Of a stretch of 64,000 bases of DNA, positions 1 through 64,000 are shown in pieces. Below the pieces are notes generated by a model. The model saw only the letters and a list, made by a program, of their open reading frames with translations. It was not told the DNA's origin and ran no database searches. A program made the translations under genes and the position numbers. Within the stretch, counting starts at the first letter, position 1; each line of letters starts with the position of its first letter. Source of the DNA: Natronosalvus halobius (GTDB lineage Archaea > Halobacteriota > Halobacteria > Halobacteriales > Natrialbaceae); assembly GCF_024138145.1 (NCBI RefSeq), contig NZ_CP099997.1, forward strand, positions 2,976,001 through 3,040,000, in the 5' to 3' direction.

Positions 1-1456
1 CATGCGAACGTCGCTTCGCGAGCAGATTCGTGAGGCCGAGCGGGCGCGGACGGACGCCGAGAAAGCCCGCGCCGAATCCGAGGCGATGGCCCGTCACCTC
101 GAGACGAAAGCCGACGAGTACCGCGTCGTGATGGAGGAGGCCGCCGACGGCGACCTCACCCGACGACTCGACCCCGAGAGCCGGAGCGAGGCGATGACCG
201 ACATCGCTCACTCGTTCAATGCAATGCTCGAGGAACTCGAGGAGACGACCGACGGTGTCAAGCGATTCGCCCACGAGGTCGCCACCGCGAGTGAGCAGGT
301 CACGGCCTCGAGCGAGGAGGTGCGCTCCGCGAGTGAGCAGGTCACGCAGTCGATCCAGGCGATTTCGGACGGTGCGGACAGACAGCACGAGGAACTGCAG
401 GCCGTCTCCGGGGAGATGGAGGGCCTCTCGACGACGACCGAGGAGATCGCGGCCTCCTCGAACGAGGTCGCCGACATCGCGGCGCGGACGGCGGAAACCG
501 GCCGCCGCGGGAAGCAGGCCGCTCAGGCGGCCAAAGACGGCATGGACGAGATCGAGGCGGAGTCCGAGGAGGCTGTCGAGGCGATCGACGCCCTCGAGGC
601 GGAGATGGCCCAGATCGACCACCTGGTCGAGTTCATCTCTGACATCGCCAGGGAGACGAACATGCTGGCGCTCAACGCGAACATCGAGGCCTCCCGCGGC
701 GGAACTAGCGGCGACGAAGACGGCGGGTTCGCGGTCGTCGCCGCGCAGGTCAAGGAACTGGCCGCCGACGCCAAGGAGACGGCCGAGGACATCGAGGAGC
801 GCATCGAGTCGATCAGTTCTCAAACCCACGAGACGGCTGCCCAGATCGAGGGTACGGCGACGCGCATCGACGAGCACAGCGAGTCGATCGAGAACGCGGT
901 GACGGCACTCGACGAGATCGCCGAGTTCGCCCAGCGGACGAACGATGGCGTCCAGGAGATCTCGGCGGCGACTGAGGAACAGGCGGCCTCGACCCAGGAG
1001 GCCGTAGCGATGGTCTCGAACGCAACCGAGATCTCCCAGGCGACCTCGAACGAGTCACAGCACGTCGCCGCCGCAGCCGAGGAACAGACCTCCGCGATTT
1101 CCGAAGTGACGACCTCCGCGAGTTCGCTCACTGACCAGGCGAGCCAGTTGAGCGCCGCCCTCGAGCGCTTCGAGACGGATGGTGCGGGCGTCGGGATCGA
1201 CGGCTCTGGGGCTGGGGCCCTTCCGGACTCCGATACAGCCCACGCATCGACGGCGTCGGACGAGCCGCTCGAGTTCGACGACGCGTCGGCAACGGAATCG
1301 CCCCACGACTCGACTGGTGACGAACCCGTGCAGGTGGGTGGAGACGGAGACGAAGACAAAGACGAAACCATCGAGGACGTCGAGGATGAGCGCGAAACTG
1401 CAGACGACTCGGGGCCCGACACCGAGGGAACATTCACGTTCGGCGACACTAAATAG
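1..1456 (+). CDS. Halobacterial transducer (methyl-accepting chemotaxis protein), C-terminal part, 5' truncated by window edge
   Basis: The reading frame is open from the window start, and the visible part begins with a signalling helix (LREQIREAERAR) that in haloarchaeal transducers follows the membrane segments and a first HAMP domain, so the true start lies upstream. A HAMP-like stretch (about residues 35-90, with ADGDLTRRLD) leads into a long coiled-coil signalling domain. Its hairpin tip reads DIARETNMLALNANIEASR (about 210-235), the conserved CheA/CheW-contact motif of MCPs. Glutamate/alanine-rich helices on both sides are candidate methylation regions. The last ~90 residues are acidic and disordered. 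It should signal to CheA; the ligand is unknown because the sensor half is outside the window. Confidence 0.93.
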   Translation, partial: MRTSLREQIREAERARTDAEKARAESEAMARHLETKADEYRVVMEEAADGDLTRRLDPESRSEAMTDIAHSFNAMLEELEETTDGVKRFAHEVATASEQVTASSEEVRSASEQVTQSIQAISDGADRQHEELQAVSGEMEGLSTTTEEIAASSNEVADIAARTAETGRRGKQAAQAAKDGMDEIEAESEEAVEAIDALEAEMAQIDHLVEFISDIARETNMLALNANIEASRGGTSGDEDGGFAVVAAQVKELAADAKETAEDIEERIESISSQTHETAAQIEGTATRIDEHSESIENAVTALDEIAEFAQRTNDGVQEISAATEEQAASTQEAVAMVSNATEISQATSNESQHVAAAAEEQTSAISEVTTSASSLTDQASQLSAALERFETDGAGVGIDGSGAGALPDSDTAHASTASDEPLEFDDASATESPHDSTGDEPVQVGGDGDEDKDETIEDVEDERETADDSGPDTEGTFTFGDTK

Positions 1457-1506
1457 GGTTCGGAACGGCTTCGACTTCCTCCTCGGACGACGCTCGATTC
1501 TCGGGA

Positions 1507-2718
1507 CTATACCAGGACTTCGACCGCGTACCCGTGATTCTCGATGGCCGCGAGCAACTCCTCGACGTGGTCGTGGCCGCGCGTCTCGAGGTCGATCTCG
1601 ACTTCGGTGTCGCTCATCTTGATGTCCCTGGAGGTGCGATCGTGCTGGATCCCGTAGATGTTCGCGCGGTGGCCCGAGATGATCGCCAGGAGTTCCTCGA
1701 GCGCACCTGGCTGGTCTTTGAGCACGGTCTGGATCTTCAGGTAGCGGCCGGTTTCGATCAACCCGCGAACGATCACCGTGGTGAGCATGTTGAGGTCGAT
1801 GTTCCCTCCCGAGAGGAGCGGAACGATCACCTCGCCGTCGTCGTAGTCGAACGCCTCGAAGAGAATCGCCGCGAGCGGGACGGCACCCGCGCCCTCGACG
1901 ACGGTCTTCGAGCGCTCCAGGAGGTGGGCGACGGCCATCGCGATCTGTTCATCGGTGACGGTGACGACTTCGTCGACGCGCTCCTGGATGACCGAGAACG
2001 TCTTTTCGCCGACGCTCCTGGTCGCGATCCCGTCCGCGATCGTGTCGACCCCGTCGATGGTGACGACCGACCCCTTCTCGAGGGACGCCGCGATGCTCGA
2101 GGCACCTGCCGACTGGACGCCGACGACGCGGACGTCGGGCCGTTTTGCCTCGACGGCCGTTGCGATGCCGGCGATGAGGCCGCCGCCGCCGATTGGGACG
2201 ACCACAGTCTCGACGTCGGGACAGTCCTCGAGGATCTCGAGGCCGATCGTCCCCTGGCCGGCCATCACGTACTCGTCGTCGAAGGCGTGGACGTAAGTTC
2301 GGCCGTCTTCACGCTCGATCTCGTGGGCGCGTTCGGCGGCCGCGTCGTAGTCGGCCCCTGCGAGGACGACCTCGGCGCCGTAGCTCCGGGTCGCCTTGAC
2401 CTTCGCGATCGGGGCCTGTTCGGGCATGACGATCTTCGAGTCGACGCCCGCCCGCGTGGCCGCGAGCGCGACGCCCTGGGCGTGGTTGCCCGCGCTGGCC
2501 GTAACGACGCCGGCGGCCTGCTCTTCGGGCGAGAGCGTCTGAATGCGGTTGGTCGCCCCACGGATCTTGAACGCGCCGGTCCGCTGGAAGTTCTCGAGTT
2601 TCAGGTGGATCGCCGCGCCGGTCATGTCGGAGTAGGTGTGTGAGTACGTCAGCGGGGTGTGACGCGAGGTCTCTCGAACCCGTTCGCGGGCCTCGAGGAC
2701 GTCGGCAAGCTCGAGCAT
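1507..2718 (-). CDS. ilvA: Threonine ammonia-lyase (threonine dehydratase) with C-terminal ACT domain
   Basis: PLP enzyme converting threonine to 2-oxobutanoate and ammonia, the entry to isoleucine synthesis (or threonine catabolism). It has 403 aa. The PLP lysine is K51 in GAFKIRG, the substrate loop SAGNHAQG follows near residue 80, and the glycine loop PIGGGGLIAGI binds the PLP phosphate. The last ~80 residues form an ACT-like domain (KDQPGALEELLAIIS), a possible effector site. The frame stays open far upstream, but family alignment starts at MLELADVLEA. A TATA-like element at 2739-2747 sits ~25 nt before that ATG, supporting a leaderless start at 2718. Whether it is the biosynthetic or catabolic type cannot be settled from sequence. 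Confidence 0.95.
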   Translation of the reverse strand: MLELADVLEARERVRETSRHTPLTYSHTYSDMTGAAIHLKLENFQRTGAFKIRGATNRIQTLSPEEQAAGVVTASAGNHAQGVALAATRAGVDSKIVMPEQAPIAKVKATRSYGAEVVLAGADYDAAAERAHEIEREDGRTYVHAFDDEYVMAGQGTIGLEILEDCPDVETVVVPIGGGGLIAGIATAVEAKRPDVRVVGVQSAGASSIAASLEKGSVVTIDGVDTIADGIATRSVGEKTFSVIQERVDEVVTVTDEQIAMAVAHLLERSKTVVEGAGAVPLAAILFEAFDYDDGEVIVPLLSGGNIDLNMLTTVIVRGLIETGRYLKIQTVLKDQPGALEELLAIISGHRANIYGIQHDRTSRDIKMSDTEVEIDLETRGHDHVEELLAAIENHGYAVEVLV

Positions 2719-2738
2719 ACCTGCGAGTATCGGGCAAG

Positions 2739-2747
2739 TATTGTAAA
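2739..2747 (-). promoter_or_regulatory. TATA box of ilvA
   Basis: On the minus strand this reads TTTACAATA, centred about 25 nt upstream of the ilvA ATG, the spacing of a leaderless haloarchaeal transcript. It is one of few A+T-rich patches here. Confidence 0.5.
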
Positions 2748-2815
2748 GGATTGCTGTTGGCGACGGCCCAGCTGTTCGCCGATCCGGTCGGAGACAACAG
2801 CGCCGCTGGCCTCGT

Positions 2816-2880
2816 GTGGAAAACGTGCTGTCAGAAGCGACAGCACGACAGGGAATACAGGGTATGCACGGCGTGTGACG
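2816..2880 (-). ncRNA. Candidate small RNA ending in a perfect hairpin plus T-run
   Basis: The 393-bp gap between ilvA and the MATE gene has no convincing ORF. It holds a perfect inverted repeat with 9-bp arms (CGTGCTGTC, 2824-2832; GACAGCACG, 2839-2847) and a 6-nt loop. Read on the minus strand the hairpin is followed directly by TTTT (2823-2820). A strong TATA-like element (2904-2913) lies at the right distance upstream on the same strand for a start near 2880. Together these outline a unit of about 65 nt. This is inference from signals only; the hairpin could instead be a protein-binding site. Confidence 0.33.
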
Positions 2881-2903
2881 TGCGACTGTATAGGAGGACC
2901 GGA

Positions 2904-2913
2904 GATATATAAA
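2904..2913. promoter_or_regulatory. TATA-like element in the ilvA-MATE gap
   Basis: The sequence ATATATAAAT is the most A+T-rich motif in the gap and reads as a TATA box on either strand. On the minus strand it could drive the candidate small RNA. On the plus strand it would start a long leader for the MATE gene, which however has its own TATA box at 3082-3087. Confidence 0.4.
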
Positions 2914-3081
2914 TCTCATGCAGCCGGAGCGAAAGTGTAATCGATAGACGGGAGCGGGGTGAAACTGGCGTCTGACGGGTAGCAGACGGTTGTCGTTCGT
3001 GCCTCGGTGACACGTCAGATACTCCTTCTTGCCACTTCTACCGCGTGAACTAAAACTCGCGCAGCTTGCTCCTTTCGGAGG

Positions 3082-3087
3082 TATAAA
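3082..3087 (+). promoter_or_regulatory. TATA box of the MATE exporter gene
   Basis: TATAAA lies ~27 nt upstream of the ATG at 3112, so the transcript should start at or next to the start codon. Confidence 0.6.
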
Positions 3088-3111
3088 CGCCCCCGGAAAC
3101 GGTTCGGCCAT

Positions 3112-4512
3112 ATGGGCGCGAGTGGGTCCGGCGGTGAACCATCGGGACGCGAGCGGGTGCTCTCGGTCTGGAAACGAGTCCTCGCACTCGCGTGGCCGAT
3201 CATGGCCGAGCAGACGACGCGGACGCTGATGCGGACCGTCGACATCATCGTGACCGGCCTCTTTTCGCCGGCCGCCATCGCTGCCATCGGCCTCGCGGAC
3301 CTCTACGCTCGCCTGCCGCTCCGAATCGGCCTCGGCCTCGGCGGCGGCGCCATCGCGCTTTCGAGTCAGGACACCGGCAGCGGCGCGACCGAAACCCGTG
3401 ACGAGGCGATCACCCAGGCGATCCTTCTCGGAGCCATCGCCGGCGTCCCGTTCGTGCTCTTCGGCATCCTGCTCAGCGAGTACGCGATCGCGGTTCTCGG
3501 CGCCGAATCGGCGGTCGTGACGTACGGATCGGTGTACCTCGCGATCATCATGGCCACCGCGCCCGCCCGCCACGTCGGCATCATCGCCGCGAGAGCCCTC
3601 CAGGGGACCGGCGACACGATCTCGCCGATGGTCGTCAACGTCCTCGCTAACGTCCTCAACGTGACCGGGTCGGTCGTGCTGGGACTCGGCCTGCTCGGCG
3701 CTCCGCGCCTCGAGGTCGTCGGCGTCGGCCTCGCGACGGCCGGTGCCAACGTGTTCACGGCGCTGGCATTGCTAGGGATACTCGCGGGGCCGTGGCGAGC
3801 GAGTTCGCTCGTCAGGCCCACCGACTGGATCATCGCGAAGCAACTGCTCGCGGTGAGCGCGCCGCGCATCGCCGAGGGCCTGATCGCGACCGCCATCGAG
3901 TTCCCGTTCAACTCGATCCTCCTCCTGATCAGCACGGAGGCCAACGCGGCCTACCAGATCGGCCGTCGGGTCTACCAACAGATTTCGAGTCCCCTCTCCC
4001 GGGGCTACCACGTCGCTGCGAGCATCGTCGTCGGCCAGCACCTCGGGGAAGGCAATCCGGACACGGCCCGGTTCGACGGCTGGGCGATCGCCGGCCTGGG
4101 ACTGGCGACGGTCGGCGTCATCGGGCTGTTCCTCGCGGTCTTCGCGCCCCAGTTCGTCCGAATCTTCACCGACGATCCGGAAACCGCCGACCACGCTGTC
4201 ACCTTCGCTCGAGCCTACGGCCTCAGCGCGCCGTTTCTCGTCGTCTACGTCGCCATCGCGGGCGCGCTCCAGGGTGCTAGCGAGACGATCTACCCCTTGC
4301 TGGCGCGCTCGAGTGGCCTGTTCCTGTTCTACCTCTGTTTCTCCTACGTCGCCGCAATCTCGCTCGACTGGGGCGTCTTCGGCGTCGCGGCCGGCGTCTT
4401 CCTGTACTACCTCTGGGCGTTGTGTGTCGTCTCCTGGGCGTACCTCGAGCGCGACTGGGCGGCTAAAGCGGCCCGGATGATGGCCGAACGTGGCAGTCGC
4501 TCGAGTGAGTGA
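3112..4512 (+). CDS. MATE-family efflux transporter
   Basis: Polytopic membrane protein of 466 aa with about 12 hydrophobic segments in two homologous halves, the architecture of MATE (NorM/DinF-like) Na+- or H+-coupled multidrug exporters. The N-terminal helix carries ALAWPIMAEQTTRTLMRTVD, typical of the first MATE segment, and the second half starts near residue 240 with a similar pattern (SAPRIAEGLIATAIEFPFN). Substrate cannot be predicted. It stands alone between ilvA and purU, both on the other strand. The 3' end runs into a simple GAGTGAAC-type repeat that includes the stop codon. Confidence 0.92.
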   Translation: MGASGSGGEPSGRERVLSVWKRVLALAWPIMAEQTTRTLMRTVDIIVTGLFSPAAIAAIGLADLYARLPLRIGLGLGGGAIALSSQDTGSGATETRDEAITQAILLGAIAGVPFVLFGILLSEYAIAVLGAESAVVTYGSVYLAIIMATAPARHVGIIAARALQGTGDTISPMVVNVLANVLNVTGSVVLGLGLLGAPRLEVVGVGLATAGANVFTALALLGILAGPWRASSLVRPTDWIIAKQLLAVSAPRIAEGLIATAIEFPFNSILLLISTEANAAYQIGRRVYQQISSPLSRGYHVAASIVVGQHLGEGNPDTARFDGWAIAGLGLATVGVIGLFLAVFAPQFVRIFTDDPETADHAVTFARAYGLSAPFLVVYVAIAGALQGASETIYPLLARSSGLFLFYLCFSYVAAISLDWGVFGVAAGVFLYYLWALCVVSWAYLERDWAAKAARMMAERGSRSSE

Positions 4513-4543
4513 ACGAGTGAACGAACGGCGAGTGAGCGAGCGA
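4498..4543. repeat. Degenerate GAGTGAAC short tandem repeat over the MATE stop codon
   Basis: Four to five degenerate copies of an 8-10 bp unit (GAGTGAAC / GAGTGAGC) span the stop codon and the next 30 bases, creating several extra TGA triplets. It belongs to a recurrent class of gene-3'-end duplications in this window. Confidence 0.6.
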
Positions 4544-4545
4544 CG

Positions 4546-4551
4546 AAAAAA
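4546..4551 (-). terminator. Candidate terminator of purU (T6 on the minus strand)
   Basis: Six consecutive A on the plus strand give a T6 run on the minus strand, 23 nt past the purU stop. Archaeal transcription ends at such T-runs without needing a hairpin. Confidence 0.4.
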
Positions 4552-4573
4552 TCGAACGCGACTCGCCGTAACC

Positions 4574-5518
4574 TCAGTCGTCGAGTGCGCTCGTGATCCC
4601 GTCGATCGGCCGGTCGGGGGTCACGTCCTCGAGTTCCCTGGGCAATCCGAGCTGATAGGCGTCGCCGTTTTCCCGCACCGTCGTCCGGCCGCGGTGGACC
4701 GAGACGTCGCCGTTCAGGTGGAGCTGGACCGCCTCGAGTAACGCTTCGGCCTCGAGTGGCTGCCCGCGGGCTTTCATCTCCGCGAGGTCGGCATCGTCGG
4801 GGACGTCGAAGGCCCGCTGGGTGATGATCGGGCCCTGGTCGAGGTCCGTCGTAACGTAGTGGGCGGTGACGCCGGCGACACGGACGCCTTCCTCGATGGC
4901 CTGCCGGTAGGCCTCGGCGCCGGGGAACGACGGCAACAGGGAGGGGTGGACGTTGATGATGCGATCCTCGTAGCGGAACACGACGTTGGGGCTCAGGATC
5001 CGCATGTACCGCGCGAGGACGATCAGGTCGGCGTCGTACTCGGCGAGCAACTCGAGGAGGTGTTCTTCGTCCTGCTGGCCGTTCTCCGTCCCGACATCGT
5101 GGAAGGGCACGTCGTAGTGGTCGGCCAGGGGCTCGAGGGTGTCGTGGTTGCCGATCACGACGCCGATGTCGGCGCCCAGGCGGTCGTTAGCCCAGGCCTC
5201 GAACAGCGCCTCGAGGCAGTGGCTCTCCTTCGTGACCAGGACGGCGATCTGCTGGCTGTCGCGGTCGGTCGGGAACCGGACCTGGACGTCCAGTCCCAGG
5301 TCGTCGCCCAGGTCCTCGAGATCTGCCCGGAGTTTGGCCTCCGTGCAGACCATCCCGGAGGTGTCGATGGCGAGGTTCATCCGAAAGACGCCGTCGCGAA
5401 CCGCCTGGTCGAGGTCCTCGATGTTACACCCGCGCTCGAACAGGAGTGTCGTGACGTTGGCGATTAGCCCGGTGTCGTCGTCTCCGACGACCGTGATCTC
5501 GGTCAGATCGGTCGTCAT
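4574..5518 (-). CDS. purU: Formyltetrahydrofolate deformylase
   Basis: Hydrolyses 10-formyl-THF to formate and THF; in purine synthesis the formate can feed PurT-type reactions. The 314-aa protein has an N-terminal ACT domain (about 5-85) and a formyltransferase-fold domain. The latter carries NVHPSLLPSFPGAEAY, with the Asn and His of the formyltransferase triad, and the Asp in TDLDQGPII. The hydrolase assignment over PurN rests on the ACT domain and on VIGNHDTLEPLADHYDVPFH. The C-terminal ~60 residues extend beyond bacterial PurU. An ATG four codons upstream (5530) is possible, but MTTDLTEITVVG matches the family start better. Confidence 0.88.
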   Translation of the reverse strand: MTTDLTEITVVGDDDTGLIANVTTLLFERGCNIEDLDQAVRDGVFRMNLAIDTSGMVCTEAKLRADLEDLGDDLGLDVQVRFPTDRDSQQIAVLVTKESHCLEALFEAWANDRLGADIGVVIGNHDTLEPLADHYDVPFHDVGTENGQQDEEHLLELLAEYDADLIVLARYMRILSPNVVFRYEDRIINVHPSLLPSFPGAEAYRQAIEEGVRVAGVTAHYVTTDLDQGPIITQRAFDVPDDADLAEMKARGQPLEAEALLEAVQLHLNGDVSVHRGRTTVRENGDAYQLGLPRELEDVTPDRPIDGITSALDD

Positions 5519-5675
5519 CGACACCACCACCGCTCGAGAGGTGCAGTAGACATCACCTCTTGCTCATGCCACGGGTGGGTAAAAGCCCTGCCATCCGCGT
5601 AATATTCGGTTCGAGGTGACGTGGAATCGCGGACTCGAGTTTCTGCTCTAGAATCTCTGGTGTGAGTGTGGATCG

Positions 5676-5680
5676 AAAAA
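5676..5680 (-). terminator. Candidate terminator of the etfBA operon
   Basis: A T5 run on the minus strand about 40 nt past the etfA stop codon, within the 202-bp etfA-purU gap. No strong hairpin precedes it. Confidence 0.3.
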
Positions 5681-5720
5681 CCGCGCTCGCGTCCGCACCG
5701 CGCACCGCTCGCGCGGGTGC

Positions 5721-6680
5721 TCAGGAGAACTGCTCGATCAGCGCCGGCACGACATCGAAGAGGTCGTCGTGGATCGCGTAATCGGCGATGTCCATGATCG
5801 GCGCGTTCGGGTCCGTGTTGATCGCGACGATAGTGTCGGAGCCCTTCATCCCGGCGACGTGCTGCACCGCTCCGGAGATACCGATGGCGATGTAGACGTC
5901 GGGCGTGACGACCTTGCCGGACTGCCCGACCTGACGGTTGGCCGGGAGCCAGCCCGCGTCGACGATCGGTCGCGACGACGAGAGCGTCGCGTCCAGCGCC
6001 TCGACCAACTCGCGAATCAGGTCCAGGTTCTCCTCTTCTTCGATGCCGCGTCCGATGGAGACCAGGAGATCGGCCTCGCTGATGTCGACGTCGCCGCCGG
6101 CAACCTCCTCAAATCCCGTCACCGAGGAGCCAATGGCGTCCTCGTCGATGTCGGCCTCGAAGGCCTCAACCACAGCTTCGCCCGCGGCCTCGGTGGGTTC
6201 CCACTCGGCCCCGCGGATCGTAACGGCGACCTTGTCGGCGTCGACCTCGGTGGTCGTCTCGACCTTGCCACCGTACATCTCGCGCGTGCCGACGAGGGTG
6301 TCGCCCTCGGTCGCGAGGCCGACGGCGTCGGTGACGAGCGGAATATCGAGACGCGTGGCGACCGCAGGCGCGTAGTCCAGCCCGTTGACGCTGTTGGGCA
6401 TCACCAGGTAGGCGGGCTCGAGCGCGTCCGCCAGCTGGGTGATGGCCTGCGTGTAGACGTCGTGGTTGAACTCCTCGCCGTAGGCGACGGTGTGGACGGT
6501 GTCGACGCCCTCCAGATTCAGGGCGTCGGCAAAGGTCTCGACGTCGCCGCCGACGACGGCCACGTGGAGGTCGCCGCCGGTTTCGCCGGCGAGTTCGGCG
6601 CCCGCGGTGACGACCTCGCGGCTGACGTCCCGGAGGTCGCCCTGGCGATGCTCGGCGACGGCCAGCACGTCGGCGCTCAT
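5721..6680 (-). CDS. etfA: Electron transfer flavoprotein alpha subunit
   Basis: FAD-binding subunit (319 aa) of ETF, which accepts electrons from acyl-CoA or other dehydrogenases and passes them to an ETF:quinone oxidoreductase. The N-terminal half is the AANH-like fold. The C-terminal half carries the ETF-alpha signature: SRPIVDAGWLP, then PDVYIAIGISGAVQHVAGM and INTDPNAPIMDIADY, which surround FAD. The start codon overlaps the end of etfB by 4 bp, so the subunits are translationally coupled in the order beta-alpha. No fixC/fixX or dehydrogenase gene is adjacent. Confidence 0.95.
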   Translation of the reverse strand: MSADVLAVAEHRQGDLRDVSREVVTAGAELAGETGGDLHVAVVGGDVETFADALNLEGVDTVHTVAYGEEFNHDVYTQAITQLADALEPAYLVMPNSVNGLDYAPAVATRLDIPLVTDAVGLATEGDTLVGTREMYGGKVETTTEVDADKVAVTIRGAEWEPTEAAGEAVVEAFEADIDEDAIGSSVTGFEEVAGGDVDISEADLLVSIGRGIEEEENLDLIRELVEALDATLSSSRPIVDAGWLPANRQVGQSGKVVTPDVYIAIGISGAVQHVAGMKGSDTIVAINTDPNAPIMDIADYAIHDDLFDVVPALIEQFS

Positions 6681-7468
6681 TGGGCCACCCCCTTCTCCCG
6701 CAGGAGATCAGCTAACTGCGTAGCCGTCTCGTCGGCCCCTCCCTCGAAGACGGTGGTGTCGCTCTCGCTCTCGGGCTCGTTCATCGCCGTCAGTCGGAGG
6801 TCGCCCGCGACGGCGTCGGCCTCGACACCGAGGTCGGCGAGCGTCTGGTGGTCGAGGTCCTTGCGCTGAGCCATCCGAATCCCGCGAAGGCTAGCGTAGC
6901 GGGGCTCGTTGATCCCCGTCTGGATCGTAAATACGGCGGGCAGGTCGATGTCAGTTAGTTCCTCGATCCCGCCCTCGAGTTCGCGGTGGACCGACGCCGT
7001 CTCGTCCCCGGCCTCCAGGTCGAGCTGGTTGACGACGGCGCCCCACTGGTAGCCGACGGCTTCCGCGAGGGCGACGCCCGTCGCACCGAAGCTGTCGTCG
7101 CCCGACTGGACGCCCGTCAGCACCAGGTCGGGATCCTCGGCTTCGACGACCGCCTCGAGGATGGCGACCTTCGCACCGACGTCCAGGAGGTCGACGTCCT
7201 CGAGGGCGTCGTCCCAGACGCGGATGGCGCGGTCGGCGCCCTTGGCGAGCGCCTGGCGGATGGTCTGTTCGGTCTCCTCGTCGCCGATGGTGACGGTGAC
7301 GACCTCGTCGACGACGCCGTCTTCTTCGAGCTGGACGGCCTCCTCGATGGCGTAGTCGTCCCACTCGTTGAGATCGGCGCCGAGATACCGCTCGTCGATG
7401 GTCGTGCCGTCGATTTCGAACTCGTCTTCGACGGTTGCAACCTCTTTGACCGGTACGAGTACCTTCAT
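6677..7468 (-). CDS. etfB: Electron transfer flavoprotein beta subunit
   Basis: 263 aa, beginning MKVLVPVKEVA and carrying the AMP-binding fold of ETF-beta: GADRAIRVWDD, the stretch around DLVLTGVQSGDDSFGATG, and the C-terminal AQRKDLDHQTLADLGV recognition loop. First gene of a two-gene operon with etfA (ATGA overlap). Two ATG codons stand in tandem at 7471 and 7468; the second is chosen because most homologues start MKxLV. The partner dehydrogenases must lie elsewhere. Confidence 0.95.
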   Translation of the reverse strand: MKVLVPVKEVATVEDEFEIDGTTIDERYLGADLNEWDDYAIEEAVQLEEDGVVDEVVTVTIGDEETEQTIRQALAKGADRAIRVWDDALEDVDLLDVGAKVAILEAVVEAEDPDLVLTGVQSGDDSFGATGVALAEAVGYQWGAVVNQLDLEAGDETASVHRELEGGIEELTDIDLPAVFTIQTGINEPRYASLRGIRMAQRKDLDHQTLADLGVEADAVAGDLRLTAMNEPESESDTTVFEGGADETATQLADLLREKGVAQ

Positions 7469-7652
7469 CATCGTTGGTTGTGCTCCCCCGGGCGTAAACG
7501 TTTTCGAAACCGCGCGTCGTGGACCTTCAGTTGATTCGGGTTCGCCTGGACTCGCGACTGTCTCTCACCGACCGAGAGTATCACGCTTCCGGACGCGTCT
7601 ACGGTGGGTTTTCCCGGCGTTCGTCTCGATTCCGGAAGCCGGTTCCGGAAGC

Positions 7653-7660
7653 GGTTTAAC
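7653..7660 (+). promoter_or_regulatory. TATA box of the TRAM gene
   Basis: GGTTTAAC centred ~26 nt before the ATG at 7683, fitting a leaderless transcript. This supports 7683 as the start rather than the longer open frame from 7368. Confidence 0.5.
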
Positions 7661-7682
7661 GATACCACAGGTACTAGGGTCC

Positions 7683-8180
7683 ATGGCGGACTGTCCACTC
7701 GCAGACGACTGCCCCAGCTTTTCCGAGCGAATCAGCGGAATGGGGTGTACGCACTACGGCGACCGCGGCGGCAAAGAGTGGTGTAACCACTACAACCAGC
7801 CGATCCAGGACCTCAAGACCCAGCCGGTCAAATCCGGCGAGGAAGTGGTCGTCGACGTCGTCGACATGCACGAGAGCGGCGCCGGCGTCGGCCGAACCGA
7901 GGACGGGTTCATCGTCATGATCGACGGCGTCCTCCCGGAGGCCCGGGTCAAGGCCGAAATCACCCGCGTCCACAGTAATCACGCACGTGCCGACGTCCTC
8001 GAGCGACTGCCGCTCGAGCCCGAGGAGTCCGAGGACGAGGATAACGACGAGGATGACGATGACGACGACGAGAACGCCGACGGGGCGGACGCCGACAACG
8101 AGGAAGACGCTTCCGAGCGGGGCGGGCGTCGCCCACGACGCGAGCAACTCGGCAGTCGCGAGAACTTCTGGGGCTCCTGA
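7683..8180 (+). CDS. Small TRAM-domain protein with an N-terminal cysteine cluster
   Basis: 165 aa. The N-terminus has four cysteines (C4, C10, C22, C34) with nearby histidines (CPLADDC, GCTHYGDRGG, WCNHY), suggesting a metal or Fe-S site. Residues ~55-110 form a TRAM domain (GEEVVVDVVDMHESGAGVG followed by DGFIVMIDGVLPEARVKAEI), an OB-like RNA-binding fold found in tRNA-modifying enzymes and as small archaeal proteins proposed as RNA chaperones. The remainder is an Asp/Glu-rich tail ending in a short basic stretch (GGRRPRREQ). RNA binding is inferred from the domain; no substrate can be named. Confidence 0.85.
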   Translation: MADCPLADDCPSFSERISGMGCTHYGDRGGKEWCNHYNQPIQDLKTQPVKSGEEVVVDVVDMHESGAGVGRTEDGFIVMIDGVLPEARVKAEITRVHSNHARADVLERLPLEPEESEDEDNDEDDDDDDENADGADADNEEDASERGGRRPRREQLGSRENFWGS

Positions 8181-8299
8181 GCGGGCTGCCAGGGTGGACA
8201 GACCCTTCGTAGAGCCGCCGCCACGTATTCTTCGGTCGTCGCTTGCGCACTGCAAACTGCAATAAGACGTAAGTAGACCTGCTGGTATGTCACACGTGA

Positions 8300-10144
8300 A
8301 TGACGATTGGATCGGACGGAGCACCTCGCCTCCTCGCCGTTCTCGCCGTCGGCTGTGCCATCGGCGGGATCGTCCTGGCCGCGAGCGCGATGCCGATGCT
8401 CGCCGCGGACTCCCCGGTGGCGACCGCGCTCGGCGACGGTGAGACGAGCGCAGAGCGCGACCGGGCGATCCAGGAGGCGATGCTCGAGGCGGCCGCGGAG
8501 GGCGATGGCGACCTCGCTGGACGGGCTGACGAACTCGGAGCGTCGGGCGCGGACGGCGACGGACTTCGAACGGGGGGTTCCGGTGCTGGTACAGGAGCTG
8601 GCGCCAGTGGCGGTGCTGGTGCTGGCGCCCTCGACAACCAACTCGTACAGGCAGCGGCCCTCTCGGCGATGGAGGGCCAGCACGACCTCCTGACGAATCC
8701 CGTCGTGAGCGACGCGTTGTTCGGACTCGCGGGCATCTACGCCGCTATCGGTGGCTCGCCGGGCGATTTCGCCGCCGGTGCCGCCGATTCCGATCCCGGC
8801 GCGTACGACGACCCCGGGGACCTAGAGCCGAGTGCATACGACGACCCCGAGAATCTCGAGGGAACCGCTCCCGAAGACGCGGTTGGGATGGGCGACGAGC
8901 CGACGACGTCCGGCGGATTGCTCGACGTGCCGACCTCGGCGAACGGACTCGAGGGCGGCTACGGCGACCTCGTGACCGACCAGCGCGCCGGGTCGATTTC
9001 GCTCGAGGGCGATGGGGCCGGCGGCGAGACGACGGTAACCGGTTCTAATGGGGGTCTCGATGGCGAAAGCCGCGATGGTGGGAGCCTCGATAGCGAGTCC
9101 CCGTGGGGCGACGACCAGGCGACCGATGGCTCGAGTACGGGCGACGAACCCGACTCGGGCGACGGGTTCGACGCGAACGCCGGCGACGAGGCGTGGGACG
9201 AGGGCGCTGTCCCCGACGACGGCTCGACCGACGACCTGGACGCGAGTCGGGGCAGCGGCGAGTCGGACCCCGAGACGTCGGGCGGAACCGAAGACTCGAG
9301 CGCGAGCGACGCCACCGGCGCTACCGACGCTTCGGACGCTTCGGACGCTTCGAATGACGAGACAAATGGCGCAGAAGATGAAGAATCGGATAGCGCCAAG
9401 GAAGACACGAACAGCGTGACCGACTCGCTCGAAAATTCGCTGGGGCCGGCTGGCGAGCGACCGATACTGACGCTCCTGGCCGTCGCGCTGGCGGTCGTCG
9501 TCGGCTACGTCTTCCTGCGAACGGACGACCCGATCGCGACGCTTCGAGCGCTCCCCGGCCGCCTCCTGGCGCTCGCGATGGGCGTCGTCGTCGCCTGCTC
9601 GCGAGCACTCGAGCGGGCCTACGCGGCGCTGTGCGGACTTCGATCGATCGCCGAGTTGCCGGGACTCCTCTTCGGAGCGGTTGCCGGGATCCTCGCGGAA
9701 GTGAGGACGAAAGCTCGGTCCGTACGGGCGTCGCTCCCGCTCGTCGGCGACGAGGCGACCGGAACCGACGCCGGGACCGCCACGCCAGGCGACCGACCGA
9801 CCGCTCGCGTGCGCATCCGCGAGGCGTTCGCGGACGTGGCCACGATATCGACCGTGTCCCGAGTGCGGGTCGCGACCCCCACGGACGTCGCCGAGGGGGC
9901 GAAGGCCCGGGGCGTGCCGGTCGAACCGGTCGACACCATTACGGACGCTTTCCGCGACGTCGAGTACGGTGGACGGGATCCGGAACGGCGACTCGAGCGA
10001 ACGACGGCCGCTCGAGCGACGATTCGGTCGTCGCTGGCGGCGGACGACGAGTCGATGGACGACGCAACGAGCGACGAATCGGCGGACGATGCAACGAACG
10101 ACGCGAACGGTGACGAGAGCGAGAACTCGACGGGTGACCCGTGA
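8300..10144 (+). CDS. DUF4129-domain membrane protein, first gene of the DUF58 operon
   Basis: 614 aa: an N-terminal hydrophobic signal/anchor (LLAVLAVGCAIGGIVLAAS), a very long Gly/Asp/Ser-rich disordered extracellular region (about 40-375), a transmembrane helix (PILTLLAVALAVVVGYVFL, near 390), and a cytoplasmic tail. The tail matches DUF4129 (about 500-580: RIREAFADVATISTV, then EPVDTITDAFRDVEYG). In bacteria DUF4129 is found with DUF58 and transglutaminase proteins in MoxR-linked clusters of unknown function. Its stop overlaps the next start by 4 bp. The disordered part includes TDASDASDAS-type simple repeats. Function unknown. Confidence 0.8.
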   Translation: MTIGSDGAPRLLAVLAVGCAIGGIVLAASAMPMLAADSPVATALGDGETSAERDRAIQEAMLEAAAEGDGDLAGRADELGASGADGDGLRTGGSGAGTGAGASGGAGAGALDNQLVQAAALSAMEGQHDLLTNPVVSDALFGLAGIYAAIGGSPGDFAAGAADSDPGAYDDPGDLEPSAYDDPENLEGTAPEDAVGMGDEPTTSGGLLDVPTSANGLEGGYGDLVTDQRAGSISLEGDGAGGETTVTGSNGGLDGESRDGGSLDSESPWGDDQATDGSSTGDEPDSGDGFDANAGDEAWDEGAVPDDGSTDDLDASRGSGESDPETSGGTEDSSASDATGATDASDASDASNDETNGAEDEESDSAKEDTNSVTDSLENSLGPAGERPILTLLAVALAVVVGYVFLRTDDPIATLRALPGRLLALAMGVVVACSRALERAYAALCGLRSIAELPGLLFGAVAGILAEVRTKARSVRASLPLVGDEATGTDAGTATPGDRPTARVRIREAFADVATISTVSRVRVATPTDVAEGAKARGVPVEPVDTITDAFRDVEYGGRDPERRLERTTAARATIRSSLAADDESMDDATSDESADDATNDANGDESENSTGDP

Positions 10145-10836
10145 GCCGTCGCCCGTCGACGCTCGGTCTGCTCGCCGGAACCGCCCTCGCGACCGGACTG
10201 CTCGCACTCGGTACGGGCCTGCTGTACCGCCCGGCGACGGTGCTCGAGGCGGTTCCCGAACTCGAGGCGGCGCTCTCGACGCTGGACCCGACCCACCTGG
10301 TGCTGGCGTTCGCGCTCGTCCTCCTGGTCGTCGCCCCGACGATCACGGCTGCTGGCCGGTTCCGGGTCGACGCGCCGCGGCCACTCGATGCGAGTTCGAC
10401 CGAGCCGTTCGCCGGCGCTCGCTCGCTGTCCGATACCTCGTCCCGACTCGCTGGTGCGGTCTACGACGACTGGATCGACCGCGCGACGGCGTACGACGAC
10501 GAGCCCCGTTCGGTTCGCGAACGAGCTCGAACGGAACTCGTCGACGCGCTTCGTTTGGTCGCGGCCGACACCTACGCGACTCGCGCCGGGCTGGACCGGG
10601 CGGACGCGCTGGCGGCGATCCGGGCGGGTACCTGGACTGACGACCAGCGGGCGGCCGCCTTCCTCGCCGACGAGGACGGCCCGTCGACGCCGCTGTCGCT
10701 CTGGCTGATCGACCTCTGCAGTACGGCCGATCCCTTCACGCGCGGGCTCGAGCACGCGATCGAGGCCGTCGAGGCGATTCGGGAGCGCCCTGTGAGGGCG
10801 GGGATCGAAGGCAAACGACGCGAGGGCTCGCGATGA
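10141..10836 (+). CDS. Small membrane protein of the DUF58 operon (DUF7269-like)
   Basis: 231 aa, GTG start inside the GTGA overlap with the previous gene. Two N-terminal transmembrane helices (LLAGTALATGLLALGTGLLY; LVLAFALVLLVVAPTITAA) form a hairpin, followed by a ~160-residue soluble helical domain rich in Arg and Asp. Position between DUF4129 and DUF58 genes with overlaps on both sides implies one complex or pathway. The DUF number is from memory and not verified. No enzymatic motif seen. Confidence 0.72.
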   Translation: MSRRPSTLGLLAGTALATGLLALGTGLLYRPATVLEAVPELEAALSTLDPTHLVLAFALVLLVVAPTITAAGRFRVDAPRPLDASSTEPFAGARSLSDTSSRLAGAVYDDWIDRATAYDDEPRSVRERARTELVDALRLVAADTYATRAGLDRADALAAIRAGTWTDDQRAAAFLADEDGPSTPLSLWLIDLCSTADPFTRGLEHAIEAVEAIRERPVRAGIEGKRREGSR

Positions 10837-12110
10837 GCCGCGTTCCCCGCTGGCAGGGTGCGGTCGTCGTCGCCCTCGCGATCTGTCTCCTCGCCGTGGT
10901 GCTGGGGGCGCCCGCACTCTTCGTGGTCGCCGTCGTTCCGCTGGGGTACGTCCTGGTCGGCGTCGCGAGCGGCGCCCCGTCGACCGACATCGCCGTCGAG
11001 CGAACCCTCGACGACGATCGACCGCGGCCCGGCCAGCCGGTTTGCGTGACCCTCTCGGTGACCAACGAGGGCGACCAGGTGCTCCCTGACGTGCGAGTCG
11101 TCGATGCGGTCCCCGAGAACGTGCCGGTGGTCGACGGATCGAGTGCGTTCGCGACCGCAATCCGACCCGGGGAAACCGTCAGCCACGAGTACGTGGTGCT
11201 GCCGCCCCGGGGTCAGTACGCGTTCGGCACGCCCCGCGTTCGCGTCCGGAACCTGGCCGCGAGTGCGCTCGAGACGCTCGAGCCCGACGCTGGGGGCGAC
11301 GGCTCGCTAACCTGCGAGACGCTCCTGGACTCGTTCGCCGTTCGCGACCGGACGATCCGCTTCGTCGGGCGGACGCCGACCGACGAGGGCGGGAGCGGGA
11401 TCGAGTTCTACGCGGCCCGGGAGTACCGCCACGGCGATCCGATCAACCGGATCGACTGGCACCGCCTCGCCCGGACGGGCGATCTCGCGACGATCGAACA
11501 CCGCGAGGAACGCGCCGTCACGATGGTCTTCCTCGTCGACGACCGCGCCGGCGTCCACTGCGAGTCGCGCTCTGGCGGCCCCGACTCGCACGACCTGACG
11601 CTGTACGCCGCCTCGCGCGGCGTGCTCGCCTCCCTCCAGGACGGCAACCGAACCGGGTTCGCGACGCTCGCGGACGACGTGTGGGTCGACCCCGGCGGGG
11701 GCGACGACGTTCGTCGGCGCGTGGACGACGCGGTCGGCGAGTCGGCCGGTGGCGATGGCGCCCCCACCCGCCTCGCCGCCGACGGTGGGACGCTGGCGAC
11801 CGACCTCGAGACGCGCCTCCCTCGCAACGCGCAGGTCGTCCTCTGTAGCCCACTCACGGACGACGCGGCGGTCGACCTGGTCGAACAGCTCCGTCTCCGT
11901 GGACGGACGGTGACCGTCGTGAGCCCGGACATGACGACCAGCGTGTCCGGCGGCGAGCGGTCGTCAGGAACGGCGATCGCCGGCATCGAACGCCGGAATC
12001 GCGTCGACGACCTGCGGGGACTCGGCTCCGTCGTCGTCGACTGGGACCTGGCCGACCCACTGTCGGTCGAGCTGGCCCGGGCGATCCGTGCGATGGGGGG
12101 TGCTCGATGA
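10833..12110 (+). CDS. DUF58 domain-containing protein
   Basis: 425 aa with two N-terminal transmembrane helices (VVVALAICLLAVVLGAPALF region), a conserved beta-rich extracellular part resembling CARDB/DUF11 folds (VCVTLSVTNEGDQVLPDVRV), then the DUF58 core REYRHGDPINRIDWHRLART (about 193-213), followed by a von Willebrand-A-like domain (VTMVFLVDDRAGV). DUF58 proteins usually accompany MoxR AAA+ ATPases as VWA-type partners. No MoxR gene is adjacent here. Start and stop both overlap neighbours (ATGA), so the four genes are translationally coupled. Confidence 0.9.
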   Translation: MSRVPRWQGAVVVALAICLLAVVLGAPALFVVAVVPLGYVLVGVASGAPSTDIAVERTLDDDRPRPGQPVCVTLSVTNEGDQVLPDVRVVDAVPENVPVVDGSSAFATAIRPGETVSHEYVVLPPRGQYAFGTPRVRVRNLAASALETLEPDAGGDGSLTCETLLDSFAVRDRTIRFVGRTPTDEGGSGIEFYAAREYRHGDPINRIDWHRLARTGDLATIEHREERAVTMVFLVDDRAGVHCESRSGGPDSHDLTLYAASRGVLASLQDGNRTGFATLADDVWVDPGGGDDVRRRVDDAVGESAGGDGAPTRLAADGGTLATDLETRLPRNAQVVLCSPLTDDAAVDLVEQLRLRGRTVTVVSPDMTTSVSGGERSSGTAIAGIERRNRVDDLRGLGSVVVDWDLADPLSVELARAIRAMGGAR

Positions 12111-13942
12111 CGGTGTCCGACCCGGACGCGAGTGCGGATGAAACCGTCCGAAACGGGACTGCCGCTGGAGGCGGCTCTCGCACACGGACCGATGGCGGGG
12201 CCGAACCAGGTACGTCGCCTCGAGTCGGCAATACGCGTTCGAATCCGAATACGAGTCCAGGTTCGGCTACGAGGTCGAGTTCGAGCGTCGTCTCGGGCGG
12301 CAATCACGGGACGCGCGTCCACTCGCGCCTCGAGTCGGCCCGAACCGCCGCGAGCGCGGCCGGGAAACGTGGAACGAGTGCCCTACTCGGGGCCGTTCGA
12401 AGCGCCCTGACGCAGCCGACGACGAGCGACGTCGCGACCCTCCTGCTCACGCTCGCCATCTGTCTCGCCGTCGGCGGGTCCCTGATCGGCACCCGTCTCG
12501 CGGCCGTCGCGACGGTCGGTGGCGTCGGCGCGGCGCTGGTCGCCACCTTGCTCGGGAGCGATCGCCCAGTTCGTCGCGCCGTCGGCGGGGCGCTCGCCGT
12601 CCCCGCGGCCGTCCTGGTCGCCGTTCCCGTGACGGTCGCCTGGGCGTTCGCCGTCGGCGTCGCCGGCTTCGGCCCGTTCGCGGCGGTGACCGTCTGGTCG
12701 CTCGTCGTCGCCGCCCTCGCCGGGACGCTGGCGTCCTGGGACCGACTGGGCGACGGCGGGGTCCATGCGGCTGCCAGAGGCGCGATGCTCGCCGCACTCG
12801 GGGTCGTGGCCGTGGTCGTCGTTCGCGTGCTCCCCGAGGCCGGCGTCAGGGAGCGTGTGGGGCCGGCGGTTGCCGAAGTGACGGGGGTCGCCAGTGGCGT
12901 CCTCCTCGAGCCAGGCCAGACTCTGGCGACCGTCTCGTTCTTCGGGCTGGTCCTGGCGACCGCCGCGACCGTCTTCGTGACGGTCGGCTACGTCCCGATC
13001 GAACGCCTCGTCCCGCCCGATCGGCGCGAGACCGTCTCGCGAGTCGTCGGCGACGTTCGCCGCGGCAACTCGATCGCGATTCGTGCGACGCTGGTCGGTC
13101 TCACCGGGGTCGTGATGCTTCCGGCGCTGCTCGAGCAGTTCTCGGACGTTCCGCTTTCGCCTCGGGAACTCGCGACAATCGTACCGGCACCGGCAGGCGA
13201 GGCGCTGGCCGCGATCGTCGTCGCGCGGGAGCTTCGAACCCTGTTTCTCGTCGTCCTCGCCGTCGCAGTGCTCGTGGCCGCCCTCGAGTGGTCTCGGCGG
13301 GCGCTACGGCGCGGCCTGGCCGTGGTACTCGCTCGACTGGCGGCTCCGATGGTCGGCGGGGTCGTGCTGACGCTCGTGTTCGCGTCGGTGCTCGCCACGC
13401 CTGCCGTCGAGGCGTCCCTCGAGGCCCTGGTTCGCCAGATCGAACCGCAGGTGGTCGCGGATCTGCTGCTCGAGTTCCCGCCGATCGCGCTCGTCGTCGC
13501 CGTCCTGCTCGTTGCGCTGGGGATGCTCTCGTCGCTGTTCGGGACGGTCTCGTTGCTTCGAGCGATTCGCCTCCTGCCGCCGCGGGCGGTCGGTTCGGCG
13601 CTGGCAGCGATGGCGATTCTCGGTCTCGCTGGTTCGCTCGTGGTCATCGGCCGGACGGAGGCAGCGATCTGGACGGCCGCCGGCGCGTTCGTCGTCTGGG
13701 ACGTCGGCGAGTACGCGGACGGGCTCCGCGCCGAACTCGGGCGGGACGCGGCGACGATGCGGGCCGAACTCGTCCACGCGCTCAGCGCGGTCGCGACCGG
13801 TGGCGCGGTCGCACTCGGGACCGTCGGCCTCTACCGCTGGGCGGCGAGCGACGTCCTCGTCGTCGATCGACGGCTCGCGGCGGCGGCGCTGGGGGCGGCG
13901 CTGCTGGCGGTCGTGCTGGTCGCCCTGGTCCTTCGCAAGTGA
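12107..13942 (+). CDS. Polytopic membrane protein, last gene of the DUF58 operon (DUF7519-like)
   Basis: 611 aa. The first ~95 residues are hydrophilic and Ser/Thr/Asn-rich (SNPNTSPGSATRSSSSV), then come about 11-13 hydrophobic helices with little loop sequence. No transporter signature was recognised. It overlaps the DUF58 gene by 4 bp and ends directly next to the convergent acetyltransferase (stop codons abut at 13942/13943). It presumably works with the three preceding membrane proteins. The DUF number is a recollection; function unknown. Confidence 0.75.
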   Translation: MTVSDPDASADETVRNGTAAGGGSRTRTDGGAEPGTSPRVGNTRSNPNTSPGSATRSSSSVVSGGNHGTRVHSRLESARTAASAAGKRGTSALLGAVRSALTQPTTSDVATLLLTLAICLAVGGSLIGTRLAAVATVGGVGAALVATLLGSDRPVRRAVGGALAVPAAVLVAVPVTVAWAFAVGVAGFGPFAAVTVWSLVVAALAGTLASWDRLGDGGVHAAARGAMLAALGVVAVVVVRVLPEAGVRERVGPAVAEVTGVASGVLLEPGQTLATVSFFGLVLATAATVFVTVGYVPIERLVPPDRRETVSRVVGDVRRGNSIAIRATLVGLTGVVMLPALLEQFSDVPLSPRELATIVPAPAGEALAAIVVARELRTLFLVVLAVAVLVAALEWSRRALRRGLAVVLARLAAPMVGGVVLTLVFASVLATPAVEASLEALVRQIEPQVVADLLLEFPPIALVVAVLLVALGMLSSLFGTVSLLRAIRLLPPRAVGSALAAMAILGLAGSLVVIGRTEAAIWTAAGAFVVWDVGEYADGLRAELGRDAATMRAELVHALSAVATGGAVALGTVGLYRWAASDVLVVDRRLAAAALGAALLAVVLVALVLRK

Positions 13943-14611
13943 TTACGTTTCTTCTTCTGCCTCGTCTCCGTCTCCGCCCTCGTTCGCTTCAACTCCCTCC
14001 GCCGACGGCACCTCCCTGATCACCCGCGCGGGATTCCCGCCGACCACGACGCCCGCCGGCACGTCGTCGACGACGACCGCGCCGGCCGCGACGACGGCGC
14101 CGTCGCCGACCGTCACGCCAGGGGTGAGTACCGCCCGCCCGCCGATCCAGACGTCGTCGCCGACCGCGACCGGCTTGCCGTACTCGAGGCTCTCGCGTCG
14201 CGCGGCGGCCTCGAGCGGGTGCGTCGCCGTGTAGACGTGGACGTCGGGCCCGAGCAGGCAGTTTCGGCCGAACTCCACGGGACAGACGTCCAGGACGACG
14301 CAGTCGTAGTTCGCGAAGAAGTCCTCGCCGACGTGGACGTTGTACCCGTAATCGCAGCGAAAGGGTGGCTCGATCCGGCACTCGCCGCCGATCGATCCGA
14401 GGAGTTCCTCGAGTATCTGTCGTCGGTGGTCGCTGTCACCGTCGCTGTCGTCGTCGCCGTCACTGTCGTCGTTACCGTCGTTGCCACCGCTCTCGCCTGC
14501 CCGGTTGTAGCGACGCGTGAGCGCTCGAGCGCGCTCGCGCTCGGCAACGAGTTCGGGGTTGGCGGGGTCGTACAGCTCCCCGGCTATCATCTTTCGTTTT
14601 TCAGTGGACAT
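13943..14611 (-). CDS. Sugar O-acetyltransferase of the maltose/galactoside acetyltransferase family
   Basis: 222 aa left-handed beta-helix enzyme using acetyl-CoA. It starts with the Mac domain typical of maltose acetyltransferase ([21 protein letters not shown]), then hexapeptide repeats ([19 protein letters not shown] onward) with the catalytic His in YTATHPLEA and the C-terminal cap [10 protein letters not shown]. An Asp/Gly/Ser-rich insert of ~25 residues (about 39-62) separates the Mac domain from the helix and is unusual for the family. A second acidic tail ends the protein. The acceptor sugar is unknown. Convergent with the DUF58 operon with no spacer. Confidence 0.88.
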
Positions 14612-14746
14612 ACTGTCGTGTGGACGTCGGTTCGACGCTGACCGGAATACGGTGTCCGTGTACGGTGAGTCGGAGATCAGAATACGATCGTCGTGAGTCG
14701 TGATCGGTTCGGCGGGGACGAACCGGCCTACGGCTGACGCGTTCGC

Positions 14747-15826
14747 TCAGTCGTCAGCCGGGATCGCACGAGGGGAGCGTCGAGGGGTCGCCATCGCGAG
14801 GACGTCGTCGAAGAAGTTGAGGGTGTCCTCGGGGCCGGGGTTCGCTTCGGGGTGGTACTGACGGGTGAGCACGTCGTACTCGATCCCGTCGAGACCTTCG
14901 GGCGTGTCGTCGTTGACGTTGATCTGGGTGACCTCGAGGTGGTCGCCGGGTTCGGCGACCGTGTAGCCGTGGTTCTGGGTCGTCATCACGACCCGGCCGG
15001 ACTCGAGGTCCAGGACGGGCTGGTTGACGCCGCGGTGGCCGAAGGTCATCTTCTCGGTGGCCCCGCCCAGGGCCTCGGCGACGATCTGCTGGCCGAGGCA
15101 GATGCCGGCCACGGGCGTGTCCTCGACGAATTCCTGGACGAGGTCGATCGCGGCCTCGAAGTTGACCGGGTCGCCGGGACCGTTCGAGACGAACAGGACG
15201 TCCGGGTCGACGGCCTCGACGTCGGCGGTGCTCGCGTCGTGTGGGACGACGTGAACCGTGGCGTCGCGGGCGACCAGCGAGTCGACGATCGATCCCTTCG
15301 CGCCGCAGTCGACGAGCGCGACAGTCGGGCCGTCGTTGTCGACGCCGCGGACGACGGGTTCGTCGACGCTGACCTGTGCGCCGATCTCGGTGTGGTCGCT
15401 CATCGCCTCACACTGCTCGAGTTCCGCGCGGGCGTCGTCTGGGGTGACGTCTTCGCCGACGGCGATGCCACACTTCATGGCGCCGCCCTCGCGGACGTCG
15501 GTGACGACGTCGCGAGTGTCGAGGTGGTCGACGGCCGGAACGCCCTCGGACGCGAGCCACTCGGCGACGTCGTCGGTGAGCTCGCGGGCCAGGACGGCTC
15601 GCGGGTGGATTCGATCGGACTCGAAGCGCTCTTCGCGGACGCCGTAGTTGCCGATCAGCGGGTACGAGAAGGTGAGGATCTGTTCCTCGTAGGAGGGGTC
15701 GGTGAGACTCTCCTCGTAGCCGGTGTATGCTGTTGTGAAAACCAGTTCCCCGCGTGCGGTACCCGGAGCACGAGCACGTCCCTCGAGTACGTGACCGCTC
15801 TCCAGCGCAACGTAGGCCGGGTTCAT
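14747..15826 (-). CDS. carA: Carbamoyl-phosphate synthase small (glutamine amidotransferase) subunit
   Basis: Hydrolyses glutamine to supply ammonia for carbamoyl phosphate, feeding arginine and pyrimidine synthesis. 359 aa: N-terminal CPSase small-chain domain (ARGELVFTTAYTGYEESLTDPSY) and C-terminal class I amidotransferase with the nucleophile Cys in PVAGICLGQQIVAEALGG and the His/Glu pair in QYHPEANPGP. carB is not in the window. It diverges from an Lrp-type regulator across 102 bp that contain a perfect 15-bp inverted repeat, and could be a target of that regulator. Confidence 0.97.
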   Translation of the reverse strand: MNPAYVALESGHVLEGRARAPGTARGELVFTTAYTGYEESLTDPSYEEQILTFSYPLIGNYGVREERFESDRIHPRAVLARELTDDVAEWLASEGVPAVDHLDTRDVVTDVREGGAMKCGIAVGEDVTPDDARAELEQCEAMSDHTEIGAQVSVDEPVVRGVDNDGPTVALVDCGAKGSIVDSLVARDATVHVVPHDASTADVEAVDPDVLFVSNGPGDPVNFEAAIDLVQEFVEDTPVAGICLGQQIVAEALGGATEKMTFGHRGVNQPVLDLESGRVVMTTQNHGYTVAEPGDHLEVTQINVNDDTPEGLDGIEYDVLTRQYHPEANPGPEDTLNFFDDVLAMATPRRSPRAIPADD

Positions 15827-15877
15827 TACGAGATACGTATTGTACCGTCCACCATAAGTGTTGTCTTCGAAGCGAAG

Positions 15878-15892
15878 TTACGAAATTCGTAA
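15878..15892. promoter_or_regulatory. Perfect inverted repeat in the carA-lrp divergent promoter, candidate Lrp operator
   Basis: TTACGAAATTCGTAA is a perfect palindrome with 7-bp arms about one base. It lies 36 nt upstream of the lrp start, overlapping the only A+T-rich patch that could be its TATA box, and 52 nt from the carA start. Lrp/AsnC proteins often repress their own gene through such sites. Confidence 0.55.
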
Positions 15893-15928
15893 TCACCAAG
15901 TAGGCGCTGCCCGTAGGGCTAGATCTCG

Positions 15929-16342
15929 ATGGACGATCTCGACCGACACATCCTGAACATCCTCCGGCGAGACGCCCGCACGCCGTACACGGAGATCGCC
16001 GAGGAGGTTGGAACGAGCGAGGGGACCGTCAGAAACCGCGTCGAACGCATGAACGCCGACGGCGTGATCGAACGATTCACCGTCACCACGCGCACGGGGA
16101 ACGTCAAGGCGATGATCGAGGTCAGCGTCGCCGTCGACGTCGACACCGCGAGCGTCTCCGAGCGCATGGCCGAGTGGGCGGAAGTCGACTTCGTCTGGCA
16201 GGTCTCGGGCGAACAGGACATCGTGCTCGTCGTCGACGCCGCCGACACGCGTAGCGTCAACGAACTCATCACGCAGGCGCGCGAGCAGGAGGAGGTCGTG
16301 AGTACGAAGACGCGGCTGATCCTCGAGGAAAAACTGGGCTGA
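15929..16342 (+). CDS. Lrp/AsnC-family transcriptional regulator
   Basis: 137 aa. The N-terminal winged helix carries the AsnC signature (LDRHILNILRRDARTPYTEIAEEVGTSEGTVRNRVERM in short: two helices about 5-15 and 20-45). The C-terminal half is the RAM/AsnC ligand domain (AMIEVSVAVDVDTASV; EQDIVLVVDAADTRSVNELI), where amino acids bind in the family. It is divergent from carA, so control of carbamoyl-phosphate supply and autoregulation are plausible. The last codons and stop (LEEKLG*) are repeated once just downstream. Confidence 0.92.
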   Translation: MDDLDRHILNILRRDARTPYTEIAEEVGTSEGTVRNRVERMNADGVIERFTVTTRTGNVKAMIEVSVAVDVDTASVSERMAEWAEVDFVWQVSGEQDIVLVVDAADTRSVNELITQAREQEEVVSTKTRLILEEKLG

Positions 16343-16380
16343 GTCTCGAGGAGAAGGTGGGGCTGAGTCTCGAGAAACCC
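16322..16380. repeat. Tandem duplication of the lrp 3' end including its stop codon
   Basis: A unit starting CTCGAGGA and ending GGGCTGAGT occurs at 16322-16344 (23 bp, contains the real stop) and again at 16345-16368 (24 bp), with a third partial start at 16369. The second TGA falls 24 bp after the first, in frame. Confidence 0.7.
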
Positions 16381-16382
16381 GA

Positions 16383-17084
16383 CTAGCTCTGCGGTGGTTC
16401 ACCGACGCCGGGCGTCGGCTTCGAGAGCAGGTCGTTCGGGTGTTTTCGGCTGTGGATCGCCCGATACCAGCGTCGAATGAATCGGTCGACTGGCCGTCGG
16501 TCGACGACCGCCTCGACCCGACCGTCCTGGATCGCCTCGACGACCGACTCGGGGGTCAATTCGTCGGCGTCGATTCGCGTGTACGCCCGGCCGACCTCGA
16601 CCGGATAGTGGGCGTCGCTCCCGGCGACGAGCGGAACGTCGTGTTCGGCCACGAGCCGCTCGACCAGCGGCTGCGTCCGTGGGTGTTTGCCGTTGATCTC
16701 GATGGCGTCGAACGGGAGGTCCGAGACGTCGGTCACCGTACTGTTTCGAAACGGGTGAGCGACGATAGCCGCGCAACCTCGGTCGTGGGCCATGTCGACC
16801 ACCTCTGCGGGGGTGTACTCGAGCGGGACCGTCTCTTCTGGCGGATCCGGGCCGACGACCAGGACGTGTCCGCGCGTCGTCGTGACCTCGATGCCGGGGA
16901 CGATGGTTGCTGTCTCGCGCTCGAAGGGGGTGTAGTAGTCGTGGTTGGTCGTCGCGACGCCGTCGAGTCCGCGCCAGCGGGCGGTTCGAGCGAGGAGCGA
17001 GACGCCGATTGGATCGTATCGATCCCCGAGTCCCCGATGGCCGTGGAAGAACCGGGTGTGTGCGTGTAAATCGACGGCGAACAT
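16383..17084 (-). CDS. PHP-domain metal-dependent phosphoesterase
   Basis: 233 aa with the ordered PHP metal ligands: DLHAHTRF (residues 5-12), ATTNHDYY (~44-51), PGIEVTTTRGH (~64-74), the AHP motif (~108), and GSDAHYP (~157). This is the YciV/TrpH-type trinuclear site of nucleotide or phosphoester hydrolases. Start MFAVDLHAHT is fixed by the first motif. Convergent with the Lrp gene and divergent from the lipid kinase across only 53 bp. Substrate unknown. Confidence 0.88.
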   Translation of the reverse strand: MFAVDLHAHTRFFHGHRGLGDRYDPIGVSLLARTARWRGLDGVATTNHDYYTPFERETATIVPGIEVTTTRGHVLVVGPDPPEETVPLEYTPAEVVDMAHDRGCAAIVAHPFRNSTVTDVSDLPFDAIEINGKHPRTQPLVERLVAEHDVPLVAGSDAHYPVEVGRAYTRIDADELTPESVVEAIQDGRVEAVVDRRPVDRFIRRWYRAIHSRKHPNDLLSKPTPGVGEPPQS

Positions 17085-17137
17085 ACCCTGGACAACGATG
17101 GGGGAGGGTTTTTGTTTTGGGGACAGTTGATGTTGGC

Positions 17138-18121
17138 ATGCACGTCCCGAGGGTCCCTCCTGGATCGGTCCGAGCAGACGGTTCTGGGGTCGCCGAACCG
17201 ACCGACAGAGTCGTGATCTGCAACCCGGTGAGTGGGAGCGAGGACCACCTCGAACAGGTTCACGGCCTCGCGGCAGACGGCGGATGGGAGTTGCGCGTGA
17301 CCGAAGCCGAAGGCGACGCCCACGAGTACGCTCTCGAAGCGGCAGAGAGCGGGACGGAACTCGTCGCGGCGGCCGGCGGCGACGGGACGGTGAACGAGGT
17401 CGTCGGCGGGTTCGTCGACTCCGGGGTCGAGAACTGGCCGACGCTACTGATCGTCCCCGCCGGGACGGGGAACAACGCCGCGTCGAACCTCGGCATCGAG
17501 AGCATCGGCGAGGCGTTCTCGCTGGCAGAGTCGGGCCGACGAAGGCGTCTCGACCTCGGACGGGCTAACGACCGCGCGTTCCTCAACTCCTGTATCGGCG
17601 GGCTGACCGCCGAAGCCAGCCTCGAGACCGACTCCGAGAGCAAACGACGATTCGGCGTGCTCGCGTACGTGCTCAAGACGATCGAGACGGCGACGAACTA
17701 CGACGGGGCACCGTTGCGGGTCACCCTCGAGAACGCCGACGCAGAGACGTCCGTCGTCTGGGAGGGGGACGTCGCGCTCGCGTTCATCGGGAACTGTCGC
17801 CGGTTCGGCCGGCGCCAGGCGCAGGCCCACGCCGAAGATGGGTTGCTCGAGGTGACCCTCGTCGAGAACGCGTCGATGCCGTCGATGGTCGGCGCGACGG
17901 CACTCGATCACCTCTTCGACCTGGATGCAGACGGAATCGTCCGTCACCGCGTGCCGCGGGTAACGATCGAGAGCCTCCACGACGAACCGATCACCTACAG
18001 CCTCGACGGGGAGGTTCTCGGGGCCGAGGAGCTCGACCTCGAGACTCTCCCGGGGGCGATTTCGGTCGTCGTGGGCGAAAACTACGCGTCGAACCCGGAT
18101 GCCGAGGGTGCGGGCTGGTAG
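17138..18121 (+). CDS. Diacylglycerol/sphingosine kinase-family lipid kinase (YegS-like)
   Basis: 327 aa. The catalytic domain carries VVICNPVSGSEDHLEQV (about 22-38), the nucleotide-binding loop AAGGDGTVNEVVGGF (~75-90) and PAGTGNNAASNLGI (~105-118), all DAGK-family hallmarks. The C-terminal beta domain closes with ITYSLDGEVLG. Archaeal members are thought to phosphorylate lipid alcohols; substrate cannot be inferred. The frame is open further upstream, but the ATG at 17138 leaves a compact 53-bp promoter shared with the divergent PHP gene. A 24-bp tandem repeat array starts 30 bp after the stop. Confidence 0.87.
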   Translation: MHVPRVPPGSVRADGSGVAEPTDRVVICNPVSGSEDHLEQVHGLAADGGWELRVTEAEGDAHEYALEAAESGTELVAAAGGDGTVNEVVGGFVDSGVENWPTLLIVPAGTGNNAASNLGIESIGEAFSLAESGRRRRLDLGRANDRAFLNSCIGGLTAEASLETDSESKRRFGVLAYVLKTIETATNYDGAPLRVTLENADAETSVVWEGDVALAFIGNCRRFGRRQAQAHAEDGLLEVTLVENASMPSMVGATALDHLFDLDADGIVRHRVPRVTIESLHDEPITYSLDGEVLGAEELDLETLPGAISVVVGENYASNPDAEGAGW

Positions 18122-18150
18122 GGCGGGCCTCGAGGGACTCCTTCCGCTCC

Positions 18151-18246
18151 CCTGAACCTCGTGAGATTACCTCCCCTGAACCTCGTGAGATTACCTCCTC
18201 TGAACCTCGTGAGATTACCTCCTCTGAACCTCGTGAGATTACCTCC
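18151..18246. repeat. Four perfect 24-bp tandem repeats upstream of the IDI-like gene
   Basis: Four contiguous units at 18151, 18175, 18199 and 18223, identical except the first base (C,C,T,T). Each contains CTGAACCTCGTGAGATTACC. There are no spacers, so it is a minisatellite and not CRISPR. The array lies between the lipid kinase stop and the IDI-like ATG (70 bp away). The unit is 8 codons long, so the frame stays open through it on both strands. Confidence 0.92.
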
Positions 18247-18316
18247 TCCCAAATCGCGAGGTCTCCCCCTCCCGAAAGCCGATACTGGTTTCACGGAAGC
18301 CCCGTTCAGTTGTCGT

Positions 18317-18883
18317 ATGAACGAGTCGACGGAATCCGGAGAACTGCCACACAAGAACGCCGCCCAGGACGTCATCGCGGTCGACGCTGACGACACCGAA
18401 CTCGGCCTGGTCAACCGTCTCGAGGCTCACACCGGCGAGGGGACGCGCCACCGGGCGTTCACGTCGCTCGTGTTCGACCAGGACGACAACATCCTGCTCG
18501 CCCAGCGGGCCCCCGGAAAGCGCCTCTGGGGGACCTACTGGGACGGGACGGTTGCCTCCCACCCTGTCGAGGGCCAGAGCCAGGAGGATGCGACGCGCCA
18601 GCGACTCGAGGAGGAACTCGGCATCACACCGGATCAGTACGAGGACGTCCGCCTCACCGACCGCTTCGAGTACAAGCGGTACTTCGAGAACGCGGGCGTC
18701 GAACACGAGGTCTGTGCCGTCCTGGAGGTGACACTCCACGACACGACGCTCGACCCGGACGAGGAGGAGGTCGCGGGGCTCATGTGGGTGCCGTACGAAC
18801 GGCTCTCGACCCATCCCGAGTGGTACCGACAGCTTCGCCTGTGCCCCTGGTTCGAGATCGCGATGCGACGGGATACCCGGTGA
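18317..18883 (+). CDS. Type 1 isopentenyl-diphosphate isomerase-like Nudix protein
   Basis: 188 aa. Resembles IDI-1, which interconverts IPP and DMAPP for archaeal lipids: entry FTSLVFDQDDNILLAQRAPGK (about 50-69), then LWGTYWDGTVASHPVEGQS, a Nudix-like helix EDATRQRLEEELGI, and the acidic EHEVCAVLEV that corresponds to the catalytic Glu region of IDI. The family's catalytic cysteine (SVCGHP in E. coli) is replaced: here the stretch reads TVASHP. It may thus be a divergent isomerase or a Nudix hydrolase. ATG 18317 is chosen over an upstream ATG that would translate the repeat array. Confidence 0.72.
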   Translation: MNESTESGELPHKNAAQDVIAVDADDTELGLVNRLEAHTGEGTRHRAFTSLVFDQDDNILLAQRAPGKRLWGTYWDGTVASHPVEGQSQEDATRQRLEEELGITPDQYEDVRLTDRFEYKRYFENAGVEHEVCAVLEVTLHDTTLDPDEEEVAGLMWVPYERLSTHPEWYRQLRLCPWFEIAMRRDTR

Positions 18884-18975
18884 GCGACCTGCCAGGTATG
18901 TTAACAAGCGACAAGGCTTATTAGTGGACGGTCCTTACTGTCGGCCAGCGGTCGGTAGAGCCGACCCGTGACACG

Positions 18976-19272
18976 ATGAGTACACCTCCACAGGAAGCCG
19001 ATAGCCGCACTGTCGACCTCTCGCGCGAAGAGCGCTGGGTCGTTCACCACGCCCTCGTCCAGCGTGCCGACACGTACCTCGAGGACGAGCGAACCATCCC
19101 GGCGTGGCTCGTCCAGGTCGTCGAGACCATCGAGGCCGACGACGACACGATTACGGTCAGACAGGGCCAGAAACTCATCTCGCTCCTCCGGGGTGACCGC
19201 GTTTCGATTCCGGACGCGGACCAGGACGCCGTCGACGGCGCGGTCGCCGAACTCGAGGCCGCGCTGGTCTGA
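18976..19272 (+). CDS. Small conserved-looking haloarchaeal protein, unknown function
   Basis: 98 aa, acidic, predicted mostly helical: LSREERWVVHHALVQRADTYL then IPAWLVQVVETIEADD and TVRQGQKLISLLRG. No metal-binding or catalytic motif. Composition and codon use match the neighbours and it has a TATA-like TTATTAG about 55 nt upstream, so it is probably expressed. I recall similar stand-alone proteins in other haloarchaea (possibly DUF7853), but this is unverified. It precedes purS by 249 bp on the same strand. Confidence 0.68.
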   Translation: MSTPPQEADSRTVDLSREERWVVHHALVQRADTYLEDERTIPAWLVQVVETIEADDDTITVRQGQKLISLLRGDRVSIPDADQDAVDGAVAELEAALV

Positions 19273-19521
19273 CGTCCGTTTTCGTCCTCACGAACGGCGT
19301 CTTTTCGATTCTGCGTCGAAATCCGTCGAGCCACGCCGTCGAACGAGAGACGGCCGCTACCACGACACGAACCGAACCCCTGGCGCTCCCTTCGGTCGTC
19401 GAACGTCCAGTCCGCAGTCGGGAACCGCCGGAATCTCGAGCGGCGGTCGATGCTATCCACGAACGTGTATGACGAGGCGAACCCGAAAGCGTTTTTGAGC
19501 ACGGATGCGGGGATTCAGACG

Positions 19522-19773
19522 ATGACCGCCTACACCGCCACGGTGACCGTCCGACTCAAACGCGGCGTCCTCGACCCCGAGGCCGAGACCACCCGTCGTG
19601 CCCTCGAGCGACTGGGGTTCTCGCTCGAGGCGCTTCGCTCGGCCGATCGCTTCGAGATCGACCTCGAGGCGGCGTCGGCCGATGAGGCGGCCGATCGAGC
19701 CGACGAGATGGCCGAACGACTGCTCGCGAACCCGACCATCCACGACTACGACGTGGCGGTCGACGAGCGATAG
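19522..19773 (+). CDS. purS: Phosphoribosylformylglycinamidine synthase, PurS subunit
   Basis: 83 aa. Small subunit that bridges PurL and PurQ in FGAM synthase (FGAR + Gln + ATP to FGAM, fourth step of purine synthesis). The fold is visible as YTATVTVRLKRGVLDPEAETTRRALERLGF (first strand and helix, broken here only for description) and the C-terminal ERLLANPTIHDYDVAV that is nearly invariant in the family. Followed by purQ after a duplicated spacer. purL is not in the window. Confidence 0.93.
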   Translation: MTAYTATVTVRLKRGVLDPEAETTRRALERLGFSLEALRSADRFEIDLEAASADEAADRADEMAERLLANPTIHDYDVAVDER

Positions 19774-19774
19774 A

Positions 19775-19913
19775 TGACTGTTTCCGCCAACCCGGCGCCG
19801 ACCGGGAGTCGCCACACCGAGAAGCCGACGGTGCCGACGGTGACGGTCGCCGTCAACCCGACGCCGACCGGGAGTCGCCACACCAGGGGGTGTCGACGGT
19901 GACGGTCGCCGTC
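19775..19913 (+). repeat. Tandem partial duplication of the purS-purQ junction
   Basis: A segment containing ACCGGGAGTCGCCACACC occurs at 19801-19818 and 19867-19884 (offset 66 bp), and CGACGGTGACGGTCGCCGTC at 19835-19854 and 19894-19913 (offset 59 bp), the latter being the start of purQ. An ATG directly after the purS stop (19774) opens a 42-codon ORF over the duplication whose first residues (MTVSA) look like a decayed purQ start. Confidence 0.8.
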
Positions 19914-20588
19914 GTCCGCTTCGGCGGCTCGAACTGCGACCGCGACGCTGAAGCCGCCCTCGAGCACCTGGACATCGACGCCGAAATCGTCTGGCACGAG
20001 GACGGCCTCCCCACGGACACGACGGGGATCGTCCTCCCCGGCGGCTTCTCCTACGGCGACTACCTTCGCGCGGGCGCGATGGCCGCCCGATCCCCGATCC
20101 TGGAGGAGGTACGTGAGGCCGCCGCCGAGGGCGTCCCCGTCCTCGGGATCTGTAACGGCGCCCAGGTCGGCTGCGAGTCCGGCCTGACCGAGGGGGCGTT
20201 CACGACGAACGAGAGCGCCCGCTTCCAGTGTGAACACGTCTTCCTGCGAGTCGAGCGAACCGACACGCCCTGGACGGCCGCCTTCGAGGAGGGCGACGTG
20301 ATCGAGATTCCGATCGCACACGGCGAGGGCCGCTTCGAGATCGAGGAGGATCGCCTCACGCGCCTCGAGACCGAGGACCGCGTCCTCTTTCGGTACTGTG
20401 ACGCCGAGGGCAACCTCACCGACGACGCCAATCCGAACGGCTCGAAACACAGTGTTGCGGGCGTTTTGGGCGAGACGGAGACGGTGGCGGTATTGATGCC
20501 TCACCCCGAACGGGCGACGCTCCCGGACGTCGGCGGGACGGACGGACAGGAGATTCTGCGCGGGTTCGAACGGGCCCTCGAGCGGTAA
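19890..20588 (+). CDS. purQ: Phosphoribosylformylglycinamidine synthase, PurQ glutaminase subunit
   Basis: 232 aa class I glutamine amidotransferase of FGAM synthase. Motifs: VVRFGGSNCDRDAE at the N-terminus, LPGGFSYGDYLRAGAMAA (~49-66), the nucleophile Cys in VLGICNGAQVGCESGL (~85-100), and the C-terminal His in MPHPERATLPD with its Glu. Two GTG starts are possible: 19890 (used here) and 19899, which would give MTVAVVRFGG as in many homologues. Both ends of the gene carry short tandem duplications, absent from its interior. Confidence 0.95.
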   Translation: MSTVTVAVVRFGGSNCDRDAEAALEHLDIDAEIVWHEDGLPTDTTGIVLPGGFSYGDYLRAGAMAARSPILEEVREAAAEGVPVLGICNGAQVGCESGLTEGAFTTNESARFQCEHVFLRVERTDTPWTAAFEEGDVIEIPIAHGEGRFEIEEDRLTRLETEDRVLFRYCDAEGNLTDDANPNGSKHSVAGVLGETETVAVLMPHPERATLPDVGGTDGQEILRGFERALER

Positions 20589-20657
20589 TCGACGACGGGG
20601 TCAACCTCGAGCGGATGAACGACGACGGGGTCAACCTCGAGCGGTAATCGACGACGG
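20577..20657. repeat. Tandem duplication of the purQ 3' end
   Basis: CTCGAGCGGTAATCGACGACGG (stop region of purQ, 20577-20598) recurs at 20636-20657 in 22 of 22 bases; between them a 29-30 bp unit with ACGACGGGGTCAACCTCGAG is repeated in tandem (20591-20620, 20621-20649). The array ends almost at the stop of the convergent rhodanese-MBL gene. Confidence 0.85.
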
Positions 20658-20658
20658 C

Positions 20659-21783
20659 TCAGTTGGCGGCGCAGTTGTTGGGTCCGAGTTCGAGGGTTTC
20701 GACGTCGCCGCCGGGCTGTTCTTTACCCCAGTTGATCTGCTTGATCTCGTTGTAGTTCGCGGGTTCGTCGGAGAGGCTCTCGACGATGGTTTCGACGAAC
20801 GCCTCCTCGTTACCGTCTTCGACGTACCCCAGGAGTTCGTTCGTCGTCTCCGCCCGGAGGTCGCCGAGTTCGGTCGCGAGCGGGCGCACGTCCTCGTCGC
20901 TGAAGTGCCCGGGGAGGACGACGGTCTCGTTGGGGAGGTCCAGGAGTCCGTCGAGGCTGTCGAACAACTGGCCGGACGCCTCGCGGATAGCGTCCTCGGA
21001 CCCGTCCTCGAGGTCGGGGCGGCCGACGCTCCGGAGGAACAGCGTGTCCCCGGAGAGGAGTGCGTCGCCGAAGCGCAACGAGACGCTCCCGGGCGTGTGG
21101 CCGGGCGTGTGCATCGTTTCGAGGTCCCGGTCGCCGACCGAAATCGTATCGCCGTCTGCCAGAGCTGTGATCGACTCCAGTTCGCCCGCATCCGCCGCGT
21201 GGAGGTGGTACGGGACGTCGAGTTCGCCGGCCAGTCGACGCGCCCCGGAGACGTGGTCGGCGTGGGCGTGCGTGTCGACGACGCCAACGATTTCGAGGTC
21301 ATGGTCGTCGGCGAGGCCCAGGTACCGATCGACGTACTGGGTCGGATCGACGGCGACGGCTTCCTCGCCGTCGTGTGCGAGGTAGGAGACGCAACCGGTA
21401 CCGGGTCGGACGATCTGTACGACGCCTTCTGCATCGGGAATCTCGTACTCCAGGTGGACGCGGCCCCAGTCGTTCATCCCGTCGGGGATCGACTTCGCGT
21501 CGAACCCGTGGTCGCGGAGGAACGCGGCGGCACGGGCGGACGTGACGCCCGCGACGCAGACGACGGCGATCTCCTCGTTTTCGGGGAGTTCCTCGAGGTG
21601 ATCTTCGAGCCCCGAGTAGTCGTACTCGAGCAGTTCGTCGTAGACCGGGACGTTCGTGCTGGTTGGAATCTGCCACTCCTCGTAGTCATCCTCGTTGCGG
21701 ACGTCGAGGACGAACAGGTTCTCGGTATCGTCGTCAACGATGCGGCGCGCGACCTCGGACGCGTCGATATCAGTATTGCTCAT
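20659..21783 (-). CDS. Rhodanese-MBL fold fusion, persulfide dioxygenase-like
   Basis: 374 aa. Residues ~5-110 form a rhodanese domain (FVLDVRNEDDYEEWQIP; active-site Cys in AVVCVAGVTSARAA). Residues ~120-350 form a metallo-beta-lactamase hydrolase with THAHADHVSG (HxHxDH), HTPGHTPGSVSL, LLSGDTLF and LPGHFSDEDVRP. This is the ETHE1/persulfide dioxygenase type, which oxidises sulfane sulfur with one mononuclear iron; rhodanese fusions are known for it, usually with the rhodanese domain at the other end or as separate genes. Start MSNTDID (21783) is preferred over ATG 21792. A TATA box at 21811-21817 fits. Confidence 0.87.
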   Translation of the reverse strand: MSNTDIDASEVARRIVDDDTENLFVLDVRNEDDYEEWQIPTSTNVPVYDELLEYDYSGLEDHLEELPENEEIAVVCVAGVTSARAAAFLRDHGFDAKSIPDGMNDWGRVHLEYEIPDAEGVVQIVRPGTGCVSYLAHDGEEAVAVDPTQYVDRYLGLADDHDLEIVGVVDTHAHADHVSGARRLAGELDVPYHLHAADAGELESITALADGDTISVGDRDLETMHTPGHTPGSVSLRFGDALLSGDTLFLRSVGRPDLEDGSEDAIREASGQLFDSLDGLLDLPNETVVLPGHFSDEDVRPLATELGDLRAETTNELLGYVEDGNEEAFVETIVESLSDEPANYNEIKQINWGKEQPGGDVETLELGPNNCAAN

Positions 21784-21810
21784 CTTATACAATACTAACT
21801 GCGCAAGTGA

Positions 21811-21817
21811 TTATAAA
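21811..21817 (-). promoter_or_regulatory. TATA box of the rhodanese-MBL gene
   Basis: Minus-strand TTTATAA, about 31 nt from the ATG at 21783 and 22 nt from ATG 21792. The spacing favours the downstream start. Confidence 0.5.
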
Positions 21818-22013
21818 TGTGTTGCAGGCTGTCGCGGCGGTCTTTCGATGGTCTCCAGCGATGGTAGCCGGAAAACGCTTCGCGAGCCCCCATCACCGTT
21901 AATTTCCCATAGCTTAAAGTGGACTCAATCCCTGAGTCGACTCGAACACTAAAGACGGGGCCGTTCCTTGGTAGATTACAACTGAACGACAGCACCCGTT
22001 CTGGACTCGAGTC

Positions 22014-25000
22014 ATGGACACACGAACCCACATCGTCTACGTCGACCCCGACTGCAACGATAGCGTCGCCCCCGCCGTTCGAGCAGTCGGTCTCGACCTC
22101 GAGTGCGTCGAGAGCGATGAGGCCTGTCTCGACCGACTCGAGTCCGCCGATTGCGTCATTACGGAGTACGACCTCGGACCCGCCGCGAGAACCGGCCTCG
22201 ACCTCTACCGGGCGATTCGTCGGCGAGCGCCGGACGTTCCGGTCGTGCTCTACACCGACGCCGGCAACGAAGCCATCGCAGGCGAGGCACTCGCTGCCGG
22301 CGTCGCCGGCTACGTTCCGAAGTCACAGGGCGTCGAGACCCTCGTGACTCGCGTTCTCGAGGCGATCGTCGAGACGGAAACCGGCGCTGACATCGGTCAC
22401 GACTCCGAATCCGGCCCCAACTCCGACCCTGAATCCGACTCCAACTCCGAACCCGACCCCGACTCCGAATCCAGCGATCCGTTCTCGATCGCAAAAACGC
22501 ACGACGAGCGCAACGAACCGTTCCTCGAGTCGTCGGCCGATCACGTCCAACTCATCGTCGAACAGTCGCCGTTCGCGATCATCAAATGGACCCCCGAATT
22601 CGAGGTCCGCCACTGGAACGAAGCCGCGGCAGACCTGTTCGGCTACACCGCAGCGGAAGCTGTCGGTCGTCACGCGACCGACCTCGTCGTCCCCCAGGAG
22701 AGACACGACGCGATTACCGACTGGTGGTCGACCTGGCTCGACGACGAGCCGAGCACGAACCACGGCATCTCGCGAAACGTCGACAAAGACGGAACGTCGT
22801 TTCGGTGCGAGTGGTCCACGACGCCCCTCGTCGACGCTGACGGCACCGTCAGGGGGGCCCTCTCGTTCGTCCGCGACGCGACGTCGGAGTTCCGGCGTTC
22901 GCTCGCACTCGAGACGCTCCAAGAGACGACCCAGGCGCTGATGCAGACGAGCTCGGAGACCGAAATCGGCGCGCTCGTCATCGACGCGACGGACGAGATT
23001 ATCGACGACGTCCTCGCCGGTATTCGGGTCTACGACGAGGACGCGAACCGACTCGACCTGGTCGCGGTGAGCGATCGACTCCAGGAGCAGACGGCACAGT
23101 TTACGCCGGTCGGTCCCGGCGACGACCCGCTGTGGTCGACGTACGCTTCGGGATCGCCGACCGTCATCGAGGACGCCTCTGCGGAGATGGTCCCCTACGA
23201 TCTCACCGACGAAGTCGGTAACGCCGTGATCTACCCGCTCGGCGATTACGGTCTGCTGACCGTCGCCGCGTCCGGCACCGCCACGATCGAGGAGATCGAT
23301 CTCACCCTGATACGAATTCTCGCGGCGACGGCCGAAGCCGCCTTCGACCAGGCCGCCCGCAAACGCGAACTCGAGCGGGCGAAGACGGTCGTCGAGGCCG
23401 TTGGCGACAGCCTGTACGCTGTCGACACCGAGGGGACGCTCGTCACGGTCAACGACACGATGGTCGAGATCACCGGCTACGACCGGAACACCCTCGTCGG
23501 ACTCCACGCCTCCGAGGTCCTCACCGAGGAGAGTTTCGAGCGCGGGGTCCGCGAAGTCGAGCGACTCGCTGCTGGTGACAGCGACGGAGACGGAGACGAG
23601 GTAGCGACCTACGACGTCGACATCGTCACCGCGAGCGGCGACCTCGTCCCCTGTGAGGTCAACACTACGCTCCTCGAGGGCGAGGGCGACCTCTCCGGCA
23701 GCGTCGGCATCCTCCGGGACGTCACCGATCGCAAGCTGATGGAACAGGAACTCGTCGACCACCGGGAGAAAATGGAGAAGCTTCACGAGATCGCGTCTCG
23801 CCTCGACTCGTGTGAAACGGCCCAGGACGTCTACGACCTCACCGTCGAAACCGCCGAGGACGTTCTCGAGTTCGACGTCTGCGTCGTCGACCGCGTCGAC
23901 GGCGAGTACCTCGAGACCGTCGCCGTCTCCTCGACGATCCACGAGGACGGGTTCTCGAGTCGCGCGCCGATCGACGAGGGCATCGCGGGCAAGACCTATC
24001 GAAACGACCGAACGTACCGGCTCGACGACCTCAGAGCCGACGAGGAGGCGACGCCCGAACGCGACTCCTACCGATCGGTGTTGAGCGCGCCGATCGGTGA
24101 CCGCGGCATCTTCCAGGCGGTCTCGACGGACGTGGGTGCGTTCGATCGGGCCGACCAGGAACTGACCGAGTTGTTGCTCTCGCACGTCTCTGACACGCTC
24201 GACCGCCTCGCGTTCGAAACCCGACTCAAGGCGGAACGCGACCGCTTCGCCGCGCTCTTCGAGAACGTCCCCGATGCGATCGTCAGCACGAAGCGCGTCC
24301 CCGACGGTCCGATCGTCGAGCAGGTGAACCCGGCGTTCGAGCGAATCTTCGGGTACGAGGAGTCCGAACTGCTCGAGAAACCGCTCGACTCGTTCATTGT
24401 ACCCCCCGATCGCTTCGAGCACGCCCAGGAGATCAACGAACGCGGGACGCGAGGGGAAGCCGTCGAGGCGGAGGTCAAGCGTCGAACGAGCGACGGGCTT
24501 CGCGACTTCATGATGCGGGTCGTCCCGATGGACACGAACGGCTCGACCGACCGAGCCTTCGGCCTCTACACCGACATCACGGCCCAGAAACAGCACCAAA
24601 AGCGCGTCGAGATCCTGAACCGCGTCCTCCGACACGACCTGCGAAACGGCATGAACATCATCAACGGCTGCGCGGAGATGCTTGCGGAAGCCGTCGAGGA
24701 CGAGGACGACCGGGACTTTGCCGAAGCGATCCAGGAACGGGCGGGCGAACTCATCAGCCTCGCCGAAAAGACGCGAGCGGTCGAACGAACGCTGGACCGT
24801 GACGGCGCAGCGGCCGGCCCCGTCGACGTCGTCGACTGCGTCGAAACGGCCCTCGGCCGAATCGACGCGGAGTACCCGGCCGTGGACATCGGCTGTGCGC
24901 TCCCCGACCGGGCGCACGCTCGCGCCGACGAACTCCTCGGGGACGCGATCTTTCACGTCCTCGAGAACGCCATCGAACACAGCGACCGGGCGGAACCGAC

Positions 25001-25298
25001 GATCGAGATCGGTCTCGAGGTGGACGACGACGACACGCTTACGCTCACAATCGCCGACGACGGCCCCGGCATTCCCGGGGAGGAACGGGCGCTCTTGCAG
25101 GAAGACGAAGAGATCACCCAGCTCCGCCACGCCAGCGGGCTCGGACTGTGGCTCGTCAACTGGGTGATCACCCAGTCCGGCGGGCAGTTGACCTTCCAGG
25201 AGAACGATCCCCGGGGGACCGTCGTCAGGATGCAGATCCCGACGGCAGACGTACCGACGAGGTCAGCGTCGATCGACGGTACGGCGACGAGCGACTGA
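22014..25298 (+). CDS. Hybrid sensor histidine kinase: degenerate receiver, three PAS, two GAF, HisKA/HATPase
   Basis: 1094 aa soluble multi-sensor kinase. Order: receiver-like domain (1-115); acidic Ser/Asp/Pro linker (~120-160); PAS (~180-290, IKWTPEFEVRHWNEAAADLFG); GAF (~295-445); PAS (~450-575); GAF (~585-730); PAS (~735-860, ERIFGYEESELLEKP); HisKA with H874 in RVLRHDLRNGMN; HATPase with N-box FHVLENAIEHSD and DDGPGIPGEE plus GLGLWLVNWV. In the receiver the phosphoacceptor Asp is replaced by Glu (E51 in VITEYDL), while Thr in VLYTDAG and Lys in VPKSQG remain. It has no membrane segment. It heads a cluster with a second kinase and a CHAT-like protein; no cognate response regulator is adjacent. 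Confidence 0.9.
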   Translation: MDTRTHIVYVDPDCNDSVAPAVRAVGLDLECVESDEACLDRLESADCVITEYDLGPAARTGLDLYRAIRRRAPDVPVVLYTDAGNEAIAGEALAAGVAGYVPKSQGVETLVTRVLEAIVETETGADIGHDSESGPNSDPESDSNSEPDPDSESSDPFSIAKTHDERNEPFLESSADHVQLIVEQSPFAIIKWTPEFEVRHWNEAAADLFGYTAAEAVGRHATDLVVPQERHDAITDWWSTWLDDEPSTNHGISRNVDKDGTSFRCEWSTTPLVDADGTVRGALSFVRDATSEFRRSLALETLQETTQALMQTSSETEIGALVIDATDEIIDDVLAGIRVYDEDANRLDLVAVSDRLQEQTAQFTPVGPGDDPLWSTYASGSPTVIEDASAEMVPYDLTDEVGNAVIYPLGDYGLLTVAASGTATIEEIDLTLIRILAATAEAAFDQAARKRELERAKTVVEAVGDSLYAVDTEGTLVTVNDTMVEITGYDRNTLVGLHASEVLTEESFERGVREVERLAAGDSDGDGDEVATYDVDIVTASGDLVPCEVNTTLLEGEGDLSGSVGILRDVTDRKLMEQELVDHREKMEKLHEIASRLDSCETAQDVYDLTVETAEDVLEFDVCVVDRVDGEYLETVAVSSTIHEDGFSSRAPIDEGIAGKTYRNDRTYRLDDLRADEEATPERDSYRSVLSAPIGDRGIFQAVSTDVGAFDRADQELTELLLSHVSDTLDRLAFETRLKAERDRFAALFENVPDAIVSTKRVPDGPIVEQVNPAFERIFGYEESELLEKPLDSFIVPPDRFEHAQEINERGTRGEAVEAEVKRRTSDGLRDFMMRVVPMDTNGSTDRAFGLYTDITAQKQHQKRVEILNRVLRHDLRNGMNIINGCAEMLAEAVEDEDDRDFAEAIQERAGELISLAEKTRAVERTLDRDGAAAGPVDVVDCVETALGRIDAEYPAVDIGCALPDRAHARADELLGDAIFHVLENAIEHSDRAEPTIEIGLEVDDDDTLTLTIADDGPGIPGEERALLQEDEEITQLRHASGLGLWLVNWVITQSGGQLTFQENDPRGTVVRMQIPTADVPTRSASIDGTATSD

Positions 25299-25336
25299 TT
25301 CGAGGGGCCACGACGGCGATTCGAGAGCCACAACGG

Positions 25337-25345
25337 CTTTAGTAA
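25337..25345 (+). promoter_or_regulatory. TATA box of the second histidine kinase
   Basis: CTTTAGTAA centred ~27 nt before ATG 25368. It indicates that the second kinase can be transcribed independently of the first and supports this start. Confidence 0.5.
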
Positions 25346-25367
25346 GTGGGAATCGATCGCTATTATC

Positions 25368-27779
25368 ATGGATACCCCCAATATGTCGCTCCTGCTGGTC
25401 GGTTCGCCCCCCTGCAGGGACGACCTCACGTCCGTACTGTCGAAGGCGGGGTGGTCCGTACGAACCGAATCGACTGTCGAGGATGCGCGCGCGCAACTCG
25501 TGGCGGATTCGTCGGACTCGGTCGACTGTCTCCTCGTGGCGACGGATTCGCCCCACGAGACAGTTTCGACGCTCGAGGAGGCTCGACCACTGGTTCCGGT
25601 TCTGGCGTTGCTTCCTGATTCTGATTCTAATTCTAATTCCAATTCTAATTTCGATTCCAATTCCTCCCTCACCACCGATCCCATCACCGACCCCGGTCCA
25701 GACCCAGACCCCGCCAACAAGCCCACTTCCAACCCGGCCGCGATTCTGGAGGCAGGGGCCACCGATTACGTCGTCCAGGCGGGACCGATCGAGGCGTGGG
25801 GTCCGCTCCTCTGCCGGCGACTCGAGGTGGCTCGAGACCACGTCCTGGAACGGATCGCCTCGCGTGCCCTGTACGACGGAGCTCACGGAACCGACGCGGC
25901 ACTTCACTGCCTGTTCGACGCGAAGTTACGACACGTCGTCGCTGTCGGCGGGGCGCTCGGTCGCGGCCTCGAGGCGTCGTCGCTCGAGGGCGTTGCGATC
26001 GACGAGCTGGCAGCCGACGGGTCCGTCGACTCGGACGACCGCTCCGAGACCGGCCTGGACCCCGGGGCCTGCACCCACCTCGAGGCCAACTACGTCGCCG
26101 CACTCGAGGGAACTGCTCGTCGGCGGGAGTTTCGACTCCGTGGACGGCCGTACGCGGTCGAAACGATGCCCGTACCGGACCTCGAGGGGCGATTCGGCAT
26201 CGCCCGATACCGACCGGTACCGGAGACGACCCCCCGGGAGACCCGGGACAAACTCGATCGCCTTTCGGCAATCGCTTCGGAACTCGACGAGTACGACGAC
26301 GAGTCTCTCATCTGTCGACGGACGGTCGAAACTGCTGCCGAGGTCCTCGAGTTCGACGCGTGTTCGATCACCGAACGGGTGGACGACGAACTCGTCCCGC
26401 TCGCGGCGGCCGCGTCGGACCCATCTCAGTCACTCGAATACCGCTCCGCCGACGACGGAATCGCCGGGGAGACCCTTCGCCGGGGTAAATCGATCGTCGT
26501 CGACGACATTCGCGACGACCCGGTCGCCCGATCGACCGACGATCGCTACCGGTCTGGGCTCTCGATCCCGGTCGGCGAGTTTGGCGTGTTCCAGGCGGCG
26601 TCGATCGAGCCTCGTGCCTTCAGCGATACCGATCGCGAACTCGCCGAACTGCTCGTCTCCAACGCCACCCACGCGATCGAACGGGTTCGCTACGACCGGA
26701 CGATCACCCGCGAACGCGACCGCTTCGCGGCACTCTTCCAGAACGTGCCGGATGCAGCGGTCCAGTACGTCGTCGAGACGGACGAGTCCGGCGAGCCCGA
26801 ACCCATCATCGAAGCCGTCAACGCGGCGTTCGTGCGGCTGTTCGGTTACGAGCCGGTGGACGCCATCGGCCAGTCGACGTGCGACCTGCTGGTCCCGGAC
26901 GACGACGAGGCGCTCGAGGCCGCTCGGTCGCTCTACAACACCGTCGCCCAGGGTGAACGCCTCGAGGCGGAGGTAACCCGACTGGGCGTCGACGGACTCG
27001 CCCCGTTCTTGCTCCGGAGCGCCCCCGTAGGAACCGACGGCGACGACCAGCGCGGCTACTTCATCTACACTGACATCGGCGAACTCGTCGAGCGCGAACG
27101 CCAACTCGAGCGCCAGAACGAACGCCTCGATACGTTCGCCTCGGTCGTCAGTCACGACCTGCGAAACCCGCTGTCCATCGCCAGCGGCTACCTCGAGACG
27201 GCCCTGGACACGGGGAACCGCGAGCACCTTCACGTCGTCGCCGAGGAACACGAACGAATGTACGACATGATCGAAGACCTGCTGCAACTGGCTCGCCAGG
27301 GCGACTCGATCGGCGACATCGAACCCATCGACCTCGAGGCCGTCGCCGAGCGCTCGTGGGACGGCGTCGACACCGCCGACGCGACCCTGTCGATCGAGTC
27401 GGTGCCAGTGGTCGAGGGCGACGCCGACCGCTTACAGCACCTCTTCGAGAACCTGTTTCGAAACGCGGTCCTTCACGGAGGCGACCAGGTCTCCGTTACT
27501 GTCGGGACCAGCGAGGGCGGCTTCTACGTCGAAGACGACGGCCCGGGCATTCCGGACGCATTGAAAGACGAGGTCCTGGAGATGGGCGTCTCGACGGCCA
27601 AAGGACAGGGCGGAAACGGGTTCGGGCTGGCGATCGTTTCCGAAATCGCGGCGGCACACGGGTGGCGCGTCGACGTCGTCGACGGCACCGATGGCGGCGC
27701 TCGCTTCGAGATTTCGATTGACGAGAGTCGACACGGTGGCCTCGAGTCGCTGACCGGCGGGGCTGGTGATCGGAACTAA
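25368..27779 (+). CDS. Sensor histidine kinase: degenerate receiver, PAS-like, GAF, PAS, HisKA/HATPase
   Basis: 803 aa. The N-terminal receiver-like domain (about 1-160) lacks the acidic pair (LLLVGSPP) and the phosphoacceptor (CLLVATDSP), and is interrupted after VLALLP by a ~45-residue Asp/Ser/Asn/Pro insertion before ILEAGATDYV. A region of low PAS similarity follows (~175-285), then GAF (~295-440), PAS (~450-570), HisKA with H596 in SVVSHDLRNPLS, and HATPase (LFENLFRNAVLHGG, EDDGPGIPDAL, GNGFGLAIVSEIA). GAF and PAS are related to those of the preceding kinase, so the pair probably arose by duplication. Its stop overlaps the start of the next gene by 1 bp (TAATG). Confidence 0.88.
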   Translation: MDTPNMSLLLVGSPPCRDDLTSVLSKAGWSVRTESTVEDARAQLVADSSDSVDCLLVATDSPHETVSTLEEARPLVPVLALLPDSDSNSNSNSNFDSNSSLTTDPITDPGPDPDPANKPTSNPAAILEAGATDYVVQAGPIEAWGPLLCRRLEVARDHVLERIASRALYDGAHGTDAALHCLFDAKLRHVVAVGGALGRGLEASSLEGVAIDELAADGSVDSDDRSETGLDPGACTHLEANYVAALEGTARRREFRLRGRPYAVETMPVPDLEGRFGIARYRPVPETTPRETRDKLDRLSAIASELDEYDDESLICRRTVETAAEVLEFDACSITERVDDELVPLAAAASDPSQSLEYRSADDGIAGETLRRGKSIVVDDIRDDPVARSTDDRYRSGLSIPVGEFGVFQAASIEPRAFSDTDRELAELLVSNATHAIERVRYDRTITRERDRFAALFQNVPDAAVQYVVETDESGEPEPIIEAVNAAFVRLFGYEPVDAIGQSTCDLLVPDDDEALEAARSLYNTVAQGERLEAEVTRLGVDGLAPFLLRSAPVGTDGDDQRGYFIYTDIGELVERERQLERQNERLDTFASVVSHDLRNPLSIASGYLETALDTGNREHLHVVAEEHERMYDMIEDLLQLARQGDSIGDIEPIDLEAVAERSWDGVDTADATLSIESVPVVEGDADRLQHLFENLFRNAVLHGGDQVSVTVGTSEGGFYVEDDGPGIPDALKDEVLEMGVSTAKGQGGNGFGLAIVSEIAAAHGWRVDVVDGTDGGARFEISIDESRHGGLESLTGGAGDRN
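25615..25668 (+). repeat. Hexanucleotide repeat (GATTCT/AATTCT) inside the second kinase gene
   Basis: About nine degenerate copies of a 6-bp unit (ATTCTG, ATTCTA, ATTCCA, TTTCGA) encode alternating Asp/Asn and Ser. The tract is A+T-rich, unlike its surroundings, and lies in the insertion within the receiver-like domain. Six-base units keep the frame. Confidence 0.8.
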
Positions 27780-29800
27780 TGATCGACATCTCGGTGATCG
27801 ATACGACTATCCGTGCGACCGACCCGGCCGACAACAGCGTCGAACTCGACGTCGTCGGCTGGGATCGCATCGACAATCACTACACCTTCGTCGAACCGGT
27901 CGACGACGTGATCTCTGCTCGTGTATCCGAACTGACGCTGCCAGCGAACTTTCCACTCCTCTCGGAAGTCTTCGCCGACGGTACCTCCCGTCGACGCGCC
28001 GCCATCGACGACGAAAGCCGACTCGATATCGATTCCGGCTCGTACCAGATGTTGATCGAGACGCCGGTCCAGGTGACGATCCGGTTCGACGGCGAGGCCA
28101 CGATCAGGTCCACCGACGGCGAACTCACGATTTCGTTTCCCCACCCACAGCGAGTGAGCGTCGGCTTCACGACCTGGCTCAAACGCCCGCGAGAGACGAT
28201 CACCGTCCCACGAACGCCCGAGGGGATCGCGACGGGACTCTCACACATGTCGGCGTCGATTCGAGCGTCTAATTCGCAAAAAGTCACGGCCATGAACCGA
28301 CCTCACCCGCCGAGAATCCGATACGGTGACTCGCTTGAGGTACCGGATGCCGTTCGCAATCGAACCCCCGAAACCGGAATCGAACTGCGGGTTCCATCCA
28401 GTCTCGAGTACCTGTTTTCTGCCGCCCCGCTCGTCTACTATCTGGGGGCCAGGATTCGCCTCGAACCCGGCGATCCCGTCCTCTCGATCGACGGTACGGA
28501 ACGGTACCGGTTCGAGTCGATGCCGGGGTTCCAGTACCAGTGTGCGTCCCTGCTCAGACGCGTGTTCCTGCTCGACATGCTGGTGCGAAGCGATCAGCAC
28601 ACCGAGACTCCATCCCAGGAACTCGACTTGCTCTCGCTCCTCGAGTTCGATCCCGCTACTTGCGTCGACCTCGAACCGGGCCCCCAGCTCGCGTACTACC
28701 TTGAGGCCGACTTCGAGCGAATCAGCCACGCCCTGCCGGACTGGCACTTCGTCGGCTACGTCGAGCCAACGCTGGATCACGTCGAGGCGATCCCATACCT
28801 GCTCCAGTACCTGGCGACGATCTACCATCCTGCGGCCGTGCCGGGATCGACGTCCGGCGGCGAGGCACATCGACGCTGGCAACGGGCACCCGACACCGTT
28901 CCACGGCGACTCGTCGAGGGCGGTCCTCACGGGAGCGCCGCGGTCTGGATGGCCGACGGCGCGCCGCCGGATCCGACGCTGTTTCGCGCATCGCCGGCGG
29001 GCTTCGTTAACCGGCCCGAGTACGTCGACCGCGCGGAAACCGCCGGAAGCGTCGTCGTCGTCTGCAACGACGCGAGTCGAACCGACGAGTGTGGGGCTGC
29101 CGTGAATCGTTACCGCGCCACCGGCCCCGCAGACATCGACCTCGAGGTTCGCACCGACCTCTCGTGTGCCGACCTGCGCGAGCAATTCGAACGGGGGGCC
29201 GACTTCCTGCACTTCGTCGGCGACTGTCGAGACGGACTGTCGTGTCCAGACGGCACGCTACGACTCGAGACCCTCGACCAATCACACGTTCGGCTCTTCT
29301 TCCTCGACGGGTACGATTCGCTCGAGGCAGGCGAGACCTGCATCGAACGCGGGAGCGTCGGCGGGTTCGTCCGGGGAACGGGCGAACTGAATCCGGCCTA
29401 CCGCGAGCGACTGCTCGGACTGTTTGCCCAGGGACTCACCGTCGACCAGACGGTTCGATACGCCGCTCTCCCTGCCGACGAGCGAGGAGACGTTATCGCA
29501 CTCGGCGACGCCCATCAGCAACTCGCGAGAATGTTGAACCTCTACTGCGTCCCCGCCGTCGTGGAAGCCCGTGACGCGCTCACCTACCAGGTGGAGGCCT
29601 ATCCCTACATTCCCGAGGCTGGCTTCATCTGGCGACCGGGGCCGCTCAATGTCGAACCCCGACTCTGTAGCAATCCGTTCCACGTGACCATGTCGGGGGT
29701 GCAGTTCGAGTCACTGGTCGAGTTCGAGAACTTGCTGCCCATCGAGGGCGACACCGTCTACTGGGACTCGAGTCGGGGCCTGTTCTACCCGCTGTTCTGA
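27779..29800 (+). CDS. Protein with a CHAT-like (caspase-fold) domain lacking the catalytic dyad, coupled to a histidine kinase
   Basis: 673 aa, no signal peptide or membrane helix. Residues ~1-165 look beta-rich; 200-350 contain VPSSLEYLFSAAPLVYYLGA and a helical part (LLRRVFLLDMLVR). Residues ~424-545 follow the CHAT protease order: strand VVVVCND, then ADFLHFVGDC where active CHAT domains have HFxGH, then VRLFFLDGYDS where active ones have LSAC. Both catalytic His and Cys are replaced, so it looks like a pseudo-protease. The remainder (QGLTVDQTVRYA; LARMLNLYCVP) resembles the CHAT tail. The 1-bp TAATG overlap with the kinase implies a common role. I recognise no characterised homologue; the CHAT assignment is from motif spacing only. 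Confidence 0.62.
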   Translation: MIDISVIDTTIRATDPADNSVELDVVGWDRIDNHYTFVEPVDDVISARVSELTLPANFPLLSEVFADGTSRRRAAIDDESRLDIDSGSYQMLIETPVQVTIRFDGEATIRSTDGELTISFPHPQRVSVGFTTWLKRPRETITVPRTPEGIATGLSHMSASIRASNSQKVTAMNRPHPPRIRYGDSLEVPDAVRNRTPETGIELRVPSSLEYLFSAAPLVYYLGARIRLEPGDPVLSIDGTERYRFESMPGFQYQCASLLRRVFLLDMLVRSDQHTETPSQELDLLSLLEFDPATCVDLEPGPQLAYYLEADFERISHALPDWHFVGYVEPTLDHVEAIPYLLQYLATIYHPAAVPGSTSGGEAHRRWQRAPDTVPRRLVEGGPHGSAAVWMADGAPPDPTLFRASPAGFVNRPEYVDRAETAGSVVVVCNDASRTDECGAAVNRYRATGPADIDLEVRTDLSCADLREQFERGADFLHFVGDCRDGLSCPDGTLRLETLDQSHVRLFFLDGYDSLEAGETCIERGSVGGFVRGTGELNPAYRERLLGLFAQGLTVDQTVRYAALPADERGDVIALGDAHQQLARMLNLYCVPAVVEARDALTYQVEAYPYIPEAGFIWRPGPLNVEPRLCSNPFHVTMSGVQFESLVEFENLLPIEGDTVYWDSSRGLFYPLF

Positions 29801-29821
29801 CACTGTCGCTCTGCTTTCCCG

Positions 29822-31009
29822 CTACCTTGTGAGCGGCTGGTTGAACCCCGTCTCGAGGTCGAGAACGGCCTCCCAGGTCGCCTCACACTCACACGAAACT
29901 TGCTCGAACACCGACGGGTCCTGTCGCAGGTCGAAGTCCTTGATCGCCTTCTGGACGAGGTCGTCGCACTCCCCGCAGTTGTGGGCGCCGCGGTCGGTGC
30001 CGTGGCCGACGGGGTCGGAGACGACGATGCCCGCCACGTCGGCCGTCCGCTCGAGGACGGCGGCGACCGACCAGAGCCACGGCGGGCGGTAGCCATCCTG
30101 GAAGTAGAGGTCGTCGACCATGGTGTAGCGCTGGACGTTGCAGGGGTTCATCGAGACGGTGTGACAGCCGTCGACGGCCAGGCAGCGTTCGACGGAGGCG
30201 ACCATGTCCTCGAGGGCCTCCGATTCGGTGAGGAAGGGGGGTTTCATGAGGAGGTAGGCTTTGATGCCGGCGCCGCCGGTTTCACCGGTTTCGCCTGTGC
30301 TGTCAGTTTCGTTGCCTGTGGCGTCAGGTTCGACGTCGACATCGACATGGGCATCAACATCGGTTTCGGCGCCACCAGCCTTGTCCGCCGCGACCGCTTC
30401 CGCACAGGCGTCCTCGAACGCCTCGAAGTCGAAGTACTTGTTCACGCAATCGCGGCGAACCCGATCGGTCGCCGTCTCGAGCCCGATCGCCACGTCGGTC
30501 TGGAGGCCGTATTGCGTGAAGTCCCCGATCTTCTCGCGGTCGACGAAGTCGGGCAGGGACTCTAGTACGATGCGCTCGCGGTCACCGAAGGTTTCGGCGA
30601 TAGCCTTGCGGGACTCGGCGCTCACCTCGCGCTCGTCGAGGAACGACCCGGAGGTGTAGATCTTGATCAGCGGCGCGGGTTCGTTGGCCTCGTCGGCTTC
30701 GTGATCCAGACAGACCTGGATCTGGTCCATCAGCGCCTCGTGGGGGACCGTCCCGCCGTCGACGCTCTCGGCGACGTAGCCACACATCGTACAGCCGCCC
30801 GCCCGCGCCCAGCGACAGCCGCCGGTGTTGAGGATGATCGTCAGGCTCTCCCTGACGCCGTTGGGCGTGTTGTCCTCGTCGAGCCAGACCCGCGTCGGTT
30901 CGTGGGGGTCGTAGCTCTTCTCTTTGCGCGAGCGAACCTCGCGCATCACCTGGTTGTGGGCGTCCATGCCCTTGCCCTGCTCGTAGACCTCGGGCGTCGG
31001 CTGGCTCAT
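29822..31009 (-). CDS. raSEA: Archaeosine biosynthesis radical SAM protein RaSEA
   Basis: 395 aa. With ArcS it converts the lysine adduct on preQ0-modified tRNA G15 to archaeosine. The radical SAM cluster motif here is CRWARAGGCTMCGY (CX7CX2C, about residues 66-77), followed by KIYTSGSFLDERE and ESLPDFVDREK, then MNPCNVQRYTMVDDLY and a second Cys set near the C-terminus (HNCGECDDL, SCECEATW) that suggests another metal site. An acidic Asp/Val/Gly/Thr insertion of ~45 residues (about 205-250) interrupts the core between EAVAADKA and GIKAYLLMKPPF. Convergent with the CHAT-like gene; arcS is not in the window. Confidence 0.9.
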   Translation of the reverse strand: MSQPTPEVYEQGKGMDAHNQVMREVRSRKEKSYDPHEPTRVWLDEDNTPNGVRESLTIILNTGGCRWARAGGCTMCGYVAESVDGGTVPHEALMDQIQVCLDHEADEANEPAPLIKIYTSGSFLDEREVSAESRKAIAETFGDRERIVLESLPDFVDREKIGDFTQYGLQTDVAIGLETATDRVRRDCVNKYFDFEAFEDACAEAVAADKAGGAETDVDAHVDVDVEPDATGNETDSTGETGETGGAGIKAYLLMKPPFLTESEALEDMVASVERCLAVDGCHTVSMNPCNVQRYTMVDDLYFQDGYRPPWLWSVAAVLERTADVAGIVVSDPVGHGTDRGAHNCGECDDLVQKAIKDFDLRQDPSVFEQVSCECEATWEAVLDLETGFNQPLTR

Positions 31010-31108
31010 TACCGGAGGAAGCGTCTCGAGGGGTAAAGCGGCTTCGGGACGTACACAGTAGTTAAAGAGGCCGTTCGCTCACTCCGTTCGCTCGTGGGTG
31101 GAGACGTT

Positions 31109-31146
31109 CGTCCCTTCGTGCGGCTGTCGTCCCTTCGTGCGGCTGT
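31109..31146. repeat. Two perfect 19-bp tandem repeats between RaSEA and lipoprotein genes
   Basis: The unit CGTCCCTTCGTGCGGCTGT occurs at 31109-31127 and 31128-31146, ending 2 bp before the lipoprotein stop codon. Confidence 0.85.
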
Positions 31147-31148
31147 CG

Positions 31149-31793
31149 TCACGAGTCTCGGTTCGAAACCCGGAGCGCGAACCCCCACTCGAGCGAGAAG
31201 GCTTTGTCCGCGTCTCCTCTCACGTCCGGGCCGTCCCACCCCGAAACGCGCTGGCTCCAGCGGTATGTTCCGGGCTCGAAGTAGCCCTCCACCTGGAAGT
31301 CGTGCCACACCTCGTACTCGGTGACGACCGACTCGTCGGGGTCGTACGTTCGAGGCGGACAGCCTTGATTCGTGAACGCTCGCAGTTCCTCTGCATCGCG
31401 GTTCTCGACCCACCTGCCGTCGACGCGCTCGAGGTGGTCGGTGTGCCTGTAGAGCCACAATCCCTCGGGGTCGTCGCTTCCGCCACGCGACCGGTTGAAC
31501 AGACTACACCCGGCTTCGCCCACGGAGAGCGCCCGTTCGTCGCCCTCGTTCGTCGTCCGTACCTCGAGCCGTGCCGGTCGATCTTCCGTTACTGTCTCCT
31601 CGAGCAGCGTCGCTTCGATCGAGAACCCGTACTCGCCGGGGACCGAATCCTGTTCGACCAGCGCGAGTTCGCGCTCAATGCCCTTCGCTCGGGCGCTCGA
31701 GGTCGGTCCGATCTCACCGAGACAGCCGGCGACTCCAGCGACTCCGGCGACGAGGGTGGCGACGGACCCGGTGAGGAGGGCGCGGCGTTGCAT
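31149..31793 (-). CDS. Putative secreted lipoprotein, unknown function
   Basis: 214 aa. Begins MQRRALLTGSVATLVAG with a twin-arginine-like start, a hydrophobic segment and a lipobox ending at C24 (GVAGC), typical of Tat-exported haloarchaeal lipoproteins. The mature domain is beta-rich with an immunoglobulin-like pattern (YGFSIEATLLEETVTEDRP; ARLEVRTTNEGDERALSVG; GYFEPGTYRWSQRVSG) and two further cysteines. The frame is open upstream to 31895, but the signal peptide fixes the start at 31793. Divergent from prf1. No catalytic motif recognised. Confidence 0.78.
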   Translation of the reverse strand: MQRRALLTGSVATLVAGVAGVAGCLGEIGPTSSARAKGIERELALVEQDSVPGEYGFSIEATLLEETVTEDRPARLEVRTTNEGDERALSVGEAGCSLFNRSRGGSDDPEGLWLYRHTDHLERVDGRWVENRDAEELRAFTNQGCPPRTYDPDESVVTEYEVWHDFQVEGYFEPGTYRWSQRVSGWDGPDVRGDADKAFSLEWGFALRVSNRDS

Positions 31794-31930
31794 GGCTGTC
31801 GTGACAGCACGCTTGAACGTAATGTTTCGGGTGGTGGCGCTTGCTTCGGGTGGCGTCACCGATAGCCGGTGACACTGCATCCCACGACGTGTCAAAGGGT
31901 ACTTACCTGCGGCTCCGTTCTAGAGAGACA

Positions 31931-33190
31931 ATGAGTCAGGAGGGAGAGCAGGCCAGTTCCGACCGGAAAAAGTACGAGTTCCGGAAGGTCATCGAGGACC
32001 TCGACAACTACGAGGGGTCGGGCACGCAACTCGTAACGATCTACGTCCCCGAGGACCGCCAGGTCAGCGACGTCGTCGCCCACGTTACCCAGGAACACAG
32101 CGAGGCGGCGAACATCAAGTCCAAACAGACCCGGACGAACGTCCAGGACGCCCTCAAGAGCATCAAGGATCGCCTCCGCTACTACGACACCTTTCCGCCG
32201 GAGAACGGTATGGTCCTCTTCTCGGGCGCCGTCGACTCCGGCGGCGGCCAGACCGAGATGATCACGCGCGTCCTCGAGAGCCCGCCCGATCCCGTCGAGT
32301 CCTTTCGGTATCACTGCGACTCGAACTTCCTGACCGACCCGCTCGAGTACATGCTCGAGGACCACGGCCTCTACGGGCTGATCGTCCTGGACCGCCGGGA
32401 GGCCAACGTCGGTTGGCTCAAGGGCAAGCGCATCGAACCCGTCAAGTCCGCCTCCTCGCTCGTCCCCGGCAAGCAGCGGAAAGGTGGCCAGTCCGCCCAG
32501 CGATTCGCCCGCCTGCGCCTCGAGGCCATCGACAACTTCTACCAGGAGGTCGCGGGGATGGCCAACGACCTGTTCGTCCCCAAGCGTCACGAACTCGACG
32601 GCGTCCTGGTCGGCGGTCCCTCCCCGACGAAGGACGAGTTCCTCGACGGCGACTACCTCCACCACGAGATTCAAGATACGGTACTCGGAAAATTCGACGT
32701 CTCCTACACGGACGAGTCCGGCCTGAAGGACCTGGTCGACAACGCCTCCGACGCCCTGGCCGACGCCGAGGTGATGAAGGACAAGAAGCACATGGAGCGC
32801 TTCTTCAAGGAACTCCACAGCGGGGAACTCGCCACTTACGGGTTCGACCAGACCCGGCGAAACCTCGTGATGGGTTCGGTCGAGACCCTTCTGATCAGCG
32901 AAGACCTCCGCAAGGACGTCGTCACCTTCGACTGCGAAGCCTGTGACAATACCGACTACGACCTGATCGACCGCCGGAAGGCCACGCCCTCTCACGAGTG
33001 CAGTGAGTGCGGTACCGATGTCGAGGCCACGGACGAGGACCGCGAGGACTCCATCGAGCACCTCATCACCATCGCCGAACAGCGCGGCACCGAGACCAAG
33101 TTCATCTCGAGTGACTTCGAGAAGGGCGAACAGCTCTATAACGCCTTCGGCGGCATTGCGGGCATCCTCCGGTACGATACGGGCATCTAG
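31931..33190 (+). CDS. prf1: Peptide chain release factor aRF1
   Basis: 419 aa. Recognises all three stop codons and triggers peptide release. The N-domain has the codon-reading NIKS motif (EAANIKSKQTR, near residue 63), the M-domain has the catalytic GGQ (QRKGGQSAQRFARLR, near 181), and the C-domain carries the zinc-ribbon-like cysteines (DCEACDNTDY, HECSECGTD) and the ending GGIAGILRYDTGI. ATG 31931 follows a TATA-like GGTACTTACC ~29 nt upstream. The frame is open further upstream but without family similarity. Confidence 0.97.
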   Translation: MSQEGEQASSDRKKYEFRKVIEDLDNYEGSGTQLVTIYVPEDRQVSDVVAHVTQEHSEAANIKSKQTRTNVQDALKSIKDRLRYYDTFPPENGMVLFSGAVDSGGGQTEMITRVLESPPDPVESFRYHCDSNFLTDPLEYMLEDHGLYGLIVLDRREANVGWLKGKRIEPVKSASSLVPGKQRKGGQSAQRFARLRLEAIDNFYQEVAGMANDLFVPKRHELDGVLVGGPSPTKDEFLDGDYLHHEIQDTVLGKFDVSYTDESGLKDLVDNASDALADAEVMKDKKHMERFFKELHSGELATYGFDQTRRNLVMGSVETLLISEDLRKDVVTFDCEACDNTDYDLIDRRKATPSHECSECGTDVEATDEDREDSIEHLITIAEQRGTETKFISSDFEKGEQLYNAFGGIAGILRYDTGI

Positions 33191-33400
33191 GCGGCTTAGG
33201 CAATTACCTCTAGACGGCTAGCGATCCGACCCTCCTGTCGCCTCCTCGAGTGGCGGTAGCCGCCAATAGCTCTCTCTCGACCCGTTGCCAGTTGGAACGA
33301 CGGATCACGAGTTTCGAGCCACTGGGCACGAGTCCGTGAACCGCGAGCTGTGAACGACCGAGAGACTTTTTACCGCGAGCAGAGGAGTCGATGACGAACG

Positions 33401-34183
33401 ATGACCGTACCTTCGCCCGCCGAACCGCTCGAGGTGGTGTCCCGCCGTCACTCGCTGCTGGCAGCGCTCGAACCGGGACCGCGGGCGAAAGGCGACCTCC
33501 AGGACACCGTCGATTGCTCGTCGTCGACGCTCGACCGAGCCATCCGCGAACTCGAGACCTACCACTTCCTCGAGCGTCGCGACGGGTCAGTACGGCTGAC
33601 CAGCGCGGGTCGACTCGCCCTCCAGGAGCATCGACGGAGCCAGCAGGCACTCGAGTGTATCACGGCGGCCAGTCACGTCCTGCAGTTCGCCCCGTCCGAT
33701 GCGCCGCTATCGATGGCCGTCCTGAAGGGGGCGACGATCCACGAACCCAGTTCGCACGTGCCGAACGCCCCGGTCGAACGGATCGCTGACCGTATGCGAG
33801 ACGCGGACCGGGTCTGGGCACTCGGCGCCACCGAACGCACGCCGCAGTTTCGTCGCATCATTACCGATCAAACGGCCGACGGCGACCTCGCGGTCGAGGT
33901 AGTTCTGACGGACGACCTCATATCGTTTCTCCTCGAGACCTCCACTGATGCCCTCAAGCGCTTCCTCGAGGTGGATGCGTTCGAAGCGGCGACGGTCGAG
34001 GAGATTCCGTACGGGCTGGCGGTCCTCGAGACGCCGGCGAAGACGTACACGTTCGTCACTCTCACGGACGAGGGTGACGTCCAGGGGGTCATCGAGAACG
34101 ACTCGCAGGCGGCCTACGAGTGGGGCCGTGAGGTGTTTCGACAGGTTCGCTCTACGGCGACGGCGTTGCAGCCGCCGGAGTAG
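33401..34183 (+). CDS. Winged-helix transcriptional regulator (DUF1724/FilR1-like)
   Basis: 260 aa. The N-terminal ~80 residues form a winged helix (SLLAALEPGPRAKGDLQDT, SSSTLDRAIRELETYHFL, wing RRDGSVRLTSAGRLAL). The C-terminal ~170 residues match the ligand/effector domain common in halobacterial and methanogen regulators (ADRVWALGATERTPQFRRI; VEVVLTDDLISFLLE; YGLAVLETPAKTYTFVTLTD). A TATA-like CTTTTTA at 33366-33372 lies ~31 nt before the start. No operon partner, so the target cannot be guessed. Confidence 0.84.
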   Translation: MTVPSPAEPLEVVSRRHSLLAALEPGPRAKGDLQDTVDCSSSTLDRAIRELETYHFLERRDGSVRLTSAGRLALQEHRRSQQALECITAASHVLQFAPSDAPLSMAVLKGATIHEPSSHVPNAPVERIADRMRDADRVWALGATERTPQFRRIITDQTADGDLAVEVVLTDDLISFLLETSTDALKRFLEVDAFEAATVEEIPYGLAVLETPAKTYTFVTLTDEGDVQGVIENDSQAAYEWGREVFRQVRSTATALQPPE

Positions 34184-34295
34184 ACTGTGCACGAGTTCCA
34201 GAACCGAGTGACGTCGCTCGAGTAGCCCTGTAGCCACTGTAGCCTCGAGACCCTGTAGCCCCTGAGCCCCGTGGCTCGCAGCGCCGCTCGCCCGA

Positions 34296-34682
34296 TCAGT
34301 ACAGCAGCTGTTCGAGCTGATGACGTCGGCGCTCGAGGTCGACCTCTGGCTCGACCGACGGCTCGGCGAGCACCCGATCGATGGCCAGCAGTGGGTCGGC
34401 CCCGTGGCGCTCGACCGCCTCGAGGACGCCCTCGAGTTTCGTGCGGTTCGTCGCTAGTGACTCACAGAGACCGATCGCGAGCGCGAGCGCGACGCCGGCG
34501 TCGCCCGACGGAAACGAAGCACTCACGCGCGAGAAGTCGGGATCGCCCGCCCCGGAGCTGGCGGGCTCGACGCGAAGGCAGTGCGGACAGATTGCCGCCG
34601 TGTCGGTCTCTTCGGGAGCGTAGGCTCGAAGCGAGGGCGAAACCACGAAGGTGATCGGGTCGACGTCACAGGAGCAGTTCAT
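34296..34682 (-). CDS. Small cysteine-containing protein downstream of atpD (DUF6276-like)
   Basis: 128 aa. Begins MNCSCDVDPITFVVSPSLR and has a second cysteine pair ICPHCLRVEP at about 31-40, so a CxC...CxxC zinc site is likely. The C-terminal half is helical (ALALAIGLCESLATNRTKLEGVLEAVERHG). It follows atpD by 45 bp on the same strand, the arrangement I recall from other haloarchaea; the DUF number is from memory. No function known. Confidence 0.75.
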   Translation of the reverse strand: MNCSCDVDPITFVVSPSLRAYAPEETDTAAICPHCLRVEPASSGAGDPDFSRVSASFPSGDAGVALALAIGLCESLATNRTKLEGVLEAVERHGADPLLAIDRVLAEPSVEPEVDLERRRHQLEQLLY

Positions 34683-34727
34683 CGAAATGAAAACACGTGT
34701 CGACGATCTTCGAGACGGTACTGGTCC

Positions 34728-35444
34728 TCAGTTGGTGCCGGGAACGCCGCTGGCGGTCGCGGGTTCGCGCTCCTCGGCGTCGCGCTGGGTGCGGGCGAGT
34801 TCCTCCTCTTCGTCTTCCTCTGCCTCTTTCTTCTCCTTGATCTTCTTGAGCCGGAAAATCTCCTCGCGTTCTTGCTCCTCGAGTTTCTGCTCGATGTACT
34901 CCTTGTTCTCGTAGAGGTCGGGCAGGAGTTTGAACTCGAGGGCGTTGACGCGGCGCTTGGTGGTCTCGATCTCCCGCAACATCTTCTTCATCGCCGTCTC
35001 GACTTCGGCGGCGAGGATGATGCTCTGGAGGAGGTCCTCGTAGGCTTCGGCGGCCTCGTCGATGCGCGCGGAGGTGCCCATGATCCCGTAGCCACGCTGG
35101 TCGAGGCTCTTCGTGACCTTCGAGGACTCGATCTGGGGGACGACGACGCCCATGATGTTCTTCGACTCGGTCGTGATCTCGGGATGTTCCTGGAGGGCGG
35201 CGGCCGCCCCGCGAACGGCGACGTCGCCTTCCATCGCACGCGCCATGTTGATCGTCTTCTGGGCGCGCTCGTAGTCCTCCGAGAGTTCGCCGCGGACGTC
35301 CTGGGCCTGGTCCAGGATGTCCATGAACTCCATGATTAACCCGTCGCGTTTCTTCTCGAGCGTCCCGTGCCCGCGCTCGGAGAGGTCGATGCGATCCTCG
35401 ATCTGCATCAACTCTTTCCGGGTGGGTTTGACGTCCTTGGCCAT
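34728..35444 (-). CDS. atpD: A-type (V-type-like) ATP synthase subunit D
   Basis: 238 aa. Central-stalk rotor subunit linking the A3B3 head to the membrane ring. Starts [35 protein letters not shown] and forms two long helices: the N-terminal one and the C-terminal [36 protein letters not shown], making the rotor coiled coil. The end is charged and variable. The other atp genes are absent, as expected for haloarchaea, where atpD is often separate from or at the end of the main operon. Confidence 0.95.
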
Positions 35445-35636
35445 CTTGTGGGTGGGTTGCGCGCGCAGTCGGATAACTGTTTACAGTTGCAGTCACTGAT
35501 CGTTGCGCGTGCGTCTGCGTTCGACGACCGTAGGTGATTCGCCGACCGCTGGTGACCGCTGGTAATCGCTGGTGGGGAACTGATCGCACGGACCGAGAAA
35601 AAGTCGACTGCGTACCGAGACCGCTGGCGAGACCGG

Positions 35637-36059
35637 TTACTCGAGACTGATGTCCGAGGACTGCTCGGCGGGTTCGAAAACGACCTCGAGCACCCCGTTG
35701 TTGTAGGTCGCGGAGGCGGTGTGTTCGTTGACCCGGCGGGGAAGGGAGACGCGCTCGTCGTACTCACGGTGGTCACTCCGGGCGGAGATGGTGAGCGTCT
35801 TGCCGTCGCACTCGAGTTCGATGTTCTGCTTTTCGACGCCGGGGAGGTCGGCGATGACGCGGACTTCCTCCTCGGTGTCGTGAACGTCGACGTGGGTGTC
35901 GGCGCCGAAGCCGGCGTCGGTGTCCGTCCGCGACTCGAAGCCGACGTCTCCGCCAGCCATCATGTCGTTCATCATCCGCTCAATCTCTCGAAAGAGGTCG
36001 TCAAAGGGTTCGTCGCGGTCGTCTCGGCGCATGAGGGACTCTAGAAGTGGCAGGTGCAA
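35637..36059 (-). CDS. Hsp20/alpha-crystallin-family small heat shock protein
   Basis: 140 aa holdase chaperone. Alpha-crystallin domain at about 50-130: VDVHDTEEEVRVIADLPGV, NIELECDGKTLTISARS, YDERVSLPRRVNEHTASATYNNGVLEV. The N-terminal part (DDLFREIERMMNDMMAGG) is the usual amphipathic oligomerisation arm. It lacks the IxI C-terminal motif in classic form (ends SSDISLE). Stand-alone, between atpD and gapII. Confidence 0.92.
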   Translation of the reverse strand: MHLPLLESLMRRDDRDEPFDDLFREIERMMNDMMAGGDVGFESRTDTDAGFGADTHVDVHDTEEEVRVIADLPGVEKQNIELECDGKTLTISARSDHREYDERVSLPRRVNEHTASATYNNGVLEVVFEPAEQSSDISLE

Positions 36060-36237
36060 AAAGGTATTCCTCGAGGCGAGATCCTGAGAACGGGATCGAT
36101 GTGCTCGAGTGACGGCGACTCTGCTGTCGCTGGCGACTCGGTGTGAAACGGCGTGGTGGAGAATGGAACGTGGTTGGTAGTCGGCAGTCGTCAGCGTCGG
36201 GTTGTCAGCCGTCAGCCGTTGGTTCAGCCGCCAGCAA

Positions 36238-37308
36238 TCAGTCGTCGGCCGTCTGCGTATCGAGTCGCTTCACCGGACGGTCGCGAAGCCCTCCGAAGCC
36301 GATGCCGAGCGTCTCGTTCGTTAGCGACCGACTTTCGGGACCCGACAGGTGACCGGAGATTGCACGCAGGGCGTCGACGTTCTCGGGAACGACGTCGGAC
36401 TCCTGGTGGATCGCCTGCATGCAGTAGAGGTCCGAACCCTGGAGGGTGACCGACTCCTCCCAGATGCAGTTCTCCCAGATGTCGCCGCGGGGTCGACCGG
36501 CGTCGGCCGCCATGTCCTTGAGCGTCCCGGCGCCGTCGATGCGGGCGTACTCGGGGACCATGATAGTTCGCTCCTGGGCCGCCAGCAGGTCGCGCACGTC
36601 GTCTTCGCTCGCAGGCGGGTTCTCGAGGGTGACGTTGATGGCGTGGACGTGCATCATCGTCGTCGGCACCTTCAGGCCGATGGTGTCGATGTCGAGTTTC
36701 GGGAAGAGCGTCTGTACGTCGGGGCCGTGGTGGGAGGGGATGGAGACGGGGTCGGGGACGGCGTCGTTGATCGGGCCGCGTCCGGTCTGGTTCGGGTCGC
36801 CGCCGCGTCGAACCAATGTCGCTCGTACCTTCTCGATGCCGTAGGCCTCCTGGAGCGGGGCAACGAGTCGGGAGAGTCCGGTCGTGTTACAGGAGACGAC
36901 GCGGACGTAGTCGGCGTCTTCGGCCTCGTCGTAGTTCACGCGGGCGTTGAAACTCACTTCGGCGACGGTAGCGTCCTCGCCGCCCTGGAAGATCGCGGGC
37001 GTGTCGTGGCGCTCGTAGAGCGAGCGGTTTTCGGCACCGATCCCGGAGGGCGTTGCGTCGACGACGACGTCGCTTTCCTCGACGAGTTCGTCGACGGTGC
37101 CGGCGACGTCGACACCGATCTCACGAAACTCATCGATCCGCGTTTCGTCGACCACGTAGAGGGGGTAGCCGGCCTCGACGGCGCCGATGGCGACGTAATC
37201 AGGACTGACCTTGGCGACGCCACAGAGTTCCATGTCGGGCTGCGCCGTGACGGCGTCCGCGACGCGTTTCCCGATGGTTCCATATCCGTTGATTCCGACG
37301 CGGAGCAT
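36238..37308 (-). CDS. gapII: Type II (archaeal) glyceraldehyde-3-phosphate dehydrogenase
   Basis: 356 aa phosphorylating GAPDH of the archaeal class, expected to work in gluconeogenesis (as reported for GapII of Haloferax). Rossmann start [17 protein letters not shown], catalytic Cys in [15 protein letters not shown] (near residue 141), and [21 protein letters not shown] for phosphate binding. It is divergent from the type I enzyme gapI across 328 bp. Its promoter has ATTATA at 37335-37340 and a TACTC-N6-GAGT site further upstream, the position expected for activation by a TrmB-type regulator. Confidence 0.95.
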
Positions 37309-37334
37309 ACGAGGTCCACTCCACCGGCGACGGG

Positions 37335-37340
37335 TATAAT
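37335..37340 (-). promoter_or_regulatory. TATA box of gapII
   Basis: Minus-strand ATTATA, 29 nt from the gapII ATG, implying a leaderless mRNA. Confidence 0.6.
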
Positions 37341-37365
37341 TGTTTCGGACAGACTGATAGATGTT

Positions 37366-37381
37366 AACTCGTAATTGAGTA
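37366..37381 (-). promoter_or_regulatory. Candidate TrmB-type operator upstream of the gapII TATA box
   Basis: Minus strand reads TACTCAATTACGAGTT: inverted ACTC/GAGT arms with a 6-bp spacer, matching the TACT-N7-8-GAGTA motif recalled for Halobacterium TrmB except for the last base. It lies ~30 bp upstream of the TATA box, the activating position. Confidence 0.5.
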
Positions 37382-37605
37382 CTCTAGCGAATAATCGACG
37401 TACAGCATCGGGTTGGTAACGACACTCACAGCCGAACACATATCTTTTAATTTTTTCATAAATGGGGTTTAGCCACTCCGATATCGACCCTCCAGCACGT
37501 CGATCCCGTGTGATAGAACGCTCGAAAACTCCTGGTGTTAATTACGCTCTGCCTGTTCGTATCGATCCCGAGGTACGTTGGACGGTGTCGAGGGCCAGGG
37601 CAACT

Positions 37606-37613
37606 ACTTTAAC
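37606..37613 (+). promoter_or_regulatory. TATA box of gapI
   Basis: ACTTTAAC centred 28 nt before the gapI ATG, consistent with a transcript starting at or near the start codon. Confidence 0.55.
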
Positions 37614-37627
37614 CCTGGATAGCTTAG

Positions 37628-37643
37628 TACTCAGATATGAGTG
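37628..37643 (+). promoter_or_regulatory. Candidate TrmB-type operator overlapping the gapI transcription/translation start
   Basis: TACTCAGATATGAGTG has the same ACTC-N6-GAGT architecture as the gapII site but sits downstream of the TATA box and over the ATG, a repressing position. Confidence 0.5.
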
Positions 37644-38704
37644 AACATTCATTCGCCGAAGACACTTCCACGGACGGCGTGGTTCGCGTCGGCCTCAACG
37701 GATTTGGCCGAATCGGTCGGAACGTCCTGCGCGCATCCCTCGAGTACGACGGGATCGAAATCGTCGCCATCAACGACGTGATGGACAACGACGACATGGA
37801 GTACCTGCTCCGGTACGACTCCGTCCACGGTCGACTCGACGTCGTCGAGCGCGACGATGACACCCTATTCGTCGGTGACCAGGAGATTCGACTGCTCAAC
37901 GAGCGCGACCCCACCGAGTTGCCGTGGGAGGAGTTCGACGTCGACGTCGCCTTCGAGGCGACCGGCCTATTTCGTTCCCACGACGACGCTGCCATGCACA
38001 TCGAGGCCGGCGCCGACAAGGTCATCATCTCCGCACCCCCGAAGGGCGAGAAGGACGTCTCGATGTTCGTCTACGGTGTCAACCACGACGAGTACGAGGG
38101 CGAGGACATCCTCTCGAACGCCTCCTGTACCACGAACAGCGTCGCCCCCGTCGCCAAGGTACTCGACGAGGAGTTCGGCATCGCCTCGGGCCTGCTCACC
38201 ACGGTCCACGCCTACACCGGCACGCAGTCGCTCGTCGACGGCCCCGAATCGAAGCGCCGCCGCGGTCGCGCCGCCGCCGAGAATATCATCCCCACGACGA
38301 CCGGCGCCGCCATCGCCACGACCGAAGTCCTCCCCGAACTCGAGGGGAAACTCGACGGCATGGCGATTCGCGTCCCCGTCCCCAACGGCTCGATCACCGA
38401 CCTGACGGTCGATCTCGAGGCCGACGTCACCAGGGAGGACCTCGAGGCCGCCATCCGCGAAGCCGCCGACGGCGACCTCGCCGGCGTGCTCGGCTACACC
38501 GACGAGGAAATCGTCTCCCGGGACATCGTCGGCCTCCCGTTCTCCTCGTACGTCGACCTCGAGTCCGCGATGGTGCTCGAGGACGGTCTCGTGAAGATCC
38601 TCACGTGGTACGACAACGAGTACGGCTTCTCGAACCGCATGCTCGACCTCGCGACGTACGTGATCGCCGAGGACGAGGCTGAAGCGGAAGCCCCGACGCA
38701 GTAG
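37637..38704 (+). CDS. gapI: Type I (bacterial-type) glyceraldehyde-3-phosphate dehydrogenase
   Basis: 355 aa. Class I GAPDH, expected to act in the lower glycolytic / semi-phosphorylative Entner-Doudoroff direction in haloarchaea. Motifs: VGLNGFGRIGRNVLRASL (NAD loop), SNASCTTNSVAPVAKV with the catalytic Cys near 158, RRGRAAAENIIPTTTGAA for phosphate, and WYDNEYGFSNRMLDL at the end. The N-terminal ~13 residues (SEHSFAEDTSTDG) extend beyond most homologues. 88 bp upstream of pgk, on the same strand. Confidence 0.95.
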   Translation: MSEHSFAEDTSTDGVVRVGLNGFGRIGRNVLRASLEYDGIEIVAINDVMDNDDMEYLLRYDSVHGRLDVVERDDDTLFVGDQEIRLLNERDPTELPWEEFDVDVAFEATGLFRSHDDAAMHIEAGADKVIISAPPKGEKDVSMFVYGVNHDEYEGEDILSNASCTTNSVAPVAKVLDEEFGIASGLLTTVHAYTGTQSLVDGPESKRRRGRAAAENIIPTTTGAAIATTEVLPELEGKLDGMAIRVPVPNGSITDLTVDLEADVTREDLEAAIREAADGDLAGVLGYTDEEIVSRDIVGLPFSSYVDLESAMVLEDGLVKILTWYDNEYGFSNRMLDLATYVIAEDEAEAEAPTQ

Positions 38705-38792
38705 CCCCACTCGAGTCGTCGTTCGCGACGGTCCGGACGAAACACCTGGTAATTCCGTCCCTTTTAAGCGATCGCGTGACGCGCGTACGGAT

Positions 38793-39998
38793 ATGTTCGA
38801 CACCATCGACGACATCGAACCCGGCCAACGACTGCTCGTCCGCGTCGACCTCAACGCGCCCGTCCAGGACGGCCGTGCCCAGGACAACCGTCGCTTCGCT
38901 CGCCACGCCGACTCGATTCGCGCGCTGCTCGAGGACGACCACGCCGTCGCCATCATGGCTCACCAGGGCCGACCCGGTCGGGACACGTTCATCTCCCTCG
39001 AGAGTCACGCCGAAATCCTCGCCGGCCACCTCGACCGACCCGTCGACTTCGTCGCCGACACCTACGGCGAGGCGGCCCTCGAGGCCATCGACGACCTCGA
39101 GGCCGGCGACGTCCTGGTGCTCGAGAACGTCCGTATGTGCGAAGACGAACTCCCCGAGAAGGACCCCGAGGAACACGCCGACAGCGAGTTCGTACGAACC
39201 CTCGCCCCGCACTTCGACGCCTACGTCAACGACGCCTACTCGGCGGCCCACCGCGCCCACGCCTCTCTCGTCGGCTTCCCCCTCGTGATGGACGCCTACG
39301 CGGGGCCGGTGATGGACGCCGAGTACACCGCCAACTCCGCCATCCAGGACCGCGAGTTCGACGGCCCCGTGACGATGGTACTGGGCGGAACCAAGGCCGA
39401 GGACCTCATCCCGGTCATCGAGCAGGTCGACGAGACGGTCGACCGCTTCTGCCTGGGTGGCATCGTCGGCGAGCTCTTCCTCCGGGCGGCCGGCCACGAC
39501 GTGGGTTACGACGTCGACGGCACCGAGTTCTTCGACCACCAGTGGGGCGACCAGGCTGACACCATCGAGCGCATCCTCGAGACCTACGGCGACCGACTCA
39601 CCCTCGCGACGGACCTCGCTTACGAAGGCGACGACGGTGACCGCGCCGAAACCGACGTCGAGGGTCTCGAGAAGAACACCTCCTACCTCGACGTGGGCAG
39701 CGACACCGCCGACACGTACGCCGACCTCGTCCAGGACTCCGAGGCGGTCTTCGTGAAGGGCGCACTGGGCGTCTTCGAGGACGAGCGCTTCGCGGACGGG
39801 ACCGTCGAGATCCTCGGGGCCATCGCCGAAACCGACTGCTTCTCGGTCGTCGGCGGCGGCGACACCTCACGGGCTATCGAACTGTACGGGCTCGACGAGG
39901 CCGACTTCTCTCACGTCTCCATCGCGGGCGGCGCCTACGTTCGGGCGCTCACGGGTGACACGCTGGTCGGCGTCGAGGTGCTCGAGCGGGAGGCCTGA
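38793..39998 (+). CDS. pgk: Phosphoglycerate kinase
   Basis: 401 aa. Transfers phosphate between 1,3-bisphosphoglycerate and ADP, the step next to GAPDH. N-terminal substrate domain has LLVRVDLNAPVQDGR (family RVDxNVP), HQGRPGRDTF, LENVRMCEDELPEKD and FVNDAYSAAHRAH-like AYVNDAYSAAHRAH. C-terminal nucleotide domain has VLGGTKAEDLIPVIE and VVGGGDTSRAIE. Codirectional with gapI with a separate short spacer containing a TTTTAA-like element, so it may have its own promoter as well as read-through. Confidence 0.95.
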   Translation: MFDTIDDIEPGQRLLVRVDLNAPVQDGRAQDNRRFARHADSIRALLEDDHAVAIMAHQGRPGRDTFISLESHAEILAGHLDRPVDFVADTYGEAALEAIDDLEAGDVLVLENVRMCEDELPEKDPEEHADSEFVRTLAPHFDAYVNDAYSAAHRAHASLVGFPLVMDAYAGPVMDAEYTANSAIQDREFDGPVTMVLGGTKAEDLIPVIEQVDETVDRFCLGGIVGELFLRAAGHDVGYDVDGTEFFDHQWGDQADTIERILETYGDRLTLATDLAYEGDDGDRAETDVEGLEKNTSYLDVGSDTADTYADLVQDSEAVFVKGALGVFEDERFADGTVEILGAIAETDCFSVVGGGDTSRAIELYGLDEADFSHVSIAGGAYVRALTGDTLVGVEVLEREA

Positions 39999-40120
39999 TA
40001 CTGTACTCCGACCGAGGACACCGCTTGTACCCGACCAGCACCGCCTGGACTCGCCGATACCACCTGGACTCGACCGACGACACCGGCACCGCTCGAGTCA
40101 CCGAATCACCCGTCCCAGAG

Positions 40121-41000
40121 TCAATCGGACTCGACGGGATCACCCTCGTTTCCAGTGGCCGTCGGCTCCTCGAGCGACCCCCGTTCACCGGTGGCGGGTT
40201 CGGCAATCGTACGCCCGAAACGACACTTGCTGACCCGTACCCGCGGATCGGTTCCTACGACACCACCACGATTCGGCGACGAGACCTCGAACACTACGTC
40301 CGATACCTGTACCGTCAGCCGCCGGTTCCGTGGCTCGTGGCCGTCACACAGACCGTACAGGACGACCACGCTCTCTGTCTCGACCACTCGTTCGGCCACC
40401 GACGAGAGAAACTCTCGATAGACTCGTCAATCCGCCCGCTCGAGGGCATCCACGACGTCGACGATCACCGTCGCCCCCTCCGGTAGCTTCTCCAGTAACT
40501 CGAGGACCCGGTCCAGGTCGTCCTCGGTATGCTCGCCCATAAGCGATCGAATCGTTGGCGTCCCCGTCCGCCGGGGCGTCCGCCGAATCGCCCGCTCGAG
40601 TTGCGCCTTCGAACGATCGGTTACGATGTACAGCGTGCCGCGAACGGCCGTAACTCCGTAGAGGAGGTGTTCGACCTGGCTCGCGGGTGGCGCCATCAGC
40701 GTCACGATCGATCCGGCCGGAACGCCACCGCCGAGCGCACGGTCGACCCCGTCGACGCCGAAGGAGAGTCGTCCACGGTCGGCATTTCCGGCGGTCGTCA
40801 ACCCGAATCGCTCGAATCGGTCGACGACGCGGTCGAACGCGTCGGTGGCAGCATCTGCGGTCAGCGGCGAGGACGCCTCCACCTCGGGAATGGCCCCCAG
40901 CGCTTCGACGCCGAGACGGGCCTCGAGCCCCGACGGAACGGCGTCACACCGGGTGCAGACAATGCCCAGAATCGGAACGCCGAGTCGGCGAGCGACGGGG
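40121..41000 (-). pseudogene. Remnant of a MinD-like/RAD55-like (RecA-superfamily) ATPase gene: 5' truncated and with an in-frame stop
   Basis: Minus-strand homology runs from about 41000 to the TGA at 40121. The first part (ARRLGVPILGIVCTRCDAV, then LGAIPEV) resembles the C-terminal end of MinD-type ATPases. The next part is a RecA/RAD55-like domain: RLSFGVDGVDRALGGGVPAGS, VTLMAPPASQVEHLLYGV, EGATVIVDVVDALERAD. There an in-frame TGA (40427-40429) interrupts the gene, and homology resumes in the same frame: RVYREFLSSVAERVVET, VVVLYGLCDGHEPRNRRL, VSDVVFEV. No MinD N-terminus with a P-loop precedes it; the same DNA encodes another gene's end on the plus strand. Family naming is from recalled patterns. 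Confidence 0.6.
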
Positions 41001-41392
41001 ATCCCCTCGAGGTCCGGGACGAGGACGGTCGCCTCGTCGCGACGGGCGTTCTGTGCGGGGTCGACGGCCCTACCGCGACGATCCTCGTCGAGGCCAGTGT
41101 GGCGGCGGATATCGAGGACGAGCACCGCTACCGGCTCGCGATCCGGGCTGCGAACTCCGACGACGGACGAGAACTGGTTCGGCAGATCCAGCGCGCGCCA
41201 GAGACAATTTCGACGCGAACGGTCGAGCCCGGGAACGACCTCGAAGGCGAGTTCGTCGAGTGGGTTCCGGGAACCGTCCTGGTGATCGAACGCGACGACG
41301 GCCTCCACCCGTTCCCGGCGGGCCGCGAACCGATTCGCGCAGGCGACCGGATTCACGCCTTTGGCGCGCCTGACGAACTGGCGGCGCTGTGA
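41000..41392 (+). pseudogene. Remnant of a TrkA-C-domain protein gene (5' truncated)
   Basis: From about 41000 the plus strand encodes a convincing C-terminal TrkA-C-type regulatory domain: LEVRDEDGRLVATGVLCGVDG, a strand-rich middle, then LEGEFVEWVPGTVLVIER and REPIRAGDRIHAFGAPDELAAL (compare GDxLLVxGxxexL in the family). Such domains gate K+ channels or transporters. The frame is open to 40529, but upstream residues are Arg/Pro-rich antisense of the RAD55-like remnant, and no in-frame start codon lies near the domain boundary. It ends 51 bp before srp54. Confidence 0.58.
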
Positions 41393-41411
41393 CTGCGGCC
41401 AACGGACAAGG

Positions 41412-41419
41412 CTTTAACC
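41412..41419 (+). promoter_or_regulatory. TATA box of srp54
   Basis: CTTTAACC centred ~29 nt before ATG 41444 and ~23 nt before ATG 41438, favouring the second as a leaderless start. Confidence 0.5.
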
Positions 41420-41443
41420 GCATCGTCGCCTATCGGCATGCAA

Positions 41444-42835
41444 ATGGTACTCGACGATCTCGGAAGTTCCCTCCGAGGCACCCTCGACAAACTCCGCGGC
41501 AAGTCACGCATCTCCGAGGAGGACGTCGAGGAGGTCGTCAAGGAGATTCAGCGGTCGTTGCTGTCGGCCGACGTCGACGTCTCCCTCGTGATGGAGCTCT
41601 CGGACAACATCAAGACCCGCGCGCTCGAGGAGGAGCCGCCAGCGGGAACGCCCGCCCGCGATTTCGTCCTCCGCATCGTCTACGAGGAACTGGTTGATCT
41701 CATCGGCGAGTCGACCGACCTGCCCCTCGAGGAACAGACCATCCTGCTGGCGGGGCTCCAGGGGTCGGGGAAGACGACTACGTCCGCGAAGATGGCGTGG
41801 TGGTTCTCGACGAAGGGGCTCCGGCCCGCCGTGATCCAGACCGACACGTTCCGGCCCGGTGCCTACGAGCAGGCCAAAGAGATGTGCCGCCGCGCGGAGG
41901 TCGACTTCTACGGCGACCCCGACGGCGACGACCCGGTCCAGATCGCCCGCGACGGCCTCGAGGCGACGAGTGAGGCCGACGTTCACATCGTCGACACGGC
42001 AGGTCGCCACGCCCTGGAGGACGATCTGATCGACGAAATCGAGGACATCGAGGACGTGGTCGACCCCGACGTCGGCCTGCTGGTGCTCGACGCCGCGATC
42101 GGTCAGGGGGCGAAAGACCAGGCCCAGCAGTTCGACGAGTCTGTGGGCATCGACGGCGTCGTCATCACCAAACTCGACGGAACGGCGAAGGGTGGTGGCG
42201 CCCTGACGGCGGTCGACCAGACGGACTCCTCCATCGCCTTTCTCGGGACCGGCGAGGAGGTCCAGGACATCGAGCGCTTCGAACCCAACGGGTTTATCTC
42301 CCGACTTCTGGGGATGGGCGACCTCGCCCAGCTCGCCGAGCGCGTCGAGCGCGCGATGGAACATACCGGCGAGGAGGAAGACGACTGGGACCCCGAGGAC
42401 ATGCTCGAGGGACAGTTCACGCTGAAGGACATGCAAAAGCAGATGGAGGCGATGAACAACATGGGCCCCCTCGATCAGGTGCTCGACATGATCCCCGGCT
42501 TCGGCGGCGGGATCAAGGACCAGTTGCCCGACGACGCGATGGACGTCACCCAGGATCGGATGCGGACCTTCGAGGTAATCATGGATTCGATGACCGACGC
42601 CGAGAAGGAGTACCCGCGGGCGATCGGCGCCGATCAGATTCGCCGGATTGCTCGCGGTTCCGGGACCTCGGAGGAGAGCGTTCGGGAACTCCTCCAGCAG
42701 TTCAAGATGATGGAACGGACCCTCAAGCAGTTCCAGGGAATGGGATCGGACAAGGAGATGCAACGGATGATGCAGCAGATGCAACAGCAGGGTGGCGGCG
42801 GCATGGGCGGTATGGGTGGCGGCGGCCCGTTCTGA
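41444..42835 (+). CDS. srp54: Signal recognition particle 54 kDa protein
   Basis: 463 aa GTPase (Ffh/SRP54) that binds signal peptides and 7S RNA and docks to FtsY. N domain: [21 protein letters not shown] domain: P-loop [17 protein letters not shown] (near 107), [28 protein letters not shown], and [14 protein letters not shown] domain from about 300 with [19 protein letters not shown] and the RNA-binding [19 protein letters not shown]. It ends in a Met/Gln/Gly-rich tail. ATG 41438 would add two residues (MQ); 41444 fits the family and TATA spacing. Confidence 0.97.
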
Positions 42836-42991
42836 GAAGCCAGTTGCGGTCTCTCGAGGACGGCTGGTTCGGCTCTCTCGGTGACGCGATCGTCCCCTTC
42901 ATTCGCTCGTTGAGTCGGATTCCACTCCTGTCGCTCCCTGTTATCGAGTCCACTCTCGAAATTCGTCGTCAAAACGCGATTCGAGGCCGTT

Positions 42992-43906
42992 TCAGGCAAT
43001 CTTCCCGTACTGGTCGGTGAGCTTTTCGGCGGCCTCTCCCAGCTGTTCGCGCTCGTAGGCCGAGAGGTCCCACTCGACGACCTCTTCGACGCCGTTCGAG
43101 CCGAGTTTCGCGGGGACGCCGAAGGCGGTGTCCTCGTGGCCGAACTCGCCCTCGAGGACGACGCTGGCGGGCAGCACTTCGCCGGTGTCACGGAGGACGG
43201 CCTCGACCATGTGAGCGACGCCGGCGGCGGGCCCCCACTCGGTGGCGCCTTTCTTCTCGATGACGTTCATCGCAGAGGTCTGAAGTTCGTTCAGGATCTC
43301 TTCCTTCTCGTCGTCCGAGAACGAGTGATCCTCGCCGTCGACGCGCACTTTCGAGAACACGGGAACCTGTGCGTCGCCGTGTTCGCCGAGAATCGTCGCC
43401 TGGACGTTCTGGACGGGGACGTCGTAGCGCTGGGAGAGGACGTACCGGAACCGGGCGGAGTCGAGGCGGCCGCCGAAGCCGATCACTTGCTCCCGGCTTC
43501 GATCCCCCGTCTCGTAGAGGTGCCGGTTCAGCAGGTCGACCGGGTTCGATGTGGTGATCGTCACGAAATCGTCGTTGTGTTCGGCGAGCGAGGAGCCGAT
43601 GTCCTCCATGATCGGGGCGTTGTCGCCCGCGAGGTCGATCCGGGTCTGGCCGGGCTGGCGGGGGATGCCGGCCGTGATGACGACGACGTCCGATCCCGCG
43701 GTGTCCTCGTAACCGCCCTGGCGGACGACCGTGTTCGAATCGTAGGCGACGCCGTGGTTGACGTCGGCCGCCTGGCCGACCGTGTCGTCTTCCTTGTCCG
43801 GAATGTCGACGAAGACGAGTTCGTCAGCGATCCCACGCAGTGCGATGTTGTAGCCCGCTGCAGCCCCGACGGTGCCGGCCGCGCCGACCACGCTCACTTT
43901 TGTCAT
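42992..43906 (-). CDS. mdh: Malate dehydrogenase (LDH-like)
   Basis: 304 aa, TCA-cycle enzyme oxidising malate to oxaloacetate. Start [21 protein letters not shown] is the dinucleotide loop, followed by [11 protein letters not shown], whose acidic residue favours NAD. The substrate loop [18 protein letters not shown] has Arg at the specificity position (LDHs carry Gln there), and catalytic His is in [14 protein letters not shown]. It closely resembles the tetrameric halophilic MDH of Haloarcula. Convergent with srp54. Confidence 0.96.
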
Positions 43907-44064
43907 ACCACGTTCCTCGTCACCTGCCAGGGCGTTAAATCCGTCGGAAAGACGGGTTCGAGAAGCCGTCCAGGCGGCCGAACTCCGTGGGCGGACACGC
44001 TTCGAGTCGCTGGCATTCGTCGGGAACCGAACCAGCCTTGGTCGCTCGAACCCCTCCCTCGAGT

Positions 44065-44988
44065 ATGCGCGTCAGCGTCATCGGCGGCGGGTCGATCACG
44101 GACGAGGAGACCGAACGGGCGGTCACGGTCGGTCGCGAACTGGGCCGGCGCGGCCACGCGGTCGTCTGCGGCGGCCGCGGCGGAACGATGGAGGCGGTCT
44201 GTCGCGGCGCGAGCGAGGTCGGCGGCGAAACCATCGGCATCCTCCCCTCGAGCGAGCGCGCGGATGCGAATCCCTTCGTCGAGACGGTTATCGCGACCGG
44301 AATGGGCCACGCCCGGAACGCGCTCGTCCCGCTGAACGGCGACGCGCTTGTCGCACTTTCCGGCGGCCCTGGAACGCTCTCGGAGATCGGCTTTGCCCTC
44401 GTATACGGTCGCCCGGTCGTCGGTCTCGAAACCCACGACGTTCCCGGCGTCGAGACCGTCGAGACGCCGACTGCGGCCGTCGACGCGGTCGAACGAGCGG
44501 TGCTCGGTGAGACGACCGGCGCGGCAGCCGAGGGGGCTGAAGGGGCCGAGTGGGTCGAGGGGCTCGAAGCCGGCCTCCCGGGGCCGTACACCCTCATTCC
44601 CCGGCCGCCGAACCCCGAAGCGTTAGTCGCCCTCCGGGAGGCCGCGGACATGGCCCCGCGATCGCTCGAGGCCGTCGAGCGCGGCCTCGCGAATTCGGTG
44701 TTCGCGGTGCACGTGATCCACGACCCCTCGGGCGAACCGGTCGGCATGGGTCGCATCGTCGGCGACGATGGGGCAGTTTATCACATTTCAGACATGGCCG
44801 TCCACCCCGATCACCAGGGGCGGGGGCTGGGCACGCACATTATGAACCGACTGTGGGCTTACATCGAGGGGACGGCGCCCGAGTCAGCGTACGTCAACCT
44901 GCTGGCCGACGTCGACGGGTTCTACGAGCGGTTCGGTTTCGAGGAGACCCGGCCGGCCTCGAAGGGAATGTATCGCCGAGTGGAGTGA
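44065..44988 (+). CDS. LOG-family (TIGR00725-like) / GNAT acetyltransferase fusion
   Basis: 307 aa with two domains. Residues 1-~155 are a LOG/lysine-decarboxylase-like Rossmann domain: [75 protein letters not shown]. After an Ala/Glu/Gly linker, residues ~175-307 form a GNAT domain: [40 protein letters not shown], acetyl-CoA motif [12 protein letters not shown], ending [20 protein letters not shown]. Elsewhere in haloarchaea I know these as separate proteins. LOG-like proteins act on nucleotide monophosphates or bind nucleotides; the role here is unknown. Start 44065 is the ATG at the first strand. Confidence 0.85.
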
Positions 44989-45063
44989 GCGGGCAAGGCG
45001 ACTCGGCTTCGAATCCGGTGCCAGTCCGTAGCTTTTTGGACGTTTGGCCCCCACACACCGGAT

Positions 45064-45762
45064 ATGAGCGACTTCGATAAGGAAGCCGAACGCGAGAAGC
45101 TTCGAAAGAAGTACGAGCGCGACGAGGCCGACCGCGAGGCGACCCAGCGGATGAGCGACCTCCTGCTCAAGGGGGCCACGATGACCAACACCCACTGCGA
45201 CGTCTGCGGTGATCCCCTCTTTCGCTACCAGGGGACTACGTTCTGCCCGAGCTGTCACGGCGGGCCAGAGGGCGTTGAAGCGTCGGTCGACCACGGTGCA
45301 AGCGACGAGAACCGCGCCACGACAGCGGGGTCGACTGGAGGGACGAGCGTGAACGAACACCCCTCGAGCGAGGTACCTGCCGAGGAGACGGGAGGCGCGA
45401 ACGACCCCGAGCACGCGGCCTCGAGCGTCGACGCTGGCGACGCAGACCGATCGGACGCGACGCCTGAAACCCGTGCCACTTCCAGCACGGTGAACGAGGG
45501 GCCAGGACCGGGGGGCCCTCGCGAGACGGCCGACACCCCCGAAACCGCCGAAACCAGTCGAGCGCCGTCGGCCGTCTCGTCAAGCGGTCCTGGGTCGGGT
45601 ATCGACGTCGGCAACGACCTCGAGGCCGGAACCGACGCACTCGTGACTGCGCTCGAGCGATTCTCGCGGGCGGCCGCCGAGGCCGACGACCCACGGTACG
45701 CGAAGGCGTGCCTCGAGGCGGCCCACGAGGCGGCGGCGACGCTGGCGACGCTTCGCGAGTAG
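45064..45762 (+). CDS. Autoantigen p27-family zinc-ribbon protein (UPF0148-like)
   Basis: 232 aa. Starts with a charged helix (DFDKEAEREKLRKKYERDEADRE), then RMSDLLLKGATMTNTHCDVCGDPLFRYQGTTFCPSCHGG with two CxxC knuckles (about 45-48 and 61-64), the Sjogren's/scleroderma autoantigen 1 signature. A ~110-residue disordered acidic stretch follows, then a C-terminal helical piece (ALVTALERFSRAAAEADDP; ACLEAAHEAAATLATL). Archaeal members have no known function. TATA-like GCTTTTTGG lies ~29 nt before the start. GDPD follows after 45 bp. Confidence 0.87.
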   Translation: MSDFDKEAEREKLRKKYERDEADREATQRMSDLLLKGATMTNTHCDVCGDPLFRYQGTTFCPSCHGGPEGVEASVDHGASDENRATTAGSTGGTSVNEHPSSEVPAEETGGANDPEHAASSVDAGDADRSDATPETRATSSTVNEGPGPGGPRETADTPETAETSRAPSAVSSSGPGSGIDVGNDLEAGTDALVTALERFSRAAAEADDPRYAKACLEAAHEAAATLATLRE

Positions 45763-45807
45763 TTCGGACTCGGAACCTACAACACGTCTCCGGCCATCCT
45801 GCCAGCC

Positions 45808-46632
45808 ATGCCCGAGCCAGCGGTCATCGCTCACCGCGGATTCGCCGGCGTCGCCCCCGAGAACACGATCGAGGCGGCACGAGTCGCCAGCGAGCACCCC
45901 TCGACGGACATGATCGAGATCGACGTCCAGGCCGCCGCCTGCGGAACGCCGGTCGTGATTCACGACGACCGACTCGAGGGGACCCGCGACGGGCGTCCGC
46001 TCACCGATTCCGAGGGGCTGGTGTGGGAACAGACTCTCGAAGCCCTCTCGAACGCTCGCGTCCTGGAGACGGACGAGGCGGTCCCGACCCTCGAGGCATT
46101 CCTCGAGGCCGTCGGCCCCGGCGTCGGCGTCAACGTCGAACTCAAGAATCCGGGGACGCCGTCGATCCGTCCGGCGGAGTTGCTGTCGTCGAGTGTGCAC
46201 GACGGACGCCGAGAGATCTGGGAGCCGTTCGTCGAGCGCGTCGTCGATGTCTGTGACGGCTTCGCCGGCGATGTGCTCTTCTCGTCGTTCTGTGTCGGTG
46301 CGCTCGCGGCTACCCGGAACGTGGCACCCGAGTATCCCATCGGCGCGCTCGTCGAAGACGACCTCGAGATGGGCCTCGAGATCGCCCGCGAATACGACTG
46401 CGAGGCGATTCATCCGCCGCGAAATGCGATCGCCGGGACGGTGCTGCCGACGGATTCGACGGGTTCGAGGGACTCGAGGACCCTGCCGACGGCCGACCTG
46501 CTCGACGTCGCTCGCGACGAGGGACGAGCGATCAACGTCTGGACGGTCGACACCTGGATCCAGTTCGACCAGTTGCGATCGGTCGGTGTCGACGGGATCA
46601 TCGTGGATTATCCGGGCCTCGACTCGCGGTGA
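45808..46632 (+). CDS. Glycerophosphodiester phosphodiesterase family protein
   Basis: 274 aa TIM-barrel GDPD. Catalytic motifs: VIAHRGFAGVAPENTIEA (residues 6-23, His-Arg and Glu), IEIDVQAAACGTPVVIHDDRLEGTRDG (metal Glu/Asp and second His), NVELKNPG (~113), and the C-terminal INVWTVDTWIQFDQL with VDGIIVDYPGL. Hydrolyses glycerophosphodiesters to glycerol-3-phosphate and an alcohol; in haloarchaea the physiological substrate may be ether-lipid headgroup-derived. No signal peptide seen, so cytoplasmic. Confidence 0.9.
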   Translation: MPEPAVIAHRGFAGVAPENTIEAARVASEHPSTDMIEIDVQAAACGTPVVIHDDRLEGTRDGRPLTDSEGLVWEQTLEALSNARVLETDEAVPTLEAFLEAVGPGVGVNVELKNPGTPSIRPAELLSSSVHDGRREIWEPFVERVVDVCDGFAGDVLFSSFCVGALAATRNVAPEYPIGALVEDDLEMGLEIAREYDCEAIHPPRNAIAGTVLPTDSTGSRDSRTLPTADLLDVARDEGRAINVWTVDTWIQFDQLRSVGVDGIIVDYPGLDSR

Positions 46633-46731
46633 GCGGACGCTCGGGCGTTCGTACCGGACCGGTTTCTGCGGCGCTCGGGCACTCGAGCGTTCGTACGGCC
46701 GGTTGCTGGACAGTTTCTGGGCGCCCGTACG

Positions 46732-47241
46732 CTACTCGAGTCCCAGCGTCTCCTCGAGAGCGTCGTAGTCGGGGAACTCGGGCCACTCGGTGGCGACCCA
46801 CGACCCCGTCACCGTGAGGTCGGCATCGACGGCGAAGAAAGCGACTCGCGGCTCGCCGAGGCCGGCCATGCCGTCCAGGTCGTGGGCGATTCCGTAGTCT
46901 TCGGCGACGTCGTTGCCCGGATCGGCGGCGATCTCGAACGGCAGATCACGCTCCTCGAGGAAGCCGGCGATGCCGTAGGGGTTCGCAGCGGAGACGCCGA
47001 CGACGCGGGCGCGTTCGTCCCACTCACGCTCGGCGAGTTCCGTCCAGACGTACTGGGCGACGAACGAGCCGATCATTGGGGTGAACACGACGACTGCACC
47101 ACCCTCCTCGGCCGCGAGGTCGGACAGCGACCGATCCTCCCAGAACTCACTCGAGACGAACGGTCGGGTGAAGCCCGGCGCTGCCGTTCCCGTTTCGGGG
47201 TGATCGGCCGGGCCGAGGTCGACGACGTCGAAGTCGACCAC
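46732..47241 (-). CDS. Redoxin-domain (peroxiredoxin-like) protein without cysteine
   Basis: 169 aa, GTG start at 47241 sharing one base with the glutaredoxin stop codon (TAGTG arrangement), so translation is coupled. The AhpC/TSA fold is clear (GTAAPGFTRPFVSSEFWED; VVGVSAANPYGIAGFLEERDLPFEIAADPG; EDYGIAHDLDG), but where peroxiredoxins have the peroxidatic Cys (PxxxTxxC) it reads VFTPMIGSFVAQYVWTEL, and the protein has no cysteine at all. It cannot be a thiol peroxidase. I recall Cys-less relatives in other haloarchaea. A partner or structural role with the adjoining glutaredoxin is possible. Confidence 0.82.
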   Translation of the reverse strand: MVDFDVVDLGPADHPETGTAAPGFTRPFVSSEFWEDRSLSDLAAEEGGAVVVFTPMIGSFVAQYVWTELAEREWDERARVVGVSAANPYGIAGFLEERDLPFEIAADPGNDVAEDYGIAHDLDGMAGLGEPRVAFFAVDADLTVTGSWVATEWPEFPDYDALEETLGLE

Positions 47242-47555
47242 TAGTCGTCACCCCGGCTTTCCACAGCGCCTGCAGCGTCTACAGTCCCTCCAGCGCCGTC
47301 ACTGTAAACCGAATCCAGGTAGTCGACGATGTTCGCACTCTCGGCCATCGTGACTCCGGTTTCCTCGTCGACGAGGACGGGAACCGACCGGACCCCGGCC
47401 TCGCGCTTGACCGCGTTCCGGCGCGAGTGCATCGGTTCGACGAAGCGCGATCGGTACTCGAGGCCGTATGTCTGCAGTCGGGAGACGACTCGTTCGCAGT
47501 AGGGACACCCTTGCAGTCGGTACAGCGTTCGCGGCGAGTCGGTCGGAGTTGACAT
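47241..47555 (-). CDS. Glutaredoxin / GST N-terminal-type thiol protein
   Basis: 104 aa thioredoxin-fold protein with active-site GCPYCERVVSRL (CPYC near residues 17-20), the cis-Pro loop RSVPVLVDEETG, and ESANIVDYLDSVY, as in glutaredoxins and GST N-terminal domains. Haloarchaea use gamma-glutamylcysteine, a likely reductant. The frame extends to ATG 47600, but MSTPTDSPRTLYRLQGC (47555) is the natural start. A low-complexity Gly/Ala tail ends it. Overlaps the redoxin gene by 1 bp. Confidence 0.87.
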   Translation of the reverse strand: MSTPTDSPRTLYRLQGCPYCERVVSRLQTYGLEYRSRFVEPMHSRRNAVKREAGVRSVPVLVDEETGVTMAESANIVDYLDSVYSDGAGGTVDAAGAVESRGDD

Positions 47556-47645
47556 AGCTCCCGATTGGGAGACGAGTGCAAAAACGGTGTCGGGGCTCAA
47601 AAGGGTAAAACGTTAATCAGTCCGGTGATAACACACAGGGAGTTA

Positions 47646-49130
47646 ATGGTGTATTCGCTGTTCGAAGCGGTCGTGTTCGCGTACACGGTCCCAGGACTGG
47701 GGCTGGAGATAGACGAATCGATCGTGACGATCCTCGGTGGGATCACCGTGATCTTGCTCATCGGGGTCTCCGCCTTCTTCTCCTCATCGGAGATCGCGAT
47801 GTTCTCCCTGCCGAAACACCGCGTCGAGGGGATGGTCGAGGAGGGCGTCCCCGGTGCGGAACGGGTACAAGCGCTCAAATCCGATCCACACCGCCTCCTC
47901 GTAACTATTCTGGTCGGCAACAACGTGGCCAACATCGCCATGTCGTCCATCGCAACCGCTGTCCTGTCCATCCACTTCGGCGGCCTCGTGGGCGTGTTGA
48001 TCGCGACTTTCGGCATCACCGCCATCGTCCTCCTGTTCGGGGAAAGCGCTCCCAAGTCCTACGCCGTCGAGCACACCGAAACCTGGTCCGTTCGGACGGC
48101 GAAACCGCTCAAGGCGACCGAGTACTTGCTCTACCCGCTCGTCGTCCTCTTCGACTACCTCACCCGCCAGATCAACCGCCTGACCGGCTCGGCGACCGGC
48201 GCTATCGAGACGCCCTACGTCACCCGCGACGAGATCCAGGAGATGATCGAATCCGGCGAGCGCGAGGGCGTCTTAGAGGAGGAAGAACACGAGATGCTTA
48301 CCCGCATCTTCCGGTTCAACAACACCATCGTCAAGGAGGTGATGACGCCCAGACTCGACATGACGGCCGTGCCGCGAGATGCCGGCATCGACGAGGCAAT
48401 CGAGACGAGCATCCAGAGTGGTCACGCCCGGATCCCGGTCTACGAGGGTAGCCTGGACAACGTCCAGGGGGTCGTCCACATCCGGGACCTCGTCCGGGAT
48501 CTGAACTACGGCGAGTCGACGGATCTCACGATGGACGACGTTATTCGTCCGACGCTGCACGTGCCGGAGTCGAAGAACGTCGACGAACTGCTGGGTGAGA
48601 TGCGCGAAAACCGGATGCATATGGCCATCGTCATCGACGAGTTCGGCACCACGGAGGGGCTGGTGACGATGGAGGACATGGTCGAGGAGATCGTCGGCGA
48701 GATCCTCGAGGGCGGCGAGGAGGAACCGGTCGAGGAGGTCGACGAGGACACCGTCGTCGTCCGCGGCGAGGTCAACATCGAGGAGGTCAACGAGGCCCTC
48801 GGCATCGAACTTCCGGAGGGCGAGGAGTTCGAGACCATCGCGGGGTTCATCTTCAACCGTGCCGGGCGCCTGGTGGAGGAGGGCGAAACCATCATGTACG
48901 ACGAGGACGGCGGCGTCGAGATCACCGTCGAAGAGGTCGAAAACACCCGGATCATGAAGGCCCGACTCGAGAAACTGGGCCTCGAGGATGACGAAGAAGC
49001 GGCCGATATGGACGGGGACGAGCCTCGTGACGATAGCGACGGTGGCGATGGAAGCGGGAACAGAGGCGGGAACGGGAACGGAGACGAGAACGCGGACACG
49101 GACGAGAGCGTACCGATCGAAGACGAGTGA
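47646..49130 (+). CDS. CNNM/CorC-family membrane protein (hemolysin-like, DUF21-CBS-CorC)
   Basis: 494 aa. N-terminal DUF21 region with about four hydrophobic segments (GGITVILLIGVSAFFSSSEIAMFSLPKHR; LVTILVGNNVANIAMSSI; IATFGITAIVLLFGESAPK). Then a CBS pair (IVKEVMTPRLDMTAVPRD; VIRPTLHVPESKNVDEL; MAIVIDEFGTTEGLVTMEDMVEEIVGEI) and the C-terminal transporter-associated CorC_HlyC domain (GEVNIEEVNEALGIELP). CNNM relatives export or regulate Mg2+ and related cations. The tail is Gly/Asn/Asp-rich and disordered. ATG 47646 has a GGGAG upstream and TATA-like ACGTTAAT ~32 nt before it; the longer frame lacks support. Confidence 0.9.
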   Translation: MVYSLFEAVVFAYTVPGLGLEIDESIVTILGGITVILLIGVSAFFSSSEIAMFSLPKHRVEGMVEEGVPGAERVQALKSDPHRLLVTILVGNNVANIAMSSIATAVLSIHFGGLVGVLIATFGITAIVLLFGESAPKSYAVEHTETWSVRTAKPLKATEYLLYPLVVLFDYLTRQINRLTGSATGAIETPYVTRDEIQEMIESGEREGVLEEEEHEMLTRIFRFNNTIVKEVMTPRLDMTAVPRDAGIDEAIETSIQSGHARIPVYEGSLDNVQGVVHIRDLVRDLNYGESTDLTMDDVIRPTLHVPESKNVDELLGEMRENRMHMAIVIDEFGTTEGLVTMEDMVEEIVGEILEGGEEEPVEEVDEDTVVVRGEVNIEEVNEALGIELPEGEEFETIAGFIFNRAGRLVEEGETIMYDEDGGVEITVEEVENTRIMKARLEKLGLEDDEEAADMDGDEPRDDSDGGDGSGNRGGNGNGDENADTDESVPIEDE

Positions 49131-49208
49131 TCGGTCGGATCGACGGACCCGACCCGCGAAGCGGCCCTGTTCTGTCGTGTGGAGGCACTTCGAATGCCGA
49201 AACGATGG

Positions 49209-49353
49209 GGAGGCATACTCGAACATCGAGCGACGAGGCACGCTCGAACACCGGAGATGAGGCACACGCTCGAACACCGGAGATGAGGCACGCTCGAACA
49301 TTGGACGATGACGGGGTACACTCGAGCGATGAGGAAAGACGCTCGAACATCGG
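49209..49353. repeat. Degenerate 24-26 bp tandem repeat between two convergent genes
   Basis: About five copies sharing CGCTCGAACA and GATGAGGCAC. Clearest are 49235-49258 (24 bp) and 49259-49284 (26 bp, with a 2-bp AC insertion), followed by 49285 onward and a last degraded copy at 49331. No spacers. The array fills the 237-bp gap between the CNNM-like gene and the membrane protein. Confidence 0.82.
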
Positions 49354-49367
49354 AACCGAATCCCGCG

Positions 49368-50129
49368 CTACCGCGACCGCCCAACCAGAAGCTCGAGTTC
49401 CTGCGCCACGACCGGCGGGACGACCAGTCGCCGCGGGCCGGGCACGTACCGCCCCTCGGGGGTGGCGTACTCGAGGGTGACGATTGCGGTGTCGCCTACC
49501 GTTCGTACGGACGCGTCCTGGAGGTGCTCGAGGGCGATCCGTTCCTCGGGATCGTGGAGGTAGATGGCGCCCTCGTCGGCGTCAATGGTCCCCACGGAGC
49601 GCAGGAACGAGGAGCCGACGAGCGCGATCAGTGCGAGCGGGAGCGTGAACGCGGCGAGAAACGTGAACGGGCCGGCCCCAACGGCGAGCAGGTCGCCCTG
49701 AGAGACGAGACGGCCGGCGAGCATCAGTGCGCCCACGACGCCGACCATGGCGAGCGTGCCGAGGGCGGCGTCTATCGCTCGCTGGAGGCCGCGCTCGCTG
49801 GGAGTCGACACCGGAAGCGGAAGACCTGCAAAGAATCGCTCGATGTGCGCCTGCCTGTGGGCGCTTGCGGCGAGGGCGAGAATCGACGCGGCGAGGCCGA
49901 GGAGGCCGGCGACGAGGACGGCCTGTGGACTCGTCAGATCGAACCCGGTGCCGGCGACGGTCGCCGAGAGGATGGTCGATCCGGCCTGTCCGAGCAGGTC
50001 GAATACCCGCCAGACGGCGACGATCGAGATGACCGCGAAGAACGTCCCGACGCCGAACGCCCAGAGCGCTCGCACCGCGCGCGAGGTCGTCGCGTCCCGC
50101 CGCCACTGGATCGGCTGGGCGTCTGCCAT
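49368..50129 (-). CDS. Membrane protein of unknown function, four-helix with soluble C-terminal domain
   Basis: 253 aa. Four hydrophobic helices: VRALWAFGVGTFFAVISIVAVW (~18-40), AVLVAGLLGLAASILALAAS (~70-90), AALGTLAMVGVVGALMLAG (~120-140) and FTFLAAFTLPLALIALVGSSFL (~150-172). The remaining ~80 residues are beta-rich (IDADEGAIYLHDPEERIALEHL; TAIVTLEYATPEGRYVPGPR), reminiscent of PH-like domains in membrane proteins. 48 bp upstream of the PiT gene end on the same strand; possible operon with the phosphate transporter. No family recognised. Confidence 0.75.
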   Translation of the reverse strand: MADAQPIQWRRDATTSRAVRALWAFGVGTFFAVISIVAVWRVFDLLGQAGSTILSATVAGTGFDLTSPQAVLVAGLLGLAASILALAASAHRQAHIERFFAGLPLPVSTPSERGLQRAIDAALGTLAMVGVVGALMLAGRLVSQGDLLAVGAGPFTFLAAFTLPLALIALVGSSFLRSVGTIDADEGAIYLHDPEERIALEHLQDASVRTVGDTAIVTLEYATPEGRYVPGPRRLVVPPVVAQELELLVGRSR

Positions 50130-50177
50130 ACTCGATGTCAGGCCCGAGCGACCAAAATCCGTTCGATCCGCGTCCGA

Positions 50178-51371
50178 TCACAGGATGACCCAGTCAGCGA
50201 GTCGAAAGCCCGCGTACGAGAGGACGACCGACCCGGCCAGCGAGAGCACCCACGCCAGCACGGTCAACCCCATCTTTCGGGCGCTCACCCCGCCGCCGTC
50301 GGCGCTCGAGGCGGCGTAGCCGCTCCCGATGATCGCGCTAACGATAATCTCGTTGAACGAGACGGGGATGCCGTAGAGTACGGCCGTCTGCGCGATGGCG
50401 AACGAGGGGATGAGCGCGGCGATCGAGCGACGAGGTCCGAGCGAGGAGTAGTCCTGGGAGATCGCCTTGATCATCCGCGGGGCGCCCGTCCAGGAGCCGA
50501 CCAGGAGGCCGACGCCGCCGCCGACCAGCAGCGCCGTGAGAGGTATCTCGAGGTCGCCCGAGAGTGGTATCAGTGGTCCGATTGCTAGACCGACCTGGCT
50601 GCCGCCCGCCGAGAATGCGACCAGTCCCCCGAGGACGAGCAGGAAGTGTCGCTCCCCACGTTCGATCGTCTCGCGCGTGTCGATCCAGAAGAGGAGCGCC
50701 CAGAAGACGGCGACGAGAGCGGTCACTGCGAGGAGGCCGACGAGTGCGGGACCCGGAACGGCGTTGCCCACTGTGAGTGCCAGCGACGCGCTCTCGCCGG
50801 CCCCGCCGAAGGCGGCGAACTCGATGTTCGCGAGGAGAACGCCGATGAGGCCGGCGAGGCCGACGATGAGCGTCCGCTCGGAGACGGGCTCGTCCCGGAG
50901 TAGCCGGGCGATCAGGTACGCGATACCGCCGCCGACGAACGGCGTGAGCAGCCACAGTGCGGCAATCTCCTGGTATTTGGGCCAGGCCGGTGCCCCGCCC
51001 ATTGCGAGGCCGACGCCGATAACCGACCCCGTCACCGTGAACGCCGTCGCTATGGGGTAGCCCGTGAAGACGCCGATGGCGACCAGGACGGCGGCGATCG
51101 ATAGCCCGATAGTCGCGGCGGCCGGCGAGAGGACGACCCCGTCGATGAGTTCCGCGCCGACCGCCTCGGAGACGTTCGCGCCCTGCAAGACGGCACCGGC
51201 GAATCCGAGTAACCCGACCAGAAAGCCCGCTCGCATCACCGAGATGGCGTTCGCGCCAACGGCCGGGGCAAACGGGGTGGAGCCGCTCGAGCCGGCGCCG
51301 ATCGCCCAGGCCATGAAGAGGCTGGCGAGGGCGGCGAGGGCGAAGGTCAGGAGAGTCGCAATCTCGACCAT
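50178..51371 (-). CDS. Inorganic phosphate transporter, PiT family
   Basis: 397 aa with ~10-11 hydrophobic helices and the two internally repeated PiT motifs: first AWAIGAGSSGSTPFAPAVGANAISV near the N-terminus (canonical GANDxANxxGT region), and second in the C-terminal half SFAIAQTAVLYGIPVSFNEIIVSAIIGSG. PiT proteins take up phosphate with H+ or Na+. The motifs are looser than in bacterial PitA (GANAI instead of GANDVAN), so the ion could be another oxyanion. Start MVEIATLLTF at 51371; the upstream extension is basic and lacks homology. Confidence 0.87.
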   Translation of the reverse strand: MVEIATLLTFALAALASLFMAWAIGAGSSGSTPFAPAVGANAISVMRAGFLVGLLGFAGAVLQGANVSEAVGAELIDGVVLSPAAATIGLSIAAVLVAIGVFTGYPIATAFTVTGSVIGVGLAMGGAPAWPKYQEIAALWLLTPFVGGGIAYLIARLLRDEPVSERTLIVGLAGLIGVLLANIEFAAFGGAGESASLALTVGNAVPGPALVGLLAVTALVAVFWALLFWIDTRETIERGERHFLLVLGGLVAFSAGGSQVGLAIGPLIPLSGDLEIPLTALLVGGGVGLLVGSWTGAPRMIKAISQDYSSLGPRRSIAALIPSFAIAQTAVLYGIPVSFNEIIVSAIIGSGYAASSADGGGVSARKMGLTVLAWVLSLAGSVVLSYAGFRLADWVIL

Positions 51372-51540
51372 CTGCCCGCGTATTCTCGAAGGGGATACAA
51401 GTGTGTGCCGACCTCCGGGCCCGCTTCCAGCGGACACGGCCGGGACGGAGCGATGCGATTGGCAGGTGTTGATACTGAAGGTGGGGCGTGATCAGTAGCG
51501 GTCGTCCGGTCGAGCTGGGTGAATCGATCGAACGGTGCTG

Positions 51541-52257
51541 TCAGTTCGTCGTCGACCGGGACCCGTCGCTGGGCTCTGGCGGCGGTTCGACGCCCTCGAC
51601 GGCCTCGGCTCGTTCCGTGTCCTTCTCGGTCTCGACGTGCCAGCGGTCGACCTCGTCTTCGAACTCGGCAAGTAGCTCCGAGACGTCGGACTTGAGGACG
51701 TCGTCGTTGACGTTCACCTCGAAGACGAACCGATCGGCGTTACCCCGGCCGCTCTGCTGGATGTTCGCGCTGACGAGTTCGTTGTCGAAGTAGTACGGCG
51801 CGAGCTGGGTCATCACCTTCTGGTAGACGGTGTCCTCGACACGCCGAATCGCCTTTCGACCGGCGGTGTCGGCCGCGCGCGCGACGTAATCGACCGACTC
51901 CCGCCAGCTGTCGACGGCCTCGTCGGCCTCGTCGGCCTCGAGCGCCTCGTAGGAGGCGGAGAGCTTTTCGCCGGCCGTTTTCAGGTCCTCGTCGGGATTT
52001 TTGCCGGCCTTTTCGCCCTTGCCCTCTTCGACGCTGGCCTGTTCGGCCGTCTTCTCGCTGACCTCGGTCTCGAGGCGCTCGTGGGCCTTGGGTCGCCACT
52101 CGTCCCACTCCTCGAACGCGCGGGCTAACCGTGCGCCTGCGTCGAGGTCGGGATCGTCGACGCCCGCCTCGCGGAGGGCCTGGGTAATTCGCTCGCCGTG
52201 TTCGACGACGTCGCCCCAGTCGCCGCGGACTTTGAATCCCGAAATACTCTCTTCCAT
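51541..52257 (-). CDS. Conserved haloarchaeal protein (DUF5828-like)
   Basis: 238 aa, very acidic, mostly helical. Start MEESISGFKVRGDWGDVVEHGERI looks family-specific; Glu/Lys-rich helix EKTAEQASVEEGKGEKAGKN; then a better ordered C-terminal half (VDYVARAADTAGRKAIRRVED; VYQKVMTQLAPYYFDNELVSANIQQ; FVFEVNVNDDVLKSDVSELL). No catalytic signature. I recall DUF5828 for such proteins without verification. Between PiT and the first Hvo_1808 gene; expression context unclear. Confidence 0.75.
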   Translation of the reverse strand: MEESISGFKVRGDWGDVVEHGERITQALREAGVDDPDLDAGARLARAFEEWDEWRPKAHERLETEVSEKTAEQASVEEGKGEKAGKNPDEDLKTAGEKLSASYEALEADEADEAVDSWRESVDYVARAADTAGRKAIRRVEDTVYQKVMTQLAPYYFDNELVSANIQQSGRGNADRFVFEVNVNDDVLKSDVSELLAEFEDEVDRWHVETEKDTERAEAVEGVEPPPEPSDGSRSTTN

Positions 52258-52311
52258 TCGGTCGAACGGTCCTATGCCCTGCTCGGTTATAAACTTCGTC
52301 GCCGTCGCCTG

Positions 52312-53856
52312 CTACCCGACCCTCGAGATCAGGGCGGTCGGCACCCCGGTGGGGGCGGGTGACGCCCGATCGAGGCTCGAACTGGCCGTCACAGCCGCCC
52401 GATCGGCCGGTCGTATCGCCTCGAGGTCGCCGACCGTCGGCGCCCCGACCAGCTCGACGCGGGTGTCGTCGACCTCTATTCGATAGGCGCCGGCGAAGGG
52501 CTCGTCGTCGCCAATTCGGTACGTTTCGCCCGTCCCGTTCCCCGCGACCGCCTCCGCACCCCGGTTCTCGAGTACGCGCTCGTAAGCGCTGGCGAAGCGG
52601 TCGGCGGCCGCAGGCGTTCGGAACTCGAGGGCCCAGACGTGTCCGGTGGCTCCGATCTCGTCGTCGGTCGAACCACCGTCCGTCGCCTCGTAGGCGACGA
52701 ACGTGTCGCCAGCCCACCCCGCAGTGGCGGGATGTGAGTAGTTGTACGGCGATAACTCGCTTCCCTCCTCGAGCAGCGAGTGGTCCAGGACGCCGTTGGC
52801 CCACAGCGCTCCAAAGAGGGTTGCCTCGCCGACAGTCTCGGTTCGGGTTTCGCCGTTGTCGTCGGTGATCGGCGACCACGCGGGGCTCGAGCGATCGTCG
52901 ACCGCGAGGTCGACCGGCCGGTCGTCGGGGTAGCGCTCGGGGTGGACGAGCTGGCTGGTGCTCGTCGGTCGATTGGTGAACGCAGCGTCGACGGCATCCC
53001 AGCCGCCGGCGTCGTAGATCGATTGGACGAACGTCGGTCCCTCGGCGTACGGCGCGTAGATCGAGAGGTAGAGCCCGACGTTCAGCGACCGGCTCGTTTC
53101 GCCGGCGTCGTCACCGTCCGATGGCTCGCCGCCGCTCTTCGACCCGCCGTCTCCCTCGAGCCCACCGTCGCTCGTTTCGGGGAGACACTCCCACGCTGGA
53201 TCGTCGCGACACCGCTGCTCGTAGCGGTGGGCGAGCAACGTCGCCTCGCCTTCGATGAGGCCGTTTTCCGCGCGGCGCGCGTCGACGGTCGTTCCCCGGC
53301 GCTCGAGGCCGAACTGCTGGTCCTGGAGGGCGTGGGCGAGTTCGTGGACGAGCGTGGTGCGATCGATCTGGAGACGGTCGGCGTCGGGGTCGTCGGTGAC
53401 GACGACGATTCGATCGTCGACGTAGAAGCCCAGCACAGAATCGCCGTAGAGCGAGTCGAACGCCGCGTTGACGTCGGTCTCGCCGTCGACGACGAACGCG
53501 GCGCGCCAGAGTTCGTTCGTGAACGCATCCGCGGGCTCGCTCTCGCCGTACCACTCGCGAAGTTCCTCGCGGGACCACACCTCGACCTCGACGTTCTCAG
53601 TGTAGCGAAGCCCGCGAATTTCCTCGAGGCGGGCCATCGCGCGGTAGGTGACGGCCTCGAGTTCGGCCGGGCTCAATCGCGCGGGATCGTCGACGTCGAG
53701 CGTGCTCGTCGCGTTGTAGCCGTAGATCGTTCCGAGGTCGCGCTCGGCGGAGGCGGGCGCGTCGCTCGGCGCCGTCAAGGGGGCTGCACAACCGGCGAGG
53801 ACGACGAGGAGGGTGAGGCCGACGGTAACGAGAACGAAGTGGCCGCGCGTTCGCAT
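52312..53856 (-). CDS. Hvo_1808-family surface protein, lipoprotein form with HExxH motif
   Basis: 514 aa. Signal sequence with lipobox LTLLVVLAGCAAPLT (Cys about residue 23). The mature part has an M61/gluzincin-like metal motif RTTLVHELAHALQDQQFGLE (near 165-185) and a downstream Glu region NGLIEGEATLLAHRYEQRC. Then FVQSIYDAGGWDAVDAAF and HVWALEFRTPAAADRFASAYE, shared with the next protein. An intervening stretch is Ser/Gly/Asp-rich. Family members are annotated as surface proteins; proteolytic activity is inferred only from HExxH plus Glu. Adjacent paralogue upstream (37-bp gap), probable operon. Confidence 0.85.
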   Translation of the reverse strand: MRTRGHFVLVTVGLTLLVVLAGCAAPLTAPSDAPASAERDLGTIYGYNATSTLDVDDPARLSPAELEAVTYRAMARLEEIRGLRYTENVEVEVWSREELREWYGESEPADAFTNELWRAAFVVDGETDVNAAFDSLYGDSVLGFYVDDRIVVVTDDPDADRLQIDRTTLVHELAHALQDQQFGLERRGTTVDARRAENGLIEGEATLLAHRYEQRCRDDPAWECLPETSDGGLEGDGGSKSGGEPSDGDDAGETSRSLNVGLYLSIYAPYAEGPTFVQSIYDAGGWDAVDAAFTNRPTSTSQLVHPERYPDDRPVDLAVDDRSSPAWSPITDDNGETRTETVGEATLFGALWANGVLDHSLLEEGSELSPYNYSHPATAGWAGDTFVAYEATDGGSTDDEIGATGHVWALEFRTPAAADRFASAYERVLENRGAEAVAGNGTGETYRIGDDEPFAGAYRIEVDDTRVELVGAPTVGDLEAIRPADRAAVTASSSLDRASPAPTGVPTALISRVG

Positions 53857-53892
53857 TGTCGCCCTCGAGGGCGGCCAGCGAGTAAGGCGTTC

Positions 53893-55731
53893 CTATCGAT
53901 TCCGCCGGAAGCGAGCGAGCCCGGCGAACGAGAGGAGCAGGGTGCTCACGGCGGCACCAATTCCGAACCCGGGAATGCTGTCGTCAGTCGATTCGTCGGC
54001 GCTCAAGTCGTCACCGTCTGCGTCGTTCTCGGAGTCGTTCGAGTCGTTTGAATCGTCGGTCTCGCCGTTGCCGTCCAGGAGCGGACTCTCGCCGTCCTCG
54101 AGCACCTCGATGTCGTCGTGGACGGCCGTCAGGTCGTCGACGGTGGGCGCGGTGACGATCAAGAGCCGGTCGTCCTCGGGGTAGATCGTCAGCGCCATGT
54201 CGAACTCGGAGCCATCGCCGAACGCGTAGGTGTGAGCGGTGCCGTCGACGCGATCGCCACCCCGGACGTCGATCAGTCGCTCGTAGGTCTCGACGAAGGT
54301 GGCGGCCTCGTTGGCGTCTTCCCACTCCAGGGCCCAGACGGTCGCCGTCTCGCCGTTACCGTTCTCGTAGGCGTACAGTTTGTCGCCCTGCCAGCCGCTC
54401 GTGGGCTCGAGGTCGTAGTTCAGGGGATTGGTCGTGTTGATCTCACCGCTGGCCTCGAGATTCAGGAACGATTCCGGGGGAACGACCGGCGTCCCGTCGT
54501 AGGCGGGGTCCATGAACATCGCCGAGAGGCCTGCCTGCCCGATCACGTTGTAATTCGGCCCTTCCTCGAACGCAAGTCGATCCCAGTCGTCGCTCGATCG
54601 GTCGGGCACATCGAGGTCGTTCGCCTCGAACTCGCCGTAGCGCTCGGGGTAGATCACTTCGACGGCCGAGTCGGGCATGTCGTCGTAGAGGGCGTTGACG
54701 GCATCCCAGCCGCCCTCGTCGTGGACCGACTGGACGAACGAGGGGCCGTCGCTGTAGGGCTGGAACTGCATGAAGTACAGCCCCCAGTTCGGGGGCGCCT
54801 GTGATTGCTCGCCCTCCCCTCCGTCGACGCCGTCGTCGAGGATACAGGGCTCGTTCCACCGGTCGTTCTCGCAGTATTCGAGGTACTGCTGTTCCATCCG
54901 GTGGGTGTCGCCCTCGATGACGCCGAGGACGGCGTTGTCGCGGTCGGTGGTGTTGCGGACGTACTCCTCGAGCGGGAAGTGCTGGTCCTGGAGGGCGTGG
55001 CCGAGTTCGTGGGCCAGGATGGCCTCGTCGAGTTGCAGTTGCTCGCTGTTTTCGGAGATGACGACGATTTCGTCGTTCACGTAGTCGTAGTAGCCGCCGA
55101 CGGTCGCGCTTCGGTCGGCCTGGCGCACGTCGACTGCGTCGTCGTTGCTTCCGATGAGCAGCAGGGTTTCGAACTGGGCGTTGTCGAACTGTCGAGTTCG
55201 CTGGTCGACGTCCTCGTACTGACCGGCGCTCTCCTCGGCGAACGTCTCGCGGTCGACGATTTCGACCGGCGGCAGCGTCTCGAAGGAGAGACACCGGAGT
55301 GCCTCGATTCGGGCGGCCGTCCGGGCGCTGACCTTCTCGAGTTCCGCCTGGGTCAGACCGTCGGAGGCGTCGACTTCGAGGGGCTGGTTGTACCAGTAGC
55401 CGTCGAACCAGCCGATGGTTTCGTTTCCGTCCGCGGGTGCGGCGAAATCGTCCGGCGGGTTCGCGGCGCACGCCTGGACGAGGTCGCCGTCGTCCTGGGT
55501 GGTCGCGGTCTCGAGGGACGAGGCCGTTTGTCCCTCGAGTGTTGTCCCATCCGCCGTCTGTCCCTCGAGCGCTATCTCGTTTGCCGTTTGCCTCTCGAGC
55601 GTCGTTCCGTCGGTCCCGTTGGCGTCCGCAGCGGGGGCGACCGCACCGACGGTCCCGGCGACGGTCCCCGAGAGGACGATAAGCGCGACGAACGCAGCGA
55701 CGACCGCAACCCGTGTGTTCCCGATTCCCAT
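53893..55731 (-). CDS. Hvo_1808-family surface protein with PGF-CTERM anchor
   Basis: 612 aa. Sec signal (VAVVAAFVALIVLSGTVAGTVG), then a repeated Gln/Thr/Glu segment (LEQTADG-like LEGQTADGTTLEGQTA, ~55-80), and the conserved domain: AEESAGQYEDVDQRTRQFDN, metal motif AILAHELGHALQDQHFPLEE (near 240), GVIEGDTHRMEQQYLEYC, SFVQSVHDEGGWDAVNALYDD, TVWALEWEDANEAATFVETYE. The C-terminus is an acidic linker plus IPGFGIGAAVSTLLLSFAG and FRRNR, a PGF-CTERM signal for archaeosortase A processing and lipid attachment. Start 55731 is set by the signal peptide; the frame is open to 56343. Confidence 0.88.
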   Translation of the reverse strand: MGIGNTRVAVVAAFVALIVLSGTVAGTVGAVAPAADANGTDGTTLERQTANEIALEGQTADGTTLEGQTASSLETATTQDDGDLVQACAANPPDDFAAPADGNETIGWFDGYWYNQPLEVDASDGLTQAELEKVSARTAARIEALRCLSFETLPPVEIVDRETFAEESAGQYEDVDQRTRQFDNAQFETLLLIGSNDDAVDVRQADRSATVGGYYDYVNDEIVVISENSEQLQLDEAILAHELGHALQDQHFPLEEYVRNTTDRDNAVLGVIEGDTHRMEQQYLEYCENDRWNEPCILDDGVDGGEGEQSQAPPNWGLYFMQFQPYSDGPSFVQSVHDEGGWDAVNALYDDMPDSAVEVIYPERYGEFEANDLDVPDRSSDDWDRLAFEEGPNYNVIGQAGLSAMFMDPAYDGTPVVPPESFLNLEASGEINTTNPLNYDLEPTSGWQGDKLYAYENGNGETATVWALEWEDANEAATFVETYERLIDVRGGDRVDGTAHTYAFGDGSEFDMALTIYPEDDRLLIVTAPTVDDLTAVHDDIEVLEDGESPLLDGNGETDDSNDSNDSENDADGDDLSADESTDDSIPGFGIGAAVSTLLLSFAGLARFRRNR

Positions 55732-55878
55732 TGTGCTCTCTCGGGGCAACGAGCGGATAAAAGTGTCTGTCCGTTTTCGGGACGCGGCTCGAGGGGCGTT
55801 CCGGTGACGGCCGATCGAAATCACTCGACCCGATTCGACTGGCATACTTCTTTGGTGACCTGTCTCGAAGGGAAGTTG

Positions 55879-56841
55879 ATGGCCAGTAGCACTTCCGTCG
55901 TGCTCGCCGCGCTGTTCGCAAATGGGGCGATCGCCGTCCTCAAATTCATTGGCTTCACACTCACCGGGAGCCCTGCGATGCTTTCGGAGACCTATCACTC
56001 GATTTCCGACACCGGGAACCAGGTTTTCTTGCTGATTGGCATCCGCTACGGCGCCCAGGAAGCGAACCGGTCGCACCCGTTCGGCCACGGCAAGGCGCAG
56101 TTCTTCTACAGCTTTCTCGTGAGCATCATGCTCTTCGGCATCGCCGGCTGGGAGAGCGCGAAACACGGCTACCAGGCGCTGCAAGCGGGCGAGGTCCACC
56201 GAGCGAGCGAACCCGTACCGATACTCGGCGCCTCGGTCGATCCGATCTACATTAACTACGCGGTCCTGATCGGGGCGATCGTTTTCGAGACCTACGCCTT
56301 CTGGAAGGCCTACCAGGGCATCACCGCTCAGATGGACGAGCACGGCTGGGAGACCCTACGCGAGGCCTTCCGCAAGACCAGTGACGTGACGACGCTGACC
56401 GCGCTCACTGAGGACGCCATCGCTCTCGCCGGCGCCGGCATCGCCCTCTTCGGGATCTACCTCTCGAGAACGTTCGAGAACCCAATCTACGACGCGGGTG
56501 CGGCCCTCGTCATCGGTATCCTGCTCATGGGATTCGCGGTCGCGCTGGCCTGGGAGAACAAGCGGCTCATCCTCGGCGAAAGCCTCCCCGAGCCCGCCGA
56601 GGACGAACTTCGCGACATCGTCGCTGGCTGGGACGGCGTCGTCAGTCTGGTCGAGTTCCGGACGGTCTACTTCGGTCCCGAGGAACTGCTGGTCACCGCC
56701 GACGTCGCGTTCGATCCGACTCTCGATACGGAAACCATCGACGACCGCATCACGGACATCGAGGACGCCCTGCGCGAACACGACGGTCAGATCCAGCGCG
56801 TCTACATCGAACCCGAGACGGGGGGACTCGGGTCGCCCTGA
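55879..56841 (+). CDS. Cation diffusion facilitator (CDF) family transporter
   Basis: 320 aa. Six hydrophobic segments with the CDF metal site residues: MLSETYHSISDTGNQVFLL (TM2: His and Asp), HPFGHGKAQFFYSFLV, and in TM5 LTALTEDAIALAGAGIALFG. C-terminal cytoplasmic ferredoxin-like domain: LRDIVAGWDGVVSLVEFRTVYFGPEELLVTADVAF and a final QRVYIEPE. Exports divalent cations such as Zn2+ or Fe2+; specificity not determined. Divergent from the PGF-CTERM protein. The start ATG 55879 begins the first helix; the longer frame overlaps the neighbour's coding strand. The stop lies in a 20-bp tandem repeat. Confidence 0.88.
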   Translation: MASSTSVVLAALFANGAIAVLKFIGFTLTGSPAMLSETYHSISDTGNQVFLLIGIRYGAQEANRSHPFGHGKAQFFYSFLVSIMLFGIAGWESAKHGYQALQAGEVHRASEPVPILGASVDPIYINYAVLIGAIVFETYAFWKAYQGITAQMDEHGWETLREAFRKTSDVTTLTALTEDAIALAGAGIALFGIYLSRTFENPIYDAGAALVIGILLMGFAVALAWENKRLILGESLPEPAEDELRDIVAGWDGVVSLVEFRTVYFGPEELLVTADVAFDPTLDTETIDDRITDIEDALREHDGQIQRVYIEPETGGLGSP

Positions 56842-56916
56842 CGGGACCCGAATCGTCCTGACCGGACTCGTATCACTCTGACCGCACTCGAGTCGGCCTG
56901 ACTGAACTCGAGCCCA
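56817..56916. repeat. Five degenerate 20-bp tandem repeats over the CDF stop codon
   Basis: Units start at 56817, 56837, 56857, 56877 and 56897, each roughly CCTGACCGGACTCGAATCG-like. The TGA of CTGA recurs every 20 bp (56839, 56859, 56879, 56899), so stop codons fall in all three frames. Located between the CDF gene and the helicase gene. Confidence 0.8.
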
Positions 56917-56957
56917 TCGGACTACTCGACCGAACGAACTCACGGGCGAGACGAACC

Positions 56958-56965
56958 CTTTTATC
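56958..56965 (+). promoter_or_regulatory. TATA box of the XPD-type helicase
   Basis: CCTTTTAT lies only ~7 nt before ATG 56968 but ~27 nt before GTG 56989, which argues that the GTG is the true leaderless start. Confidence 0.55.
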
Positions 56966-56988
56966 GGATGAGTGCCCAATCATCAGTC

Positions 56989-59166
56989 GTGCCAGGAGTG
57001 GGCCAGTACCTGCGCTTTTTCCCGTACGAGGAGCCCTACGAGAACCAGCGCGAGGCGATGGACCGCATCTACAACACCCTCGTGCGTGGACAGAACGTTC
57101 TCTTCGAGGGCGCCTGCGGGACCGGCAAGACCCTCTCGGCGCTCGTGCCCGCCCTCGAGGTGGCCCGCGAACAGGACAAGACGGTCGTCATCACGACGAA
57201 CGTCCACCAGCAGATGCGCCAGTTCGTCGCCGAGGCCCGGGCGATCACCCGCGAGGAGTCCATCCGCGCGGTTGTCTTCAAGGGGAAAGCTTCGATGTGT
57301 CACACCGACGTCGGCTACGAGGAGTGCCAGACCCTGCGGGACAACACCCGCGCGCTCGTCGAGGCCGAGAGCGACCACAGCCAGCTCGAACAGCGCCAGC
57401 GCGACCTGCTGGCCGAGAGCCAGGCGGGCAGCGAGTCGGCCGCGGAGGCCCGCAGCGCCGTGATGGACGAACTCGAAAACCTCGAGGAACAGATCGAGGA
57501 CCTCGGGGAGGCCAACGTCTGTGACCACTACCGGAACAACCTGCTCGATACCGAGGCCACCGACGAGTTCTTCGGCTGGCTGTTCGAGGACGTCCGCACG
57601 CCCGACGAGATCTACGAGTACGCCGACGAGCGCGAACTCTGTGGCTACGAACTGCTGAAGGAGGGCCTCGAGGGGGTCGACCTCGTGGTCTGTAACTACC
57701 ACCACCTGCTCGATCCGATGATCCGCGAGCAGTTCTTCCGCTGGCTCGGGCGCGACCCCGACGACGTTATCGCCGTCTTCGACGAGGCCCACAACGTCGA
57801 GGACGCCGCGCGCGACCACGCCAGCCGCGCCTGCTCGGAGCGAACCTTCGACAGCGCGCTGGACGAACTCGCCGAAACGGACGACCCGCGGGCTGACGAC
57901 GCCACGAACGTCCTCGAGGCGTTTCGCGACGCGCTGGTCGAGACCTACGAGGACAGCTTCGGCTTCGGTCAGCGCGGGTCGGTCGGCGACAACTGGGAGG
58001 ACGTCTCGATCAGTAACGAGGACCGCCGAGACGACCTCACGCTCGCCTTCCTGCAGGCGTACTCGGGCCAGGGTATCGAGGGCGACCTCGAGGCCGCGCG
58101 TAAACTTGGCCAGCAACTCGACGAGGAGTACGAGGAGGCCTACCGCGAGGGCGAAACCGCGACCCGAACCGAGTGCCAAACCCTCGAGGCGGCCGCGTTC
58201 GTCGCGGCCTGGATGGACGAGGGGGCCGATCAGGGGCTGTACCCCGTCGTCTCCGTCCGCCGGGATGCGGGCACCGACGAGGTCTACGGCCGGGCGGAGC
58301 TGTACAGCTGTCTCCCCCGCCACGTCACCGGACAGCTCTTCGAGGCCGTCTCCGGGACGGTCCTGATGAGTGCGACCATCCAGCCGTTCGATGTCACCGA
58401 GGACGTCCTCGGCCTCGAGGAGTGCGTGACGATGGCCTACGGGCTGCAGTTTCCCGCCGAGCGCAGGCGGACCTACGCCGTCGAGACGCCCGCGCTGTTT
58501 GCCTCCGTCCGTGACGACCCCGACGTCCAGGACGAGGTCGAGGAGGCCATCTACGACGCCGTCCGGATGACCCCCGGGAACACGCTCGCCTTCTTCCCGA
58601 ACTACGGCGAAGCCGCCCGGTACGCCGAGCGTCTCGAGTCTCGAACCGACGCGACGGTCTACCTGGACGAACCGGGCGTCGGCGCCGAGGAACTTCGCCA
58701 GAAATTCGTCGCCGACGACCGTGCCGTTTGCTGCACATCGCTCTGGGGGACCCTCGCCGAGGGTGTGAGCTTCGACGGCGACGACGCCCACACGGTGCTG
58801 GTCGTCGGCGTTCCCTACCCGCACCTCGACGATCGCGCCGAAGCAGTGCAAGAGGCCTACGACACCGCCTTCGAGGGGACCGACACCGGGTGGCGCTACG
58901 CCGTCGAGATCCCCACCGTTCGGAAGACCCGGCAGGCGCTCGGCCGGGTGATCCGCTCGCCCGAGGACGTCGGCGTCCGCGCCCTCCTCGACCGGCGGTA
59001 CTCGAGGCGCGCCAAATCCGACCTGGGAACCTACAGCGTCAACGGCACGTTCCCACACGAGGAACGGGAAGAACTGATGGACCTGGACCCCGAGAAGCTC
59101 AAGTTCGCCATGATGAACTTCTACGGCGACCACGATCGGTACGCGGGGGAGCCGCCGGCACCCTGA
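56989..59166 (+). CDS. ATP-dependent DNA helicase, XPD/Rad3 (DinG) superfamily 2
   Basis: 725 aa from GTG 56989 (732 aa from ATG 56968). A 5'-3' helicase with an Fe-S cluster domain. Motif I LFEGACGTGKTLSALVPALE; Ia TTNVHQQMRQF; the four cluster cysteines: SMCHTDVGYEEC, NVCDHYRNN and ELCGYELL; motif II VFDEAHNVEDAARDHAS; III/IV SGTVLMSATIQPFD; V/VI CCTSLWGTLAEGVSFDGDD and RQALGRVIRSPEDVGVRALLDRRY. A long charged helix (about 135-190) sits inside the Fe-S region. Expected roles: repair or R-loop/D-loop removal. Start choice rests on the TATA position. Confidence 0.93.
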   Translation: MPGVGQYLRFFPYEEPYENQREAMDRIYNTLVRGQNVLFEGACGTGKTLSALVPALEVAREQDKTVVITTNVHQQMRQFVAEARAITREESIRAVVFKGKASMCHTDVGYEECQTLRDNTRALVEAESDHSQLEQRQRDLLAESQAGSESAAEARSAVMDELENLEEQIEDLGEANVCDHYRNNLLDTEATDEFFGWLFEDVRTPDEIYEYADERELCGYELLKEGLEGVDLVVCNYHHLLDPMIREQFFRWLGRDPDDVIAVFDEAHNVEDAARDHASRACSERTFDSALDELAETDDPRADDATNVLEAFRDALVETYEDSFGFGQRGSVGDNWEDVSISNEDRRDDLTLAFLQAYSGQGIEGDLEAARKLGQQLDEEYEEAYREGETATRTECQTLEAAAFVAAWMDEGADQGLYPVVSVRRDAGTDEVYGRAELYSCLPRHVTGQLFEAVSGTVLMSATIQPFDVTEDVLGLEECVTMAYGLQFPAERRRTYAVETPALFASVRDDPDVQDEVEEAIYDAVRMTPGNTLAFFPNYGEAARYAERLESRTDATVYLDEPGVGAEELRQKFVADDRAVCCTSLWGTLAEGVSFDGDDAHTVLVVGVPYPHLDDRAEAVQEAYDTAFEGTDTGWRYAVEIPTVRKTRQALGRVIRSPEDVGVRALLDRRYSRRAKSDLGTYSVNGTFPHEEREELMDLDPEKLKFAMMNFYGDHDRYAGEPPAP

Positions 59167-59233
59167 GAGGGCGGCGTGGACTCCCACCGCCTCTCGCCGT
59201 TTTTCGTGCTCTCTCGCGGGTTCAGGGCCGTAC

Positions 59234-59734
59234 TTAAGCAGGCAACGAAATCCGACTCACCGGCAGGCGATACTGGCCGTCGAAGAACTCGAGTTCGCTC
59301 ACGGTCCACGTCACCTGGTCAATCTCGTGGTCGGCGAGTCGGCGGGCCGTTTCGAGGTCGCCGCCCCGGGCTAGCGTTACGTGCGGCACGTAGTCGGGGC
59401 CCTCGAGTCCCTCCACGGGGTCGAATACCTCGGCGAGGTCGCGGTGAATCTGCTCGAGGCCGGGGCTCTCGACGGCGAGGTAGACCACGGGCGCCGAGCC
59501 GAGCGGCGGCTCCGGGAAGTAGTCGATGCCGGTGACCGCGGCCTCGACTGCAGGGGCGCCCTCCAGGGCGCGGTGGGTGCGGTGCTGGAGGCGGTCGACC
59601 TGGGGGGCGTCGCCGAGACGCTTGAGTAGGAGGGAGTGGTCGTCCCGCACGGTGTCGAAGCCGACCAGGGACGGATAGAGGTCGGCCGCGAGCGCCCGAA
59701 CGCGGCCGGGAACGGGGACGTTGACGCTGTACAC
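59234..59734 (-). CDS. 2'-5' RNA ligase-family (LigT/2H phosphoesterase-like) protein
   Basis: 166 aa from a GTG at 59734 (VYSVNVPVPGRVRALA start). Two-H phosphoesterase fold: strand-helix start, then TVRDDHSLLLKRLGD where the first HxT/S motif should be (here HSLL), and YVPHVTLARGGDLETARRL with the canonical second HVTLA motif. The C-terminus is VTWTVSELEFFDGQYRLPVSRISL. Family members open 2',3'-cyclic phosphates or ligate tRNA halves in vitro. The long frame upstream (to 60235) is antisense of the next gene and not coding. Confidence 0.84.
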   Translation of the reverse strand: MYSVNVPVPGRVRALAADLYPSLVGFDTVRDDHSLLLKRLGDAPQVDRLQHRTHRALEGAPAVEAAVTGIDYFPEPPLGSAPVVYLAVESPGLEQIHRDLAEVFDPVEGLEGPDYVPHVTLARGGDLETARRLADHEIDQVTWTVSELEFFDGQYRLPVSRISLPA

Positions 59735-59793
59735 TGGTTCGAGGTACTTCTTGGGACGGTATGAGCGTGGCGGTGTTCGGTGAACAGTCGTCC

Positions 59794-59814
59794 AAACTAT
59801 AGTTTGTATAGTAG
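59794..59814. promoter_or_regulatory. Palindromic A+T-rich element in the divergent promoter, candidate operator
   Basis: AAACTATAGTTT (59794-59805) is a perfect 12-bp palindrome, and it overlaps a second inverted repeat CTATA-N5-TATAG. It lies 60 nt upstream of the ligase-like gene and 154 nt upstream of the wHTH gene. Confidence 0.45.
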
Positions 59815-59927
59815 TTACTCGAGGAGTCGACCGTCCCACACTGCTCGCGAGCCCACCCAAAACCCGTCGGGAGAACGAGCGAAAGAGCGCCGCTCGAGTG
59901 GACGCAACCGGTTCCGGGTCGGAAAGA

Positions 59928-59935
59928 CCTATTTG
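59928..59935 (+). promoter_or_regulatory. TATA box of the membrane wHTH gene
   Basis: CCTATTTG centred ~28 nt before ATG 59959; consistent with a leaderless transcript. Confidence 0.45.
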
Positions 59936-59958
59936 TCCGGCCATGCCAATGGAGAACG

Positions 59959-61350
59959 ATGGATGCGAGGGAGCACCGGGCGCTCCTCGGAGTGCTCGTC
60001 GTGCTCGGGTGTCTGTGCGCGGGATTTCCATCGATCGCTGTCGCCGACGGCGGCGACCTCGAGGCCGAGGCGGGTGCACGCCTCGTCCTGGACGGTTCGA
60101 CTGACGCCGCGATGGCAACAGGATCGGTGAGCGACGCGACCGTTCTGACCGGACTGCCGGTGTACTCACTCGAGAGTACTGCTCTCCAGGAGGAATCCAA
60201 CGAGACCGACGACGAGAGCGACACCGGAGACACAAACGACGCCGGAGACGCCAACGAAAGCGACGATACGGATGAGAACACGGCCAACGAGACCGACGGT
60301 GCCACGGCCAACGAGACCGGTAACGAGAGCGCGATTACGGGAGCGACGCCGCCCGGCTACGACGAACTCTCGATCGAGGTGACGGTCCACGAGAACGGAT
60401 CGGCCACCTGGACCCTCGAGTACCGGTACCGACTCGACGGCGAGGAAAACGCCAGCGACCGGTGGGAATCGGTTCGGTCGACGATCGAGGCGGAAAACGA
60501 GACGTACCTCGAAAACGTCGAGTCCAACTGGTCGGAGCGGGTCGACGCTGCCGCCGCGGAGACGGGCCGGGACATGACCGCCAGCGGCTACCGCGTCTCG
60601 CTCGAGGAGACGTCGACGCCTCAGGAAACCGGCTACGTCCGCGTCCAATTCTTGTGGGAGGAGTTCGCGAACGTCGAACTCAACCATCGGATCCGGATCG
60701 GCGACGCCTTCGGCCACCTCGAACTCGACGACCGTACGCAGTTGATCGTCACCTGGCCGGCGGACTTCCGCGCTCAGACGATCGAACCCTTCCCCAACGA
60801 CCGGCGCGACCAGGCGGCCATCTGGAACGGTGACGAGACGGACTTTCTCGAGGACGAACCGTTCGTCGAACTCATGGTGCAGACCTCGGAGCCGTCACCG
60901 CCCGAATCGGACGAGCAATCGCCCCTCCCGGTATCGTGGCTGGCGGCCCTCGGGCTCCTCGCCCTCGCGATCGTGGCTGCGGTGGGCTGGTTCGCCCTGC
61001 GCAACGGTGATTCCAATGGCTTTGCAACCCGATCCTGGAGGGAGCAACCCGAGCCGGAGCCGTCCGAGCCGGAGTCGACGCCTCGGCGCCAGCAGCCGAC
61101 GCCGCCGGACGCGTTATTGAGCAACGAAGAGCGCGTCGTCCGCCTGCTCGAGCAACACGGCGGCCGGATGAAACAACAGGAGGTGGTCTCGACGCTCGAG
61201 TGGACCGAGGCGAAGACCAGTCAGGTCGTCAGCGGGCTCCGCGAGGAGGGGACGATCGAGGCGTTCCGGATCGGTCGGGAAAACGTACTGACGCTCGCGG
61301 ACGAGGCCGAGTCGGCCAATGGCGTCGCCGCGAACGAGTCGGATACGTGA
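59959..61350 (+). CDS. Membrane-anchored winged-helix protein (DUF7345/DUF7343-like)
   Basis: 463 aa. N-terminal signal (GVLVVLGCLCAGFPSIAVA), a Thr/Asn/Asp/Glu-rich segment (~75-130), a beta-rich extracellular domain (about 135-300: DELSIEVTVHENGSATWTL; WEEFANVELNHRIRIGDAFG), one transmembrane helix (WLAALGLLALAIVAAVGWFAL, ~335), and a cytoplasmic winged helix at the C-terminus (ALLSNEERVVRLLEQHGGRMKQQEVVSTLEW; SQVVSGLREEGTIEAFRIGREN). This layout suggests a one-component transmembrane regulator that senses outside and binds DNA inside. The DUF numbers are recollections. Target unknown. Confidence 0.82.
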   Translation: MDAREHRALLGVLVVLGCLCAGFPSIAVADGGDLEAEAGARLVLDGSTDAAMATGSVSDATVLTGLPVYSLESTALQEESNETDDESDTGDTNDAGDANESDDTDENTANETDGATANETGNESAITGATPPGYDELSIEVTVHENGSATWTLEYRYRLDGEENASDRWESVRSTIEAENETYLENVESNWSERVDAAAAETGRDMTASGYRVSLEETSTPQETGYVRVQFLWEEFANVELNHRIRIGDAFGHLELDDRTQLIVTWPADFRAQTIEPFPNDRRDQAAIWNGDETDFLEDEPFVELMVQTSEPSPPESDEQSPLPVSWLAALGLLALAIVAAVGWFALRNGDSNGFATRSWREQPEPEPSEPESTPRRQQPTPPDALLSNEERVVRLLEQHGGRMKQQEVVSTLEWTEAKTSQVVSGLREEGTIEAFRIGRENVLTLADEAESANGVAANESDT

Positions 61351-61386
61351 CCCGGAGCGCAAACGTAACATTTGCCCACCCAGTAG

Positions 61387-61396
61387 CCTTTAATAG
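61387..61396 (+). promoter_or_regulatory. TATA box 29 nt upstream of the small ORF before argG
   Basis: CCTTTAATAG is centred ~29 nt before ATG 61421, exactly the leaderless spacing; a transcript starting there would begin at the small ORF. Confidence 0.5.
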
Positions 61397-61420
61397 CTCG
61401 AGTATCCTACGTTCGTCCAG

Positions 61421-61501
61421 ATGAGCGCACTCGCCACTACCGTCCTCGTTCTCTTCGGTAGCGCGAGTGCCGTCGCCCCGCGACGACGACCGGGCCTCTA
61501 G
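61421..61501 (+). CDS. Candidate 26-aa leader peptide upstream of argG
   Basis: ATG to TAG, 26 codons, starting MSALATTVLVLFGSASAV and ending APRRRPGL: a hydrophobic stretch followed by three consecutive arginine codons. A TATA box sits at leaderless distance, and a perfect 12-bp palindrome followed by T5 lies 46 nt after the stop and before the argG TATA box. Position, Arg triplet and terminator-like element suggest a leader of the arg operon, or a tiny membrane peptide. This is inference; no homologue was recognised with certainty. Confidence 0.4.
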   Translation: MSALATTVLVLFGSASAVAPRRRPGL

Positions 61502-61546
61502 GCCCACTACTACTTCATCCCCAGATTTCGGTATTGTTCAACCTTG

Positions 61547-61563
61547 CAGGAATTCCTGTTTTT
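61547..61563 (+). terminator. Palindrome plus T5 between the small ORF and argG
   Basis: CAGGAATTCCTG is a perfect 12-bp palindrome, followed immediately by TTTTT and C. Short for an intrinsic hairpin, but archaeal RNA polymerase terminates at T-runs. It could end or attenuate the upstream transcript before argG. Confidence 0.4.
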
Positions 61564-61611
61564 CTCGGTCAGCACCCGCTCTATCATTAATTTACAATCT
61601 ACAAACCAACG

Positions 61612-61618
61612 AATTTAA
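61612..61618 (+). promoter_or_regulatory. TATA box of argG
   Basis: AATTTAA centred ~34 nt before the argG ATG, leaving a leader of only a few nucleotides. The argGH genes thus probably have their own promoter besides any read-through. Confidence 0.5.
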
Positions 61619-61648
61619 GTCCCGTAAGCGATTGCACTCGAGTACGAT

Positions 61649-62884
61649 ATGACACGCGTTGCACTCGCGTTCTCGGGCGGACTGGACACGACAATTTGCG
61701 TCCCGCTGCTCGAGGAAGAATACGGATACGACGACGTCATCGGCGTCACGGTCGACGTCGGTCAGCCCGCTTCGGAGTTCGCCGAAGCCAAAGAAACCGC
61801 CGAGGCCCTCGGTCTCGAGCACTACGTCGTCGACGCGCGAGCGGAATTCGCCCAGCTCTGTCTCGAGGGCGTTCGCGCGAACGCGACCTACCAGGGCTAC
61901 CCGCTCGGAACCGCACTCGCTCGCCCCGTGATCGCCTCGAAGATCCTCGAGGTCGCCGAGGAACACGGCTGTACGGGCATCGCTCACGGCTGTACCGGCA
62001 AGGGCAACGACCAGCTCCGGTTCGAAGCCGTCTGGCGCGACTCGGACCTCGAGGTCATCGCGCCTATCCGCGAACTCGGGCTCACGCGCACGTGGGAACA
62101 GGAGTACGCTGCGGAGAAGGGCCTCCCCGTCGAGGGCGGCAACGAGGGCGACTGGTCGATCGACACCAACCTCTGGAGTCGCTCGGTCGAGGGTGACAAA
62201 CTCGAGGACCCCAGCTACGTCCCGCCAGAGGACATCTACGAGTGGACCCAGGAGCCCACCGGCGAAACTGAACTGATCGAGATCGAGTTCGAGAACGGGT
62301 ACCCCGTCGCCGTCGATGGCGAGGCGATGGACCCCGTCAGCCTCATCGAGCACCTCAACGAGGTCGCCGGCGCCCACGGCGTCGGCCGCACGGACGTGAT
62401 GGAAGACCGCATGCTCGGGCTCAAGGTCAGGGAGAACTACGAGCATCCCGCGGCGACGACGCTGCTCAACGCCCACGAGTCGCTCGAGGGCCTCGTCCTG
62501 ACCCAGGAGGAGCGTCAGTTCAAACAACAAGTCGACCAACAATGGGCCCAGAAGGGCTACGAGGGCCTGGTCGACGCGCCGCTCGTGAGCGCGCTCGAGG
62601 GCTTCATCGCCGAGACGCAGAAACGCGTCACGGGCACGGTGACGATCAAGTTCGAGGGCGGCCAGGCCCGCCCCGTCGCCCGCGACAGCGAGTACGCGGC
62701 GTACTCGGCGGCCCACGCCTCCTTCGACACCGAAACCGTCGGCAAGATCGACCAGGAGGACGCGACGGGCGTCGCGAAGTACCACGGCTTCCAGCGCCGC
62801 CTGGCCAACAAGTCGCTCGAAGGCGAGGGCGAGAGCCTCGAGATGGCGACTGACGGCGGAGCCAACGAGACGACCGACGAGTGA
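61649..62884 (+). CDS. argG: Argininosuccinate synthase
   Basis: 411 aa. Condenses citrulline and aspartate with ATP to argininosuccinate. N-terminal PP-loop VALAFSGGLDTTICVPLLEEE (AFSGGLDT), the second nucleotide segment VDVGQPASEFAEAKE, GIAHGCTGKGNDQLRFE (GCTGKGNDQxRFE is near-invariant), and IDTNLWSRSVEG with EDPSYVPPEDIYEWT. The C-terminus is extended by acidic residues. It precedes argH by 2 bp; carA elsewhere in the window supplies carbamoyl phosphate to the same pathway. Confidence 0.97.
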   Translation: MTRVALAFSGGLDTTICVPLLEEEYGYDDVIGVTVDVGQPASEFAEAKETAEALGLEHYVVDARAEFAQLCLEGVRANATYQGYPLGTALARPVIASKILEVAEEHGCTGIAHGCTGKGNDQLRFEAVWRDSDLEVIAPIRELGLTRTWEQEYAAEKGLPVEGGNEGDWSIDTNLWSRSVEGDKLEDPSYVPPEDIYEWTQEPTGETELIEIEFENGYPVAVDGEAMDPVSLIEHLNEVAGAHGVGRTDVMEDRMLGLKVRENYEHPAATTLLNAHESLEGLVLTQEERQFKQQVDQQWAQKGYEGLVDAPLVSALEGFIAETQKRVTGTVTIKFEGGQARPVARDSEYAAYSAAHASFDTETVGKIDQEDATGVAKYHGFQRRLANKSLEGEGESLEMATDGGANETTDE

Positions 62885-62886
62885 AC

Positions 62887-64000
62887 ATGACCGGAGAGGA
62901 TTCCCTGCAGGACGCCACCGATGCGCCCCGCTCGAGTTCGACCGACGAGAGCGACGCCAACAGCGTCGTCCGCCGCGATCGCTTCAGCGGCGGCCCCGCA
63001 CGCGGGTTCCTCTCCTCGCTCGCGGCCGACGAGCGCATCTTCGAGGCGGACCTCGCGGTCGACCGCGCTCACGTCGTAATGCTCGCCGAGAGCGCGGTCG
63101 TCGAGGACGACACTGCGAGCGACATTCTGCGCGCGCTCGACGCCATCGAGGTCGACGGGCACGCGAGCCTCCCCGACGGCGAGGACGTCCACGAGGCCAT
63201 CGAGACGGCCGTCATCGACGCGGTCGGTTCCGACGGCGGGAAGATGCACACCGCCCGCAGTCGCAACGACGAGGTCGCGGCCTGTATTAGGTACCGCCTC
63301 CGTGAGGACGTCCTCGAGGCGCTCGAAGCGACGCTCGCGCTGCGCGAGGCCCTCTCGGCAGTCGCGAGCGAGCACGTCGAGACGACGATGCCCGGCTACA
63401 CCCACCTCCAGCCCGCCCAGCCGACGACCGTCGCCCACTGGGCGCTGTCTTACGAGGGGGCGATTCGCCGCGACACCGAGCGCCTGCTCGAAGCCTACGC
63501 GCGGATCAACGTCTCGCCGCTGGGCGGGGCCGCGTTCGCGGGGACGACCTTCGATATCGATCGCGAACGGACGGCCGAGTTGCTCGGGTTCGACGGCGTG
63601 ATCGAGAATTCGATGGACGCGTCCTCGAGCCGGGACTTCCTGCTCGAGACCGTCCAGGAGCTGTCGACGCTGTCGACGACGCTGTCGGGGCTGGCCGAGG
63701 ACGTGATCCTCTTCGCCAACCGCGGCTTCGTCGACCTCTCGGACGATTACTCCTCGACGTCGTCGATCATGCCCCAGAAGAAGAACCCCGACACGCTCGA
63801 ACTCGTCCGCGCGGTCGCGGGCGATGCAGCCGCCGGGGTGCAGGGCCTGACGACGACGCTCAAGGGACTCCCACGCGCGTACAACCGCGACCTCCAGCGT
63901 GCCACCCCGCACGCGTGGTCGACGGTCGACGCCGTCCTGGAGGCGACCCGAGTCGCTGCGGGTGCAGTCGCCACCGCCGAGTGGAACGAGGAGGCGCTCG
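62887..64000 (+). CDS. argH: Argininosuccinate lyase, 3' truncated by window edge
   Basis: The open frame from ATG 62887 runs beyond the window (371 codons visible). Cleaves argininosuccinate to arginine and fumarate. Family motifs: SLAADERIFEADLAVDRAHV (~50-70), GKMHTARSRNDEVAACIRYRLR (~119-140; family HTxRSRNDQ), PGYTHLQPAQPTT (~168-180), LGGAAFAGTTFDIDR, and the signature loop SSIMPQKKNPDTLELVR (catalytic Ser near 291) of the fumarase/aspartase superfamily. The N-terminal ~25 residues (SLQDATDAPRSSSTDE) extend beyond bacterial ArgH. Two bases separate it from argG, so they are cotranscribed. Confidence 0.96.
   Translation, partial: MTGEDSLQDATDAPRSSSTDESDANSVVRRDRFSGGPARGFLSSLAADERIFEADLAVDRAHVVMLAESAVVEDDTASDILRALDAIEVDGHASLPDGEDVHEAIETAVIDAVGSDGGKMHTARSRNDEVAACIRYRLREDVLEALEATLALREALSAVASEHVETTMPGYTHLQPAQPTTVAHWALSYEGAIRRDTERLLEAYARINVSPLGGAAFAGTTFDIDRERTAELLGFDGVIENSMDASSSRDFLLETVQELSTLSTTLSGLAEDVILFANRGFVDLSDDYSSTSSIMPQKKNPDTLELVRAVAGDAAAGVQGLTTTLKGLPRAYNRDLQRATPHAWSTVDAVLEATRVAAGAVATAEWNEEAL

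Follow-up and report, generated by a model that had tools for sequence, protein, structure and literature searches.

What does a CHAT-like protein without its catalytic residues do directly behind a histidine kinase? This question is raised by a gene pair of Natronosalvus halobius, located in the 64,000-nucleotide stretch of contig NZ_CP099997.1 analysed here (positions 2,976,001 to 3,040,000, hereafter the window). The initial annotation of the pair took the downstream protein for a CHAT-derived module that has lost its catalytic residues and is tied to a kinase of the PAS/GAF type, a view that our analysis supports: the predicted fold matches, the catalytic dyad is lost, and all 38 dyad-lost homologues reside in kinase loci (38/38). 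We show that this dyad-lost clade, which we refer to as pseudo-CHAT, has kept a genetic link to soluble GAF-PAS kinases of a single orthologous clade. Judging from the sequences, an ex-protease of salt-loving archaea appears to serve now as a dedicated signalling component that no longer cuts.

The histidine kinase and its junction with the pseudo-CHAT gene

The pair and its junction comprise the following features:

25368..27779, forward strand: histidine kinase HK1, 803 aa, defined by its Pfam domains and its tree position in the pseudo-CHAT-paired kinase clade
27777..27781, forward strand: TAATG overlap, in which the HK1 stop TAA (27777-27779) and the pseudo-CHAT start ATG (27779-27781) have one base in common
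27779..29800, forward strand: pseudo-CHAT protein P0001, 673 aa, defined by family alignment, tree and model

HK1 contains a GAF domain (aa 315-438; PF13185), a PAS domain (aa 452-574; PF08448/PF13188), a HisKA domain (aa 587-644; PF00512, 8.3e-15) and a HATPase_c domain (aa 684-786; PF02518, 1.6e-18), all above the Pfam cut-offs. Its H-box VVSHDLRNP and the NLFRNA and DDGPGI motifs are intact, so that HK1 carries the features of a two-component histidine kinase. Read by eye, its N-terminus resembles a degenerate receiver.

The one-base overlap reported between the kinase and the next gene is read directly in the sequence. Translational coupling, proposed on this basis, would apply to the window pair, and an ATGA overlap is found at the equivalent junction of the sister genome (G175). 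In other pairs, the spacing between the kinase and pseudo-CHAT genes ranges from -4 to about +160 nt, or the kinase lies downstream. We therefore reject translational coupling as a general trait of the pair: the overlap is local, kept in few loci only, and the spacing varies among loci.

A haloarchaeal CHAT-related family with a dyad-lost clade

The haloarchaeal CHAT-related family has matches in 223 of the 242 genomes, spread over 65 of the 73 genera and often several per genome, and the window's own genome carries four family genes. Most members display the pattern H-[YF]-[IV]-G-H-x ... F-[FL]-L-N-[AG]-C-x-S, which is the CHAT His/Cys layout. Dyad-intact relatives pass the PF12770 (CHAT) cut-off in 6 of 97 genomes, the best score in the family being 34.1 bits (E 2.5e-8, G023:C1:1089141-1089602), and 7 of the 19 members of family alignment A1 match this profile at E <=1 (best 1.2e-5). 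The pseudo-CHAT protein has no match in Pfam or NCBIfam, with zero PF12770 hits at E up to 1; the expectation that a profile search would reach the CHAT family thus failed for the protein itself and held for its close dyad-intact homologues. Over the CHAT part, it shares 20-31% identity with dyad-intact members (alignment A4), and is therefore CHAT-related by descent, despite the absent direct profile match. Neither P0001 nor any A1 member matches Peptidase_C14 (p20), the matches being confined to CHAT, a weak C25 and two DUFs. A related-locus scan with the single pseudo-CHAT protein as query found none. Existing database names follow the same line, as some dyad-intact members are annotated "caspase family protein" or "CHAT domain-containing protein", and a dyad-lost one "hypothetical protein". 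PADLOC profiles gave no match to P0001, HK1 or two dyad-intact paralogues, and no defence context was seen; an anti-phage system was rejected on these grounds.

The motifs pointed out in the initial annotation, VVVVCND (425-431), LHFVGDC (477-483) and LFFLDGYDS (506-514), are all found in the 673-aa protein, and its claim that both catalytic residues are replaced was confirmed by alignment: the His column is occupied by D482 and the Cys column by Y512, where 104 of 104 dyad-intact homologues carry His and Cys. The sites of interest are:

29222..29224, forward strand: D482 at the catalytic His column, from the alignment with 104 dyad-intact members
29306..29314, forward strand: D510-G511-Y512, with D510 at the invariant Asn of NAC and Y512 at the catalytic Cys column
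29780..29797, forward strand: C-terminal tail LFYPLF, aa 668-673, with the clade signature (F/L/A)(Y/N/F)Pxx-COOH

Among the 38 dyad-lost members, the His column holds Asp in 20, Glu in 9, Asn in 4, Arg and Thr in 2 each and His in a single case, and the Cys column Pro (22), Thr (5), Ala (4), Tyr (2) and others, Cys in none; not one member keeps both dyad residues (0/38). At the Asn column adjoining the Cys, where all 104 dyad-intact members have Asn, the dyad-lost members show Asp in 34, Glu in 3 and Pro in 1. Three further members, recovered by the reverse test described below, have Pro at the His column, Asp at the Asn column and no Cys at the Cys position. Around the old site, H478 (36/38), G481 (37/38) and C489 (36/38) are conserved, and D491, G492, G525 and G576 are found in all 38. 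Because residue N510 has become Asp or Glu in 37 of 38 members, the old active site has been replaced and did not merely drift or erode. A tail of the LFYPLF or KQLLYPIS type is common to the 38 dyad-lost members and absent from the 104 dyad-intact ones; AlphaFold2 predicts residues 668-673 to be disordered (pLDDT <50).

Compared with its counterpart in G175, the pseudo-CHAT gene has a dN/dS of 0.137 over the whole gene and of 0.119 over aa 401-600, values that indicate purifying selection. With an open frame and this ratio, a recent pseudogene was rejected, as was a chance resemblance of the motifs, since the pattern is common to the whole clade and close relatives have an intact dyad. Proteolysis has probably been lost, as inferred from the residues; we class the protein as a pseudo-peptidase related to CHAT and do not count it among the CHAT peptidases.

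The predicted structure retains a caspase/separase fold

Three regions were delineated in the protein:

27779..28213, forward strand: N-terminal beta-rich domain, aa 1-145, from the AlphaFold2 secondary structure (pLDDT ~90)
28214..28978, forward strand: middle alpha/beta domain, aa 146-400, from family alignments and a Foldseek gingipain match over 379 columns
28991..29578, forward strand: CHAT/caspase-fold domain, aa 405-600, from the domain model, Foldseek and dyad-intact relatives passing PF12770

The AlphaFold2 model of the whole protein, built on an alignment of 60 sequences, reached a pLDDT of 86.8 and a pTM of 0.88, and that of domain 400-608 a pLDDT of 92.3 and a pTM of 0.89. Loci recovered by genome search did not enter the alignments used for prediction. 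The extra beta-rich N-terminal half that had been described is thereby reduced to about residues 1-145, residues 146-400 being mixed alpha/beta. Conservation within the family is highest in this middle domain (YYLGA, FLLD), which may correspond to the non-catalytic subdomain found in gingipain or separase.

In Foldseek searches, gingipain R was the best PDB match to the whole model (probability 1.00), and the domain matched gingipain R (0.97-0.99), yeast separase (1.00) and procaspase-3 (0.93). The relationship to CHAT/separase folds suggested earlier is thus backed by clan-CD peptidases at probabilities of 0.93-1.00, with E-values of only ~1e-3 to 1e-2, none of which passes 0.001. The receiver domains ComE and PhyR were among the weak neighbours of the CHAT-like domain. 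A profile of the full-length protein matched no PDB sequence, and that of the domain gave a weak match to 8tl0, a "CHAT domain-containing protein" (E 0.011). In the predicted model, D482 follows beta-3 and D510/Y512 stand at the end of beta-4, which are the places of His and Cys in the caspase fold. We conclude that the model keeps the caspase/separase (clan CD) fold.

Kinase pairing is confined to the dyad-lost clade

To relate the catalytic state to the gene context, 142 distinct members with flanks were sorted by the two catalytic columns: 104 have an intact dyad and 38, the window protein included, have lost it. A same-strand kinase within 400 bp was found for none of the 104 dyad-intact members and for 35 of the 38 dyad-lost ones, the other three being tandem copies in kinase-bearing arrays (L037, L043). 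The partner is a GAF-PAS histidine kinase in every dyad-lost locus, located upstream in 29 of the 35 pairs and downstream in 6, and most pairs have retained its H, N and G motifs. Dyad-lost members were confirmed in 29 genomes, as counted from loci, belonging to the window's own family and one other (f7). Locus L043 (5601-12540, reverse strand) carries three tandem pseudo-CHAT copies with one kinase between them, and L037 two tandem copies.

In a reverse test, 20 further kinase loci were picked by similarity to HK1 alone; one (G208) was already known to lie near a family match, and the rest were blind. Three of these kinases fell inside the paired clade (support 98), each with an adjacent dyad-lost CHAT gene, and for the 17 outside it no family gene was present in the 10-12 kb fetched. 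Homologues lying away from histidine kinases, which would speak against the pairing, are therefore the rule across the family (0/104 dyad-intact members paired) and not in the dyad-lost clade, where the kinase pairing is kept across neighbourhoods (38/38, and 3/3 in the reverse test).

The pair has a single origin and has diverged together

A tree of 81 family members, computed after removal of the active-site stretches, placed the 38 dyad-lost members in one clade (SH-aLRT 100), with a single change of state against a mean of 27 after shuffling. The paired kinases also form one clade (support 95, and 98 with more kinases), and the few seemingly unpaired rows inside it are duplicate copies of paired loci. 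Since the dyad was lost on one branch, the link of the two origins is one phylogenetic event, and only its maintenance is replicated.

This maintenance is visible in the pairwise distances between 35 pairs, in which kinase and pseudo-CHAT mirror each other with r = 0.875, the best of 2,000 permutations reaching 0.21. Six genomes hold two diverged pairs, and in each of them both halves are deeply diverged, which is not expected from the species tree alone; where a genome has paralogous loci, each of them retains a partner of its own. Grouping the loci by common neighbours yielded about 10 context groups (one of 17 loci, one of 8, two of 2 and six singletons), and the 38 members therefore cannot be counted as so many independent cases. 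Across these groups and both gene orders, the pair has outlived many relocations.

Gene neighbourhoods

Apart from the syntenic neighbourhoods (17 and 8 loci), no third gene conserved with the pair is common to all loci; raw clustering of neighbouring ORFs was swamped by antisense ORFs. Directly upstream of HK1 lies a further kinase gene:

22014..25298, forward strand: second histidine kinase, receiver-PAS-GAF-HK, 1094 aa, from its ORF and Pfam domains

Only two other pairs (L171, L178), both of the same synteny group, have a related kinase in their vicinity, 1.5-3.5 kb away, and membership of this second kinase in the module is thus not supported. On the other side, a gene for a radical SAM protein (29822-31009, reverse strand) is convergent with the pseudo-CHAT gene, and a similar gene is found near the pairs L038 and L039.

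Dyad-intact members have neighbours of their own. Of 46 members of the GHC/NACGS type, 42 adjoin glyA and tbsP, a regulator gene (L044, L048, L050, L052, L053 and others), which makes this a strongly conserved linkage, and a DUF7504 (PF24336) gene is located near 21 of 58 members of the GHI/GHV type, directly upstream in L255 (L255:4128-6998). Each of three subfamilies of the CHAT-like family thus seems to have a partner of its own.

A proposed signalling module and its alternatives

We propose that the two genes encode a two-protein signalling module, in which pseudo-CHAT would be an accessory sensor or regulator on the input side of the kinase rather than a protease, a reading to which we give an even chance. 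Pseudo-CHAT would be the dedicated, non-proteolytic protein partner of HK1 and would dock on it partly via the conserved disordered C-terminal FYP-type tail. More speculatively, the cleft that once took the substrate, now rebuilt around acidic residues (D/E482, D510), may bind a ligand, be it a peptide, a protein or a metal, and the occupancy of the cleft may set kinase autophosphorylation; pseudo-CHAT may in this way work as an input to the kinase instead of a protease. These last steps are the least certain. Two observations speak against this proposal: with GAF and PAS domains of its own, the kinase has no obvious need of a further input, and the residue at 482 varies (D/E/N/R/T/H, with P in the three added members).

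The signal could also run the other way, the kinase acting on pseudo-CHAT through phosphotransfer to D510 or phosphorylation-dependent binding, with pseudo-CHAT replacing a response regulator and relaying the signal. This reading is in line with the Asp at 510 in 34 of 38 members and in the three extra ones, where beta-4 of an alpha/beta fold ends, with Asp or Glu at 482 in 29 of 38, with acidic residues after beta-1 in many members and with the ComE and PhyR receiver domains among the weak Foldseek neighbours. Inspection of the neighbours recognised no response regulator gene beside the pair, one elsewhere in the genome being possible. However, haloarchaeal kinases are mostly orphans, and for this reason the missing regulator gene says little. 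Position 510 is moreover Glu, which is no phospho-acceptor, in three members and Pro in one, and no Lys of the receiver type is conserved. Overall, we consider an output role rather unlikely, and its stricter form, in which the former protease pocket is the phospho-acceptor site (D510) and pseudo-CHAT a response regulator whose scaffold is a caspase fold and not a receiver domain, quite improbable.

Pseudo-CHAT might instead behave like FLIP, pairing or competing with the dyad-intact CHAT proteins of the same cell under control of the kinase. Dyad-intact paralogues do occur in the same genome (L002/L044, L004/L046), and precedents exist in the cyanobacterial pseudo-orthocaspases (PMC6426788) and in FLIP(L) (PMC7586951). 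Yet dyad-intact members are nearly universal, which makes co-occurrence uninformative, hetero-oligomerisation would be hypothetical, and such a role alone leaves the exclusive kinase partnership unexplained; we regard it as improbable.

That the two genes are neighbours for historical reasons, without joint work, could be argued from the fact that 17 of the 35 loci represent one conserved syntenic locus and 8 another, so that many observations are not independent. Against this stand the spread of the pair over about 10 neighbourhood groups and either gene order, its presence in paralogous copies within one genome and on a plasmid (L040, a Natrononativus plasmid), together with a paired kinase clade that is exclusive in the sample and a reverse test without exception, making mere hitch-hiking in an operon very improbable. 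Finally, H478 and C489 (36/38 each) near the old site, with the invariant D491 and G492, would leave room for unusual residual activity, catalysed by H478, C489 and D491, but these residues are also (near-)invariant beside the intact dyad of dyad-intact members and are better read as structural, and with the canonical dyad gone and Pro the commonest residue at the Cys column, we give hardly any credence to a remaining enzyme. The two-protein module, with an input role proposed for pseudo-CHAT, stands as our preferred reading.

Comparison with known systems

In animals and cyanobacteria, regulatory roles of pseudo-proteases are well established. A search for papers on CHAT domains in haloarchaea, or on CHAT domains together with archaeal histidine kinases, found none, which is weak evidence of absence, as few subscription papers were covered. 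In Haloferax volcanii, caspase-like activity has been measured, no homologous gene being known for it (PMC3615174); the near-universal dyad-intact family members are candidate genes for this activity.

In fold and motif layout, pseudo-CHAT is similar to the CHAT peptidases (PF12770; TPR-CHAT/Csx29 of Craspase, HetF). Of these, TPR-CHAT is active and carries H585 and C627 (PMC9729208). By contrast, both catalytic residues of pseudo-CHAT are replaced, it has no TPR, CRISPR context or PF12770 match, and it is paired with a histidine kinase. Gingipain R (RgpB, 1cvr/4ief) and separase, the best Foldseek matches to the whole model and to the domain, are active peptidases of other families, with ~10% identity to pseudo-CHAT in the alignment.

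The pseudo-orthocaspases of cyanobacteria and alphaproteobacteria (PMC6426788) likewise form a conserved caspase-fold clade in which the HC dyad is replaced, in their case by Y/S. They are bacterial p20 (caspase/metacaspase) proteins, whereas pseudo-CHAT is haloarchaeal and CHAT-related, with acidic replacements and an exclusive kinase partner. The 2019 survey of p20 caspase homologues recorded dyad-lost forms in Bacteria and none in Archaea (PMC6426788). An ex-protease clade that always occurs with one kinase clade offers a clean, testable pair in which to follow the passage of a peptidase fold into a signalling part. A further parallel is the human pseudo-caspase FLIP(L), a dead paralogue of active caspase-fold proteases serving as a regulator (PMC7586951); FLIP(L), however, pairs with caspase-8, whereas the genetic partner of pseudo-CHAT is a two-component kinase.

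Follow-up and report, generated by a model that had tools for sequence, protein, structure and literature searches.

Two long open reading frames overlap on opposite strands between two conserved genes on the chromosome of Natronosalvus halobius, one of them in line with an in-frame stop, and the question is whether they are genes in their own right or the remains of genes, and if so what was removed between them. The window analysed here is a 64,000-nucleotide stretch (C1:2976001-3040000) of a 3.85-Mb assembly in three contigs (G000), and the comparison within the genus covered eight genomes, G000 and the congeners G001-G007. The minus-strand frame occupies 40427-41356 (309 aa) and the plus-strand frame 40529-41392 (287 aa). 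Both neighbours are intact: on the left lies a plus-strand gene at 38793-39998, which we take to be pgk, as did the preliminary description and as its sequence suggests, and on the right a plus-strand gene at 41438-42835, presumably srp54, the name used in the same description. That description had proposed two divergent genes truncated head to head by a deletion, with homology fading near 41,000 on both strands and each frame extended beyond that point by the mere antisense of the other gene.

Two truncated genes and one junction

Both open frames are present in the window, and in both the homology ends within 40986-40997, close to the position first suggested. On the minus strand, 40430-40997 encodes the end of a MinD-like domain and the start of a DUF7125 domain up to a TGA codon at 40427-40429 (ERAD*RVYREF in the minus frame), and the same frame continues past this stop through 40121-40426 to the original stop codon. 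DUF7125 (PF23442) matches before the TGA at profile positions 3-112 (97.2 bits) and after it at 117-188 (31.2 bits, 1.5e-7, cut-off 29.1); given that the match runs in order on both sides of the stop, this is one interrupted gene, as had been read from the letters. In the codon alignment the position of the TGA is CGA in both G002 and G007, in agreement with the proposed CGA-to-TGA change, and the preceding codon is GAT in G000 versus GGT in the other two. As read from the assembled sequence alone, the stop appears to be specific to G000 among the three close relatives. The N-terminal P-loop domain of a MinD/ParA ATPase is absent from the window remnant, whereas the G007 homologue carries it (KGGCGKTT; PF01656, 8e-12).

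The plus-strand remnant, 40986-41392, corresponds to about residues 241-375 of a 375-residue membrane protein, and its stop lies 45 bp from the srp54 start, the same spacing as in G007. The TrkA-C homology claimed for this frame exists but is weak, at 17.9 bits against a curated cut-off of 27 for PF02080, and the intact G007 protein has no match in Pfam at E 0.01; hence we describe the product as a membrane protein whose tail is weakly TrkA-C-like. A search of the intact protein against the PDB at E 1 likewise gave no match. Beyond the boundary each frame is antisense read-through, as suspected: 40529-40985 lengthens the plus-strand frame outside the membrane-protein gene, and 40998-41356 lengthens the minus-strand frame outside the ATPase gene. 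A deletion thus accounts for two misleading overlapping frames.

The intact arrangement is found in G007, which carries both genes between pgk and srp54 and aligns cleanly at the DNA level on both sides of a single junction. Window 37307-40997 corresponds to G007 L062 1-3714 at 91.2% identity and window 40986-47756 to L062 13138-20000 at 89.2%, and the two alignments overlap in the 12-bp word CGGCGAGCGACG at 40986-40997. In G007 the word stands at both breakpoints (L062 3703-3714 and 13138-13149), with its copies 9,435 bp apart, so 9,435 bp were removed and one copy of the word was kept. Random pairs of breakpoints in the two genes overlap by at least 12 bp at a frequency of about 1e-5 (300,000 draws), a value computed post hoc with the junction already known; two further clusters of 12-14-bp words are common to both genes. 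No natural gene start lies at the boundary, given that both remnants have longer homologues in relatives that run through it, which also rules out short homologues naturally beginning at this point. In the gap between pgk and the ATPase remnant (40026-40084), a smaller difference was seen: a 19-bp stretch of G007 (17 bp in G002) is missing from G000 and adjoins a tandem repeat with a 19-bp period at 40040-40084.

From these alignments we are highly confident that a single 9,435-bp deletion between the two 12-bp words took out a type IV pilus-like locus and brought the tails of the two outer genes together. The explanation first offered therefore holds in outline, with two amendments. The two divergent genes were not neighbours: in G007 they stand on opposite strands with about 9.4 kb and seven genes between them. 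The loss of N-terminal parts is confirmed, but these were not halves, given that the ATPase lost 172 of 465 residues and the membrane protein 240 of 375.

Relocation of the segment by inversion or translocation could be considered since the flanks are rearranged in other congeners (G001 and G003-G006), where srp54 is either distant from pgk or on a different contig. However, a search of the whole G000 genome with the 9.7-kb G007 segment returned five matches, of which two are its edges (94% and 92%) and three are weak (52-87 bp, 74-81%). The missing DNA was not found elsewhere by this search, which argues for a deletion over a translocation and effectively rules out a move of the segment; we give that reading next to no weight. 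An assembly or sequencing artefact, which the presence of the exact junction in only one genome might suggest, is only marginally less remote. The site is far from the ends of contig C1, a false join over 12 bp is implausible, and two congeners also have no such locus; in the whole G000 assembly the PilB orthologue is absent, and only three distant paralogues (25-32%) were found.

The deleted locus as read in G007

The gene content of the deleted stretch was read in G007, with coordinates on L062. Seven genes lie on the minus strand in the following order of transcription: a HerA-like gene (9992-11107; DUF87, 8.7e-7), a DUF7310 coiled-coil gene (9216-9908; 4.5e-25), a DUF7311 gene whose product has a hydrophobic N-terminus (8758-9219; 1.8e-45), a PilB-like ATPase gene (6780-8765), a PilC-like gene (5062-6777), a DUF7283 gene with one hydrophobic segment in its product (4314-4946; 2.8e-48) and the MinD-DUF7125 ATPase gene (2832-4229, 465 aa). 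The plus strand carries two membrane paralogues; the first ends at 12420, and the second occupies 12417-13544. The ATPase is 86% identical to the minus-strand remnant and the second membrane protein 89% identical to the plus-strand remnant. The deletion thus took seven whole genes (DUF7283, PilC-like, PilB-like, DUF7311, DUF7310 coiled coil, HerA-like and the first membrane paralogue), the first 172 residues of the MinD-DUF7125 ATPase, including the P-loop, and the first 240 residues of the second membrane protein, including its hydrophobic segments.

The PilB-like protein is a secretion ATPase of the VirB11/PilB type (T2SSE, PF00437, 1.5e-20; best PDB match 2oap, 3.8e-30) with an N-terminus that is cysteine-rich by eye. 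The adjoining PilC-like protein has seven predicted hydrophobic segments, and its T2SSF match is weak (E 0.0038; 17.6 bits, below the cut-off of 25.2). No major pilin was identified among the G007 genes of the deleted locus. In its ATPase with cysteines near the N-terminus, its putative TadC/PilC-like membrane protein, its coiled-coil protein and its MinD-family ATPase, the locus resembles archaeal type IV pilus systems as set out in passages of Makarova et al. 2016 (PMC4858521), in which neither the HerA-like gene nor either of the membrane paralogues figures. Subclade 4F of that review is a lead for the identity of what was deleted, suggested by the coiled-coil protein and by the cysteines near the N-terminus of the ATPase.

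Related losses and the age of the deletion

PilB orthologues (68% identity or more) occur in five of the eight genomes (G001, G004, G005, G006 and G007, that of G006 being partial at a contig edge) and are absent from G000, G002 and G003. A single TGA in the G001 PilB raised the idea of decay in that gene and was set aside as a probable gene-end effect, given that several other genomes look the same and their open frames are mostly longer than the match.

The three losses have different endpoints. G002 is truncated further than G000: its ATPase remnant comprises only about the last 114 codons, its membrane-protein remnant starts about 24 codons later, and its flanks join at positions equivalent to 40467 and about 41060 of the window, where some four bases match neither side well. 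In both G000 and G002 the membrane-protein tail remains in frame. G003 retains an almost complete membrane protein, and its own loss of the pilus locus left behind an in-frame chimera at L065 5410-6318, in which a HerA-like fragment (residues 182-313) is followed by DUF7125. Because the intact G007 groups with G000 and G002 to the exclusion of G003 (support 100%), the loss in G003 is independent.

Other insertions and deletions were seen elsewhere in the window. About 3 kb present in G002 and G007 is missing from G000 at window 52304-52403 and holds cydA and cydB, which encode subunits I and II of a cytochrome bd oxidase (Pfam 1e-142 and 8e-74); cydA has no match anywhere in the G000 genome in a search that matches in G002 and G007. 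Conversely, G000 has window 25786-29243 but G002 does not, and the gap in G002 connects the tandem frames 25368-27779 and 27779-29800 close to a shared GTCCAG word. This is another deletion, in G002, and it possibly fused the two genes.

Whether G000 and G002 lost the locus separately bears on the timing of the deletion, not on its occurrence. The three close relatives differ pairwise by 5.4-6.2% in aligned genes. One deletion in a common ancestor of G000 and G002, with another ~590 bp then lost in G002 across that junction, would fit a concatenated tree that groups the two (bootstrap 98, with conflicting site patterns of 83:46:63) and the position of the G000 junction inside the stretch missing from G002. 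Against it stand the differences in the remnants common to both, 34 nonsynonymous and 31 synonymous over 223 codons (110 of the membrane protein and 113 of the ATPase). Under no constraint since the split, 69-73% of the differences would be nonsynonymous, and 34 or fewer would then have a probability of 0.0004 to 0.004; in G001 and G005, which are both intact, the corresponding tails show 47%. By branch, the nonsynonymous to synonymous ratios are 20:14.5 for G000, 14:16.5 for G002 and a similar 15.5:12 for the intact G007. We therefore regard a shared deletion as possible but unlikely. Separate deletions in G000 and G002, both after most of the divergence, are the reading that we moderately favour from these substitution patterns, in which the counts are small.

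The remnants show no clear sign of relaxed selection compared with intact copies: dN/dS between the G000 and G002 remnants is 0.30-0.45 compared with 0.15-0.34 for intact pairs, a control gene at window 36238-37308 having been left out because it is misaligned in G007, and a comparison of remnants with intact copies for relaxed selection finds dN/dS indistinguishable (Fisher P 0.56), with one in-frame stop. This suggests that the G000 deletion is probably young compared with the divergence of G000 from G002 and G007. As proof of pseudogene status dN/dS was set aside, because intact copies give similar values.

Purifying selection on the remnants would yield the same ratio of nonsynonymous to synonymous differences, and the low dN/dS, like the tail kept in frame in both G000 and G002, would also fit short functional genes under selection with promoters of their own. 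That reading is highly improbable: the ATPase remnant of G000 carries the TGA, the P-loop domain and the membrane segments are gone, G002 has lost more of both genes, and dN/dS is similar in intact genes, the pattern that a recent deletion would leave. Both remnants are instead likely to be non-functional, as the deletion would have taken their promoters and left an ATPase lacking its P-loop and interrupted by a stop, and a membrane protein lacking its membrane segments.

Mechanism and meaning of the losses

Deletion between short direct repeats with retention of a single copy is what microhomology-mediated end joining or slippage would be expected to produce, and the deletion in G000 may well have been made by microhomology repair, through end joining or replication slippage. 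Passages of PMC7776575 report that Haloferax volcanii, which has no Ku, repairs breaks by microhomology-mediated end joining. The G000 deletion shares with the events described there a short direct repeat of which one copy is kept, but it is natural and was seen by comparing species. Like pseudogenes derived from deletions, the G000 remnants have truncated 5' ends and one premature stop; the difference is that a single event truncated two genes head to head and left their frames largely open.

Across the family, a PilB match with an E-value of 1e-60 or lower was found in 70 of 125 genomes, a count that includes a group at 49-55% identity, possibly belonging to another system. Judged by these matches, patchy presence of the pilus-like locus appears to be common in the family. 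Part or all of a MinD-DUF7125 ATPase was also seen in three genomes outside the 70 (G023 C1:543410-544006, G090 C38:31931-33136 and G127 C171:4111-5355), possibly further remnants or divergent systems. A literature search on pilB loss in haloarchaea gave nothing on this locus among the matches listed.

The scar is clear, but it records ordinary gene loss, and its mild interest lies in recurrence. It is rather doubtful that the locus beside pgk has been lost repeatedly in the genus because loss was favoured, for example by viruses using the pilus, and any cause of this kind, such as virus attack through the pilus, is speculation. What the junction does provide is a base-pair-level view of a whole pilus-type locus vanishing from a haloarchaeal chromosome, and with losses at differing endpoints in three of eight congeners, the genus offers a small natural series on whether such a pilus is dispensable or counter-selected.
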